DNA of 64,000 nt. Source: Gracilariopsis chorda (taxonomy: Eukaryota; Rhodophyta; Florideophyceae; Gracilariales; Gracilariaceae). Of the stretch, positions 1 to 64,000 are shown in pieces. Each line of letters starts with the position of its first letter. Within the stretch, counting starts at the first letter, position 1. Made by a program: the position numbers and the translations under genes. The notes below the pieces were generated by a model that worked only from the letters and a program-made list of their open reading frames with translations, had not been told where the DNA came from and made no database searches. The DNA lies in assembly GCA_003194525.1 (NCBI GenBank), contig NBIV01000263.1, positions 78,546-142,545 on the forward strand, written 5' to 3'.

Positions 1-860
1 TTCGCGACAGGACAGCGTTCCTGTCGCGCAGAGTGAGGCGTGTCAGGTATTTCAGCAGACAATGTTCCGAGTTGAACTAAATCCTCGATATCCCAAGGTT
101 CGGGGTTTTTGGTCTTGTAGGTGCAAAGCATATCTGTTCCGGACGTAAAATGACAACCACGGGCGCTGTAAATGAGGGCCTTGCATAAGTCTCCCTTTTT
201 GTCAATTGGTGAGTTCTGAACAAGAGGATTGATACAGTAGTCATTTCGCGACCCTAAAATCGCTACCCGAGGTGCGTAATCGGTTTTCTGTAGTTCCAAG
301 GCCACTTGTGATATCTGGGCGTGGGTTCTTGTCACGTAGAAAACCCGAGGCTCCCAAGCATTAGAGGCATTGACTGACAATTCTTCACCGCAATGTGGCT
401 CTTGATGAGACGAAGATGTGGGGGTGGGGGCTGGAACGAGGTCTGAAAACAAATTCGTACTTGTAGTGACTGCATTGTGGGAAGTTGGACGGAAATGCAC
501 AAGCCTTTGCCATGTGGTATCCGCAAAGTGCTTAGGTGGCTCGAAGTCGTCGTCTTGGAGATGAATATTGTCATAGACATTACCCTCTGAGTTAAGAGCA
601 CTACACGCAGATGATGGACACGCGTTGTGGATAGTAGTCGAGCTTGCATCAACGGGGTTTTCATACTCGACAATGTATTGGCGGAGAGCGAGTGTCGAAC
701 ATAATAGGGCGAGCGTTTTTCCTGTACCTGTCGGAGATTCGATGATTGAGTGTTGGCGTTTTTTACCCGAGCTTATGACCGAGTGCATCAGTGCGAACTG
801 AGTGCCGTAAGGTTGATGGGGGAATGAAACGGGAACGCCTGCAATTAGAAACAATGGCAT
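1..860 (-). CDS. FANCJ/RTEL1-like (XPD-family) DNA helicase, N-terminal part, cut by window edge
   Basis: An open frame runs leftward from the ATG at 858-860 to the window edge, about 286 codons with no stop. It opens with a Q-motif-like FPHQPYGTQFALM, then Walker A ESPTGTGKTLALLCSTLAL, and later VFYVTRTHAQISQV (motif Ia type). GSRNDYCINP, DLCKA and RGCHF follow, which supply Cys residues like the 4Fe-4S ligands of this family, and then DIEDLVQLG. This order is that of FANCJ/RTEL1/XPD superfamily-2 5'-3' helicases, which act on forks, G-quadruplexes and telomere loops. Between the DIEDLV block and the next Cys-Pro, where relatives have CPYY or CPYF, about 17 extra residues are present and a palindromic repeat overlaps the frame, so this copy may be damaged there. 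The C-terminal helicase half lies outside the window. Family call is firm; RTEL1 versus FANCJ cannot be decided. Confidence 0.85.
   Translation of the reverse strand, partial: MPLFLIAGVPVSFPHQPYGTQFALMHSVISSGKKRQHSIIESPTGTGKTLALLCSTLALRQYIVEYENPVDASSTTIHNACPSSACSALNSEGNVYDNIHLQDDDFEPPKHFADTTWQRLVHFRPTSHNAVTTSTNLFSDLVPAPTPTSSSHQEPHCGEELSVNASNAWEPRVFYVTRTHAQISQVALELQKTDYAPRVAILGSRNDYCINPLVQNSPIDKKGDLCKALIYSARGCHFTSGTDMLCTYKTKNPEPWDIEDLVQLGTLSAEIPDTPHSARQERCPVA
3..28. repeat. Palindromic repeat at left edge
   Basis: Ten-base arms CGCGACAGGA (3-12) and TCCTGTCGCG (19-28) around a 6-nt loop. The core GACAGG..CCTGTC is that of the palindromes at 1.26-1.45 kb and 10.6-11.9 kb. Here it lies inside the helicase reading frame. 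Confidence 0.6.
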
Positions 861-1235
861 ATTGGTTTAAAGATGGATGCTTATGAGAAAAGGGGGTGTA
901 AAAGGTGTTGCAGCGGATCGCAGAGCGTTGAAGGAGGGGTTGGGACAGCCGGAAGAACAGATAGGGTCTCTCGCTATAACACGAAGCTTAGGAGGTTATA
1001 TGCCGTGTGACTGAAAGTATGTGCGTAGTGTAGTGCATCAATAACCAAGCGTTACGATTGTGCAAAAGCGGTTGTGACCTTCCACGAGTGAAGTGACAAA
1101 GTGACACGTGTGGGTATTTGGCACAGGCGCCCCGTGGTGACAAGAAATTTGTAGAGATTCAGATGTATGGGGTTTTCGTTACAACATCTTGATCCACTTT
1201 GAGAGCAATAATTTGCCTCTGCAGAAAACGTGATG

Positions 1236-1470
1236 TGTCGAGCGACACGAGTGTGTTTGAACGACAGGAACCGGTTCCTGTCGTGCGAGCACAGTGGCAG
1301 CCGCGCACAGCGCGACCTGTGTCGAGCGACACGAGTGTGTTTGCACGAAAGGAACCGGTTTCTGTCGTGCGAGCACATTGGCAGCCGGGCACAGCGCGAC
1401 CTGTGTCCAGCGACACGAGTGTGTTTTCTTGACAGGTACCCGTTCGTGTTTTGCAATCACACTCGCAAGG
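1236..1470. repeat. 84-bp tandem repeat with nested palindromes (about 2.7 copies)
   Basis: The near-palindrome TGTCGAGCGACA recurs at 1236, 1320 and 1404 (TGTCCAGCGACA), a period of 84 bp. Each is followed about 25 bp later by an inner palindrome of the form ACGACAGGAA..TTCCTGTCGT; the second and third inner copies are mutated. The rest of 861-1744 holds no supported gene: all ORFs there are short and arise from the repeat itself. Confidence 0.8.
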
Positions 1471-1744
1471 ACCACGCAGGTTGCGCCAAGCGAAACATTT
1501 GCCTTGCGAAGACGTTAAGCCACTGCTCTCGTGTAACGATGCGCATTGTCTTTGTAGGGCGGGATAGGCGTTCTGGGCCCGCTTGCGTTAAACGCATATG
1601 GGTGGATGCCCATAGGGCCATAACGGCTGAATTTATAACCCCTATATATTACATAATAGAATGCGTTGCTCGGCACCAAGTGATGAGGCGGGCGAGGTTT
1701 AGCACCGAACGAGAATCCGAGGCTGTTATCCACGCATGGAATAG

Positions 1745-4700
1745 TTAGTCCCTGTGCTTATCTTTGTTTGCCGTGTTCATGATCTCCGTCTTCAAGTTGT
1801 TGTAACGCGTTTGGCTGCTTGGGTCAAACAGTGCAGCGGCGGCGATGCTATCCTGCATATCTAAAGATTTGCGCCACAACACCCATGCGGCTTGTCGAAG
1901 TGCGATGAATTCACAGTGCCTGGTACCAAACGTTGCTGGAGAAGCATGCGTTTTAAACCCTTTGTAGTACCCCATTTGAGATTGGTAACATGTACTAGGT
2001 GCTCCTTCTTTCACGTCGCAGAGCGAAGTTTGATGAAGAGACGAGAAGCAATGGAAGCATCTTCCTTTTCCATATGCACAGGAATGTTGTTCTTTGGAAA
2101 CCACACGATGTTCGGACATCAAGCATGGTATGCAGACGGAGTTGTAACGCCGTGCCAGCTCTTGGATGTGGTGTACGAGAACCTGTGGGGACATACTTTC
2201 GAGCTCGTGAAAGGCATTTGCCGATGACTGTGGTGGCGTACAGTTTTCCCCGGCCTCTTCAAGTATTTTCTGAGTTGGATTCCTTTGGGGCCCACCGGTG
2301 TCCATCCTTGCTTCATGCGCATCTCTGGATAAGTCAGGCAGCATTAGTAACGGTTGCAGTTCAAAGTCAAGTTCTTCATCGTCTTCAGCACGATGTCTCG
2401 GTGGGGGTGTTACAATGGCTCTGACGTGGTTTTTCAGAGATGGCGTCGAAGTAATTGGGTTTTTTATACTGCTTTGTTCAACTGGCTTTGTAGGGTCGGT
2501 GTGTGGGGTGGAGCATGTGGAACCATTGCGTTTGTTACACACATCACAGTTGAGAACCTGGGGGCTGAATAAGCAAATACCGGGTTGAGTGCCATCAACG
2601 TACCCGTACAATGCGTTTCGCCGACAAACTGTGTCCGATTCCATCCACGGCTTGGAGCTATTCCATCGGTTCTGAGCCATTGCGTCTAAGTAGATTCTGC
2701 TGATATCGTGCTTGTTTTGATTATTGGTCGTACATAACAAGTCCCTTATCTTCTGGAAATAATACTTGCAGTATATTGTGACACACTTGGCAGGTTTGTT
2801 GTCTCGACCCGCTCTGCTGGCTTGCTGCGCGAGTCCCACTAAGCTTGCTACACCTCCCTAGGTGTAAACGATACGCACATCAGGTGCGTCAAGTCCGGTT
2901 CCAAACGCCGCTGTGCAAATCATTATTAGGACTTGCCTAGGGTAACAATTTGCGGTTTGTAAGGGTTGAGGGGACATCCAGTTGTGGTGTGTGTTGGTTT
3001 TGTCGTTGTCTGCGAGTCCCGCATGGTATAGTGAGAGGGTGAGGAATATATCGGGGTTTGTATCTGACCACGGCATTGTGTCCTGTTGGGTAAGGTAAGT
3101 GTGGCAATATTCTGCGTCTGATCTCGTCAGGGAAAAGAGCATAATTCGAACCACCCGGTCGTCCGTTGTGAGTAAGAAGTTGGAAACATCGTTTGCGAAA
3201 ACGTGTAGTGCCTGCTCGATAAATTGAGTAAATTTAGATCGATAGAGGCCGGTATCTGTCCGGTAACGCTTCAAACTAATGGGGATTGCGGTGATTGAGA
3301 GGTCTGTTACGGTAAAGGATATATTGTCTCGGGCGGTGCAGGTGTGATAAAGGGAGGCAGCTGAAATTTGGAGTTGGGATAGTAGTAATGGTCTATCGGC
3401 AGGAGGAAGGGTTGCACTCAGCATCACTCGAGGAACTTGAACGGGTACATAGTGTAGACCCACATGCATATGCGCCAGAGCCGGGCGGAAGTGTTGCCAC
3501 ATCAGATAGCGGTGCACCTCGTCAAGTACAATGCGTGCAAGGCACTGGTGGTGTGTTAAGTGTTGAACTAAAGAATGAAAGGCTTCCGAAGCCACCACGT
3601 CCACCGATAGTATGTATACATCTGCAAATTCTTCTCGTCCGTCATGACGTGGGGTCGTTGAGCACTCTAGATCGAATCTTGTAACCCTCTGCACGTATTC
3701 TGCCGCTAAGGCTTTTAGAGGAACAACGATGATAGATGTCATAACGCCTTTTTCCATGTACATCGGTAGTAAGACTGACAACGTTTTCCCAGAAGACGTG
3801 GGCATCAAAACTAGCATTGTGTCTCTCTTCTCCCATACCGCAGCTGTTATAACAAACTGTGCATGCGATTTGAATAGAGCCGTATCGTTGCGTAACCCTT
3901 CCCTGAGGGCGTCCAGAAACCTTGGTATTAAATTTTCGTATACTGTCGGAGCTGGAGTATACAACACGGCACCTCCTCTCGGCAGCTCTCGTCGCTCTAC
4001 AGACCTCGACCCGGGCGACATGTACGGGAATGTCTTCTTACTGGATTTGGTCGGAGTAGAGTGGTTGCCGTCCTGGATGGAAAGGGGCTTCGCAGCGTGA
4101 TGTGCTGGCGTTTCGGAACCACCTCCTGAGACGATAACCTCATGTAAGGGATTCGGGCTTGGTCGCTTCTTTGCCGTCTTGGCTGGGAAAACATTTGCGA
4201 TTCCGAGAAGGGTGTGCCATTGCGTAGACCACTCCCTATATTTCGAAAGGTCACTTCTTCGTAAGCCGGTTATATCTGTAGGGGTGCGAGCATAGAGCAT
4301 TTCAGCTGTGTGAGCGGAGTGTCCAGCTTGATTGTGGGCTGTTTGAAAGAACTCTTCCATGATAGACTTTGAAAAGGAGTTTTCAAGGCCCTTAGCAAGT
4401 ATAGAAGAAAGTACGCAGGTGATACCCGCAGAGAAGTTGCGGTAGTCAGCAAATGTGATATTGTATCCAGCAGCTGAGAAACGAGCTGCGACTATAGGTC
4501 GAATTGCTTTTGCAGTAAGCGCTGCTCCCTGAACGGCAAAAAGCATCTTCCACTGGATGTCCTTCTTCTCTTCGCCGAACAACAAGGATACAAACAGAGT
4601 TTCAACGGGGCGGATGAGTGTGAAGTAGGTTAAAAGCACCTGCGCCGTTTTATGGTCCGGGAATCTGGGAACTGGGCGCGCGCCGCCAGTTGTGTTCTGT

Positions 4701-6960
4701 GTTTTCAAGTATCGAGTGATTAGAACCGGTTTAGAGTCCAGGAGAATAAGAGAACGGAGATGGGTGTCGTCGTTATGCAAGCGGTAAGATTCAATTTCTG
4801 TTCCTCTCGCTGGAGAGCCAGAACCCAGATGCAGCGCCACCAGCAGTCGTTCTTGAACCTTTTGGGCGTACGTCAACCAACGTAATATACCATTTCTAAG
4901 CAGGAAGTCCTGGCCAAGCCGAATCGTATCCAAGGCCGTTTCAGTTGGGTCACCTAGGAGGAAGCATGGAACATGGGAGCAGGAGGCAGAGCCCTTCCTA
5001 AGACTTTGTAGTACATATTCCATGTTTTGTTGGATGAAACTTGTGTTTTGCGGGTGTATAAGGAAAGAAAATCCCGGGGCTCTGTTTGAAGGTGAATCTT
5101 TTAAGGATGTCAACTGTGTCCTGAACAAGGGGGGGAAGGGAAACCCATCGAGCAGATCATTCGAAATAACAGATTCCATATCCGTGTTTAACTCCTGCAC
5201 GAGATTCCCCACCTGCGACAAGCTTAGATGCACATCCTTAACAATTCCGCAGTTGGTGTGGATTGTACATGGTAAAAATGACACATTTAGGCTTTCTTTT
5301 GTCGCAATGCTCATAGCAACTTTCAGAGTGTTTCTTATGAAAGAAAATGCGGTATTTGCCTGCATATCTAGAGCCCTTGTTAGGCTCGCCATCTCAGAAA
5401 CGTTCGTTTCCGTACTTTGTACACTAAACTGTCCGAGTGTGTGTAGGTCATGGATGGCAGATGCTGCGACAGCGTATTGCAAAGCCGCAAGCAAGTGAGT
5501 GATGTCTTCAGCCGCGACGTATTTGTAAATAGGCTTGTCCAGTTCGCAATCCGTAAATTTGAGAACCGAGGCACAAGCAACAAAATTACAGACTAACAAC
5601 CTGCTCGTTGGCGTGTACGGTTGAAGAGTCTGTAGCAAACATGCTTTTACGGACGCATGCAGATTCTTCATCATATTGGGAATTGTGATGACTTCCACAG
5701 TCATTTTGGCGACCGATGTTGGCACCAAGTCATGGGAGCGGGTATTAGCGTTTACGACAAATAACAGCAACCTTGCAACGTCTAGAGCGTACCTCTGTAA
5801 CGTCTCGAGGCGCACGGTTTTGAAAGCAAAGTTTGTTCGATGGTTCAAACTATGCAGAAAGAAAGGGGGTAAGGTGGACATTATGGACGGTGTTCGTTGG
5901 ATGTACTGAACGATGTTTGCGGAAAGCTTTGAGAAATCTGGGTTATTGCCGCGGGCTTCAACCAACTTCGCCTCCGAAAGAAATACTGCGTCTTCCATTG
6001 ATATGCGAAGGCTTTCAAGGGCCAAGTCCAACTTCGTGCTCTGGATGAACTAATTAAGACATTTCTCATCGGCGGTATTGCTTCCAATTAGAGTCTTCGA
6101 ACGGCTTGGGCGCAAATCCCTAAGAAACGTCTCCACATGCTCCGTGTACGCACCCGTATACGGTGGTTTTTGTGTTTTCGATACTAAGTTAACTGTATCA
6201 AGCTTGGTACCGGGGAGGGTCCTCGACGTCACAAGAGGACGAATTGGAAGAGATTTGGGGTTCTCAACAAACACTGGCTGCGTGTCATTTGCGATTTGTG
6301 GGAGGGTATCACGGGCGATACTTGTGTGGTCGGTCTGCGAAGGTGTTGAGTGGGAGGTAGGCTTCCGTGTGCCTTTCAGCATAAGAATCCGTCGATGTAA
6401 AACAGAGCCCACTGAGTTGTCATTTGTAACCGCAAAAGACCGTTTATTAGTTCCACAGAAAACGCTCTGAACGCGCAATCTTCCCCGGTCAAGTTCTTTC
6501 TGGACAGCATTACGCGCAAAGCTTATATCCGTATTGTGAGATTCTCATATATGTTTTTGGAGGGTGGCTGTATCCACCCAGGCAAATCCACATTCAGGGC
6601 ATAGGAGACCTAGTTCGGTTCAAAGTAAAACAAAGGGGGTAGTACGTCCTGTAGAGCATTTCGTTTTTGAACATCGTAACGGTTAAAAAGGGGGTGGGGT
6701 CCCGATAAACGCGTGTTTTCACACACCATGTGCAGCTCATTTGTTGCCTTCTGGGCTTCAAGGAGTTCCATGTAATGCGGTTCATGTCTGAGATGGAATT
6801 GCATCGAGCGCTTTGAACGGAACGCCAGTTGGCAGTCCACGCAAACCATAACGTGCAGAACGTCATGTACGCCTAGTGTTACGGTGTTAAAGTTGACAGG
6901 TAGACTCTGCGGAGTTGCAGGAGACGAGAGGATAGCCATATTATGCGTTGCGTTTGCCAT
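1745..6960 (-). pseudogene. RecQ-like helicase of the telomere-linked type, broken by three in-frame stops and one frameshift
   Basis: Read leftward from an ATG at 6958-6960 (TATAAA at 6982-6987). The N-terminus has a Cys2-His finger VCVDCQLAFRSKRS..HLRHEPH. After a frameshift near 6615 comes a second finger CPECGFAWVDTATLQKH, interrupted by TGA (6545-6547). The frame reaches TAG at 6050-6052, then runs 1057 codons to TAG at 2858-2860 and continues in the same frame to 1745. The 1057-codon part has LLVALHLGSGSPARGTEIES (near residue 395), Walker A MPTSSGKT (near 743), box II LDEVH (near 835), LSATLPP and TAAFGTGLDAPDVRIVYT. The stop follows, then QQASRAGRD (motif VI), CRRNALYGYVDG and NCDVC of a RecQ zinc site, and a second Cys-rich tail. 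Paired fingers, a PARGTE region and RecQ core are typical of subtelomeric fungal RecQ-like genes. The stop at 2858 falls where relatives often have W, R or Q. Likely a decayed 3'-5' helicase gene. Confidence 0.85.
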
Positions 6961-7380
6961 TACGATGAGGGTGGGGAGGAGTTTATAGGGTATAGTCGAA
7001 GTGGGTTCCACAATGTTCTCACTGAGGTATACGGATGAGTAAGAGGAGGGGGAGTGTGAACGATCAAGATATACTGGGCAGATCGTAATGGGGATCTGCA
7101 ACAGGTTAACGCGGTAACGTGTTTGCTTATTATAGTGCAATTGCGCAGGTGTATGAGGGGTGCTTTAACATCTGTAATGAACGGACTGAAGACGTGGCTA
7201 AGATCTTACGGAATGTTAATTACGTAATGCATATTGTGACCATGTGTTAGCAGGCGGCGGTACCCATACAGTGGAGCAGAGGAGTATGAGGGGTAACTGG
7301 AGTTTGGTGTTTACTGGACTACGAAGCTTTGGAGGTGTTGCTGGTTCTGCTGTCGAGGAGGTTTGATTTCCAACAGTACT

Positions 7381-10300
7381 CTACACCATACGATAAAAAC
7401 AACTCTTCCCACGCTCAATCCGGCGAGTTGCACGAATCATTATTATGGTGTAATCTTCGAGCTGCTTCCTGTTTCGAATGGAGGCCAATTTGTGCTTATC
7501 CAAGGTTACACTCTCCGTTCTTTTCTTTTTATACTTGTCAGCAGACAGCTTGGATGTCCAGATCGCCCTCAATGTACCTTGGGTCATTGATGTAGCCACC
7601 AATACAGAAAGGGGCCGGCGAAATAAAGATTGAAGTTCGCTTCGTGTCCCGGTTGAGACCAACCAAGGCGGCAAAATCCGGGCCAGAGACATCAACCTCC
7701 ATGGCATACGAGCAAAAATGTGAAGGGGTTACACCCAGGGGCCCCTCTCCATATGTCTTGTGGATCTCCTAGCGTTGAGAAAGGTCGTGGTAGACAAGTG
7801 TACCGTAGAAATAACAAACTATCTCCCCTCGCGTGAAAGTTGTTCCGGCGAACACCCCAATGCCTGCATTAGGATGGTTTATAGTAGACTTTGCGATGAC
7901 CAGACCAGAGGATGTAGCTTCCACAGCACGTAAGTCCATTGCATCCATGAGGTTTAAAGCGCCCTGATACTGTGCCGGCCATTGAGACAATTCCGTGTTG
8001 ATATATTTGCAAGCAAACAGGTTGTCGTTCCATTTGGATGCGCAATGAAACATAATATGTTGTGGGAATCTCTGGTATTGTGGAAAGTGTTTGGGTGGGG
8101 TCCAAACTTTTGAAGGGCGAGTGTAGGTCTGGAAGTAATTGCTTACTAATCGAGCAGCGTCCAAAATCCCTTGAGTTGCCGTGACGTTTGCGATGTCTTC
8201 AGCAATGAGCCGTGAGAAGAATTTGATGGCAGCATGCTTTGCGTGGTAGAAACATGCCGGATCTTTTTCGCACCCAACAAATTTACGACCCTCACCACGC
8301 TTGAAAGACATACAGGCGAGGGCGGTAGAGAAAGTACCAGCAAAGAGGTCTACAACCGTGTCACTCGGGTTGGAGAACCGCGCTATAAGTTCCCTCGCAA
8401 GACGAATTGGTTTCTGTTCAGCGCGAACCCTTTCACGCATCAATTGGCCACTCGGGTTCAATTTAGACCACATGAGAGTCTCATTGACATCCAAGGTCGG
8501 TACGTTATCTATAACGTTTTTATAACTAGCAACCGTGGAGGATACGTGGTTGAAGTTCATGTAGTTCACCTGAGATTGTTCCTGTTCTCGGGAAGCACCA
8601 ACCTTTACCCCGTGAACTGCGTATTCCACAATTGTCATTAGTTCTCCAGATGCTCTTCCAGGTGCGGCTGTGATGTTACCCGACCCTCGGATGAAGTGAA
8701 GTTGGCAAGCATCCACCTTAAAAACCGGTTCATCGTTGCCGTCCTCATCCTTCAAAGTTGCGTTTCGGAACATTTTCTGCCAACTGAGGAACAGTTCAAC
8801 GGAACAGAATAGAACGAAATGGCTTCCTTCACGGAGAACGTTAGCGACATTACTCACAACGCCCTTCATTTCAGCCATGGTTAAGGCGTCGTAATCACTG
8901 TTCCTTCTGTCTGCCGCAGCGCGAACGAGCGTTGGAGCATCCAGCAAAGCGAACTGGGCATCTTCACATGGGACGGAACTGTGGAGCGGAGAGTATTGTG
9001 GACTGGAGGGAGTTCGTCGTAGGGAGTAGAGTACATGGCATAGTGTTTCATCATCTCCCGCTCCACTATCTCCATTGCCTTCCAAACCGTACCACTGACT
9101 TCTTCGTCTGGCAGAAATACACCAGTACCTTCCACGTCGTAAGGGAGGTAAGTCGTTGGCTGAAAGTTTGGAGCAGCCTCGCTGTCTGCGTCTTGTGGTC
9201 TTAGAGGTTGCTCAGGAGGCGTGTCTGGCTCCAGTTCATCGTTGGGACTAGTGACCAAGTCAATGACTTCCAACGTGCAAACAGTTGAGGTTTGTGCTTC
9301 ACCACTAGAAGTAGGAGGTACCTGGGCGTTAGCTGTTCGGATTGGAGCCCAAAGATTCTCACTTAGCCGGTCGAATCGTTGTGGATACGAACGATGTCGG
9401 GTATGCTGTGGGTCCAGTTGGGCCCGCTTCACGTCTGGGAGGAACTCCAATAGTAGTAACCATTGTTCAACTCCCTTTTCGTACAGGCGTGGGTGAGAGA
9501 TGACCGTGACAATGTCATTGAGGAATTCTTCTGCCAGAGCTCGAAGTCCCTCGTCAGCATCTTGCGGAGGTGCGTAGGCGTGGCTATCAACCCCCGATGA
9601 TGTCGTTCTGGGGGTAATATCTCCGATAAGAGAGAAGGACTGTCTGTGCGGTACGAACCCTTCAATGCGAGTCTTTAGAGGTTTGAAGAGTAAAGATGAA
9701 CCGTCAAAGGATAGATACGCGCTTAGAATCGATCCGGTGTTGTGGAAAAACCAAGATATGTGGCGAAGTTGTCCCAAGCACGAACAATTTGTTGCACGCC
9801 ATATGCAATTCGATTGCAGTTCTGATCCCCGAAATTCTTTAAAGGGACTGCCTGAGGTTGTGTTAGGTCGTCGGTGGAACCAGAGCGTTTTCGCTTCTTT
9901 GAGAGAGCCTTCATTCGTTGAGTTAACAGAACGAACATGCTCAGATATAGAAGAACCTGAAAGCGTGTCGCTCTTTCGGTAGTGACTTCGTCCCTCCCTT
10001 TTCTTCTGAGGCTCATTCCATCCACACGAGACCTAACTATATCGGCAAGTAAATACCGTATAGTGAAGGGAAACCTTCGCGCCTTGCATAAGCGGTAGTA
10101 GTCCTTGAAAAGAAGATCTTCTTCATTATCCATCTGATCTAGGGACCGTGCGATTTGAAAGGCCTGTTGCAAAGCGTTGTGCTTGGGCGAGTGCGTGTTA
10201 GTTAAGGCATTTAGTACCTCCACGTCTCCAAAAGTTGACATATCGGAGGAACCAATTGCCTGTTTGCATAACTCCATGGCAGACGGTGACGAACCGCGTG

Positions 10301-10427
10301 TTGCTATAGCTAACTCGGCAATGGTCTTGTATTTCAAGTCCCTTGGGTGGTCTTCCGGTGTACGTTCAGCGGCATAGTTGTCACGTAATTCCAAAAATGC
10401 GGACACTGTGCTTGCATATTGTGGCAT
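7381..10427 (-). pseudogene. DNA N4/N6-methyltransferase fused to a SET domain, frameshifted
   Basis: Three overlapping minus frames join into one gene of roughly 1000 codons. 10427-9723 encodes a helical N-terminal region with a KKRKR stretch. A shift near 9740 leads into 9777-8881 (acidic linker), and a shift near 9000 leads into 9085-7769. The last part has EQKPIRLARELIARFS (motif X type) followed by VVDLFAGTFSTALACMSF (motif I, AdoMet binding) near residue 243: the order of beta-class amino-methyltransferases. The usual DPPY catalytic motif is not obvious; LLDAPTLV sits in the right place. The C-terminus then reads GIGVFAGTTFTRGEIVCYFYG, the opening of a SET domain. It continues past an in-frame TAG (7769-7771) with CIGGYINDPRYIEGD, and after a shift near 7630 with IMIRATRRIERG and a GEELF-like end in another frame. 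Catalysis on DNA and on histone lysine is inferred from fold only. Present copy looks dead. Confidence 0.75.
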
Positions 10428-10579
10428 GTTGACGGGTTTTTAGATCGAACCGACGGAGGAGGTAGTAGAGAATGCGTCGTTCTTGTCGAAGATGAGACTA
10501 AAGCTGGTATAAAGGGGTACACCTTGAAATGCAGGTGATTCAAAACGAACGGGTGTTGGCGTAAGGGGTTGCTTTGTAG

Positions 10580-11943
10580 TGTCGAGCGACAGCTCGGTAC
10601 TCGGCGGACTGGAACCAGTTCCTGCCGTGCACGACCGCTGTAATACAAATACTATACGCCATGTACGTTTTAAAACCTCGAAAGTCTCCCAATTTTATAC
10701 TATATTTTAGAACATGGATAGCACGGGTTGTGTCGAGCGACAGCCCCGTGCGTGCTTGGCAGGAACGACTTCCTGTCGTGCACGAGAGGCTGTGTCGCTG
10801 AACACAAATCGGATCCCAAAACATATCAATGAAATGAGAGCAGTGTGCAAAAGGCGTGGCGCATGTACATACGTATCATAGTTGTACGTAAAGTGATACG
10901 CGTGGGACTGTGCCAAGTGCTCTTGCCCGCGCCTTCATATTTGCATTCATTTCGGGGGGGGGGGGATGTGTCGAGCGACACGCCCAGTCCTGCACGACAG
11001 GAACTCATTCCTGTCGTGCACGACTTGGCCTAAAAAAAAAGAAATAGTATTTGAGGTAATGCGAATATACGTGTCTGTAGTGTACGTAGAGTAGCAGGTG
11101 TGGGTTTGTGTGAAGCGCCGTCGCCGGAGCCTTAATTTTTGCATTACTTATGGGGGGGTTCTGTCGAGCGACAGGCCCAGCCGTGTACGACAGGAACTCA
11201 TTCCTGTCGTGCATGACCGTACGTGTCGTTCGACACAGCTGGCGGCCAAAAATATTGGAAATATTTTTGGAAAGAGTGTGGAAGGGGCATGGCGTTGCAA
11301 ATACGTGTCAGTGGTGTCAGTACTATCACACGTGGGTCCCTGCGCCAAGCAGTGTTGGCCATGCCCTTGTTTTCACATAATTTTTTGAGGGAGGGTGTGT
11401 CGAGCGACAGGCCCGGTTGTGCACGACAGAAACTCATTCCTGTCGTGCACGACCGGGCGTGTCGCTCGACACACTTGGCTGCCCAAAAAATTGAATTAAT
11501 TTTTTCATGGACAACACATGCATCATGGGGCATATAGATACGTGTCAGAGTTGTATGCAAACTGACACGTGTGGGTTTGTGTCAAGCGCCGTTGCCCGCG
11601 CCTTTATTTTTGCTTTAATTAATGTTGGGGGTGTGTCGAGCGACAGGCCCGGTTGTGCACGACAGGAATGAGTTCCTGTCGTGCACAGCCATGGCTGTCG
11701 CTCGACACACCCGGCTGGCGGAAATATTTGAAATATTATTTATGTTGATGCGCATGGGGCGTGGCTCATGCACATACGTGTAGGAGTTGCACGTTCCCCG
11801 ACACGTGTGTGCCTGCGCCTAGCGCCGTCGGCCCCTTGTTTGGAGTTTATTTTGGGGGGGTATTGTGTCGAGCGACAGGCTTGGCCATGCACGACAGGAA
11901 CTCATTCCTGTCGTGCACAACCAGGGCTGTCGCTCGACACACC
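10580..11943. repeat. Array of two alternating palindromes, period about 235 bp
   Basis: TGTCGAGCGACA occurs at 10580, 10731, 10969, 11162, 11398, 11634 and 11866. In most units it is followed by an inner palindrome ACGACAGGAA..TTCCTGTCGT and closed by the reverse arm TGTCGCTCGACA (for example near 11460 and 11695), giving hairpins of about 75 nt. Between them lies a second palindrome with arms ACGTGT..ACACGT (near 11300, 11540 and 11780), in one unit (11286-11370) flanked by GGGCATGGC..GCCATGCCC. Spacing of the last three units is 232-236 bp. Short ORFs here follow the repeat. Region 10428-12262 contains no supported gene apart from this array. Confidence 0.85.
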
Positions 11944-12262
11944 ATTATGGGAAAGTGTCCCAAAAATTCGGAAAATGGGGGTGTTGAAAATAGCCCGTAT
12001 TCGAAATGATAAAATAGTGCGGTTGGCGCCCCTTCCGAGAAGGGTCTCGTAAAGTAAGGGAGGGAATGGTTGCGACTGTTGTACTGTGCCGTCGTGGGCT
12101 GTTGACTCAGGGCTTTGCGTGAGTCCATCCGCCACCGCGTAAGGGTTAGTAAAGCGTGTTCTAAGCACGCTACGCGTTATCGTTTCATCGCTCGAAACAT
12201 TCCGCCATACGTCTGCGCCTATCCTCAAGCGTTTCTGTTCTGGAATAACTCCACACACGAGC

Positions 12263-14068
12263 ATGTCGTCATCAGCAATCGTGCCAGGGGCGTCAGTGTC
12301 TCTGCTTCTGGCGAACGAAGATGTCGTTGGGATCGCTACAGTGTTTGAGGCCGAAGGGGAGTTTCGCCGCACTCTCCACGGACATCCATTGTCTGCCTGT
12401 GCGAAACCCTGGGAGGATCTGGTTGTGGTGATCAAAATCACCATGATAGAGAACAAAATGGAGGCCTATCCATACCCGTTTAAAGGAACCGAACCCCCTC
12501 CGAAGCATTTATCCGGGATGACGTTTTATGGAATGTATGCTTGGGACCTGAAGCTAATGCGCCCCCGAGTACTCCCTGGACCTTCTCCTCGTTCAACAGG
12601 GGCGTCCGGTACAAGCAGCCGAAGTCAGGAGCGCTCTACAGCGATTGCCCGAGGAATTCGCTCGACGACACAGTCCCCCCGAAGCCGACGGGTACCTACC
12701 ATATCGCGCAACACACGTCTGTCCAATACCGTTCCGCTGCCCGGCTCAGAAGCCACAACGCCAAGCGAACGGAGGATGGTTGGCTACGGTTCTACCCTTC
12801 ACCTACCGCCCATGAGGGCTAGTGTCAAGAACACATCAAGCGTTCGAACACCATCAGGGGACGCGGTTGTATCCGCTAAGAATTTGGTGCCTCACAAGAG
12901 CCAGGCGTCCGGCTCTTTATCCGGCGTGGGTACTGGTGAGGGTGGGAAGTCTACGGAAGATGCAGGTGCTGTATCTGAAGATCATACACCCATTCCTGTT
13001 GCCGAGTCTGTTGCGGAGGAAGGTAGGGGGAGTGTGAAGGTAGCCCGCGATTTGGGTAGTGACTCGGAAGAAGTTCAGATTGTGTCTGAAGTTCTGGGTC
13101 AGTCGAATGATAGGACGCTGTATAGTGAGGACGATGTGGTTGAACCTGTTCAGGTGGACACACAGTTTTCGAAGGAAACCATTCGTCTGCAGGACTACAA
13201 AGCCCAGATACTCGTTGTGGATCTGGATTTAATACGACTACCAGAACTCAGTCCTCGTGGAATCGAAGAAGAGCATGCCCAGAGCCTGGACAATGAGCTC
13301 GAGCGAAAGGGTTTGTTGGAGTCGGCGGGGTTGATGAGTGTAACCATTCGGATGAACGGGCGACCTTTGGAAGCAGGTGTTCAGAATGGGCGCATAATTG
13401 TATCTCCAGACCTCGTCGATGGACGACATCGTCGACTTGCCATTTTCAGGAGGAGGATCAAGGAAACAAGGTGGTATGCGGTGCTGAAATCGCTTCGAGT
13501 TCTCAGCTGGTAGAGACCGGACAAGAAGGACCTGACGTCACATGAGATTGTGGAAATTGGAGTTCTTCTGAATGATACTGCATTGTCTGTACTGAGAATG
13601 CGGTTTTCGGACCGCATTCACTCAGTAGTGAGTATCATTAACTCTCTTCATGTGGACTTGGACGTGGTTGTTGGGGAGCTGACCGTTGGGATGGTAATTG
13701 GAGCCCTTCAAAACTCTGCAGTAACCAAGAAGATTGAAGAAAGACAGCTGCGTCGCATATCAGAAATTGCGCTCAAGCTTGCTAACAATCCTATGTTGGT
13801 GGATGTTTTCGAGCGGGTTTGTGCGCCATATTAGAATGTGGGTATCACGCACATGTCCTCAGACAAGCTGTTAAGGATGGAACCGCTGGAGTTTACTTTT
13901 GCGATGAACTGCTTGATGTTCTACGTCGGTCCCAAGGGCCCCTCTATCCGAGTTGGGTTCGAAATGGTACGATCTTACTTCTACAGCAGTGTTTTACAAT
14001 TCCTGGAAGACATGAAGCGAATGGCACTGTTTGAGGTGGAAATGGAGTCGTTGACTTCGATTTCGTAA
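12263..14068 (+). pseudogene. ParB-like 'DGRHRR' family protein, copy A (truncated, two in-frame TAG)
   Basis: ATG at 12263. Residues 1-100 match copy B downstream (LHGHPL, PYPFKG, YAWDLKLM against LHGHSL, PYTFKG, YAWDVAMM). A variable Ser/Glu-rich linker follows, then a ParB-like segment VVDLDLIRLPEL ... VSPDLVDGRHRRLAIF. The frame meets TAG at 13511-13513, continues in register, meets TAG at 13832-13834, and ends with TAA at 14066-14068. Both stops fall opposite sense codons in copy B without a length change, so they are nonsense mutations, not introns. The C-terminal half of copy B is missing. ParB-like folds bind DNA or nucleotides; the role of this family is unknown to me. Confidence 0.65.
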
Positions 14069-14185
14069 GCAGCAGGCGCCTGTGCCTCAACGCGAAGGAA
14101 AGCCTCGATACGCTTCGATCCAAGTGCGCACGAATACGAAAGCGGAAACCGAATTGAACACTCAAGCAAAGTTTAAAACCCCTTA

Positions 14186-17100
14186 ATGTCCCGGGAGCCG
14201 GTCGGGAATCCCCGCAAGGGCTCACCTCTTCTTTCTGGAGGGGATGCCGTGCAGTTGTTTATCTCCGATGAGAACGAAAATAGGGTGATGGTGGGCACTG
14301 CAGAGCTAAGAGATGTCGGGGGAAGTGGCGCCGGTGGGAAAGGACTTTGTCGCTCTCTACACGGACATTCTTTACGTCACAGCGCGTTGCAAGAAGAAGA
14401 CCTGGTGGTAATCTGGAAAACAAAAATTCCGAGCTCTGCGAACGCGAAGTACCCCTACACGTTCAAAGGTGCAGAGGAGCCGCCAGGAACACTAAATGAG
14501 ATGGTGTTCGCTGGTTTGTATGCGTGGGATGTGGCAATGATGGCCCAAATTGGCTGCGTAGGCAATGGAGAACCTGCCGTTCCCTCAAAGATTCCAACTG
14601 GGAATGGAGAGCCTGGAAATATGCCGCACGTGGCGAAACCCTCGAAGGATTGTGCCGAGTATGTTAGAAGAGTGAAGGAAGCCATGGAATCGAAGAACAA
14701 GCCGGTTACCACAGGCATAAAGGAGACGGTAACGGTTGTGGGAAACTCAGATGATGGTCTTGAGGAAGTGGTCAACGGCAGTAAACAAACTCAGACTGCG
14801 TCTGAGGTCGAGTTTGTGGACACAGAGAATGCGCCAGAGGACGTGGATACATCTTTGGGTGGAACCAAGGTTTCTTTTGCCGACTACGACCAATACAGGT
14901 TAACTGTGGATATCGACTTGATTAATATTCCCAAAAAGACTGTTCGCAGTGTGAATGCTCAACATAAGGCAAGCACTATGGAGAAGTACAAGACGTTTGG
15001 TTGGCTTCCGTTAGCGGGATCTATTGCTGTGGAGTTCTTGAACGAAGCAGAGGCGGAAGAAATTATAGAAGACAGCAGAATTGTGGTCCCCGTCATGCTT
15101 ATTGACGGTTTACATCGCGTGCTTGTGTTGATAGACCTCAGGAAAGAAGGCTGGAAATGGGTTGATATCGTAAGTTCTCTGGATGTAGTTGTGTGGAGAC
15201 GAAAAGACCGCAAGAACCTGTCATTGAACGATGTGCTGGGACTCGGAAATCTGCTTAACGAGATGAGCTCAAATGTTCTGAAGATGACATTTGCGGACAA
15301 GCTACACAGTACCGTTTCCTTTATTGGCAATTTGATGGAGGAAAACAGATTGAAGCTCGAGAACATTACCGCGAACCAGATAGCTGGGGCACTGAAAGTC
15401 AGAGAGACTATCGGCAATTACAGCGTGTGACATTTGAGTCGTTACGCGGCCCTTGGTATGAAGTTTATGAAAGATGAAGGACTTTTGAAGTTCTTTGAAG
15501 GGGTGTGGGACGAGGGGCGTTTTCTAACGCTATCGCATGTGTCCGACGAGACCTTATTGGAACTCGAAGATGCTGGATTTCGCTTTGTGATACGTTGCCT
15601 GCAACAGCACTTACGCATGAGAATGACCTCGTCAGAGAAGATGGGTCGTTTCGAAGACACGCGGAAGCATTTCTTCGACTGTGCGATACGAATGTTTAGG
15701 TTTTGTGAGGAACTGGGGAAGAACAAGGGACTGAATCTGGAAGAAGTCTTTAACACCGGGCTCACGTTTGCAAACAGGAAAGTTTCTGTGAATGATTACA
15801 TACAGTCACAGACCGCGAAACTGGAGCTATCCGGACCGATGCGTCGTTGGTCGGGGTTGATAATGTCAAGGGTGAAGAATGTTCGAAAGAGGATTGAAGA
15901 GCATTTCAAGATATCAATGGAATCACCACCTGCAGACTGTGATGTGGTGATAGTTGAACCATCTCACCAGGTACAAGTTGTACCGCGTGAAAAGGGCGTT
16001 CCTCAGGAACCAAGCACATCTTCTGGTTCTGAAAAGAGCCAAACAGACTCTGAGCCACGTGTTCTGAGACAGAGCACGCGCAGTAGAAGAGCGACCCAAC
16101 AGCCCACGTTGGACCGTGATGGACAGGTTACGAAGAGCAAGAACAAGAGGAGAAAGAAGAGCAACATCGAAGTCTTCAGTACACATAATGATGAAACTGC
16201 GCTACCATCCAAAATGAAGAAGACTGTGAGTACACCGTCTGGACGTATATCGACAGAGGTCATCAACATGTTGAGAAGTATGACAAGGAGGCAATTGACG
16301 AACTTCTTGAAAGAGCAGTCCATTCTTGTCCTTTCATCGAGCGAAGATGAAGGGGAAGAAGTGGGGACCTGTTTTGTGGAGGACGCAGAGAAGGATTTAG
16401 AAGAAGGTTGGCGAAGGTTTGAAGATATTAATCCACGGAATGTTCCGAAAGGGCTAAAAAAACCACGAGACTACACTGCAGGTGCGAATATGTCGTGGGT
16501 TTACTTAGTCAATGCGCTGCCAAGTGAATGGCCAGGGAGAGCGAATGCGGTGAAACATCAGCACCTATGGATGCAGATGGTTCACCTCCACAAGGACCAC
16601 AGGGCAGGGTGTCTGAGTGTGGAAGAATTGAGAGGTGTGCACCATGCGGTGTACTGGCGGGCTGCCTATGCCATGCACAAGGAGCTGGGCTCTACAACCA
16701 AACCCGTTCTTGGGGTAATTCTACCAAAAAGTGGAAAGCCTTCGAATGAAGAGGAAGCACTGTGGATGGTGGCGATGGAGAGGGATGAATTGGCCCGAGA
16801 GTACTTTGCTATGAAGAGAATAGAGCTTATGGAGAAAGGGTTTTGTGTCCTGGACAACTTTGCAACGAACGATGGGATGGTATATGAGGCGAAGAAGAGG
16901 GGTGTCACTGTGGATGAAGATGTGACAGAAAGCTTACTAAAGTTCTTTCAGGAGGACTTTATGAAGCAACCAGACCTAATCGCCGAAGAAAATAGGACGA
17001 AATGGAATCCCATTATCAATGCTGGTGAAGCCAAAGACGCTGCCGATAGAATGAAGGGTGTGGGGCGATACATTACGACGAAAAACGGTACCGTTGATGC

Positions 17101-17846
17101 GGTTGAAAGGGATGAAAACAATCTATTGATTGTCAGGAAGAGGGCGATGCTGGATGTCCGGTTTGTGCAGATTGCAGCCGCTCATCGGTTATGCAACAAC
17201 ATGGCAGGAAAGAAGAAAATGTATGCACCGCAAACTGGTGGTCGTGTGCTCTGTACCGGAGAAGGTTGCCCGAGGCAAATGCTGCACACTGATTTCAGAG
17301 GGCTTATATCTAGGGAGAGGGAAGCTGGAGATATCCCAGGGTTTTTCATGATGGCCTCTTGGGGTAGTTCTTTTATGTTATGGGTTTGTGAGAGGTCACA
17401 TAACATGTATGTGACTGATGACAAAAGCTTGAAGCGATTGTCTCAGACCATGCTTGTGAAGAAGTTCAGAACTCTGCCGTACTCTATATTGGGACGTCTT
17501 TCATGCTGGAGCGGCATACGACGATTCTCTGGTTAAGGAACATTGTTTCAGGTACCATATGTACCTCGTTCCGGAGGGCTATAAGCTACCAGAAGCGGTG
17601 CATAGACAGCCTGCATTTCGGCCAATGTTTGAGGAGGAGGACTGTGGTATGAGAGATGATCCGAACGATAGGATGGGTTTTGAGGAAGATCTGGAAGAGT
17701 CAAGCGACGATGAGCAGATGGAAGACGTGGTGTATGGAGAAGAGGACTACCAAGAAAAAGAAAATGCGAAGGTATTAAGGGGCAATGAAGATAACATAGA
17801 CGAAGACTGCGATGAAAATGCTCTGTATTTGGATGATCAAGATTAA
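14186..17846 (+). pseudogene. ParB-like plus 2OG-Fe(II) oxygenase-like protein, copy B (one in-frame TGA, one frameshift)
   Basis: About 1200 codons from ATG 14186. The N-terminal domain is shared with copy A, followed by a ParB-like segment VDIDLINIPKKT ... VPVMLIDGLHRVLVLIDL. TGA at 15428-15430 lies opposite an Arg codon of copy A at identical spacing, and the frame continues to 17536. The later part has a basic hinge (KSKNKRRKKS), an acidic SSSEDEGEE patch and a conserved-looking domain with GGRVLCTGEGCPRQMLHTDF, whose H-x-D resembles the iron site of 2OG oxygenases. Near 17480-17492 the frame shifts and reads DVFHAGAAYDDSLVKEHCF, which supplies the expected distal His and a basic residue. 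An acidic tail ends at 17846. If functional it would be an oxygenase attached to a DNA-binding-type module. The oxygenase call rests on motif spacing only. Confidence 0.6.
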
Positions 17847-19678
17847 GTAGTTTTGAGAGGTTTTTGGTATCTCATATACTACACATTAAGACAAAGCAAG
17901 TGCTGGACTTTGGTTCGAATTTTCTATTGACGACAATGGAAAACGTTGTGATCTTTGACTTAAGAGAGGGTCTTGAAGGCACCGAACGGGCACAGATACT
18001 TGTAGTTGATTGCAATCATGTCAATGAGGAGAAAAAGGCAGGGTTGCTGAAGTCAGTAAAAGCTTGTTTTAAGCGTTCTATCACTTAAATGGACAGGTAA
18101 TTGCCAGAGACCAGGTTATGGTTTTCAATCTGCACGGAGGCCGTTTGGTACGAGTAGTGTGATCTTCTGTTGAATTAAGTTGAGATAATTAGCTTTTCAA
18201 CGACAAAACGCTAGTCATAGGGTAACGTTAAGAAAGTTGAAGTGTTATTTTCATTTACAAACGAACCAGGAACAAAAGACAACTTCATGACACCCAAACC
18301 ACTGTGACTTGACTTCGTTTCGATGCTTTCCCTGTTCTGTACACAGCATGAAATCCTCAAGTAGAGCGATAGCTATCGAAACGAAAACCGTATTCTACAG
18401 CACGCTCACAATAAAGCAAACAGTATACTGTATCCACTCCTCGCCCTTTCTCTTTCCCAACTTCTCATTCTGTCCGATCTTACTTTCGCATAATGCCTCC
18501 AACAACTAGGACTCGCAAATCAGAGCTTGCTCGTCTCAAAAGAGGTATTTTAAGCGTATGAAGCCAGTCTACACACAGTTGATGCAATGCGAATAGCGAA
18601 GCTCAAGAAGACTACATCTTGTACCGCTACAAAAATCCAGAAGTCTTCCTGAAATCGTTTGGCAAACATAAACAATATCACTTTCCCCAATAAAATGAAG
18701 CTTAAGAAACTCTTAGAGGCAATCTGATCCATCGCCATGCGGACCGAGGACACCTCATGGTAAACAGGATGTATTCGACGTAGTTGTACAATATTTCCCT
18801 TAAACTGGAGATTCAGCGCCCTCTAGCAGTTCGGCGTGCCATTGCCAAGCGCACAACATGTAATGGAGCCGCTGGCGAACAGTGGATCGATTTGTCAGGA
18901 ACGGAAGAAGTAAGAAGCATCAAATCTATAAGTAAACGTTGTTCTTTGTTTCTGATTCTTCTTCAAAGTATAGGGGAAGACATTTATTTTGTTAAAGCAT
19001 GAAGAGGATTGGGAAACGCCGCGTAACCTTGTTCAAATTTACCTATTCTTCCCGAACTCTTATGCCGTGCAAGCCGAGACAAAGAGCTGACCAACGAGGT
19101 GTCTTAGATCTAACGGCCTTGAGGGTTGTTTAAGATATGCAGTAGTTGCGTAAATACCTAAATAATGTGAAAGCTGTCGATCAAAACCAGCGCATACGTC
19201 TGGCATCCGTAAAAACACTAGATCCTCTTATTTTATTGTCTTCCTTCTCTGGTTTGCTAATTTAATGGTTCTTCCTAGACGTTATCTCTCCGGAAGAGTT
19301 TGCACGTTTCTCGGATGTTGTGCCAAATTTTTGCCTCGTCCTCAACTCCGCCATTCTGTCGATTCTGAAGCGAGGGATACTCTCGATTTTCATTGGATTG
19401 AGTTTTATCGATCCATGAATGTGAACCGGATAAAGGGACCGGAAGCTGTAACCATGAGGTTCGTAGTATTTGGAACCGGAAGGAAGATACTACAGATAGT
19501 GCAGCAAAAATAAAATCTGTCATAGAAGTACCTTTTAAAACCTGTGAAACCGCAAAGCATTACAATGAAGGCAATGGAGATGGCATTTTCTCTTGTGGAG
19601 CTCTTTACATGAATCTGAAGACCTTGCTGCTACGCCAAACACGTTTATGCAGCTATTTGAAAGAAAAAGGTTTCAGAT
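17847..19678. other. Gene-poor stretch
   Basis: No supported gene. Short frames only: 17864-18088 (74 codons, no recognisable motif), a short ATG frame at 18493 followed at about 18542 by an AGGTATTT that could be a 5' splice site, and an 82-codon frame at 19265. No clear repeats seen. Confidence 0.5.
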
Positions 19679-20950
19679 CTATGGAGAACCGCTCTTAGTC
19701 ATTTCTACTATTGTGGAAAGCTGCTCCTCTGGATATTGTGAGGTTAATGATTGTTCACAGAGCATGTGAAAATCTAATCCTATTAGAAGGTTTTCAGTTG
19801 CCTGCAATGTCAATTCGTTGGTCGTAATCCGATCGATCGTCAACGGGTCATGTGCACAAAAATCCTCGGAAGTATTTCTGATAGGACCATAAGTAACTGC
19901 TCTATACGCAGAGCTAGGTATGACGAAAAGCTCGATATCTTCAAGCATTCCATTGAAACCCCACGTGTTGAGGGTGTCACGAATCTTCATTTCTTTTACA
20001 TCAACAACCATTGGAAGTTTCACAAAGATTTTGATGTGTTCTGAAGGATGTATCGAAGCCAGAAAACGACCTGATTGCTCTTGAGACATGGATTTTTGGT
20101 TTTCATACCTTTTTATACATCCAAAATATACTTTTCCATTGAACGGGAGAGTTACTTTCTTGTACGCATAGTCATCCTCCCTTTTCCATCGCTTCGTAAC
20201 CTGCGAGATATGAACAGGTAGCCACCCGGTCTTTGCTGGGTTTACTTCGTAGCAGAGTTCCTGTATATTCGTATCATGGCTGCCCTTGACAAGAGTGTCA
20301 AGCCAAGAGATTATACTGCAGGGCTTTGGCGATGGCACCCAACCATAGAGATTGTTTCCATCGTTAGAGGCTTGTGCTGATACGTTCTGTCGCAGACAAT
20401 GAACAGCACGGTCAATTCTGGAGCTTGTGGCGCTTTCATGTGAGGTTAAGAACGAACAGATGAGGAAGGTTTGCACAGAGTAGTACATGATTAGACCTCC
20501 GAGCCATTGCTCATAGCACCGAACTTTGCTCATAGAAACAAACTCCACCTGCTGATATCGAAGAACCGGAATCGTTTTCAGTTTCTCGTCATATTCCCAA
20601 CATGCAACAACGATAAATGGATCGCTGTTTTCATGCTTTGAGAGGAAGCAGGAAGAGGAAGTTCTGTCAAACTGAAAGCAAATACCATCGCCGGACCTTT
20701 TGAGGTACCCTAATTTATGAAATTCTATTTCCGAATTGAAGAGTAGCATACTAGGGTATTTTTGACTCGAAGAGTATAGCGGAAGATCGTTTCTCATAGT
20801 AACGAACGGCGGGATTGCTTCCGTCTCCACACTGCGGGGGTCTGTGTATGATATCAGTATCGCAGGCATACTGGTACCCTTCGAGGAATGAACAGTACAC
20901 AGCATGAAAAAGGATATTGCGCAGCAGTGAAAAGAGAATACCAATCGCAA
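19679..20950 (-). CDS. Hypothetical protein, about 420 aa
   Basis: One uninterrupted minus frame of 423 codons. The first possible start gives a hydrophobic N-terminus (FSFHCCAISFFMLCTVHSS) that could be a signal peptide. Internal Met residues at MLCTVHSS or MPAILISYTD are alternative starts, in which case the protein would be soluble. Many aromatic and Cys residues, with segments such as GWVPSPKPCSIISWLDTLV and GKVYFGCIKRYE. No domain recognised. It lies convergent with the ParB-family gene on the left and divergent from the long unknown gene on the right. The intact length argues for a real gene, unlike the broken frames around it. Confidence 0.55.
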   Translation of the reverse strand: MRLVFSFHCCAISFFMLCTVHSSKGTSMPAILISYTDPRSVETEAIPPFVTMRNDLPLYSSSQKYPSMLLFNSEIEFHKLGYLKRSGDGICFQFDRTSSSCFLSKHENSDPFIVVACWEYDEKLKTIPVLRYQQVEFVSMSKVRCYEQWLGGLIMYYSVQTFLICSFLTSHESATSSRIDRAVHCLRQNVSAQASNDGNNLYGWVPSPKPCSIISWLDTLVKGSHDTNIQELCYEVNPAKTGWLPVHISQVTKRWKREDDYAYKKVTLPFNGKVYFGCIKRYENQKSMSQEQSGRFLASIHPSEHIKIFVKLPMVVDVKEMKIRDTLNTWGFNGMLEDIELFVIPSSAYRAVTYGPIRNTSEDFCAHDPLTIDRITTNELTLQATENLLIGLDFHMLCEQSLTSQYPEEQLSTIVEMTKSGSP

Positions 20951-20964
20951 AAGGGGTTTTCAGA

Positions 20965-21219
20965 GGTTTACGATGATGGCGTTTGACGAGACTTGTACTT
21001 TTGAACCAATGCGACCTAAAAGCAAGTCTTGAGCGGGGTAACCTTCGCACACGTGTTTGGGCTCTAATTGCCAAACCACGTGTACACTTGTGACCCTGCG
21101 TCGTGCATGTGAATGCAGGGCGTGTGAACCGTGTAGGTTTACGATGATTGCGTTTGACGATATCCAGAGCAAGAACTCTAGTTTGAACCAAAGCGATCTA
21201 AAAGCGAGCTCTGGGCGGG
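20965..21219. repeat. Direct repeat of about 80 bp, two copies
   Basis: Copies at 20965-21041 and 21136-21219 share GGTTTACGATGAT, GCGTTTGACGA, TTGAACCAA and a CTAAAAGC..GCGGG end, 171 bp apart. Between and beside them stand GCCAAACCACGTGT-like strings, again near 21365. They fill much of the 650-bp gap between the 420-aa gene and the long unknown gene. Confidence 0.6.
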
Positions 21220-21604
21220 TTTTCTGAATGGGATTCTCTACTGATATATGAAGGTGATTCGTACTGGTAGAATTCCCTAAAATCCTGCACACTCACTGCT
21301 GCAGTACTGGGTGATGCCCTGAATCTATCAAACTTTACATGTGTGCAACCTGTACTGGCCTCTTTAGCCAAGCCACGTGTTTCTTGTTTGTGATGTGTTG
21401 TATCCTTACTGTATGCGAGATCAATGTTAGTTCTCTCCTAGCCTCACAAATCACCACTCGCCAACATGAGGGTTCACGAACACCTGGTGTATTTCTGCAC
21501 TCTTGTTTCTACGTTTAACAAAACCAATATTAATATATATATATGTATTGGTTTTGTTACTTTTTGTGTATATATATATCTCTAACGCCCAGAAATCTAT
21601 TTCC

Positions 21605-24600
21605 ATGGAAGCCACGGCACCTCATCACGACTTCACCTCATCACGACTTCACCTATGCGCAGCTTTTAATACCCAAGGTACCTTTGATACAATGTTGCTA
21701 GCGGCACTTCAATCTGTTGGCATTGAAATTCCATGTACAGTACATGGAGGTCCTTGTCAGGACTGTATGCGGGTGATTGAAAACTGCTCTTCTTCTGGCG
21801 ACGTATTGCAACAGTGGGAACTAATGAGAGAGATATACTCGTCTTCCAACTGCAGACCTGGGAAAGAAATTCTTCGTCAATCCTCTGGCTCGATTATAGA
21901 ATTAAGAGCATGCTGGGATTGCTTAACAGATCCCCTCGCTCACGTTAACGAGGGCTCAACAAAGGTGAAGTTCAAACCGTTTCCGAGCATCCTCGAACGT
22001 GCAGATTGCAGCTTTCCGGGGTACGATGAGCCGTCCGTTCCTTGTGTATATCACCAACTCTCAGTGCCTCTTCGGTGCATTGGAGAGATTCCAATGCTTT
22101 GTTTAGTCCGTATATCAGAAGTTGTTGAATCGTCTCAACTGTACCCTTTGACAATACAAGAATTATCTCCCTCAAAGTACCGGGTCGGGATCGATATACA
22201 AGATTCGTTCCAAGGCCTTGGTGTGTTCCTTTCAAACCCCTGTTATCCCCGCTTAAGGAATATATACTTCTCAGATACTGTATCGGACTATACAGGTGAT
22301 GTGCGTTTAGTGAAAATATCTCACAAGCGCCAAAGAACACCTGAAATGTACTCGTTGGAAGAAGTTGCAAGTGGAAAGCCTTTTGCTACAGATGACGGTA
22401 CCTTAGCGCTCGCTAGAAGCATTTTCTTTGGAGCATCTGAGATAAATCTTAACTATGCTCCAATAGTTGTACCAAAAAATAGGTCGACTTCCGCATTCGA
22501 AGAACTTCCCAAGGATGACGGTGAAAGCATTTCAATCGAAGAAGATGGGGACAATCAGGGCGACGGCGGGGATGATCTGCAGCCTGTTGAGGTACCATGG
22601 GAACATCTTCTGAACACATCTTCCGAGGAGAGCGAACATCGCCAAGAGAGTGATAGCCAATTCAAACCGGAAGATGTTGAGATTGGAGAATAACGTTATT
22701 TACAGGAACTAATTGGTCACATTATCAGCCTTCAGAATGAAGTCAAAGACATTTCAAAGTTATCACTTCCGATCTTGTTCGCTTCTAGACAAGAAATGCT
22801 CCGGCATCTTTCTGAAGAAGACGTTGAGCACAGCACAGTTCCAAGAATATGGACAAATGTCTTACAAAACACGATAACCACCTGGCAGCTTAAATCAGAA
22901 TGTCGTTTGAAGCCGTCGTTTCTAATTGCAGGTGACCTCGCCTCTTCGGAGGAAGGAAAGAATGCTCTAGATTTAAGATCTGCGTCCTTACAATCATCTG
23001 ATTGTTTTGAAAAATTGTTTTGGTCTATTGATGTGGATTCCGTCGATGCGATATCTGTACCACTCGGAGGAACGGTGTTTGGGGTTTGTGAGGCTCGAAT
23101 CCCAAATACGTTTCAACCACACATGATTGCGGCAAGGAGATTTCTCAAGAAGAACAATAATCTTTCCAAAAGTACTTAATACGAATGTACCCAATATCCA
23201 GGAAACTATTTTCTGCAGCAAAGTTTCAGAAGAAGAAGATCCCCGGCAAGGGCAACAGATTCCATTTATGATCCTCTCGCTTTCAAAGTGCTTGACGTCA
23301 AAACCAGCTTTTGCATTGACCCAGTACCAGTATACGCAATCGCTCCTTCTTCTACGGTGGAAATGGTCGTCGGGGAAAGAGGATATTTGTTGCAATTGTT
23401 TTTAAACTCCATGACAGTGTCAGAAGAAAAGCCAACCTTACCATCCAGTGAAAAGCGTGCAATCAGTCATAAGATGCTCTGGTATATGTTTACAGAAGTG
23501 CTGTACATGGCACTCAGACACGTTACAGGCGTTGTGAGCTTCAAAAAGTTTATGACCAGATCACCTTGTTGTGTGGTACCACGACGCTCAAACAAATCCG
23601 AGCATTACACACGAAGAGGGGCGTACGCCATCGAATCTGTTAGCATTTCAATTGGTAATGGACGATTATCACTTGCCTTGAATTATTGCGTCATAATGTT
23701 TAGGGCATTGGAGATGTTTCTAAACATCCCCGCAACTTATAGAGTTCCCCAATACACCAATTCAGAATACTATGACACTCCTCGACATCTATTTCGATAC
23801 TTCGGGGGCTCTCCAAGAGTTAAACAAGTTTTGGAAAACGATATTGATGACCCTGACAATATTCAGTACTTCAGAGATCATGTTTGGAAGGGAAGTATAG
23901 GAAATGGGTTCTTAGACCTTAACGCTGACCCCGACCGGTTTGGGGGATACGGTATGCCTTCCGAACAGTCAAACGAAATGGCCTTTGCAAGAAGGCATCT
24001 TGTGCTTCAAGATCTTTTGATCGTAGCCCCAATTGCGCTACGACTATTCCGCCATGGAATGCACAAAGAGCTTTTGAACAGCGGTGAGGTCACAGACCTA
24101 GAGGTTTGCATAAGGAAAGAACTAGACTCAAGCAGATTGGTTGATTCGGTTGTTGATGGTGGATATACACTGTACGTGAATGATCTTGAAACAAATAAGC
24201 TATCTGTGCATGTGCCAAGGTCCAGCGTTTTGATACCACGTTCCAACCCGTTCATTCCGCTTACCGCGGCCCATCGAACAAACGCCAGTTTAGGAATGAA
24301 GATGTTCTCCTCTCACCTATATCCCTTTTGCACGGGTTTTCAGACTGCGACTTTACAAGTGCGCCAAGACGGGAGAAAACTGGGGCCTCTAATGAAAAAA
24401 GTGAAGGTATACCAAACGACAAGACATATGAATTCAAACAGAGGTGAGACAGCTTACTCCTCACCTTTGTGGTATGAGCTAATCAACAAACTACGTTCTT
24501 CGATGTCCGTATACGCAAGTTTTGTCGCACAGTTACAGTCAGAGAAAGATGGAATGCGGAAGAGTAGTACGAAGCAATTGAAGGAAGATCGCTTTTTTGA

Positions 24601-27251
24601 AATCTGCTTTTGAGTTTCTGTTGCATGATGTGCAGCGTAGAAGAAAGTGCTCCAAGGCTTTTAGAAAGGGTGTCAGGGTTGAAGTATCCTATTCGCAAGA
24701 CGCAAGCCGGTCTTTTTTAAGAGAGGCTCAGCTGCTACTCACACTTCAAAGATACAGAGACTCATTGTCAGAAGAGGATTTGAAGAGGGCATTACAAGAT
24801 CGTCATGTTTCGGACATACGGCAGCTCCCATGGTGGTGGCTCTGCGAACAGCCTTTCACAGATTCAGAACGCGCTGTAGAAACATACCTTCCCGTGTTCA
24901 TTATGGTGGACGTTCAGGATGCCGAACTTGAGGTAGAAGAAGCGCTTTTGAAGTTGGGAATAAGAGTCTACCTTGAAGCCAAGTCTGCTGTACTGAGCGA
25001 ATCAGGAAGTGCAGAAAGCTCTGTTTGTAAACCACTGGATTTGATGAAGGTAGTGTATCCACCTGCTATGTTCAGTGAGGTATGCCTCCTAATTAGCTGG
25101 GGGGCTGTTGAAACTGCAAAGTGTTTTGTTGAAGGTGTACTGCGCAGTCCAGGAACCGGAATCATGTTGGACCCCCCGTACATCATGCAGGGCACTGGCA
25201 CAGACATTTCGTGGCTTGTACTGGGATACCCTTGTATTTTGGATTCTCGAGTCCTTGGGCTTAATGATAAGTTTCGAAGAGCCTTTAGAAGTCATCGAGT
25301 TACCAGAATTGAGTTGCTCCTTTCAGGAAACTACCATCAGGTAGTGAATTCGGAGAAATTTATTCGGCTCATGTATGATACGACAAGTATCTCAGTTCCG
25401 ACTCAAATGGTTCTTTCGTGGCCGTCGAAGAATTTGCGCATGATTGATTACTTACAAAACAAAGAAATACCATTGGACCGATCCCAGAAAAAGAGAAACG
25501 GGTTATACAATATGTACTGCACTATTTCCGACATTGTACTGGAATTGGTGACAAACTTTAGAAGTGACAATCTGGAGGTCCATGTCACCAAAGGTCTACT
25601 GCAGCTAGCAGTGTACATTGTACGAGTATTAGTATCTGATGTGTACCGAAGACTGGATATCCATTCCGTTCCTGGCGGTTCCGCACGTAGAACAGCACTT
25701 GAAGTGGCGCTTCACCGACGAAAGAAAATACCGTTTACGAGTACCAAGAATGTTCTTAAGATGACTGTTCTTTTAGAAGAGGGAAAGGAGTGGCCAGAGA
25801 TTTTTCGCATAGACCTTCGTGGCAATGATCCGCAGAGGTTATTCGGTACAGCAGCACATCGGTCATCTTTGAAAAGCCTTCAGGGATTCTACCCTGGCTG
25901 TCGTACTTTGAAATCTGCAATTGCTGAACCTGATCGATTTAAAAAGATGTACAAAACCCTTAACGAAGATGGATCAATGAAGTTCTCTGATTTCATTTCT
26001 AAACTCTATCGAAGTTCTGAGTATCTCGACCACTTCACCGATATTCTGAACAAAGAATGCAAAAGCACAGATGTAAGCAAGAATGGGCATTCCGACTGGT
26101 TGTGCCCAACATCAATACGTTTTGCTAAAGGTATTTTATACCAAGAAGTACGGAGATGTACAGAAGCTCAGAAGGAAATCGTATTGTCGAAATTTAAGAA
26201 CGGTTTTGCAGATATGTGTATCAGAGTTTCGAAGCATGCAGGCTTCGACATAGTATGCCCGTTGATACTGAACCCAAACCCCGACATTGGCACAGTAAAT
26301 TGTAGAATGTGGGATACCGATACCCCATTCACAGCATTGCGACTTGGAATTGTAAATTGCACTGCATTAGAACGCGCAAAATTGTCCTGTTTGGAATACG
26401 AGGGAACTTGAGCTGCTGCTATGCGGCGATCTTGGGCGTACATTCGTTCATTGACAACATTTCTTAATCTCACACAAACATGGAATCAGAAAATAACGAA
26501 AATTATAAGAGCAAGGGATCGCGCTGTCCGGCATAACCAACCTCAGGCGATAAGAAAGGCTGAACAAGAGTATATAGCCCTATCTCAAGACGTGTTTAGA
26601 AATGCCCACACCGACGGCGTGCTGCGAGAAATTGTACTCTGGCATTACAACAAGCTGAGTGGCGAGTATGAACTCACAAAGGATACAATGCTCTGGGCGT
26701 TTGACCTAATCCGCTCTCTTTTTCACGTTCGGAGCATCGTTGGAGACGAAGGAATGGCGGTCTATGCCACCAAAGACGGTCAAACTGATGTAGTGCAGTT
26801 ACAGTCTATCAGGACACAACCGGACAGAAGCAGTAGAGTAATGGATGAGAGATCAAGCTTCGCAACTATTAACGCATTGTTCTCGAAACCAACACCGTTG
26901 GAATTCTACGCTTTGAAAAATGTAGTTAATGGACGAACAACGCGAAACACGCAGGTCCGTAAGGCGGGCGTAGTACTCTCAGATGCAGGGCTTGTTTTCA
27001 AGCTACGAAGAAGTATTGTTACGAAGCAGAAGCGTTCGACCCCCGTTTCTGATCCCTTTTCTTTTATTGAGGACTATAGAGGGGTCTTGACGACGGATTT
27101 GTACCATGACCTAACCTCTAGAGAGCAAAATGTGGACGTGGCCTGCAAGCAGCATTCCCAATGGCGTTTGTGTCCAACAGAAGTTATTGTCAACGTGTTC
27201 AATGATTTTCTCGTGGAGTTGCTAGAGGCTGAAGAGAACCGTCGAAGTTGA
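21605..27251 (+). pseudogene. Very long unknown protein gene (about 1880 codons), three in-frame stops and one frameshift
   Basis: ATG at 21605, just after an AT-rich stretch with TATATATAT (21534-21580). The frame continues through TAA (22691-22693), TAA (23177-23179), a shift in a T6 run near 24597 and TGA (26409-26411), ending at 27251. Sequence between the breaks keeps coding character. The first part ends in an acidic Ser/Glu-rich hinge (SIEEDGDNQGDGGDD). The C-terminal region shows a weak internal repeat around a W-x-LCPT motif (DWLCPTSIRF and WRLCPTEVIV) and basic stretches. I recognise no known domain. It could be a decayed mobile-element protein or a large structural gene. If the first stop is real, the first product would be about 363 aa. 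Confidence 0.5.
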
Positions 27252-27440
27252 GCAGAAAGGTTTTATTCCAAAAGCAGACAAAGAAGAATGCGGGAGTCTG
27301 AAAATTCGTCTTTCCAAGATCAAACACGGCAAGATTACTTGCAGAACATGAATAAAATAGAAGGTTCCGGTCTCGTATCCGACGAACTTCAGCTGAGATT
27401 GTTTATTGCTTGGATGAACGGTGGAACAAATTTGAGGGGC

Positions 27441-27950
27441 ATGGGATTGCAATCCCAACACCAATGCAGCGATTGCAATATTGTGATCAATCCGCAACCA
27501 GATTGCTATTTCTTTTAGCAATTTTCAATCGGATTGCAGTCTTACTGCTAAAAAGCAATCATGTTGCAATCCTTATTCTTCAAAGGAATCCAGTTGCAAT
27601 CTTTGAACTCTAAGCGAATCGCAATCACGGTTGTCGGTATCAATTGGATTCGTTAGTGACCGATTGTAACAAATCCATAGCCTCAAGAAGCACCTTAACG
27701 CCTCAAAAGCGATTGTTAACAGGTACATACAAACAATATTTCCCAAACGTTCAGACACATTGCATATTGTCTCTGTTGGCTTCTACAATCCGAAAAACTT
27801 TCACTAATCTCGTGCAATATGAGGAGGCGATTGCCACTTAGCTGAGGGGCAATCGTAAGCAATCTAAGAGGGCGATTGCTGAAATTGAACCCCTCATACA
27901 ATAAACTGGCCAGCTAGCAATCGTGGATTGCAATCCCATCGATTGCGTTC
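27441..27950. repeat. GATTGC/GCAATC-rich block bounded by palindromes
   Basis: About sixteen occurrences of GATTGC or GCAATC in some 510 bp. The block begins with the perfect 16-bp palindrome TGGGATTGCAATCCCA (27442-27457) and closes with the near-identical TGGATTGCAATCCCA (27924-27938). Not coding in any convincing frame. It may be a degenerate satellite or a small palindromic element. The rest of 27252-28422 holds no supported gene. Confidence 0.6.
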
Positions 27951-28012
27951 CATCCCTGGCTTGGGTCCGAAATGACCCTCTACTATAACTAAACGTATGG
28001 TGAGCTACTGTA

Positions 28013-28053
28013 ATGCATTACAAGTGTCTACATCTGGCGCACTTGTAGTGCAT
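28013..28053. repeat. Inverted repeat, 14-bp arms
   Basis: ATGCATTACAAGTG (28013-28026) and CACTTGTAGTGCAT (28040-28053) pair with one mismatch around a 13-nt loop. A second TGTCTACAT string follows at about 28057. Function unknown. Confidence 0.5.
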
Positions 28054-28422
28054 AGGTGTCTACATATGGCACGTTTTGGGGCTTTTAGGGGGTTTTATGG
28101 CATAGACAAAGCAGCTATGCACAGCTGTTCATTTTTGTCGCATTCTGAGTTTGAGAGCGGGTTTTATGGTAAGGATTACCCGAAGCCACTTGCTGATTGG
28201 TCAAAATCTCTTATGACCCATAGAAACTGTGTAGTTGAATACACTGCTTGCGCAACAACGACGAGAGTCGTCAGGAATGGACGTACATAATACAATCACT
28301 GACCCGCACCACGGCAATGTTTACAACGATTCCAATTGAACCATCTTCACTTTGTATATCTGAGACATTGGTTAGAACGACAAACGCATTGCGAACTCCA
28401 ACACATTAACGTGCTACAGATC

Positions 28423-29508
28423 ATGTCTGCTCCCAAACCATGCAGCGATTCTTGGAATGACGAAGAGGTACGTGTCATTGAAGATCTTATAATCGATGAG
28501 GCAGTTAATGGTGGAAGCAAATATGAGTCTCTTTCTTTTTGGGAGAATCTGCAGAGGTGCGGTGTTCTTCCCAAAGGAAGAAAAGCGATGGATTGTTGGA
28601 AAATGGCTTTAATGCTTAAGAGAGAAGACGATAGGAGCAAAGAGCAGGAGGGAATGATCCGAGAACACAATCAGTGCGGAGGAAAACAGGAGCACCCAAC
28701 TGGAACACAACATGAAGAACCGGCTTTTGACCGGCCAGAAGAAGTGAGGTTACCAAAACCAATGAGAGAGGGTGTTTTAAGAACCAAGAGTAAAAAGAAG
28801 GAAACGATCATCGTCGATGATGCGGAGTCTCTCATTCATCTCATGGACAATGAGCAGAACGTCGGAAGCTCAGAGCTTGATAGCAGAGAGAACGTTCTGA
28901 AACATGGGCCTAGCTCCATGACCCCAAAACGACTGTCGGTTGATGTGAATATTGTTGGGAAGAATTTACCGAGCGATGTCAAACATGCTCAGAGCTTCAT
29001 GAATGGCATAATTAGCTTGTGCAGTATTCCACGTATTTCCCAAGTTCTGTGTGGTTCTACGTTCCTTGTGGCGGCACTAGATGAATTGGGGAGTATAATT
29101 GGAGAGGACAAGTCCAGAGCTTGTGAAACTCTCGCTGCAACGAAGATTTTTCAAGACGTTTCACACGATTTACTCTTGAATATGACGTGTTTTGTATCAC
29201 CTCTAAAGCCAAAGAAGAAACAATACCTTGGTTTGCTTTCAAGTTTTGAGGAGTACGCCCGAACTGCATGTGCACTTAACCATGACCAACGGATGATAAA
29301 GCTTTTCCATAAAGCGTTGCTAACCCTTCTGAAGCTCGTTATTTGTGATTTATTGGGCTTTGATGATGATTTGAGGCTCTGCTACCGTAACACCATAGAT
29401 CATATACGTCAAAATATGTCAATCCCCGGGTTTTTAAGGGAAGCAGTAATAGTAGATGTCTGTGGGCGCGATCACGAGACGGTGACGCAGGGGGCCAAAA
29501 CGTTGTAA
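28423..29508 (+). CDS. SANT/Myb-like (trihelix-type) protein
   Basis: Start taken at ATG 28423 (MSAPKPCSDSW), which puts a SANT/Myb-like segment at the N-terminus: SWNDEEVRVIEDLIIDEAV, FWENLQRCGVLPKGRKAMD and CWKMALMLKRE. The spaced aromatic residues and acidic first helix fit a DNA-binding trihelix or Myb_DNA-bind fold. A charged linker with KSKKKETIIVDDAESL follows, then a helical C-terminal half of about 180 residues with no recognised domain. The frame runs into the start of the LTR-like block at 29504, so its last codons and stop (29506-29508) may belong to the insertion and the natural C-terminus may be lost. The next gene, a telobox-like Myb protein, lies just beyond that block. Confidence 0.6.
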   Translation: MSAPKPCSDSWNDEEVRVIEDLIIDEAVNGGSKYESLSFWENLQRCGVLPKGRKAMDCWKMALMLKREDDRSKEQEGMIREHNQCGGKQEHPTGTQHEEPAFDRPEEVRLPKPMREGVLRTKSKKKETIIVDDAESLIHLMDNEQNVGSSELDSRENVLKHGPSSMTPKRLSVDVNIVGKNLPSDVKHAQSFMNGIISLCSIPRISQVLCGSTFLVAALDELGSIIGEDKSRACETLAATKIFQDVSHDLLLNMTCFVSPLKPKKKQYLGLLSSFEEYARTACALNHDQRMIKLFHKALLTLLKLVICDLLGFDDDLRLCYRNTIDHIRQNMSIPGFLREAVIVDVCGRDHETVTQGAKTL

Positions 29509-30474
29509 TAATAAAAGCCAAAAGGGTGCTCTTCGTAGCTAAAAGCCCCAAAACAAGTTGAAAACAGTGGGATCAAAAGAACTAAACCCACTCGATGAAA
29601 TAAAACAACACTAGGGAGAGCAAGAGGCTCAATCCCCAAATAAAACTTCTTAACTTCTTTGTTGAAACGGCGCGCAACCCAAGAATTAGGTCAAGGATCA
29701 CTAAGGGTCAGACCCTCGGCTTCCGGTCAGACACTCCGGATGTGAAGTGGATTCTGCAGCCTACCTACCTCTGCACTAACCAGAAGCAGGCGCATACAAT
29801 CCTTACAGGGCTTCCCGAGGAGAGCTACTAACAGCGGGATATGCTTTCACTCTATACCCAAGCTGGCCCTTTGCAGGAAAGGTTGCACGGCACGTCGCCT
29901 GCGGATAGCTTCCCGTCAAGTACTTCCGTCCGGAAATCACCAGGTCTTTCGACCGACACCTTTATCCGAGCAAAGCTCCGGTGGGGCTCACAGACGACAG
30001 AAACACCTTTGGTAGACACTACCCGTCTCCCGTCCACGCCTAAGGCGCTTCAACCGGTCTTAGCGACGGTACTTCCCCACTCTATTGGACAACTAGCGGC
30101 ATACGCCTCACTAGAAGCCCTTTATCCAGTGGCGAACGCCTCACTGGTTGTTGATGATAGTTGAAGTGGCTGAAGGTTGATAGGGGATGGGGCTTAGATG
30201 TTGGTCGATTGTTGAGGTGAGTTCAGACCGAAGTCCGAAGCTCAGAACCTCTTTTTATAGTGTTTAGAGGCACTACAAACGAGCCAAATACGCATTTCTA
30301 CTTGCTAGTTACTCATGTGTGCGTCTAGGTTACTCCATTGGCTTCTAGAGACCTCTGGAGCTGCACACTAACCAATAATAAAGCGACAATTTGCGCCAGC
30401 ATCACTAAAATACTGTAGTCTTTGCTGGGCCAACAAAGCGTGCAATGTGCTAGACACTACTGGAACATTCTACA
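29504..30474. mobile_element. Candidate solo LTR-like block, 971 bp
   Basis: Begins TGTA and ends TACA, the classical LTR termini, with CGT directly on both sides as a possible short target duplication. No coding capacity. It starts exactly where the SANT frame stops and ends just before the telobox-Myb frame. Base composition and style differ from the neighbours (many CCGGT, GGCG and CTCACT strings; AACGCCTCACT and ACGCCTCACT repeated near 30100-30150). A 3-bp duplication is short for an LTR element, so this is tentative. Confidence 0.35.
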
Positions 30475-30537
30475 CGTGTGTTCCAGCAATGTCTGGCACA
30501 TTCCGCAACATTAGCGACCGACAATGTCAATCAGGAC

Positions 30538-31296
30538 ATGAAGGGCGTGAAGAATTTTCTGAGACTCGTCCTGGGAACTCGACGAGGAGCCAATGTTGAT
30601 ATAATATCCGAGAAGAACCCTATCATAGCATCCTCAACCCAAGTGTTTGGTGACATTCAAGACCGGAAGAGGGAAATCGACAGAGATATTGATGCAAGGT
30701 TGAATGATATTGGAATTACTGCGCAGTCACAAAACGAGGAACCTCTCTGTGGAACTATTCAAACAAAGCCCAATACCGGGAAGAATTCAGAGTCATCGCT
30801 TCTTAATTTTGTTTCGGATAGCGAGGAAGAAGAAGCGAAGAAGGATTTAAAGAAAATGACTAGTCCGCGCTCAACCCCTACCTCCATGATGTTCACCCGT
30901 CCCAAGACAGGGCACGATGTTTCCGTAAGGAATGCGACAGAAGCAGATTCAATGGGCCCGAAAAAATTATTTTCGTGTCCTGTGGGTATGTCTGGTGCCA
31001 TAAAGTGGAGAATTGGACGTTTTTCGGTAAAAGAGACCGCCTTGCTGATAGAGGGTATTGAAGAACATGGGGTAGGCCGTTGGAAGCTTATCCAAGAGAC
31101 GAAATGTTTTCCAAATAATATCTCCAGAACACAAACTAGTCTTAAGGACAAAGCACGTTCTCTTGGTTACACTAGTGACCGGAAAAGGCAGTATCATCCA
31201 GGAGATAAACCAGCCAAGAAGAGACGGAGACAAACTATTCTTCGAATAGATTCTTCCGAATCTACAGACCCATGTACAGAGAGCAATAGAGGTTGA
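30538..31296 (+). CDS. Telobox-like Myb/SANT protein
   Basis: The first in-frame ATG is at 30538; the open frame extends back to 30478. An acidic N-terminal half (SDSEEEEAKKDLKKM) leads to a C-terminal Myb repeat: GRFSVKETALLIEGIEEHG, VGRWKLIQETKCF and RTQTSLKDKARSLGY. The third-helix LKDKAR resembles the VDLKDKWR telobox signature of TRF-type and plant TRB-type proteins that bind duplex telomeric repeats. F replaces the first Trp and A replaces the telobox Trp. A basic tail KPAKKRRRQTIL could be a nuclear signal. Telomere binding is an inference from this motif; a general Myb transcription factor is possible. Lacking an intact upstream start, it could be the C-terminal part of a gene interrupted by the LTR-like block. 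Confidence 0.6.
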   Translation: MKGVKNFLRLVLGTRRGANVDIISEKNPIIASSTQVFGDIQDRKREIDRDIDARLNDIGITAQSQNEEPLCGTIQTKPNTGKNSESSLLNFVSDSEEEEAKKDLKKMTSPRSTPTSMMFTRPKTGHDVSVRNATEADSMGPKKLFSCPVGMSGAIKWRIGRFSVKETALLIEGIEEHGVGRWKLIQETKCFPNNISRTQTSLKDKARSLGYTSDRKRQYHPGDKPAKKRRRQTILRIDSSESTDPCTESNRG

Positions 31297-32005
31297 GAGA
31301 AAATTCGTTGTAAAGCTGAAATATGTGACTACCTTTCAACCTGAGATCATTGTCCTTCAGTTGGGATGGTAGACATTATTCGATTCCCAATATAATTCGA
31401 ACAAGGTAAACGTTTTTCCTCACATAGTGCTCATATTGCACCGTGGGCCGCACAGCCATAATTGCATCGCAGCGGAATGCAACAACACTGTCCAAAACAT
31501 CGATTGTAGCTTCACTAAGAACCCGACGCCTTGTGTCCCGCACTGCTTGTAGGGGTGAGAGTATAATGCATCCTGCGAACCGAAAGATGAAGTTAGCAGC
31601 TTGGAGGAAAAGAATAGACAGTTGGAGATTACAAGAGCTTTGACTGCATACATATTGAAAGAAGAACAAAGAGCCGCGCCCAATAATTTAGTGTTCAGCA
31701 ACTACGCCAACAACAATATCCGGCTGACCAGACAGAGTATGCGAAACCGGGTTTAGATATACGTACTGATGCTGTCGCCAGAACGAAAGGAATATATATC
31801 ACCTTCATAGAAAATCGGGGCTCCAATATCTGGATACCTCCGTTCATGAAATGTAAAGGGGATTTTGTGCACGAGTTCCAGAGGTGTGAGAACGAAATGA
31901 TATAGGTTAGGCCTCGAATGCTAGTAATACCCTCTGAGTATTATGATTGTTCAATTCTTGGTTGCAGAATCCCTGATATGTATATCAGTCTGAGTAAAGA
32001 TCACT
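31297..32005. other. Intergenic stretch without supported gene
   Basis: Only overlapping frames under 100 codons on both strands between about 31376 and 31700, none with a recognisable motif. Remainder AT-rich. Lies between the convergent telobox-Myb and USP-like genes. Confidence 0.5.
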
Positions 32006-34441
32006 TCACGTTCTGCGTACCGCGATTGCAACAAGGCCGTCAATGTCAAACTTACCCTTCCTGAACCGAAACGCGTTTTGGAGAGAGCTCGCGAGAGGCT
32101 TCCCGTTTTGCTTCAGCCCATCATAGATGTATATGTGTTCACTACCGTCCTTACTATTGAACAGCTTTCCTGCTATAAAGTGTGTTTTCTTCGACGAAGT
32201 GGAGTAGCCAATGTACGCGAGAACAGATGTCGTAATTCCTCTGCATTCGTAATGCGAACTCCCAAGTAACCTTTCTCTGGCTTCAGCGACAACTGTTTCT
32301 CCCAAGCCAAACGATACTGTTGCTACGACGCAGCCTATTTTGTCATCGAGATCTTTAGAACACAGCTTCTTGTGAATGACTTCTGCCAAAGAAGCAGATG
32401 TATCAATTTCTGAGAGTATTCCTGAAGTCAATTGAACAACAAGGAAACTCACTTGTGATGCGGCTGTAATGACCTCTCTGAACCCGAGGAGCCTCGGCAG
32501 TAACATGGCCAGCACTTCGTGCAGGTTTATAAACTCATTATCAGCACATGGGAACCACATTCGCGGTACACGGTTCCGTGCGATTGAGTAAAGCTCACCC
32601 AGGTCTTGGATGAGCACCCTCAAGTAACTTGAAATACGCTTGTGAACCCAACTACGGTAAAGATGTCCAGAAGCGATTCGAAACATTTCCTGGAAAACGT
32701 ATTGGAAAACAATACACCCAGGCGTTGAAAGAGCTAGGCTGTTTCCGTTCGAGTCACACCCGAAAAGATCAAACCGTGCCAGCTCCCAAAACAGATGAGG
32801 AAATACGAAGAGCAAACAGTCAATTGCACAGGAATTTTTCTCATTGAGAGGTCCGTATCTATCTTTCAGTGGTACTCCCACGTGTTGTGTGGATCTCGAC
32901 CTTAACATACGACCCAGAATCTTTTTGCCTGACGTTTGCAGCAGAAGAAATCGCCACTTAACGTACTCGTCCCAGTCTTTTTCCTTCTGAACGTCCCGAA
33001 TACTGTTAATTCCAAATACAACGGCTTTAGCTGAAGCATACTCATATTCGGGCACTTTCTCAAGGCTTATAAGTCTTTCGAATACTGCCTTCCAATTATT
33101 TATCTCGTACGGATATCCATTTCGCTGAATAGAAGGTAGACACCAGTTTGACGTAGAGGACCACTGAAAACGAGCCTTGCATTTGCTTGCAGGCAAAAGA
33201 AAATCTCCTTGTTTTGAAAGCAGCACAAAAATGTTAACAGATAGGAGATTTAAAGAAACGAGTACAATCTTGTACACCTGAAGTTTAGCAGTTTGCATAT
33301 CAACAGCAAAATCAATCGGTGAGAATTTCTTGGCATTTTCAAGGCCGAGAACGCCTAATGCATCGTTCAGAAACCCAGCAGTGGTTTTAGCAACATGCAA
33401 AATTCCACGCTCCAGATCAGATTGCTGTACAGGGAGCTCTTCAAGTTCATCATGCGGGTCAAGATGCACAACATCAGGAGCTGCCACTGGACAAGGTGTG
33501 CGATCCCGAGTAATTCTCTCCTGATGAACCTTTTTTGTTATATGATGTGGGGAGATGACATCAGTGTCTTGACTCTCCTTGGGCAGGAGTCCATCCGTAG
33601 CCCTAAGCGAGTGTGAGAGATTTTGTTTGGCTGCAATTCGATTTGTTTTCACCACTGCACCACTTCTTCGTTTAGAATTGGATTTGGATACAATAGGGGG
33701 AGTTATTACACCAATGTCTTGGTTGTCCTCAGGCTTTAAAACATCCATGAACCCACTTGAGTTTTTTTTCGGCATCCCACTTTGATCCAGAACAGTGCTC
33801 GGTACAGCAGTACCATTTGGTACACGATGAGGGTGTATAATATCAACGTGTGGGATTCTCCCAGGCACGGCAATGTCCATAACCTCAGGACCGGTGGCGG
33901 CTGCGCTCGCATTATCATGCAAGTCACTGCTTTGCGGAGCATGGCTCATTCCGATTTTAAGGGGTTTACTTGAGTGTACGGCTTTCCCTTCTTTTCGAGA
34001 ACTTTTCCTAGTCCGGGTTGTATTTGACTTCTTTGTCAAACCAGAATGCTCGGATGGAGGTTTCGCAAACTCAAAGTCACGCTTGCTCTTCAATGAAATA
34101 CGCTTAGCAGTTTCAGATATCGTTTTATCGCCGTTCTGGTCTCCAACCATGCTCTTAGTAGACTTATTTTCGGGGTGGTTAACATACGGAATGACGAAGT
34201 CTAAATATTCTACTGTGGAACCGTGGTTCTCCTCAGTAGCAAAGCATATCGAACTGCCATTGTCACTTCCATCAGATTCGTATATGTCGTGTTCATCGAA
34301 CAATGGCGTAAAATTGCAAACAGTAGGTTTTTCTGCTATTTCAATGCCCTGGCTCTTAGGCATTGGGGCCAGCTTATGTTTCATTAACGCGTTCCACTTA
34401 CCAACTACCTCGTCGAGGTTAACGTTCTCAGGGCACTCCAT
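32006..34441 (-). CDS. USP/UCH-like cysteine peptidase-domain protein, 811 aa
   Basis: Single intact frame from ATG 34439-34441. Residues 1-350 are low-complexity, charged and probably disordered (RTRKSSRKEG, MPKKNSSGFMD). The C-terminal half carries YGPLNEKNSCAIDCLLFVF near residue 530, matching the Cys box of ubiquitin-specific proteases (N-x-x-N-S-C), and a His box near residue 755: TTSVLAYIGYS, THFIAGKLF and HIYIYDGL. The spacing of about 220 residues is in range for a papain-fold deubiquitinase core. The protein may remove ubiquitin or a ubiquitin-like tag. Similar Cys proteases also occur in some eukaryotic transposons, so a mobile-element origin is possible. Divergent from the third ParB-like gene across 355 bp, which probably holds both promoters. 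Confidence 0.55.
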   Translation of the reverse strand: MECPENVNLDEVVGKWNALMKHKLAPMPKSQGIEIAEKPTVCNFTPLFDEHDIYESDGSDNGSSICFATEENHGSTVEYLDFVIPYVNHPENKSTKSMVGDQNGDKTISETAKRISLKSKRDFEFAKPPSEHSGLTKKSNTTRTRKSSRKEGKAVHSSKPLKIGMSHAPQSSDLHDNASAAATGPEVMDIAVPGRIPHVDIIHPHRVPNGTAVPSTVLDQSGMPKKNSSGFMDVLKPEDNQDIGVITPPIVSKSNSKRRSGAVVKTNRIAAKQNLSHSLRATDGLLPKESQDTDVISPHHITKKVHQERITRDRTPCPVAAPDVVHLDPHDELEELPVQQSDLERGILHVAKTTAGFLNDALGVLGLENAKKFSPIDFAVDMQTAKLQVYKIVLVSLNLLSVNIFVLLSKQGDFLLPASKCKARFQWSSTSNWCLPSIQRNGYPYEINNWKAVFERLISLEKVPEYEYASAKAVVFGINSIRDVQKEKDWDEYVKWRFLLLQTSGKKILGRMLRSRSTQHVGVPLKDRYGPLNEKNSCAIDCLLFVFPHLFWELARFDLFGCDSNGNSLALSTPGCIVFQYVFQEMFRIASGHLYRSWVHKRISSYLRVLIQDLGELYSIARNRVPRMWFPCADNEFINLHEVLAMLLPRLLGFREVITAASQVSFLVVQLTSGILSEIDTSASLAEVIHKKLCSKDLDDKIGCVVATVSFGLGETVVAEARERLLGSSHYECRGITTSVLAYIGYSTSSKKTHFIAGKLFNSKDGSEHIYIYDGLKQNGKPLASSLQNAFRFRKGKFDIDGLVAIAVRRT

Positions 34442-34796
34442 TTGCTTTCAGAGAAGAGAGTATATGGGCTTGCTGCGTTTGGCCTAACTACTGCGGTTGG
34501 TATTAGGAGGAAGATAATCAGTAGCATTTGGTTTGAGACGTATGCAACGCGAGAAGAGGTTTTTAGCAAGGTAGTTACACAATGTCGTGGTGCCGCTTGC
34601 AATTTTGCACGTCCACCTTACAAAGTGCGAAAAGTTTCGGGAGGTTTTGAAATATTTTCAAAATATCAACTATAATATATAGGTGAATAATCAGTGTGTC
34701 CTTATGTTCTACTCCCGTGCAACCCACGATTGTCAACCGACAAAACTTCAAAGTGCGTAATCTACCATATTCACGTCTTCTTCTTTCCCTGCATGT

Positions 34797-37700
34797 ATGA
34801 AAATGGAAAGAAAGGTTAATGACACCTCGCATTCCAGCCTTGTGCTTGTAAAGGCAGCACAGTTACGCCAAATCGAGAAGAGTTCCAGGCAGCGTTCCTT
34901 GCGAAAGGTTGACGGGATATCTGTTCAAGATCTAGTACAAGAATTTAGCGTTTATGGCATTGATCCGATAAAACTGGGATTCTTCGTCATTACGATTGAG
35001 TCTGACTCGTTTTCCGAAGAGATCTTGAAGACAATATCGAAAGACGAACTTCAAGACATCACAATATGGAACATCCATGAAGGCATTAAAAAGACCTTAA
35101 GCGAAGGAATTATTATGGACCTTGGGTCTTCAGCTTTGGCGGGTTTGAAGGAAATGAATTTAAGCGATGGCCGACACAGACTTGCCGCGGTAGAGGCCTT
35201 TGTGATAGGAAGCAAGATTATGACGTCGGATGAGTTTGACAGGACATACTTTATTGCTCAAATTGTATACAAATGCTCTACATGTCATGCACAGATAATT
35301 TCACTTCAGAAATCCAGGAAAATCTTGGTAACCTCATCATGCATTACAGATGTGATGAAGTGCATGATGAACGAAGAAATGGGTTTCACGAATTGGAAAG
35401 AATATGCAAGTGATGGTATTGTTGCTCAAAGGCTTTTGTTGCCTGATAGAGAGTCAGTAAGGCGTGTGTTTTGCTTTATGCATGCTCTCTTTCCTTCAGT
35501 CAAAGCAGTTATGGAGCACTACAGGAGTACAAAACTCTTCATGACCGATTCTTTGATAAGGAAGAACAACGGGGTACACATGCTTGGCGCTTTAACAGGA
35601 CGTGTGCAGCTTATCCATGTTCGTTGTTCATCTTCGTCATCGAAACTAAGAGGAAGTACACAAGCAGTAAAAGAAGGACCACAACTTCTTGCTATTACCA
35701 CTCCTATTGCAATGAAGTTGATGTCCACGAATTGTCATGAAGCGGAGCTCCTGGGCCAGTTCTGTAAGTCGTTCCTATCGTCATTTTCACAAAATATTCA
35801 GTTTGCTTCCCTTACTCCTTGCATGGAATAAGCAGTGGCTCTGAAGACATTGAGACACGCGCTAAACACATCTTTTCAAAAGTACATCCATGGGATAGAC
35901 AGTTCCGTCATTATTTCTAAGGTAAGGTCTATTATTCGGGCGTTTTCGACAGCTTCCAGGTTGTTTAAGAATGAGAGTCTCTTTACAGAGGAAGTTGATA
36001 ATGTGGGGCTCCCACTTATCACAACAGAGGAGACTATAGAGCCAAAAAAAATGATGTTCTTAGAAAATTTCAACCCTGGCAAGGAAGTGAACTACAAACA
36101 GGGGATCTTGCTGAAGAACTGGGAATGGGATCGAATGTTTTAAGAAAAGAGTCAAGAAACGCATTATCAATGGATAAAAAAATTCCGTCTACTGCAAGAA
36201 GTATTTCTCCCTTCGATGCTGAAGAGAATATATTAGAAGATCAGGTCTATGCAGTAAATGCGCGTTTAGACAACGGGAAAGACAGACATAAACGAGAGAA
36301 TAATGAAGATGTGCCGGAATGCCAGGACGTTCTTTCTAAGAACGGCCATCTCACTGGGATGGCACAGGCACCAGAAGAAAAGCTAGGAACATGTACCAGC
36401 AGTGAAGTACCGCAAGCCACTGAAAAAGGACGTAGGTATCCGCTTAGAGGGAGATCAGAGCATGATGAGCTTGTGACCGAAAAGGGCAAGCCAGTAAGAG
36501 TGCTTAGACGTGCTAAGTCTTTAAATAGCACTGTGCGGAGAAAGAAACTTAAAACAAGGCAAAAGCAGAGCAAAGCAACGTCAACTCGAAAGTGCTTTTT
36601 AAAGTCCTGGAAACATGCAAAGACTCTGAGCAGCTGGTTCAATGTCATAGATGTACGATGTGACATATCTAATCCCATACTGATCAACATTCCGGCACCA
36701 AACAAAGATTCTGCAGTTCTTTTGGTTGACACTGAGGACTTCTGGATGAAAGGGAGATCTGTTTGGACAGCAGTCGAAGAATGTGTATCAGCTGGGCTAT
36801 GTTTTGATTGCGTTATGAAGATATACTCGCACTGGGATCCTTGTACGCCACAATCAATAATTATTGGCGGAGAAACGTACGGAATGGAAAAAATTTTTGT
36901 TTGCAGTGAACATGCATGGAATGTATTTCAGCCATTGATGAATATGACCATGTGCTGTGTCGTCTATAGCAGAGGTATAACGAAGGGCATTGACCTTAGG
37001 TGCATCTGCATTCTCGATGTTCATGCGGAGCATTTCTTTCCTGAACTTGTTGGGTCAATTGCGTCTGAAAAGTACACGTTGTTTGACTTGACGTCGTCGA
37101 GGCTGTTTTTGCTTGCGAAATTATTGGAGCACATCGATGTTGCTGAGAGATGTATAACGTTTTACCGAACTGTGCCCCCGGGTTTTTATGAGGAGTATGA
37201 AGCGTCACACAGCCTGCTCCGTAAGCTTTCTGTAGCTAAATGCGATTGTGGCGGGCACGAAATACTCGGTGCGAACCGCACATAATGGAATGTGTATGAA
37301 GGCGAGAACATGGCAGAAGAGCGATTCTTAGGTAAGGCCGGTGATAATGATGTGCTTGGCGAGTACGACGTATTTCAGCACGCAAGTTCTTCAATTCGCA
37401 AAGCCAGAAGAGGGTTTAATCAAGGTGGCAGCGCGACCGCTCCAGGTGTATGTTCAAAGAGGGGTGATTTAAATGAGATTGGACTCAAAATGGGTTTTTT
37501 TGTTTCCCATGAAAGCGCGAAGACAATCCTCAAAAGAAGTTCAAAAGATGAGAATCCTACGTTACTCTACCCATGTGGTGCATTCGTGGATTGGCGGACT
37601 GCGCTGGAGGATAGTGATAACGCTTCAATGTTCGATTTGAAGGAGTGGTTTTATTGTGGTCTCACATCCATCCATCTATGGTATTACATGCAGAGGGAAG

Positions 37701-37944
37701 CTTAGGATCATTAATTAGAAGGACGAAAAATTTGGAGCAACCAACTGTGTCCACAGTTCTTAATTACGAAGCTTTCGAAGACTTGATTGTTCTCATCCAA
37801 AATGGGTTTGAGGTACTCCTGAGGCCCAAGACGGGACTAATTAGACTTGGAGTGAGTCTCAAATCTTTTGAAAATGTGTGTAGAAACAACACAGAGACGT
37901 ACACCTGCTGTGAGTGCAAAGTGATGGAATTGGTTTGTAAATAA
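34797..37944 (+). pseudogene. ParB-like family gene, divergent copy C, several breaks
   Basis: From ATG 34797 or 34803, residues about 100-140 carry LKEMNLSDGRHRLAAVEAFV, the same D-G-R-H-R signature as copies A and B, within a longer helical domain. TAA at 35829-35831 is followed in the same frame by AVALKTLRHALNTSFQKY and onward to TAA at 36141-36143. A shift leads to 36125-37285 with a basic hinge (RRKKLKTRQKQSK). TAA at 37283-37285 is again followed in frame by coding sequence to 37705, and a last shift leads to 37944. Order of parts (ParB-like, helical, basic hinge, C-terminal domain) is as in copy B, but I do not find a clear H-x-D iron site. Substantial divergence from A and B suggests an old duplication. 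Confidence 0.5.
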
Positions 37945-38523
37945 CCTTAGATGTCCGTTGACGTTAAGATTAAGCAGTGCATACTTAAGTGGTAGCTGTA
38001 TTGGGGTCAATTCGCCTCTCTTTTCCAACTGGAGTACCCATATGCATTGCTTCGACAATGACACAGATTTAATTATGGTGCTTTTCGTGGAAAGATAGTT
38101 TATATCGTTTGAAAAAAGTAATATTTGTTTTGAAGACGAGTATGTACATTGCATTTAGCTTGGAATTTTAGTTGATTTCAGGGGATGCTACTGGTAGTCA
38201 AATAGTTGCGACTTATATACAGGTCTTTTTTATATATTATATATTATTTTATAAGAAACTACGGGAGAAGCACAACGAACGGAACAGGCGTGAGGAGTTG
38301 TGGTCTTCTCCGGGGGTTTGTTTATTTCCACAGAAAGAGATCGGTGGGATCTAGGCCCAGAGGTACATGCCACGTGGTGCATCACGGATAGACAATACAC
38401 GTGTAATACGAAAGTTGTGGATTGGTGTTTTTGTAGAGTCAGTCCCACCAGACTATGTAATACGGACAGAGCGGCTTTCATGGACCCTAGGGTTCTGAAG
38501 CGATACGGGGAAAGTGAAAAACC
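37945..38523. other. Intergenic, AT-rich
   Basis: No supported gene. Contains TATATATTATATATTATTT (about 38231-38250). Lies between copy C and the 3' end of the PIF1-like gene. Confidence 0.5.
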
Positions 38524-40230
38524 TTAGGAAGCATGTAAAGAATAGTATTCAACGACCTTGGGATGCACACGAAAACTGCCTGGACCATATCCACGGATAC
38601 GAAGCCCCTGAGCAGACTTGCACCTCGACAAAGCAACGTACGCTTGACCGAAGTCAAAAGCATGCGACAAATCGGTTTCTACTAGAGAAAGAGACATTCC
38701 CTGGGACCTGTGAATGGTTACAGCCCATCCCAAGATTAAAGGTATTTGGGGCACACGAGCAACAAGTTGCCCGGCAGAGTCAGACTTGTCCCAAGTAGCT
38801 GTGCAAACGATGCTATATGTTCCATTGTCGAAAAGTACAGCTGGCAGAATTGCCGGCATTTTTCCAGTAATATGATTCGACAGAATACTACCATGCGAAC
38901 CCTGTGCGCTGTCAACGAGATCTCTGGCCTGGGACTCTGTTAGGAGATTCCTACACGGGTTTTTGTTCCACTTGTTCGCTCTTACAAAACCAACAACAAA
39001 TCCCGAAGTTCCATTTACCAGCCCTTTGCTTTCGTCTATGTTCTTTGTGCACAAAACGGGACATCCCTGTTTAAGGTCAATAAGGCATTCCACGGAACCA
39101 AACTCGTTTTGAGAATTTTGGCCTTTAATGCTGAAGAACTGCGATTTGTATCGAACAGTAAAGCCTGGGAGTGCGTTAAGCCGGTACATATTTTCAGATT
39201 GGGCCTGTGCACGAAGAGGAAAAAGCTTTGTGAACTGCAGCATATCTCCTTTTCGCGATAATTCCGGTTGAAGATTCCTTGTTCCGATTACAGAAGCATT
39301 TAAAACACGTCTCGTATACTGACTCAGAATTCCTCTTCGCACTTCTCCAAGCATGCCAACAAAGGAGTTACAAGATTGTCGGTGAGCTCTCGGAAGAACA
39401 TGAACCTGCAAATTGGTTTCTTTCCAAGCAGCGGACTCGAACGCAAAACACAGATTGCTGGACTTCGATCGAACAGGTGGCAGCTGAAAGAAATCTCCAC
39501 ACACAATAATTTGAAGTCCCCCAAAGGTAGCTCGCGTATTATTGCAAAGATTTACGTCATATTCTCCAGGTTTATGAGACGAGTTGCACTTCCGAGCCGT
39601 TGTGCACACAACGTCCATGAGATCAAAAAGATGACCTTCTATCATTGAGACCTCATCAACTACTAGCGTATCAGTTTTCTGCAGCAACCTTTGGAAAGAT
39701 ACGTTTGCGTCAGTAATCGCTCGTGCTTTTGAAAGGGATAAATTTCCCATTCCCAAACGTAAAAACGAATGAATGGTACTTCCTCGGATGGCTACTGCTG
39801 CGCATCCGGTGCTTGCAGTCACGGCGACCTGTTTGCCCTGACTACGCAAAGTTCTGATAAGTTTTAACAAGGTGAATGTTTTTCCAGTACCAGCTGAACC
39901 AGTTATAAATAGACTTCTCCCCTTTATAGCTTCGGCAATAACTATTTCCTGCGACCGATCAAGGCTGGGAACAGTCGAAACAAACGGTGTGGAAGATATA
40001 GTGTAGGTGTTAGAGTGACGCTCTGGGGTCTGAGCAGTTACACTCTTCCATTTTGACAAGGCTCTCGTAATATTCTGAACACGATCCGTGTGTAGGTTCA
40101 TACCAGAAACAATAGAATTGGCGGTCCAAACACGGACTGTCGAATGTGACGATCCGGCGCCATTGTTACGCTTAAATCGCTTTGCCTGTCCATTAAATGC
40201 ATCAGAGTGTAAGGTGGTTTGTCTCTTCAT
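38524..40230 (-). CDS. PIF1-like 5'-3' DNA helicase, 568 aa
   Basis: Intact frame from ATG 40228-40230. Q-type LDRSQEIVI (residue 90), Walker A GSAGTGKT (111-118), TASTGCAAVAIRGSTIHSFL (motif Ia region), Walker B LVVDEVSMIEGHLFDLMD (about 189-206), GGLQIIVCGDFFQLPPV (motif III, about 237-252), and near the C-terminus GWAVTIHRSQGMSL and AYVALSRCKSAQGLRI (motifs V and VI). All core PIF1 motifs are present at normal spacing, so it is probably active. PIF1 helicases unwind G-quadruplex DNA and strip telomerase from telomere ends, which suits a G-rich subtelomere, though a mitochondrial role is equally usual. Divergently paired with an RNB exonuclease across about 0.9 kb. A duplicate of its first 70 codons lies at 42.1-42.3 kb. 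Confidence 0.9.
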   Translation of the reverse strand: MKRQTTLHSDAFNGQAKRFKRNNGAGSSHSTVRVWTANSIVSGMNLHTDRVQNITRALSKWKSVTAQTPERHSNTYTISSTPFVSTVPSLDRSQEIVIAEAIKGRSLFITGSAGTGKTFTLLKLIRTLRSQGKQVAVTASTGCAAVAIRGSTIHSFLRLGMGNLSLSKARAITDANVSFQRLLQKTDTLVVDEVSMIEGHLFDLMDVVCTTARKCNSSHKPGEYDVNLCNNTRATFGGLQIIVCGDFFQLPPVRSKSSNLCFAFESAAWKETNLQVHVLPRAHRQSCNSFVGMLGEVRRGILSQYTRRVLNASVIGTRNLQPELSRKGDMLQFTKLFPLRAQAQSENMYRLNALPGFTVRYKSQFFSIKGQNSQNEFGSVECLIDLKQGCPVLCTKNIDESKGLVNGTSGFVVGFVRANKWNKNPCRNLLTESQARDLVDSAQGSHGSILSNHITGKMPAILPAVLFDNGTYSIVCTATWDKSDSAGQLVARVPQIPLILGWAVTIHRSQGMSLSLVETDLSHAFDFGQAYVALSRCKSAQGLRIRGYGPGSFRVHPKVVEYYSLHAS

Positions 40231-41155
40231 CGTTTCTTATATCTTATGTATATATTGTATGGTAGGGGTTGCATTTAGACTTCGCCATCCAAAACCATAT
40301 AACAGGAAAAAGGCTCCGAGATTGCTCTGATTCAAAAGGCCCACCTCTTTTTGTTTAGGGTTTCGGAAAGCATGCACCGCGCATTTGCAAATATTTGGGA
40401 ACATCGTGTACACGTTGGTCGTGGGTTACAAAAAGCTTAAAGGTGAAAGATCCTTCGTTGTGGCTTAGGTCGCAGTGCATAGAGCGATATATGCTTCGTA
40501 TGCTTCGTAAAGCGTGTGCATGAGCCCCCCCAAATGCCTTTCAGAAAGCCGCATATGCATTATGCCACCACCAAAATGGTTTCTAGTTACACTCTACCCG
40601 AACAAAACCAAATCCTTGAGAACGATCTTGTTCCAATCCGAGCAAAGTACTCACTGTAGTTCAAAACCGCTTAGAAAAAATGGGCGGGATTGATAAGTAA
40701 GTATCTCCAAGTAGTTTGTAGAATGGCAACATATCTTCAATGCGTAATAGAACTTCCATTAGGCCTGGGAGGGAAATTTACATTTAAGGGTTTTATTCTC
40801 TTGTTTTTGTGGCTATAGTCATTATGCAAGTATCCCCAAATGAGGACGTAGTCGTCTTGGGAGAGAATAGAATGCCTATATAAAAAAGAACACTCGTGTT
40901 ACAGTGTTGGGGTTTTAAACTAATATGAGAGGAGTGGTCGCCCTCAGCGGTTATAAAAACCTTCAACCCCCTCAAGTAGTGCCAATTCAAACTAGAAACT
41001 CATTTCCTAAACCCCACCCACTAAAGAGGCGGCCTACAGCCTCTTTGTTCGAGCGCTATACAACCACCAGCTGAGCTACGTCATGCTTATCTATGTCACC
41101 CAATACCAGCAGCTTTGGATTTGAACATTAATCCCAAACAGCCAGTCTTCGTAAC
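40231..41155. promoter_or_regulatory. Shared upstream region of the PIF1/RNB pair (left copy)
   Basis: About 0.9 kb between divergent genes, resembling 42346-43502 block by block: GAACACTCGTGTTACAG, AGTGGTCGCC and TTCAAACT occur in the same order in both. Contains no ORF of note. Conservation outside the coding parts suggests bidirectional promoter elements, but none is proven. Confidence 0.45.
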
Positions 41156-42088
41156 ATGTGTACTGCAAATTCACAGTCCTCTGTCCTCAGTCGTGACGTT
41201 GTATTAGTAGTTGATAGAACAGTGCCAACAATGCCTTTACCTTTGTACTGCTCATTTGCTCAGGTTTTAGGTGTTTTAGATCACACTGGACAGCCCACCA
41301 TAAGAGCACTTTTCTCTGATGGATCAATTGAAATCGTACCCTTTTCTGACACAGTTTTTGGGTGTAGAACCAGCGACAAAGTTTCTCCCTTCACCACTGT
41401 GAAACGCCTAGAGCAACAAGCCCTCACTCTTGCCCTGGAATGGTTTGCTAGTATTCGAAGAGTTCATGGACTTCTCATGGACGAAAATAATTACCATCAA
41501 ACGATTCCAATTGAACATATATGCAGACAACTCTTCAACCTATCCGCAAGTGCAAATCTAGAAACCGTACAAATTCTTTCTACTCTCATAACCCTTACCG
41601 CTGAGAACAGGGTTCTTTTTCAAATAGAGAACACGCCCTTGGAGCCTGGTCAGCAATGGCATGAAATAGTCCCGATCGTGACCCTGAAACAGCAAAATAT
41701 TCATGCCAACATAAGAAGAGAACCTTACTCCGACCTTCAACCAGTTTACGCATTGAGACTTGCAACGGTAGAAAACTCAATCGTCAATATGCGCCACAGT
41801 TATCCAAAAGAGATGACTCTATACATTGAAGCCCTACATGCGTACGTAGCAAGATGCAGGCCAAGTGGTTGTGGCGGGGAGGTTTTTAAGGCAACAACTT
41901 ACCGTACCGGTTTTATAGCTCAGGATTGTAGAAGAAGACGTATTGTTTATCGGCGCCTTATTCAACACGTCCAGATCGCATACCGAAAAAGGCGTCTTGG
42001 GTGTGACGATGCGAAAGGGTTTTTACAGAAAGCGGGCATTGGACCATACCTCGAACACTCCATATATATAAAAATGGTCGTCTCCTAA
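41156..42088 (+). pseudogene. Truncated duplicate of the RNB exoribonuclease (N-terminal third)
   Basis: 310 codons closely similar to the first 280-odd residues of the intact gene at 43503 (FSDGSIEIVPFSDTVFGCRTS against FSDGSIETVPFTDIVFGCRTS; IEHICRQLFNLSASANLETV against IEHICRLLFNLSATANLETV). Homology starts near 41231 and stops at the PYLEHS segment, where about 20 unrelated bases lead into the fragment of the PIF1 duplicate. The RNB catalytic part is absent, so no nuclease activity is expected. Confidence 0.8.
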
Positions 42089-42345
42089 AAAAACAAAACA
42101 GATTTTTTGAAGCGGACGTATCGTCGCAATTTACGGTCTGGGCTCTCAGGAGTAACACTCTTCCATTTTGACATGGCTCTCGAAATATTCTGAACACGAG
42201 CTCTGTGCAGCTTCATACCAGAAACAATAGAGTCGGCGGTCCACACACGGACCGTGGAATGTGACGATGCCGCGCCATTGTTACACTTTTGTCGCTTTGC
42301 CCGTCCATTAGAGGCATGAGCCTGAAAGTGGGTTTGTCTCTTCAT
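42085..42345 (-). pseudogene. N-terminal fragment of duplicated PIF1-like helicase
   Basis: From ATG 42343-42345, about 70 codons match the PIF1-like protein (SSHSTVRVWTADSIVSGM against SSHSTVRVWTANSIVSGM; SKWKSVT in both). Homology ends near 42135, before Walker A, and the frame then runs through unrelated codons to a stop at 42085. Confidence 0.8.
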
Positions 42346-43502
42346 CAGTTCTCCTTTCTTAAGTATATATTTTGTGTTAAGGGTTGCATGTGGACTTCGG
42401 CATTGCAAAGCATAAGCATATACAGGAAAAAGGCTCAGAGATTGTTCTGAGTCGAAAGGCGCACAACTTTTGGTTTTCGTGCTGCACGCATACACCGCGC
42501 ATTTGCACAGATTGATAGACACGTGTACAGGATGGTCAAAAGTGGGGTTTTACTATATTGCACGTGAAAGATCATTCTTCGTGGCTTATGTCCCAGTTTG
42601 TACAGCCACATGCTTCGTAAAGCCTGTTCATGAGCCACCCAAGTACCTTTAAAAATGCCGCACATGCATCCTTCACAAAAATATTTACTAGCACTCTACC
42701 TGCAAAAAGAAAAGCCCTTGAGAAAATTTTATTTCAATACGATCCAAGTCCTCACTGTCGTTCAAGAACTGCTTAAAAAGAGTGGGTGTTTTAGCGTTTT
42801 TGAACGACAAACAGTACTTAAGCGTACGAAACCAAGCCCTAGAGAACGGTCTTGTTTTTATACGAGCCATATACTCACTGTCATTCAAGAAAGTGCTTAA
42901 CACGAGCAGGCTTCTTTGAGAAGTAAGTCTCTTGGAGTGAGTTGAAGCATTGCAGCTTATTATCGATTCGTACCAGAACTTTTATAAGGCTCCTCAGTGA
43001 TATTCGCATTGGTACCTGTTCAGCGGTTTTGAGGGGTTTTTAGGGTGGTTATAATCAGCATGCAAGTATCCCCAAATGAGGACCTAGTCGTCTGCGTAGG
43101 TTTCATACTGGTCTAATAAAAAGAACACTCGTGTTACAGTTTTAGGTAATGTTTGTATAACAAGAGGTTTTTGTTACATTTAGGGTTTTGAAACTCATAT
43201 AAGGCAAGTGGTCGCCATAAACGGTTCTAAAAGCCTTCATCCCCCCTCAATTTGTAGAATTTCAAACTGAGAACTCATGTCTTCAGCCTTAGGCAATAAA
43301 CAGGTCTACAGCCTCTTCGTGGAAGCGCTATAAAACCCACAGCTATGCTACTATATGCTCATCAATGTCACAGAATACCAGCACTTTTGATTTAGATCAT
43401 TATTCCCAAGGAAACACTCTTCTTGACATGCTTACTGCAAACTCGCAGTGATCTGCCACCAGTGGTGATATTGTATTAGTAGTTGATAGAACAGTACCAA
43501 CG

Positions 43503-45938
43503 ATGCCTTTACATTCGTACTGTTCAGTTGCTCAGGTTCTGGGTGTCTCAGATCACACTGGACACCCCAGGATAAGAGCACTTTTCTCTGATGGGTCGAT
43601 TGAAACTGTCCCCTTTACTGACATAGTTTTCGGGTGTAGAACCAGCGAAGAAGTTTCCCCCTTCGCCACTGTGAAACGCCTAGAACAACAAGCTCGCACG
43701 CTTGCTTTGGAAACGTTTGGTAGTACACAAAGAGTTCATGGAGTTCTCATGAACAAAAATGATCTCCACCAAACGATTTCCATTGAACATATATGCAGGC
43801 TACTCTTCAACCTCTCAGCAACTGCAAATCTAGAAACCGTACAGATTCTTTCTACTCTCATAGCCCTTACTGCTGAAAATGGGGTTCTATTTGAAATAGA
43901 GCAGACGCTTTTGGAGCCCGGTCAACAATGGCACGAAATAGTCCCAAACGTAACCCTAAAGCAGCAGAATATTCATGCCAACATAAGAAAAGAACCTTAC
44001 TCTGACCTCCAACCAGTTTACGCCTTGAGACTCGCAACGCTAGAAAAGTCAATCGTTAGTATGCGCTGCAGCTATCCAAAAGAAATGATTCTGTACATTG
44101 AAGCCCTACATGCGTTTGTAGCTAGAGGCCAAAAACATTTTTTTGGCGGGGAAGTCTGGAAGGAAACTACTTACCGCACCGGATTTATAGGTCTGTATAA
44201 TAGAACAAGACGTATTATATATCGGCGCCTTATTCAGCACTTCCAAATTGCATCCCGAAGAAGGCGTCTTCGGTGTGACGATGCAAAAGCATTTTTACAG
44301 CAAGTGGGCATTGGACCATACCTGGAACACTCCATGCTCTCCATTGCTGGGGTGCCTCGGAGTACCCTTGACGCACAAGCCATGCTGCTCCTGGCCATGT
44401 TCAGGAATCACGTGGTGGCAGGAACACCAATTCCCACTATTCCAGGGGATGTTGACGCCGAAATTAGGTTCAGGCATGAGAATCCTGTTTATTGCATTGA
44501 CGAAGATAGCAATATAATGGACGCAGACGATGCGTTCTCGTTGGATAGAAATGGCCACACTGTATATATTCACATATCGGACGTTACGCGGTATCTTCCA
44601 CAAGATGGACAGGTCAGTTCTTTTGTGCAGGAAGTAATCTCTCGTCACCGTTCTCTGTATATACAGGCCCCTGTTAGCATGGAACAGTTTATGGATTGGC
44701 ATTGTATTGGGGAACCCAACGACCGGTATACGGCAGGTCAGCTCATAACATTACATGGCCACACGCCACCTGGAAACCGGAGAATGGGCACTGTAGTTCC
44801 AATGCTTCATGCAGCATTAACTGCTCAGGTACTCGGGTTTGGCTCCGAATATGGCCTTGGAGCTGCTTTGACTTTTAGAGTTACAATCGATCCAAAATCA
44901 GGACGCATCGAGAGTTATATTGTATATTTGACTCACCTTGCTCATATTCGTAGGCTTGCATACAACGAAGTTGATGGAACTTTATCTAGTCCTCCCCCAG
45001 ACCATCCAAATGGACAGAACCCTCAGCAACCACACTTATTTGGCCCTGCCCACCTAAACATTCGCGAGTATAACGACCTTCGCAACGTTGAGCGTTTGAT
45101 GAGAAGGGTACGCGGATACCGAACTGGTGAACAGTATGAAACTCCGTTGCCATCACGTAGCGTTGTAGAAGAACTCATGATCACCGTTAACACGCTTGCT
45201 GGAGAATACGCGAATGTCAATCGAATTCCAGCTATATATCGTGGTTTTGCAGAGGATGGGACGCTGCCAAAAAACTCGCTTCAAAATTTGCCGCATTATG
45301 ACCTTCATTTTCAGCAGTACTGTCAAATATCAAGTCCTATTCGCCGAGCAACGGATCTTATCAACCATCTAAATATCAAAGAATATGTTAGAACCTCGGT
45401 GGCAAACTCTCAACAGCAACGAGTCCCAGTTTTCCCGTATGAAACACATCAAATACGAGATTTCTTGGAACATTATGAAAGCAGAGAATTTTGGTATTCG
45501 CAGGTGGAGAACCGCATCGCCTCGCTGAGACTGCTTCGACAAATGAAAGCTATTAGAGACCCCACTGCAACGTTTATTGGCTTTCTTGGAATATCGTTTA
45601 GTGCAAATATGCAAGGGTTGAGTGTAGTTGTGCCTCTGGACGCTAACGGAAATATTGTGGATGGTTTTATTGAAATACCCCCTATCGCAAAAATAGCTCT
45701 AAAGAACCCTGTCTCTCAAGAGATCTTCCGAGGCATGGATGCGAATTATGGATGCGGGGTGAACTATGTGATGAATCCTGAAATGTATAGGGATGAAAAC
45801 AGCCGTGAATACCACCTAGTTATAGGGGCCCCTCCCACAGGTTTGACTGCGCAAGATTACACCACTGCCACTTCCAGGCTGCGGTTTAGGGACATAAATC
45901 CCGAAATGAATAGGTACAAATGCGTAGTTCTAAAGTGA
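43503..45938 (+). CDS. RNB-domain (RNase II/DIS3/DSS1-type) 3'-5' exoribonuclease, 811 aa
   Basis: Intact frame. Start set at ATG 43503 because the upstream frame from the homologous ATG near 43428 meets a TGA. The N-terminal 330 residues are a family-specific region (TYRTGFIGLYNRTRRIIYRR), then the catalytic RNB domain: YCIDEDSNIMDADDAFSLDR (residues about 327-346) supplies the clustered Asp ligands for Mg2+, followed by VYIHISDVTRYL, RHRSLY and QISSPIRRATDLINHLNI (about 608-625), a signature of the family. The C-terminal 150 residues may form an S1-like fold. The enzyme should degrade single-stranded RNA 3' to 5'. Lack of a PIN domain argues for the mitochondrial or organellar DSS1/RNR-type rather than DIS3. 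Divergent partner of the PIF1-like gene in the ancestral module. Confidence 0.88.
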   Translation: MPLHSYCSVAQVLGVSDHTGHPRIRALFSDGSIETVPFTDIVFGCRTSEEVSPFATVKRLEQQARTLALETFGSTQRVHGVLMNKNDLHQTISIEHICRLLFNLSATANLETVQILSTLIALTAENGVLFEIEQTLLEPGQQWHEIVPNVTLKQQNIHANIRKEPYSDLQPVYALRLATLEKSIVSMRCSYPKEMILYIEALHAFVARGQKHFFGGEVWKETTYRTGFIGLYNRTRRIIYRRLIQHFQIASRRRRLRCDDAKAFLQQVGIGPYLEHSMLSIAGVPRSTLDAQAMLLLAMFRNHVVAGTPIPTIPGDVDAEIRFRHENPVYCIDEDSNIMDADDAFSLDRNGHTVYIHISDVTRYLPQDGQVSSFVQEVISRHRSLYIQAPVSMEQFMDWHCIGEPNDRYTAGQLITLHGHTPPGNRRMGTVVPMLHAALTAQVLGFGSEYGLGAALTFRVTIDPKSGRIESYIVYLTHLAHIRRLAYNEVDGTLSSPPPDHPNGQNPQQPHLFGPAHLNIREYNDLRNVERLMRRVRGYRTGEQYETPLPSRSVVEELMITVNTLAGEYANVNRIPAIYRGFAEDGTLPKNSLQNLPHYDLHFQQYCQISSPIRRATDLINHLNIKEYVRTSVANSQQQRVPVFPYETHQIRDFLEHYESREFWYSQVENRIASLRLLRQMKAIRDPTATFIGFLGISFSANMQGLSVVVPLDANGNIVDGFIEIPPIAKIALKNPVSQEIFRGMDANYGCGVNYVMNPEMYRDENSREYHLVIGAPPTGLTAQDYTTATSRLRFRDINPEMNRYKCVVLK

Positions 45939-46079
45939 GAGGTTCTGAACAGCACGCAGAGGTTTTCAGTAAACGTGGGCATACTGCTCTGTTTAGCCTT
46001 TAGGTTATGGTTTGGTGTTTTTTGGCGCTTCTATTAGGGTACCTCAACTAAGAAAGGGTTTTACTTATGAGCGTAAACT

Positions 46080-46313
46080 CTAGTCAATAATTATAGCAAA
46101 TGTATTCGTTCGCCAATCGTAAAAGTCGCCGTTGGTCATAAACAATTCTTCACCCACGTAATTGTCCCGGAGAGCCTCCACAATGAGCAAGCGGTAGTCA
46201 CTACGTTTCGAAAGTGTTCTTCCCGCAGCCGGTGCTCTTCTTACAAAAACATTCTGTTCATACCGCTTTATACGTCCATCCACTACTGCACTTCTCTCTT
46301 TATCCCCTTCCAC
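46080..46313 (-). CDS. Short hypothetical frame
   Basis: 77 codons, charged (MEGDKERSAVVDGRIKRYE), ending at a TAG near 46080. It lies 55 bp beyond the next upstream frame (46895-46368) on the same strand and might be a second exon or the remainder of one decayed gene. No domain recognised. Confidence 0.3.
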   Translation of the reverse strand: MEGDKERSAVVDGRIKRYEQNVFVRRAPAAGRTLSKRSDYRLLIVEALRDNYVGEELFMTNGDFYDWRTNTFAIIID

Positions 46314-46367
46314 ATATTTTGATCATTAATGAGGCCTTCTTATAGTAGTGTTACTTGTACGTATGGG

Positions 46368-46895
46368 CTAGGACAGCGTTTTAGGCGGTGTCTGCTTGGG
46401 CATAGTACTGACACAGAACGTTGAACTAGTGGTGGAAACGTTGTATACGCGTGTATGTGCATTTTTGACCCCTTGTGTGGAGGGAGGACTTTGTCCTGTA
46501 GGCACTGTATGATACATTCCGGACGGCTGAAAAATGTGGACACAGATTATACAGGACAGCGTTTTGCAAAAACGTTGTCCTGGGTTCAAAAAATTAATAT
46601 TTTCCACCGCCCCTAGGACATGGTTTTGGAAGGATTTGGCACGTGCCTGGTGCGTGCACCACAAAAGCGGGTTTTCGAGGTACGTAAAGGCATTCTCCGT
46701 GCCAAAATGAACGTGCTCTAGGACAACGTTTTTCGCGTATTCCGTCAGACGCGTGCAAGTGGTTATGCTTGTGTAAGTGAAGCGCAAATGCTCAATCTGA
46801 GCTGCGTTTTTCTTCGCTCCCGAGACATATGAGGCTTCGCAGAGCGGTCGTAGCACTTTTGTGTTTGTTGAGGGGGGTAAGATTGGATTGTTCAT
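46368..46895 (-). CDS. Hypothetical protein, 175 aa
   Basis: Minus frame from ATG near 46895. The N-terminal 110 residues look protein-like (FTYTSITTCTRLTEYAK, VVLEHVHFGTENAFTYLENP); the rest is Thr/Pro/Ser-rich. A 29-nt palindrome falls inside it. It is the last non-element gene candidate before the telomere-like tract. No family recognised. Confidence 0.35.
   Translation of the reverse strand: MNNPILPPSTNTKVLRPLCEASYVSGAKKNAAQIEHLRFTYTSITTCTRLTEYAKNVVLEHVHFGTENAFTYLENPLLWCTHQARAKSFQNHVLGAVENINFLNPGQRFCKTLSCIICVHIFQPSGMYHTVPTGQSPPSTQGVKNAHTRVYNVSTTSSTFCVSTMPKQTPPKTLS
46553..46581. repeat. 29-nt palindrome built on AGGACARCGTTTT
   Basis: AGGACAGCGTTTTGCAAAAACGTTGTCCT-type arms around GCAAA (46553-46581). 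Single arms recur near 46370 (AGGACAGCGTTTT) and 46720 (AGGACAACGTTTT). Confidence 0.5.
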
Positions 46896-46940
46896 GTTGG
46901 ATATGTGGTTTTAGCGTTCATTACGCTTCGGAAGGGAAGC

Positions 46941-47094
46941 GGTTCTAAGGTAGCGGGGTTTTTAGAATAGAGTTTAGGGGTGTTACAGCGGCTTTGAAAG
47001 TTTACGGTTACATGGTGTCCTATGTATGCTACAGGTTTTTAGAGGTTTTTAGTGGATTCTAAGGTAGCGGGGTTTTTAGAATAGAGTTTAGGGG
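46941..47094. repeat. Direct repeat of about 40 bp before the telomere-like tract
   Basis: TTCTAAGGTAGCGGGG ... TAGAATAGAGTTTAGGGG occurs at 46941-46980 and 47055-47094. The first copy continues into unique sequence (TGTTACAGCGG); the second continues straight into the T(n)AGGGG repeats. Confidence 0.75.
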
Positions 47095-47260
47095 TTTTTA
47101 GGGGTTTTTAGGGGTTTTTAGGGGATTTTAGGGGGTTTTTAGGGGTTTAGGGGTTTTAGGGGTTTTTAGGGGTTTTTAGGGGTTTTTTAGGGGGTTTTAG
47201 GGGATTTTTTTAGGGGTTTTTTAGGGGTTTTAGGGGTTTTTTGGGGTTTTTTGCTTTAGG
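47085..47260 (+). repeat. Telomere-like tract, T(3-6)AGGGG on the plus strand
   Basis: Some 17 irregular repeats, mostly TTTTTAGGGG with TTTAGGGG, TTTTAGGGG, TTTTTTAGGGG and AGGGGG variants. The G-rich strand reads 5'-3' rightward, so the chromosome end should lie at higher coordinates. The 3' end of the first PLE unit abuts it at about 47251 (GGGGTTTTTTGCTTT). Confidence 0.8.
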
Positions 47261-47414
47261 GGTGGGTGGGGGTGTGCGGCGTCGCGGGGGTTTAGGGGGA
47301 GAGAGCGGCTTAGGGGCTTAGGGGAAGCCCCTGATTTAGGGGAGGGTTATATAAGAGGAGGTTGAGAGAAAGAAGGAGGGAAGGGGAAAGAGGGAAGGGG
47401 AACGACTTAAGCTT

Positions 47415-47450
47415 GGCAGAGCGCTTTCGTCTTTATGACTCCTCAGTGCC
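47415..47450 (-). ncRNA. Minimal type I hammerhead ribozyme (unit 1)
   Basis: Minus-strand order: GGCA (stem I), CUGAGGA (core CUGANGA), GUC-AUAAA-GAC (stem II), GAAA, GCGC, UC, UGCC (stem I). Predicted cleavage after C at 47419. Stem III is only A-U/G-C closed by a self-complementary AGCGCU, as in the minimal PLE hammerheads thought to act as dimers. Confidence 0.8.
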
Positions 47451-47497
47451 TGGTGGGTTGACTGGGAGGAGAGAAGGGTCGGAGCGATTCCGGAGCC

Positions 47498-47505
47498 CTT
47501 ATATA
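47498..47505 (-). promoter_or_regulatory. TATA box in the 3' UTR (unit 1; conserved in all units)
   Basis: TATATAAG on the minus strand, 62 nt after the RT stop and about 48 nt before the ribozyme. A start site 25-30 nt downstream would place the RNA 5' end about 20 nt ahead of the hammerhead. From units 2-6 this promoter would transcribe the next inner unit. A second TTATATAA lies at 47347-47354. Confidence 0.5.
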
Positions 47506-47566
47506 CACTCCTGATCTACCCTAACACTAAGCTGCCGCTACCTCTTAACTACATGTGTATGATGAC

Positions 47567-49435
47567 TCACTCCAACGTTAAGAATTGTGGGCCATCTGCT
47601 TCGTTGGCTGCTGCGTTGGCTTCGCTGGCTTTGGCCCGTTCCTGCTTCTTCCAGAAGCGGTTCCAGTAAGCCACATACCTATGAAACATATTCTCTCGTG
47701 TGATCCTCCTCCGCGTGACATTACAACGAGTTGTCTTACGTGAGCGTGCTACACGTGCACCTACATCTGTACTTCCAATACGTGCATGTACACGTGCACT
47801 AATTACACCTTTCCTGACATTGTCACCTTGTGTAAACAGCATAGTACGTGGCCATCTCTCATGTAACTTTGGATTCACAAACTTAGTGTAAACCCATTGT
47901 TCCAGCAGCTTCCACGTATCTCTCACAAGTGGATGGTACTGACACTTGACAACTTGGTCTAGTTCAGGAGGATCCCTAGTGACGCCTCGCAAATACTTGT
48001 CACGATCACGGTAACTTACATAATCCAATGCGACACGTAGCTGTTTTCCAGTATACCCACGTTGTGCCAGCATTTGAAATAGAAAGTGTACCTTGTGCAC
48101 CCAGGTTCGTTCATCGCTGGTGTTTCTCAGGTACCTGATTATTTCTCCTTTGATAACACCAGTGAAAACGTGGTCTGGGTGGTTAGACTTGCCGTGGAGA
48201 TAAAGAAATTTGGAGATAGGTTTCGTGTACACCTTGATGTCCACAATATTCCTGAAGAGGAATCTCCTTCCTTTATAGATCTCCAGATCCAGGTAGATAG
48301 CTCGCTGATCACTGATATCCCATGTAAAGTTGAGATTTGAGCATGCACTTAACTTTTTCATGAGACTTTCAGCCGCTTCTCTGGATCGGAGGATCACGAA
48401 ACCATCATCAATATATCTTCGGTTCATGATCACATCCTTGGCATAGTCCTTGAAGATCCTTCGGAACTTATAGAACAAGTACAAGTTGGCAAATGATGGA
48501 GCAACTGGTGTGCCCGTTGCTGTCCCAGTTACTTGTCTATAAACCCTTTCTCCTAGCTGCACGAAATTGTTGTTCATAATCAGCTGTAGGATACGACACC
48601 AGAAGCCATTGTTAGTCATGAATATTGAAGGTAGTTCACGAACCAACACCCGAATGGCATCTTTGATGTCGATTGCAGGGTAGCACCTTTCTACGTCGTA
48701 CGTTAGGAATGTACAGTCGTTGGGAAGGTGCATTTGTTCCAATTGTCTCACAGTCTGCCAGCTGTTCACAGTGATAGCCGGTATCTTTGCCACAACTTCG
48801 TTTAGAATTGAACTTAGTTGTCGCGACAATTCGGCCAGCATATATGAGTGTGATGCTGTGATTGGCCTAGACTTGACTGTGGGCTTATGGATCTTCGGAA
48901 GTACATAAAAGGGAGCTGGGTCTTCGGCTTTCTTGGCGTATCGAATGATACTTTTCTCTTCCTTCTCGGGTAGTGGACACTGTTGCAAGATTTCAACGAG
49001 GTTACTGAGTACTCTTTCATGGGGAAAGAAGACACTTCAGAGAATGCACCCCCGTTGATTTCTCCGTCCACTAGTCCGTCGTAGAAGTCAGAGCTCATAA
49101 GTGTGAGACCAAGGTTCTTATCCGATTCTTTGACGATCCAACCCTTTTCCTTAATGTACTTCATTCCTTGCACTATCGTTAAATGCAAGGAAGGGGGTCG
49201 ATCAACATTCATCTTACTAACCACTCTCTCCAACTTGTGTTGAACACGAGTTATGGTTTGTCGATCAACCCCGTCATACCCTCTCTTCAGAACCCTTGGC
49301 AGATCTGTCACAGCTTGTCCGAGTGACAGCCTGAGCGGCGATTGCAGAGAAAAACCCTCCTCCTACCGATAGTACCTTCTTCACATTATCCGGTACTTCG
49401 TTATGAGGTATGTTAATCGGAGGGTTGTACTTCAT
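47567..49435 (-). CDS. PLE reverse transcriptase (ORF2), unit 1, two frame breaks
   Basis: About 622 residues when intact (as inferred from other units). N-terminal PLE region with KESDKNLGLTLMSSDFY, then FYVLPKIHKP, RT motif A TYDVERCYPAID, motif B GTATGTPVAPSFANLYL, catalytic RYIDDGFVI (YIDD), YLDLEIYKGRRF and KFLYLHGKSNHPDHVF: the signature set of Penelope RTs, relatives of telomerase RT. The C-terminus is basic (RKTTRCNVTRRRITREN) and lacks the GIY-YIG nuclease of canonical Penelope. The longest uninterrupted piece is 48988-47567 (473 codons); the N-terminal part is displaced by the G4/G5 run at 49020 and the A5 run near 49350. Both are homopolymer differences, so sequencing error is likely. 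Confidence 0.9.
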
Positions 49436-49479
49436 GCTTCTGGGTTCAAAAGAGCGGGGCTTCCGTGGCCTTGAACGGT

Positions 49480-50313
49480 TTAATTTTGCTTGGCGCCCCG
49501 TCCGGTGGCGCCTCGCTTCCCGTTTTTCGGCCTTCCTTTGGATTTTCCTTTCGTCTTAGAAGCATTCCCCTGATTGCCTTTCTTCGGGTAAGGCTTTTCA
49601 GTCCTCTTTGGGCCTTGCTTCTTCTGAGAGTCTCGGATGCTCTTCACATCCTTTTTCAACGCTGAGAGCTCCTTCCGCAGCCGATCGACTCCCGTAGTAT
49701 CTGGAGCCTCCACTTCATCGGCCTCGACAGCGGCTTTCTTCAGGAGATCAGCGGAACGTTTCTCAGATTCGACGAACGATCCAAAGGTGAGCTTAAGTTC
49801 AAACTTCATCCTGGACTTCTCCATATCTTCGTGGAGTTTGTCCATGTAGTTGGTCTTGAAGTCCTTCACTCGCTCATCTGTTAGGTCCGGGATGAGGTTA
49901 TAAGCATGGTGTAGTGCTTCCTCGACCTTTACAGTGGCTTCTTTGAAGATGTCCTTACGCTCGCCATTCATTTCCTTGACATCATCGGCTCTGGCGTCAA
50001 GAAGGAGCTGAATGGCATCTTTGCAATAGCGTTCGGTAAGGACCTTGAACTTCTCACGGAACGATTCCTCCTGGGAACTAGGACATTGAGGCATGCGGGG
50101 CACTGCAATGGCCTTAGGGACAGTTCCTTTCTCTTGGTGTTCGAGTAGTTCACTCAAGAGGGAGGTTCTTTTCACGATCTTCTCATCCAAATCCTGAACG
50201 CGTCGACGATACGGAGCGACGACTTTGTCCAGGTTCGGCTTCACCATGCCATACAGTTCTTCATCCGAGTACTCTAGCGGTGGAGTCTCGGGAACCATGT
50301 TCTGAGGCGGCAT
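49480..50313 (-). CDS. PLE ORF1 protein, 277 aa (unit 1)
   Basis: Starts 60 nt inside the unit 5' boundary. Glu/Lys-rich with helical, coiled-coil-like stretches (YRRRVQDLDEKIVKRTSLL; VDRLRKELSALKKDVKSIRD) and a strongly basic Gly/Lys tail (KTKGKSKGRPKNGKRGATG). No enzymatic motif. By analogy with ORF1 proteins of other retroelements it may coat element RNA or target it to telomeres; this is inference. Ends 44 nt before the ORF2 ATG, in a separate frame. Confidence 0.8.
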   Translation of the reverse strand: MPPQNMVPETPPLEYSDEELYGMVKPNLDKVVAPYRRRVQDLDEKIVKRTSLLSELLEHQEKGTVPKAIAVPRMPQCPSSQEESFREKFKVLTERYCKDAIQLLLDARADDVKEMNGERKDIFKEATVKVEEALHHAYNLIPDLTDERVKDFKTNYMDKLHEDMEKSRMKFELKLTFGSFVESEKRSADLLKKAAVEADEVEAPDTTGVDRLRKELSALKKDVKSIRDSQKKQGPKRTEKPYPKKGNQGNASKTKGKSKGRPKNGKRGATGRGAKQN

Positions 50314-50537
50314 CTTCGGTGAATGATTGAGATCGGATTGGCGACGGCAACTACCCCTCGGATTAGGGGTTTTTTGCTTTAGGGGTGGGTGGGGGTGTGC
50401 GGCGTCGCGGGGGTTTAGGGGGAGAGAGCGGCTTAGGGGCTTAGGGGAAGCCCCTGATTTAGGGGAGGGTTATATAAGAGGAGGTTGAGAGAAAGAAGGA
50501 GGGAAGGGGAAAGAGGGAAGGGGAACGACTTAAGCTT

Positions 50538-50573
50538 GGCAGAGCGCTTTCGTCTTTATGACTCCTCAGTGCC
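50538..50573 (-). ncRNA. Minimal hammerhead ribozyme (unit 2)
   Basis: Same 36 nt as unit 1 with no change; predicted cleavage after the C at 50542. A read-through RNA cut at both ribozymes would give a 3123-nt monomer. Confidence 0.8.
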
Positions 50574-50620
50574 TGGTGGGTTGACTGGGAGGAGAGAAGG
50601 GTCGGAGCGATTCCGGAGCC

Positions 50621-50628
50621 CTTATATA
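50621..50628 (-). promoter_or_regulatory. TATA box in the 3' UTR (unit 2)
   Basis: TATATAAG at the position equivalent to that in unit 1 (+3123). Lies so as to drive transcription through the ribozyme, the unit junction and unit 1 ORF1, the neighbour-promoter arrangement known from Drosophila HeT-A. Confidence 0.45.
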
Positions 50629-50689
50629 CACTCCTGATCTACCCTAACACTAAGCTGCCGCTACCTCTTAACTACATGTGTATGATGAC

Positions 50690-52557
50690 TCACTCCAACG
50701 TTAAGAATTGTGGGCCATCTGCTTCGTTGGCTGCTGCGTTGGCTTCGCTGGCTTTGGCCCGTTCCTGCTTCTTCCAGAAGCGGTTCCAGTAAGCCACATA
50801 CCTATGAAACATATTCTCTCGTGTGATCCTCCTCCGCGTGACATTACAACGAGTTGTCTTACGTGAGCGTGCTACACGTGCACCTACATCTGTACTTCCA
50901 ATACGTGCATGTACACGTGCACTAATTACACCTTTCCTGACATTGTCACCTTGTGTAAACAGCATAGTACGTGGCCATCTCTCATGTAACTTTGGATTCA
51001 CAAACTTAGTGTAAACCCATTGTTCCAGCAGCTTCCACGTATCTCTCACAAGTGGATGGTACTGACACTTGACAACTTGGTCTAGTTCAGGAGGATCCCT
51101 AGTGACGCCTCGCAAATACTTGTCACGATCACGGTAACTTACATAATCCAATGCGACACGTAGCTGTTTTCCAGTATACCCACGTTGTGCCAGCATTTGA
51201 AATAGAAAGTGTACCTTGTGCACCCAGGTTCGTTCATCGCTGGTGTTTCTCAGGTACCTGATTATTTCTCCTTTGATAACACCAGTGAAAACGTGGTCTG
51301 GGTGGTTAGACTTGCCGTGGAGATAAAGAAATTTGGAGATAGGTTTCGTGTACACCTTGATGTCCACAATATTCCTGAAGAGGAATCTCCTTCCTTTATA
51401 GATCTCCAGATCCAGGTAGATAGCTCGCTGATCACTGATATCCCATGTAAAGTTGAGATTTGAGCATGCACTTAACTTTTTCATGAGACTTTCAGCCGCT
51501 TCTCTGGATCGGAGGATCACGAAACCATCATCAATATATCTTCGGTTCATGATCACATCCTTGGCATAGTCCTTGAAGATCCTTCGGAACTTATAGAACA
51601 AGTACAAGTTGGCAAATGATGGAGCAACTGGTGTGCCCGTTGCTGTCCCAGTTACTTGTCTATAAACCCTTTCTCCTAGCTGCACGAAATTGTTGTTCAT
51701 AATCAGCTGTAGGATACGACACCAGAAGCCATTGTTAGTCATGAATATTGAAGGTAGTTCACGAACCAACACCCGAATGGCATCTTTGATGTCGATTGCA
51801 GGGTAGCACCTTTCTACGTCGTACGTTAGGAATGTACAGTCGTTGGGAAGGTGCATTTGTTCCAATTGTCTCACAGTCTGCCAGCTGTTCACAGTGATAG
51901 CCGGTATCTTTGCCACAACTTCGTTTAGAATTGAACTTAGTTGTCGCGACAATTCGGCCAGCATATATGAGTGTGATGCTGTGATTGGCCTAGACTTGAC
52001 TGTGGGCTTATGGATCTTCGGAAGTACATAAAAGGGAGCTGGGTCTTCGGCTTTCTTGGCGTATCGAATGATACTTTTCTCTTCCTTCTCGGGTAGTGGA
52101 CACTGTTGCAAGATTTCAACGAGGTTACTGAGTACTCTTTCATGGGGAAAGAAGACACTTCAGAGAATGCACCCCCGTTGATTTCTCCGTCCACTAGTCC
52201 GTCGTAGAAGTCAGAGCTCATAAGTGTGAGACCAAGGTTCTTATCCGATTCTTTGACGATCCAACCCTTTTCCTTAATGTACTTCATTCCTTGCACTATC
52301 GTTAAATGCAAGGAAGGGGGTCGATCAACATTCATCTTACTAACCACTCTCTCCAACTTGTGTTGAACACGAGTTATGGTTTGTCGATCAACCCCGTCAT
52401 ACCCTCTCTTCAGAACCCTTGGCAGATCTGTCACAGCTTGTCCGAGTGACAGCCTGAGCGGCGATTGCAGAGAAAACCCTCCTCCTACCGATAGTACCTT
52501 CTTCACATTATCCGGTACTTCGTTATGAGGTATGTTAATCGGAGGGTTGTACTTCAT
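50690..52557 (-). CDS. PLE reverse transcriptase (ORF2), unit 2, one frame break
   Basis: ATG 52555-52557 opens MKYNPPINIPHNEVPDNV and runs 150 codons of the PLE N-terminal domain until CATGGGGAAAG at 52141. There units 3 to 5 have one more G and the frame is continuous; here it shifts, and the RT core resumes in the 52111-50690 frame with all catalytic motifs (YIDD near overall residue 341). If the missing G is real, the element would need frameshifting; a homopolymer error is the simpler reading. Confidence 0.9.
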
Positions 52558-52601
52558 GCTTCTGGGTTCAAAAGAGCGGGGCTTCCGTGGCCTTGAACGG
52601 T

Positions 52602-53435
52602 TTAATTTTGCTTGGCGCCCCGTCCGGTGGCGCCTCGCTTCCCGTTTTTCGGCCTTCCTTTGGATTTTCCTTTCGTCTTAGAAGCATTCCCCTGATTGCC
52701 TTTCTTCGGGTAAGGCTTTTCAGTCCTCTTTGGGCCTTGCTTCTTCTGAGAGTCTCGGATGCTCTTCACATCCTTTTTCAACGCTGAGAGCTCCTTCCGC
52801 AGCCGATCGACTCCCGTAGTATCTGGAGCCTCCACTTCATCGGCCTCGACAGCGGCTTTCTTCAGGAGATCAGCGGAACGTTTCTCAGATTCGACGAACG
52901 ATCCAAAGGTGAGCTTAAGTTCAAACTTCATCCTGGACTTCTCCATATCTTCGTGGAGTTTGTCCATGTAGTTGGTCTTGAAGTCCTTCACTCGCTCATC
53001 TGTTAGGTCCGGGATGAGGTTATAAGCATGGTGTAGTGCTTCCTCGACCTTTACAGTGGCTTCTTTGAAGATGTCCTTACGCTCGCCATTCATTTCCTTG
53101 ACATCATCGGCTCTGGCGTCAAGAAGGAGCTGAATGGCATCTTTGCAATAGCGTTCGGTAAGGACCTTGAACTTCTCACGGAACGATTCCTCCTGGGAAC
53201 TAGGACATTGAGGCATGCGGGGCACTGCAATGGCCTTAGGGACAGTTCCTTTCTCTTGGTGTTCGAGTAGTTCACTCAAGAGGGAGGTTCTTTTCACGAT
53301 CTTCTCATCCAAATCCTGAACGCGTCGACGATACGGAGCGACGACTTTGTCCAGGTTCGGCTTCACCATGCCATACAGTTCTTCATCCGAGTACTCTAGC
53401 GGTGGAGTCTCGGGAACCATGTTCTGAGGCGGCAT
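52602..53435 (-). CDS. PLE ORF1 protein, 277 aa (unit 2)
   Basis: Identical in sequence to the unit 1 ORF1, including the basic C-terminal tail. The stop at 52602-52604 is 44 nt before the ORF2 start, so ORF2 translation would need re-initiation, internal entry or a separate RNA. Confidence 0.8.
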   Translation of the reverse strand: MPPQNMVPETPPLEYSDEELYGMVKPNLDKVVAPYRRRVQDLDEKIVKRTSLLSELLEHQEKGTVPKAIAVPRMPQCPSSQEESFREKFKVLTERYCKDAIQLLLDARADDVKEMNGERKDIFKEATVKVEEALHHAYNLIPDLTDERVKDFKTNYMDKLHEDMEKSRMKFELKLTFGSFVESEKRSADLLKKAAVEADEVEAPDTTGVDRLRKELSALKKDVKSIRDSQKKQGPKRTEKPYPKKGNQGNASKTKGKSKGRPKNGKRGATGRGAKQN

Positions 53436-53655
53436 CTTCGGTGAATGATTGAGATCGGATTGGCGACGGCAACTACCCCTCGGATTAGGGGTTTTTTGCT
53501 TTAGGGGTGGGTGGGGTGTGCGGCGTCGCGGGGGTTTAGGGGAGAGAGCGGCTTAGGGGCTTAGGGGAAGCCCCTGATTTAGGGAGGGTTATATAAGAGG
53601 AGGTTGAGAGAAAGAAGGAGGGAAGGGAAAGAGGGAAGGGGAACGACTTAAGCTT

Positions 53656-53691
53656 GGCAGAGCGCTTTCGTCTTTATGACTCCTCAGTGCC
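53656..53691 (-). ncRNA. Minimal hammerhead ribozyme (unit 3)
   Basis: All core and stem bases identical to units 1 and 2. Confidence 0.8.
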
Positions 53692-53807
53692 TGGTGGGTT
53701 GACTGGGAGGAGAGAAGGGTCGGAGCGATTCCGGAGCCCTTATATACACTCCTGATCTACCCTAACACTAAGCTGCCGCTACCTCTTAACTACATGTGTA
53801 TGATGAC

Positions 53808-55676
53808 TCACTCCAACGTTAAGAATTGTGGGCCATCTGCTTCGTTGGCTGCTGCGTTGGCTTCGCTGGCTTTGGCCCGTTCCTGCTTCTTCCAGAAGCG
53901 GTTCCAGTAAGCCACATACCTATGAAACATATTCTCTCGTGTGATCCTCCTCCGCGTGACATTACAACGAGTTGTCTTACGTGAGCGTGCTACACGTGCA
54001 CCTACATCTGTACTTCCAATACGTGCATGTACACGTGCACTAATTACACCTTTCCTGACATTGTCACCTTGTGTAAACAGCATAGTACGTGGCCATCTCT
54101 CATGTAACTTTGGATTCACAAACTTAGTGTAAACCCATTGTTCCAGCAGCTTCCACGTATCTCTCACAAGTGGATGGTACTGACACTTGACAACTTGGTC
54201 TAGTTCAGGAGGATCCCTAGTGACGCCTCGCAAATACTTGTCACGATCACGGTAACTTACATAATCCAATGCGACACGTAGCTGTTTTCCAGTATACCCA
54301 CGTTGTGCCAGCATTTGAAATAGAAAGTGTACCTTGTGCACCCAGGTTCGTTCATCGCTGGTGTTTCTCAGGTACCTGATTATTTCTCCTTTGATAACAC
54401 CAGTGAAAACGTGGTCTGGGTGGTTAGACTTGCCGTGGAGATAAAGAAATTTGGAGATAGGTTTCGTGTACACCTTGATGTCCACAATATTCCTGAAGAG
54501 GAATCTCCTTCCTTTATAGATCTCCAGATCCAGGTAGATAGCTCGCTGATCACTGATATCCCATGTAAAGTTGAGATTTGAGCATGCACTTAACTTTTTC
54601 ATGAGACTTTCAGCCGCTTCTCTGGATCGGAGGATCACGAAACCATCATCAATATATCTTCGGTTCATGATCACATCCTTGGCATAGTCCTTGAAGATCC
54701 TTCGGAACTTATAGAACAAGTACAAGTTGGCAAATGATGGAGCAACTGGTGTGCCCGTTGCTGTCCCAGTTACTTGTCTATAAACCCTTTTCTCCTAGCT
54801 GCACGAAATTGTTGTTCATAATCAGCTGTAGGATACGACACCAGAAGCCATTGTTAGTCATGAATATTGAAGGTAGTTCACGAACCAACACCCGAATGGC
54901 ATCTTTGATGTCGATTGCAGGGTAGCACCTTTCTACGTCGTACGTTAGGAATGTACAGTCGTTGGGAAGGTGCATTTGTTCCAATTGTCTCACAGTCTGC
55001 CAGCTGTTCACAGTGATAGCCGGTATCTTTTGCCACAACTTCGTTTAGAATTGAACTTAGTTGTCGCGACAATTCGGCCAGCATATATGAGTGTGATGCT
55101 GTGATTGGCCTAGACTTGACTGTGGGCTTATGGATCTTCGGAAGTACATAAAAGGGAGCTGGGTCTTCGGCTTTCTTGGCGTATCGAATGATACTTTTCT
55201 CTTCCTTCTCGGGTAGTGGACACTGTTGCAAGATTTCAACGAGGTTACTGAGTACTCTTTCATGGGGGAAAGAAGACACTTCAGAGAATGCACCCCCGTT
55301 GATTTCTCCGTCCACTAGTCCGTCGTAGAAGTCAGAGCTCATAAGTGTGAGACCAAGGTTCTTATCCGATTCTTTGACGATCCAACCCTTTTCCTTAATG
55401 TACTTCATTCCTTGCACTATCGTTAAATGCAAGGAAGGGGTCGATCAACATTCATCTTACTAACCACTCTCTCCAACTTGTGTTGAACACGAGTTATGGT
55501 TTGTCGATCAACCCCGTCATACCTCTCTTCAGAACCCTTGGCAGATCTGTCACAGCTTGTCCGAGTGACAGCCTGAGCGGCGATTGCAGAGAAAACCCTC
55601 CTCCTACCGATAGTACCTTCTTCACATTATCCGGTACTTCGTTATGAGGTATGTTAATCGGAGGGTTGTACTTCAT
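53808..55676 (-). pseudogene. PLE reverse transcriptase (ORF2), unit 3, indels
   Basis: At CATGGGGGAAAG (55261) this unit has the longer G run, so the N-terminal domain is continuous with FPHERVLSNLVEILQQCPLP. Extra T and other one-base changes near 54788 and 55030 break the frame in the RT core. The C-terminal 305 codons (54725-53808) including YIDD are intact. Confidence 0.85.
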
Positions 55677-55721
55677 GCTCTCTGGGTTCAAAGAAGCGGG
55701 GCTTCCGTGGCCTTGAACGGT

Positions 55722-56551
55722 TTAATTTTGCTTGGCGCCCCGTCCGGTGGCGCCTCGCTTCCCGTTTTTCGGCCTTCCTTTGGATTTTCCTTTCGTCTTA
55801 GAAGCATTCCCCTGATTGCCTTTCTTCGGTAAGGCTTTTCAGTCCTCTTTGGGCCTTGCTTCTTCTGAGAGTCTCGGATGCTCTTCACATCCTTTTTCAA
55901 CGCTGAGAGCTCCTTCCGCAGCCGATCGACTCCCGTAGTATCTGGAGCCTCCACTTCATCGGCCTCGACAGCGGCTTCTTCAGGAGATCAGCGGAACGTT
56001 TCTCAGATTCGACGAACGATCCAAAGGTGAGCTTAAGTTCAAACTTCATCCTGGACTTCTCCATATCTTCGTGGAGTTTGTCCATGTAGTTGGTCTTGAA
56101 GTCCTTCACTCGCTCATCTGTTAGGTCCGGGATGAGGTTATAAGCATGGTGTAGTGCTCCTCGACCTTTACAGTGGCTTCTTTGAAGATGTCCTTACGCT
56201 CGCCATTCATTTCCTTGACATCATCGGCTCTGGCGTCAAGAAGGAGCTGAATGGCATCTTTGCAATAGCGTTCGGTAAGGACCTTGAACTTCTCACGGAA
56301 CGATTCCTCCTGGGAACTAGGACATTGAGGCATGCGGGGCACTGCAATGGCCTTAGGGACAGTTCCTTTCTCTTGTGTTCGAGTAGTTCACTCCAAGAGG
56401 GAGGTTCTTTTCACGATCTTCTCATCCAAATCACTGAACGCGTCGACGATACGGAGCGACGACTTTGTCCAGGTTCGGCTTCACCATGCCATACAGTTCT
56501 TCATCCGAGTACTCTAGCGTGGAGTCTCGGGAACCATGTTCTGAGCGGCAT
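55722..56551 (-). pseudogene. PLE ORF1, unit 3, several indels
   Basis: ORF1 homologue in pieces (56342-56121, 56109-55897, 55954-55688 and others) because of single-base indels. The frame is recoverable against units 1 and 2. Confidence 0.75.
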
Positions 56552-56771
56552 CTTCGGTGAATGATTGAGATCGGATTGGCGACGGCAACTACCCCTCGGA
56601 TTAGGGGTTTTTTGCTTTAGGGGTGGGTGGGGTGTGCGGCGTCGCGGGGTTAGGGGAGAGAGCGGCTTAGGGGCTTAGGGGAAGCCCCTGATTTAGGGGA
56701 GGGTTATATAAGAGGAGGTTGAGAGAAAGAAGGAGGGAAGGGGAAAGAGGGAAGGGGAACGACTTAAGCTT

Positions 56772-56807
56772 GGCAGAGCGCTTTCGTCTTTATGACTCCT
56801 CAGTGCC
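56772..56807 (-). ncRNA. Minimal hammerhead ribozyme (unit 4)
   Basis: Unchanged although the surrounding unit carries many indels. Confidence 0.8.
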
Positions 56808-56922
56808 TGGTGGGTTGACTGGGAGGAGAGAGGGTCGGAGCGATTCCGGAGCCCTTATATACACTCCTGATCTACCCTAACACTAAGCTGCCGCTACCTC
56901 TTAACTACATGTGTATGATGAC

Positions 56923-58787
56923 TCACTCCAACGTTAAGAATTGTGGGCCATCTGCTTCGTTGGCTGCTGCGTTGGCTTCGCTGGCTTTGGCCGTTCCTGC
57001 TTCTTCCAGAAGCGGTTCCAGTAAGCCACATACCTATGAAACATATTCTCTCGTGTGATCCTCCTCCGCGTGACATTACAACGAGTTGTCTTACGTGAGC
57101 GTGCTACACGTGCACCTACATCTGTACTTCCAATACGTGCATGTACACGTGCACTAATTACACCTTTCCTGACATTGTCACCTTGTGTAAACAGCATAGT
57201 ACGTGGCCATCTCTCATGTAACTTTGGATTCACAAACTTAGTGTAAACCCATTGTTCCAGCAGCTTCCACGTATCTCTCACAAGTGGATGGTACTGACAC
57301 TTGACAACTTTGGTCTAGTTCAGGAGGATCCCTAGTGACGCCTCGCAAATACTTGTCACGATCACGGTAACTTACATAATCCAATGCGACACGTAGCTGT
57401 TTTCCAGTATACCCACGTTGTGCCAGCATTTGAAATAGAAAGTGTACCTTGTGCACCCAGGTTCGTTCATCGCTGGTGTTTCTCAGGTACCTGATTATTT
57501 CTCCCTTTGATAACACCAGTGAAAACGTGGTCTGGGTGGTTAGACTTGCCGTGGAGATAAAGAAATTTGGAGATAGGTTTCGTGTACACCTTGATGTCCA
57601 CAATATTCCTGAAGAGGAATCTCCTTCCTTTATAGATCTCCAGATCCAGGTAGATAGCTCGCTGATCACTGATATCCCATGTAAAGTTGAGATTTGAGCA
57701 TGCACTTAACTTTTTCATGAGACTTTCAGCCGCTTCTCTGGATCGGAGGATCACGAAACCATCATCAATATATCTTCGGTTCATGATCACATCCTTGGCA
57801 TAGTCCTTGAAGATCCTTCGGAACTTATAGAACAAGTACAAGTTGGCAAATGATGGAGCAACTGGTGTGCCCGTTGCTGTCCCAGTTACTTGTCTATAAA
57901 ACCCTTTCTCCTAGCTGCACGAAATTGTTGTTCATAATCAGCTGTAGGATACGACACCAGAAGCCATTGTAGTTCATGAATATTGAAGGTAGTTCACGAA
58001 ACCAACACCCGAATGGCATCTTTGATGTCGATTGCAGGGTAGCACCTTCTACGTCGTACGTTAGGAATGTACAGTCGTTGGGAAAGGTGCATTTGTTCCA
58101 ATTGTCTCACAGTCTGCCAGCTGTCACAGTGATAGCCGTATCTTTGCCACAACTTCGTTTAGAATTGAACTTAGTTGTCGCGACAATTCGGCCAGCATAT
58201 ATGAGTGTGATGCTGTGATTGGCCTAGACTTGACTGTGGGCTTATGGCATCTTCGGAAGTACATAAAAGGGAGCTGGTCTTCGGCTTTCTTGGCGTATCG
58301 AATGATACTTTTCTCTTCCTTCTCGGGTAGTGGACACTGTTGCAAGATTCAACGAGTTACTGAGTACTCTTTCATGGGGGAAAGAAGACACTTCAGAGAA
58401 TGCACCCCGTTGATTTCTCGTCCACTAGTCCGTCGTAGAAGTCAGAGCTCATAAGTGTGAGACCAAGGTTCTATCCGATTCTTTGACGATCCAACCCTTT
58501 CCTTAATTACTTCATTCCTTGCACTATCGTTAAATGCAAGGAAGGGGTCGATTCAACATTCATCTTACTAACCACCTCTCTCCAACTTGTGTTGAACACG
58601 AGTTATGGTTTGTCGATCAACCCCGTCATACCCTCTCTTCAGAACCCTTGCAGATCTGTCACAGCTTGTCCGAGTGACAGCCTGAGCGGCGAATTGCAGA
58701 GAAAACCCTCCTCCTACCGATATGTACCTTCTTCACATTATCCGGTACTTCGTTATGAGGTATGTTAATCGGAGGGTTGTACTTCAT
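56923..58787 (-). pseudogene. PLE reverse transcriptase (ORF2), unit 4, indels
   Basis: RT core segments readable in pieces, including a YIDD-containing piece at 57841-57467 and the basic C-terminal piece 57281-56934. At least ten indels relative to unit 2. Confidence 0.75.
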
Positions 58788-58829
58788 GCTTCTGGTTCAA
58801 AAGAGCGGGCTTCCGTGGCCTTGAACGGT

Positions 58830-59658
58830 TTAATTTTGCTTGGCGCCCCGTCCGGTGGCGCCTCGCTTCCGTTTTTCGGCCTTCCTTTGGATTTTCCTTT
58901 CGTCTTAGAAGCATTCCCCTGATTGCCTTTCTTCGGGTAAGGCTTTTCAGTCCTCTTTGGGCCTTGCTTCTTCTGAGAGTCTCGGATGCTCTTCACATCC
59001 TTTTTCAACGCTGAGAGCTCCTTCCGCAGCCGATCGACTCCCGTAGTATCTGGAGCCTCCACTTCATCGGCCTCGACAGCGGCTTTCTTCAGGAGATCAG
59101 CGGAACGTTTCTCAGATTCGACGAACGATCCAAAGGTGAGCTTAAGTTCAAACTTCATCCTGGACTTCTCCATATCTTCGTGGAGTTTGTCCATGTAGTT
59201 GGTCTTGAAGTCCTTCACTCGCTCATCTGTTAGTCCGGGATGAGGTTATAAGCATGGTGTAGTGCTTTCCTCGACCTTTACAGTGGCTTCTTTGAAGATG
59301 TCCTTACGCTCGCCATTCATTCCTTGACATCATCGGCTCTGGCGTCAGAAGGAGCTGAATGCATCTTTGCAAATAGCGTTCGGTAAGGACCTTGAACTTC
59401 TCACGGAACGATTCCTCCTGGGAACTAGGACATTGAGGCATGCGGGGCACTGCAATGGCCTTAGGACAGTTCCTTTCTCTTGGTGTTCGAGTAGTTCACT
59501 CAAGAGGGAGGTTCTTTTCACGATCTTCTCATCCAAATCCTGAACGCGTCGACATACGGAGCGACGACTTTGTCCAGGTTCGCTTCACCATGCCATACAG
59601 TTCTTCATCCGAGTACTCTAGCGGTGGAGTCTTCGGGAACCATTTCTGAGGCCGGCAT
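58830..59658 (-). pseudogene. PLE ORF1, unit 4, indels
   Basis: C-terminal 125 codons or so are continuous (59218-58784 frame, shifted near 58868). The N-terminal part is broken around 59230-59350 and 59550-59650. Confidence 0.7.
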
Positions 59659-59871
59659 TCTTCGGTGAATGATTGAGATCGGATTGGCGACGCAACTACC
59701 CTCGGATTAGGGTTTTTTGCTTTAGGGGGGGTGGGGGTGTGCGGCTCGCGGGGTTTAGGGGAGAGAGCGGCTTAGGGCTTAGGGGAAGCCCTGATTTAGG
59801 GGAGGTTATATAAGAGGAGTTGAGAGAAAGAAGGAGAGGGGGAAAGAGGGAAGGGGAACGACTTAAAGCTT

Positions 59872-59907
59872 GGCAGAGCGCTTTCGTCTTTATGACTCCT
59901 CAGTGCC
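59872..59907 (-). ncRNA. Minimal hammerhead ribozyme (unit 5)
   Basis: Core and stems identical to unit 1. Confidence 0.8.
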
Positions 59908-60023
59908 TGGTGGGTTGACTGGGAGAGAGAAGGGTCGGAGCGATTCCGGAGCCCTTATATACACTCCTGATCTACCCTAACACTAAGCTGCCGCTACCCT
60001 CTTAACTACATGTGTATGATGAC

Positions 60024-61889
60024 TCACTCAACGTTAAGAATTGTGGGCCATCTGCTTCGTTGGCTGCTGCGTTGGCTTCGCTGGCTTTGGCCCGTTCCTG
60101 CTTCTTCCAGAAGCGGTTCCAGTAGCCACATACCTATGAAACATATTCTCTCGTGTGATCCTCCTCCGCGTGACATTACAAACGAGTTGTCTTACGTGAG
60201 CGTGCTACACGTGCACCTACATCTGTACTTCCAATACGTGCATGTACACGTGCACTAATTACACCTTTCCTGACATTGTCACCTTGTGTAAACCAGCATA
60301 GTACGTGCCATCTCTCATGTAACTTTGGATTCACAACTTAGTGTAAACCCATTGTTCCAGCAGCTTCCACGTTATCTCTCACAGTGGATGGTACTGACAC
60401 TTGACAACTGGTCTAGTTCAGGAGGATCCCTAGTGACGCCTCGCAAATACTTGTCACGATCACGGTAACTTACATAATCCAATGCGACACGTAGCTGTTT
60501 TCCAGTATACCCACAGCTGTGCCAGCATTTGAAATAGAAAGTGTACCTTGTGCACCCAGGTTCGTTCATCGCTGGTGTTTCTCAGGTACCTGATTATTTC
60601 TCCTTTGATAACACCAGTGAAAACGTGGTCTGGGTGGTTAGACTTGCCGTGGAGATAAAGAAATTTGGAGATAGGTTTCGTGTACACCTTGATGTCCACA
60701 ATATTCCTGAAGAGGAATCTCCTTCCTTTATAGATCTCCAGATCCAGGTAGATAGCTCGCTGATCACTGATATCCCATGTAAAGTTGAGATTTGAGCATG
60801 CACTTAACTTTTTCATGAGACTTTCAGCCGCTTCTCTGGATCGGAGGATCACGAAACCATCATCAATATATCTTCGGTTCATGATCACATCCTTGGCATA
60901 GTCCTTGAAGATCCTTCGGAACTTATAGAACAAGTACAAGTTGGCAAATGATGGAGCAACTGGTGTGCCCGTTGCTGTCCCAGTTACTTGTCTATAAACC
61001 CTTTCTCCTAGCTGCACGAAATTGTTGTTCATAATCAGCTGTAGGATACGACACCAGAAGCCATTGTTAGTCATGAATATTGAAGGTAGTTCACGAACCA
61101 ACACCCGAATGGCATCTTTGATGTCGATTGCAGGGTAGCACCTTTCTACGTCGTACGTTAGGAATGTACAGTCGTTGGGAAGGTGCATTTGTTCCAATTG
61201 TCTCACAGTCTGCCAGCTGTTCACAGTGATAGCCGGTATCTTTGCCACAACTTCGTTTAGAATTGAACTTAGTTGTCGCGACAATTCGGCCAGCATATAT
61301 GAGTGTGATGCTGTGATTGGCCTAGACTTGACTGTGGGCTTATGGATCTTCGGAAGTACATAAAAGGGAGCTGGGTCTTCGGCTTTCTTGGCGTATCGAA
61401 TGATACTTTTCTCTTCCTTCTCGGGTAGTGGACACTGTTGCAAGATTTCAACGAGGTTACTGAGTACTCTTTCATGGGGGAAAGAAGACACTTCAGAGAA
61501 TGCACCCCCGTTGATTTCTCCGTCCACTAGTCCGTCGTAGAAGTCAGAGCTCATAAGTGTGAGACCAAGGTTCTTATCCGATTTTTGACGATCCAACCCT
61601 TTTCCTTAATGTACTTCATTCCTTGCACTATCGTTAAATGCAAGGAAGGGGGTCGATCAACATTCATCTTACTAACCACTCTCTCCAACTTGTGTTGAAC
61701 ACGAGTTATGGTTTGTCGATCAACCCCGTCATACCCTCTCTTCAGAACCCTTGGCAGATCTGTCACAGCTTGTCCGAGTGACAGCCTGAGCGGCGATTGC
61801 AGAGAAAACCCTCCTCCTACCGATAGTACCTTCTTCACATTATCCGGTACTTCGTTATGAGGTATGTTAATCGGAGGGTTGTACTTCAT
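60024..61889 (-). pseudogene. PLE reverse transcriptase (ORF2), unit 5
   Basis: ATG 61887-61889. One missing base near 61581 separates 112 N-terminal codons from a 378-codon piece (61596-60460) that spans the G5 run, all RT motifs and YIDD. Further indels below 60515 break the basic C-terminus. Confidence 0.85.
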
Positions 61890-61933
61890 GCTTCTGGGTT
61901 CAAAAGAGCGGGGCTTCCGTGGCCTTGAACGGT

Positions 61934-62768
61934 TTAATTTTGCTTGGCGCCCCGTCCGGTGGCGCCTCGCTTCCCGTTTTTCGGCCTTCCTTTGGATTTT
62001 CCTTTCGTCTTAGAAGCATTCCCCTGATTGCCTTTCTTCGGGTAAGGCTTTTCAGTCCTCTTTGGGCCTTGCTTCTTCTGAGAGTCTCGGATGCTCTTCA
62101 CATCCTTTTTCAACGCTGAGAGCTCCTTCCGCAGCCGATCGACTCCCGTAGTATCTGGAGCCTCCACTTCATCGGCCTCGACAGCGGCTTTCTTCAGGAG
62201 ATCAGCGGAACGTTTCTCAGATTCGACGAACGATCCAAAGGTGAGCTTAAGTTCAAACTTCATCCTGGACTTCTCCATATCTTCGTGGAGTTTTGTCCAT
62301 GTAGTTGGTCTTGAAGTCCTTCACTCGCTCATCTGTTAGGTCCGGGATGAGGTTATAAGCATGGTGTAGTGCTTCCTCGACCTTTACAGTGGCTTCTTTG
62401 AAGATGTCCTTACGCTCGCCATTCATTTCCTTGACATCATCGGCTCTGGCGTCAAGAAGGAGCTGAATGGCATCTTTGCAATAGCGTTCGGTAAGGACCT
62501 TGAACTTCTCACGGAACGATTCCTCCTGGGAACTAGGACATTGAGGCATGCGGGGCACTGCAATGGCCTTAGGGACAGTTCCTTTCTCTTGGTGTTCGAG
62601 TAGTTCACTCAAGAGGGAGGTTCTTTTCACGATCTTCTCATCCAAATCCTGAACGCGTCGACGATACGGAGCGACGACTTTGTCCAGGTTCGGCTTCACC
62701 ATGCCATACAGTTCTTCATCCGAGTACTCTAGCGGTGGAGTCTCGGGAACCATGTTCTGAGGCGGCAT
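61934..62768 (-). pseudogene. PLE ORF1, unit 5, one frameshift
   Basis: Two overlapping pieces, 62768-62253 and 62278-61934, split by an extra T in GTTTTGTCC near 62292. Otherwise identical to unit 1 ORF1. Confidence 0.8.
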
Positions 62769-62989
62769 CTTCGGTGAATGATTGAGATCGGATTGGCGAC
62801 GGCAACTACCCCTCGGATTAGGGGTTTTTTGCTTTAGGGGTGGGGGGTGTGCGGCGTCGCGGGGGTTTAGGGGGAGAGAGCGGCTTAGGGGCTTAGGGGA
62901 AGCCCCTGATTTAGGGGAGGGTTATATAAGAGGAGGTTGAGAGAAAGAAGGAGGGAAGGGGAAAGAGGGAAGGGGAACGACTTAAGCTT

Positions 62990-63025
62990 GGCAGAGCGCT
63001 TTCGTCTTTATGACTCCTCAGTGCC
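62990..63025 (-). ncRNA. Minimal hammerhead ribozyme (unit 6)
   Basis: Core and stems identical to unit 1. Confidence 0.8.
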
Positions 63026-63141
63026 TGGTGGGTTGACTGGGAGGAGAGAAGGGTCGGAGCGATTCCGGAGCCCTTATATACACTCCTGATCTACCCTAAC
63101 ACTAAGCTGCCGCTACCTCTTAACTACATGTGTATGATGAC

Positions 63142-64000
63142 TCACTCCAACGTTAAGAATTGTGGGCCATCTGCTTCGTTGGCTGCTGCGTTGGCTTCGC
63201 TGGCTTTGGCCCGTTCCTGCTTCTTCCAGAAGCGGTTCCAGTAAGCCACATACCTATGAAACATATTCTCTCGTGTGATCCTCCTCCGCGTGACATTACA
63301 ACGAGTTGTCTTACGTGAGCGTGCTACACGTGCACCTACATCTGTACTTCCAATACGTGCATGTACACGTGCACTAATTACACACCTTTCCTGACATTGT
63401 CACCTTGTGTAAACAGCATAGTACGGGCCATCTCTCATGTAACTTTGGATTCACAAACTTAGTGTAAACCCATTGTTCCAGCAGCTTCCACGTATCTCTC
63501 ACAAGTGGATGGTACTGACACTTGACAACTTGGTCTAGTTCAGGAGGATCCCTAGTGACGCCTCGCAAATACTTGTCACGATCACGGTAACTTACATAAT
63601 CCAATGCGACACGTAGCTGTTTTCCAGTATACCCACGTTGTGCCAGCATTTGAAATAGAAAGTGTACCTTGTGCACCCAGGTTCGTTCATCGCTGGTGTT
63701 TCTCAGGTACCTGATTATTTCTCCTTTGATAACACCAGTGAAAACGTGGTCTGGGTGGTTAGACTTGCCGTGGAGATAAAGAAATTTGGAGATAGGTTTC
63801 GTGTACACCTTGATGTCCACAATATTCCTGAAGAGGAATCTCCTTCCTTTATAGATCTCCAGATCCAGGTAGATAGCTCGCTGATCACTGATATCCCATG
63901 TAAAGTTGAGATTTGAGCATGCACTTAACTTTTTCATGAGACTTTCAGCCGCTTCTCTGGATCGGAGGATCACGAAACCATCATCAATATATCTTCGGTT
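63142..64000 (-). CDS. PLE reverse transcriptase (ORF2), unit 6, partial
   Basis: RT C-terminal half up to the window edge (RYIDDG codons lie at the very end). A 2-base insertion near 63383 and a lost base near 63426 break the basic tail. Confidence 0.8.

Follow-up and report, generated by a model that had tools for sequence, protein, structure and literature searches.

How does a chromosome end that already carries telomere-like repeats come to be extended by a row of nearly identical retroelements? The question is raised by a contig of the red alga Gracilariopsis chorda (C263), in what we call the window, the whole stretch of 64,000 nucleotides that was analysed, where Penelope-like elements (PLEs) follow directly on a tract of T(n)AGGGG repeats. 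The array itself is confirmed. The first-pass annotation had described six minus-strand units of about 3.12 kb distal to this tract; strand, tract and unit size stand, whereas the count becomes five full units (3105–3123 bp) plus one partial, all head-to-tail on the minus strand between 47247 and 64000, since the sixth is cut at the end of the contig (142545), which is the exact end of the window and lies inside the array.

46339..46918, plus strand: subtelomeric stretch in common with C343 (581 columns, 95% identity to L036)
47087..47251, plus strand: telomere-like T(n)AGGGG tract under the array, TTTAGGGGTT-type, 16.3 copies
47247..50369, minus strand: PLE unit 1, 3123 bp
50370..53491, minus strand: PLE unit 2, 3122 bp
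53492..56607, minus strand: PLE unit 3, 3116 bp, with indel noise
56608..59712, minus strand: PLE unit 4, 3105 bp, with indel noise
59713..62824, minus strand: PLE unit 5, 3112 bp, with indel noise
62825..64000, minus strand: PLE unit 6, 3' part only, 1176 bp, cut by the contig end

Other contigs end in the same kind of tract as that at 47087..47251, and the stretch preceding it was found at one of the 16 loci compared, on C343, also just before the telomere tract there. Units 1, 2 and 6 have zero substitutions against the column consensus, and units 3, 4 and 5 have 2, 16 and 9 (among those listed, most are mutually adjacent) together with 16, 42 and 24 indel columns, a pattern that we attribute to thin long-read coverage. 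Across the genome such units fall into at least three families, of about 3.12, 3.265 and 2.98 kb. The dense indels of units 3–5 and the contig end inside the array are what could be expected of an assembly artefact, either a repeat expansion or a chimeric read, but we regard such an origin as very improbable, given that the same spacing between neighbours recurs on many contigs (3263–3266 bp in 33 of 39 adjacent matches for family B and 2977–2981 bp in 12 of 15 for family C), and that the large contigs bearing arrays have different flanks.

The proteins agree with the earlier assignment to a PLE-type reverse transcriptase (RT) lacking the GIY-YIG nuclease.

47567..48988, minus strand: 473-aa part of ORF2 of unit 1, including the RT core (YIDD codons from 48404), RVT_1 match at E 1.7e-8
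49480..50313, minus strand: ORF1 of unit 1, 277 aa, with a Lys-rich C-terminus
52602..53435, minus strand: ORF1 of unit 2, 277 aa

Units 1 and 2 have an interrupted RT frame; open copies are present on C3, one of them of 622 aa with an RVT_1 match at E 2.7e-8. The RT has 135 homologues, and among the 120 listed two (P0097 and P0118) combine RT with GIY-YIG; the alignment has the DKN/DKG and DD residues in common. The ORF1 of the C3 copy (277 aa) found three homologues in the protein search. As to a domain missed through a frameshift, no ORF from the three families gave a GIY-YIG match at E up to 10, and in the C3 copy a 3' UTR of about 320 bp with a hammerhead motif follows ORF2. The only GIY-YIG match of a six-frame search of the assembly lies on C359, a contig absent among those listed with RT matches.

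Arrays of the same polarity occur at several other ends. Among 90 scored RT matches, drawn from 327 candidates and spread over 29 contigs, all 90 respect one strand per contig, so that the mixed orientation which would have spoken against a telomeric array is seen on none of the 29. On large contigs, left-end arrays lie on the plus strand and right-end arrays on the minus strand, and in 8 of the 10 contigs above 70 kb seen with copies these are terminal with the 5' end outward and the 3' end inward, as had been proposed from the window. Internal sites do exist: C58 carries a single truncated copy, some 86 kb away from the closer contig end and without a telomere-repeat cap, and on C266 there is a degenerate copy 14.6 kb in from a contig end. 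A search for telomerase RT found a TERT gene on C110, matched in its RBD and RT domains, with the C-terminal match falling slightly short of its cut-off, and other contig ends carry plain telomere tracts; therefore, this is not a telomerase-free system of the Drosophila type. An rRNA stretch was confirmed as a eukaryotic nuclear gene. Taken together, the interpretation of a telomere-primed, endonuclease-deficient PLE array is supported.

What the RNA of these elements may do is suggested by motifs that recur in each unit.

47415..47450, minus strand: minimal hammerhead motif of unit 1, by explicit motif scan
50538-50573, 53656-53691, 56772-56807, 59872-59907 and 62990-63025, minus strand: hammerhead motifs of units 2–6, by the same scan
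47498..47505, minus strand: 3'-UTR box of unit 1, TATATAAG, read towards the next proximal unit
from 50621, 53739, 56854, 59954 and 63073, minus strand: the same box in units 2–6
50363..50375, minus strand: seam of units 1 and 2 with one telomere-like repeat, TTAGGGGTTTTTT on the plus strand, the proposed template and copying start site
from 53485, 56601, 59707 and 62818, minus strand: the other seams, one telomere-like repeat each

The hammerhead motif, a predicted ribozyme, is found in all six units of the window and in copies fetched for each of the three families; 100 random windows with matched dinucleotide statistics, searched on both strands, gave none. Rfam gave no hammerhead match at E up to 5, possibly owing to a helix III of only 1 bp. 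Two weak Rfam matches to other families, neither at gathering level, were taken as chance. The TATATAAG box is a putative promoter. As had been noticed earlier, a single telomere-like repeat stands at all five seams, though its standing has to be amended: it reads TTAGGGGTTTTTTGC at four of them and has one G fewer at the fifth, and this near-invariance means that the repeat belongs to the element, whereas variable telomere repeats occur elsewhere, between apparently separate insertion events. On the plus strand, TTAGGGG closes the 5' end in families A and B, and family C seams read AAAAGGGG instead. The 3' part of the RNA carries a reverse-complement telomere repeat, a complementary stretch of 12–13 nt lying about 140–160 nt after the hammerhead. 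A stem-loop with the same stem in families A, B and C can also be drawn at the seam; its stability against random sequences shows no excess (z of -1.08, -0.42 and -0.78), and it is kept as a hint, without statistical significance.

The boundaries between telomere repeats and units are equally regular, with 14 of 15, on ten contigs, starting at a family-specific point beside the telomere-complementary 12–13-nt stretch, and the fifteenth at a different CCCC, some 25 nt deeper inside; most were found in the fetched loci through the usual motif, so that unusual boundaries are under-sampled in this count. Besides whole units, there are four solo pieces of about 190 nt, two on C343 and one each on C907 and C117, seen in family C only. 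All of them stop, within a nucleotide, at a common point some 50 nt past TATATAAG and then pass into T(n)AGGGG, and this exact end pattern occurs four times in 91.3 Mb, with none in the control read backward; the common end is probably the 5' end of the RNA. The solo pieces retain an uncut hammerhead, their fixed end lying 5' of it, and the telomere-repeat spacers around them vary on all three contigs. On C343, a full unit is seamlessly joined, without added repeats, to a truncated unit of about 770 bp, whose telomere-repeat cap is about 520 bp long and is followed by the next unit, and C247 has a terminal truncated unit with a telomere-repeat cap as well.

We consider it probable that these ends grow by the copying of a read-through RNA from the telomeric 3' overhang, with an internal start, several units per event, and alternation with telomerase. 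If each unit carries its promoter (TATATAAG) in its 3' UTR, the RNA would start about 190 nt before the seam and read into at least one proximal unit. The 12–13-nt seam stretch, complementary to one telomere repeat, would pair with the G-rich 3' overhang, and the RT would then start inside the RNA at the seam, like telomerase on its template, copying towards the 5' end of that RNA. A start at the first seam would leave only the solo piece of about 190 nt, and a start at a later one would yield one or more whole units as a single seamless cDNA; products stopped early would be capped by telomerase, and the next event would land on the new repeats. This mechanism is supported by the terminal position, the outward polarity and the fixed 3' boundary in telomere repeats, by the hammerhead motif, the near-identical units, the capped incomplete copies on two contigs and the TERT gene, and by the common end of the four solo pieces followed by T(n)AGGGG. 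It is weakened by the C58 internal copy, by the restriction of solo pieces to family C, by the unexceptional stability of the seam stem-loop, and by the absence, in an exact-match pattern search, of the expected completed event (full unit, R end and telomere repeats), most array tips being unassembled. A precedent exists in Poseidon of Anolis carolinensis (PAc), a canonical PLE with GIY-YIG for which PMC11167929 describes internal initiation at an AC-rich stem-loop and hammerhead cleavage not needed in vitro. We further propose, tentatively and with somewhat less than even confidence, that in this telomerase-bearing eukaryote the PLE RNA could be a kilobase-scale counterpart of telomerase RNA, whose read-through form has a 12–13-nt telomere template at each seam, any of which the RT could start from, with 190 nt to several units added per event and telomerase completing unfinished ends.

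Divergence within arrays gives a divided answer. Base units are more diverged than outer ones in two of the four arrays compared, C117 (19/2669 differences in the base unit, computed over both its pieces, 13/2976 in the next and then 0.11-0.23%) and C319 (14/3027 at the base, then 2/1203), which supports the proposed copying, while C269 (3/1696 at the base, 3/1334 at the tip) and C343 (5/2806 and 5/1200) show no age gradient, which weakens it. Rare PLE insertions might instead only seed the ends, with break-induced replication or unequal exchange between ends doing most of the work of extending the seamless arrays and keeping them identical, in the manner of yeast Y' elements, a possibility that we take seriously without thinking it probable. 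The missing gradients would fit it, as would the subtelomeric stretch common to C263 and C343, the single mismatch over 3123 bp between a C3 and a C263 unit, and the fact that most family C units compared across contigs lie within 0.0-0.3% of one majority sequence, such homogeneity being also what recombination would give. Against it stand the older base units on C117 and C319, the separate telomere tract of each end, the differing spacers of the solo pieces, and the coincidence of the seam with the exact point where telomere-abutting copies start.

Two other routes concern how units could be joined during copying itself. Hammerhead-cut tandem RNA might be ligated into circles and copied repeatedly from the telomeric primer, and the hammerhead motifs and nearly invariant seams would suit such rolling circles, hammerhead circles being described for retrozymes (PMC6155905); yet the four solo pieces, with their uncut hammerhead and fixed 5' end, call for a linear RNA, and hammerhead mutants had no effect on insertion in vitro in PMC11167929, so that we hold this route to be unlikely. 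Alternatively, each unit could be added singly, primed by the telomere-like cDNA end of the preceding one, as the TTAGGGG of families A and B could pair with the 3' part of the RNA; this is doubtful indeed, because family C seams lack that TTAGGGG and because the full and truncated units of C343 were joined without added repeats, while solo pieces have variable spacers.

With respect to known systems, six marks of telomere-associated, endonuclease-deficient PLEs were found here (RT, no GIY-YIG, end position, telomere repeat, hammerhead motif and capped truncations), and neither of the two Drosophila-type marks, a non-LTR element and a telomerase-free host. Coprina and other endonuclease-deficient PLEs of fungi, protists and plants are reported by Gladyshev and Arkhipova (2007) to be telomeric, and they would have telomeric position and lack of endonuclease in common with the present elements. 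In Drosophila, HeT-A is transcribed from a promoter within the 3' UTR of the neighbouring element. The first-pass comparison with HeT-A/TART holds for the polar head-to-tail rows at chromosome ends, probably also with a promoter in the neighbour's 3' UTR, and fails for the element and the host: HeT-A, TART and TAHRE are non-LTR elements of a telomerase-free host (PMC10088271), whereas here a PLE-like RT is found in a TERT-bearing host. Close in form are Athena/Terminons of bdelloid rotifers (PMC6431247), telomeric endonuclease-deficient PLEs of up to 40 kb, which likewise have an RT without fused endonuclease, two ORFs, a hammerhead, head-to-tail arrays, a 3' part that contains reverse-complement telomere repeats, and telomere-capped 5' truncations. 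The red-algal element differs in its size of about 3 kb with no accessory genes seen, in its full-length seamless units and solo pieces of about 190 nt, and in the place of the telomere-complementary stretch, about 140–160 nt after the hammerhead instead of directly after it. PAc (PMC11167929) also has tandem copies, a pseudo-LTR with hammerhead and an RT that starts internally, on an AC-rich stretch of its RNA, but its own endonuclease cuts AT-rich DNA and its start RNA is not homologous to the cut DNA, in contrast to the present element, which has no endonuclease and a start stretch complementary to the telomere. We infer that the array represents a compact version of telomeric PLEs already described.

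Among the publications listed in a search for earlier accounts of such arrays none describes this genome, judged by titles and abstract openings with most subscription literature outside the search, and the listed literature matches to the telomere motif look unrelated by title. When viral and genome contigs were searched for relatives in their DNA context, 343 and 168 pattern stretches came up, none confirmed. Contigs of the 83 best relatives measure 3.0-4.2 kb in 66 cases and are longer in 7, as collapsed tandem units might be, but more distant relatives look alike by eye and this clustering was not used as evidence.

Such arrays would be a layer-by-layer natural record of a telomerase-related retroelement and telomerase sharing chromosome ends, and the system bears on the old idea of a common ancestor of telomerase and PLEs. 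The solo pieces, fixed starts and capped truncations make target recognition, the RNA 5' end and the copying start directly testable, and the arrays may also explain why assemblies stop at such ends.

The array of Penelope-like elements (PLEs) adjoining the telomere-like tract at the end of contig C263 (142545 bp, with the window as its final 64 kb, in an assembly of 91.3 Mb and 1081 contigs) is confirmed as real, and its features lie as follows.

47087–47251: T(n)AGGGG telomere-like tract, directly proximal to the PLE array
47247, 50370, 53492, 56608, 59713, 62825, minus strand: starts of the PLE units, head-to-tail

The first-pass annotation described six units in a minus-strand, head-to-tail array after the T(n)AGGGG tract; the arrangement stands, and the count becomes five full units and one part. 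Compared with the column consensus, units 1, 2 and 6 have no substitutions, while units 3–5 have 2, 16 and 9, the displayed ones mostly lying side by side, besides 16, 42 and 24 indel columns, and we read these differences of units 3–5 as sequencing noise.

The same annotation had raised the question of mixed orientation and of arrays at other chromosome ends. Reverse transcriptase (RT) matches were found on at least 29 contigs, counts being lower bounds given that 90 of 327 first-look candidates were scored, and 0 of 29 contigs had mixed strands among the scored matches. The arrays at other ends keep the same polarity: minus at the right ends of C3, C117, C151, C247, C263, C269 and C319, and plus at the left end of C343. 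In all eight of these large contigs the array reaches the last base read (C151 was read up to 405 bp short of its end), except in C247, which ends in telomere repeats after a truncated family B unit. Three families, A (that of the window array), B and C, show about 100, 65 and 55% identity to the RT query and spacings of about 3.12, 3.265 and 2.98 kb. A DNA search with the 3' part of family C (40 of 173 candidates scored) added C319, C853, C1006 and C1046, and PLE-bearing contigs number at least 33, ten longer than 70 kb and 23 between 12 and 26 kb, several of the small ones being array from end to end as judged by match spacing. C907 has additional non-array DNA beyond its telomere tract, and C266 holds a degenerate copy with five internal stops 14.6 kb from its left end. 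On C58 a telomere tract at 226 of 313 kb precedes a truncated copy of 1513 bp, which other DNA follows immediately; no telomere repeats come after this truncation (C58:225–227 kb, locus L006), and the site may have arisen by fusion or break repair, or be the product of a chimeric contig.

Read in RNA sense, each unit contains ORF1 (277 aa) and then ORF2, which is open over 622 aa from the first ATG in the C3 copy and broken in units 1 and 2 of the window. The absence of a GIY-YIG nuclease from the RT, claimed from the sequence alone, was borne out: RVT_1 was the sole Pfam match at E up to 10 in ORF2 of the three families, which gave no GIY-YIG match. Six-frame searching of the whole assembly gave one GIY-YIG match. 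When a GIY-YIG-bearing relative served as the query, 58 of 219 candidates were scored, and every one fell on a contig that already had PLE matches; no endonuclease-bearing PLE was seen among these 58, and divergent ones could sit among the unscored candidates.

Several observations concern the ORFs. The last residues of ORF1 are RGAKQN or RGAKAN in the three families and in its homologues P0121–P0123, of which P0122, an EukProt transcript from a transcriptome assembly with 62% identity to family B, seems to reflect transcription of a related element in another eukaryote. At the ORF1/ORF2 border (e.g., window 49400–49520), complementary CGGGGC/GCCCCG-like stretches were seen by eye on either side of the ORF1 stop, possibly a recoding or reinitiation signal. 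The family C copies C343:10803 and C746:7118 have an open frame of 883 aa vs. 606 aa in many others, as if ORF1 and ORF2 shared one frame. In ORF1 of family B (L020:98–1000) and family C (L034:286–1131), the part that encodes the Lys/Pro-rich C-terminus contains telomere-complementary CCCCTAAA-type stretches; these could provide a further annealing site or act as a seed for telomerase, and the C247 tip truncation lies about 30 nt past this region.

The 3' UTR (about 320 bp) contains TATATAAG, a pyrimidine tract, a minimal hammerhead, more pyrimidine tracts and a telomere-complementary stretch. The hammerhead motif, GGCA-CUGANGA-GUC-RUAAA-GAC-GAAA-GCGC-UC-UGCC, is present in all six window units and in none of 100 random windows of the same dinucleotide statistics (both strands); the Rfam search did not recognise it. 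PLE hammerheads are described as minimal and lacking helix III in a review (PMC6155905).

We aligned 15 telomere/unit boundaries on ten contigs, mostly located via the usual motif in retrieved loci, so that unusual ones are under-sampled.

Aligned telomere/unit boundaries by family
A: C263, C3, C58
B: C151, C247
C: C269, C319, C343 (four), C907 (two), C117 (two)

The unit starts at the same family-specific point in 14 of the 15, the exception being the distal boundary of C343, where the start lies some 25 nt deeper in the unit, at a different CCCC. Seams between neighbouring units hold a telomere-complementary stretch of 12–13 nt, AAAAAACCCCTAA in A and B and CCTAAAAACCCC in C, and a GCGACG-CGUCGC pairing around an AC-rich loop is possible there in all three families, its stability not being significant. 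Solo pieces of about 190 nt stand among telomere repeats on C343 (two), C907 and C117, with variable repeat spacers around them. Each spans the region between the telomeric boundary and a position just 5' of the hammerhead, which it carries uncut. All four end at a common point (within a nucleotide), which in family C follows TATATAAG by about 50 nt; the exact end pattern, which fits any of the three families, occurs four times genome-wide and never for the backward-read control. We infer that this point is the RNA 5' end.

The simplest account would be internal initiation on read-through RNA. Transcription would start some 190 nt ahead of a seam and cross one or more seams, each offering its telomere-complementary sequence as the start stretch for copying, and the RT would extend the telomeric 3' overhang from one seam to the RNA 5' end, such that a first-seam start would leave a solo piece and a later-seam start whole units without breaks. 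An in vitro study of a canonical PLE reports that copying starts internally, at an AC-rich stem-loop, and that insertion does not depend on hammerhead cleavage (PMC11167929). Recombination between ends may also contribute to unit homogeneity.

Divergence along the arrays was measured as clean substitutions relative to a majority sequence, with a floor of about 0.1%. It drops outward on C117 (19/2669 in two pieces of the base unit, 13/2976 in the second unit, then 0.11–0.23%) and on C319 (14/3027, then 2/1203), whereas no such drop appears on C269 (3/1696 at the base, 3/1334 at the tip) or C343 (5/2806 and 5/1200), and therefore two of the four arrays support tip growth. Outward from its telomere tract, C343 has two solo pieces, each followed by a repeat, then a full unit, a truncated unit of about 770 bp joined seamlessly to it, about 520 bp of telomere repeats and the next unit. 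The tract inside this array (C343:8100–8622, locus L057) differs from the base tract in having very long runs of T between its AGGGG blocks, which may reflect sequencing error or telomerase slippage.

The host has a telomerase RT gene on C110 (RBD, E 2.2e-28; RT, E 4.4e-7; C-terminal match just below the cut-off). In the first 100 of the 307 places from the telomere-tract search, plain telomere tracts lie at the right ends of C60, C140 and C173 and the left ends of C45, C95, C159 and C182, with short internal matches on C5 and C96.

The G. chorda PLEs have in common with Terminons (PMC6431247) the RT type, the hammerhead, a 3' telomeric complement, truncations that are capped, and arrays, but differ in their compact 3-kb size, seamless full-length arrays, hammerhead-to-telomeric-stretch distance and solo pieces; we thus regard them as a variant of a known telomeric PLE kind.

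Elsewhere in the assembly, a conserved 18S rRNA stretch recurs about every 14–18 kb on C441, C120, C767, C1047 and others, which makes the rDNA units very long; the part preceding V4 appears unusual beside known sequences. Among the subtelomeric window ORFs, 2858–6031, 38524–40230 and 43503–45938 gave DEAD helicase, PIF1 helicase and RNB matches, and the other 12 non-PLE window ORFs scanned gave no Pfam match above the cut-off. At window 11098–11943 and 1234–1426, palindromic stretches that share a TGTGTCGAGCGACA-type motif are repeated in tandem (copies of 236 and 84 bp) and look like a small inverted-repeat element.
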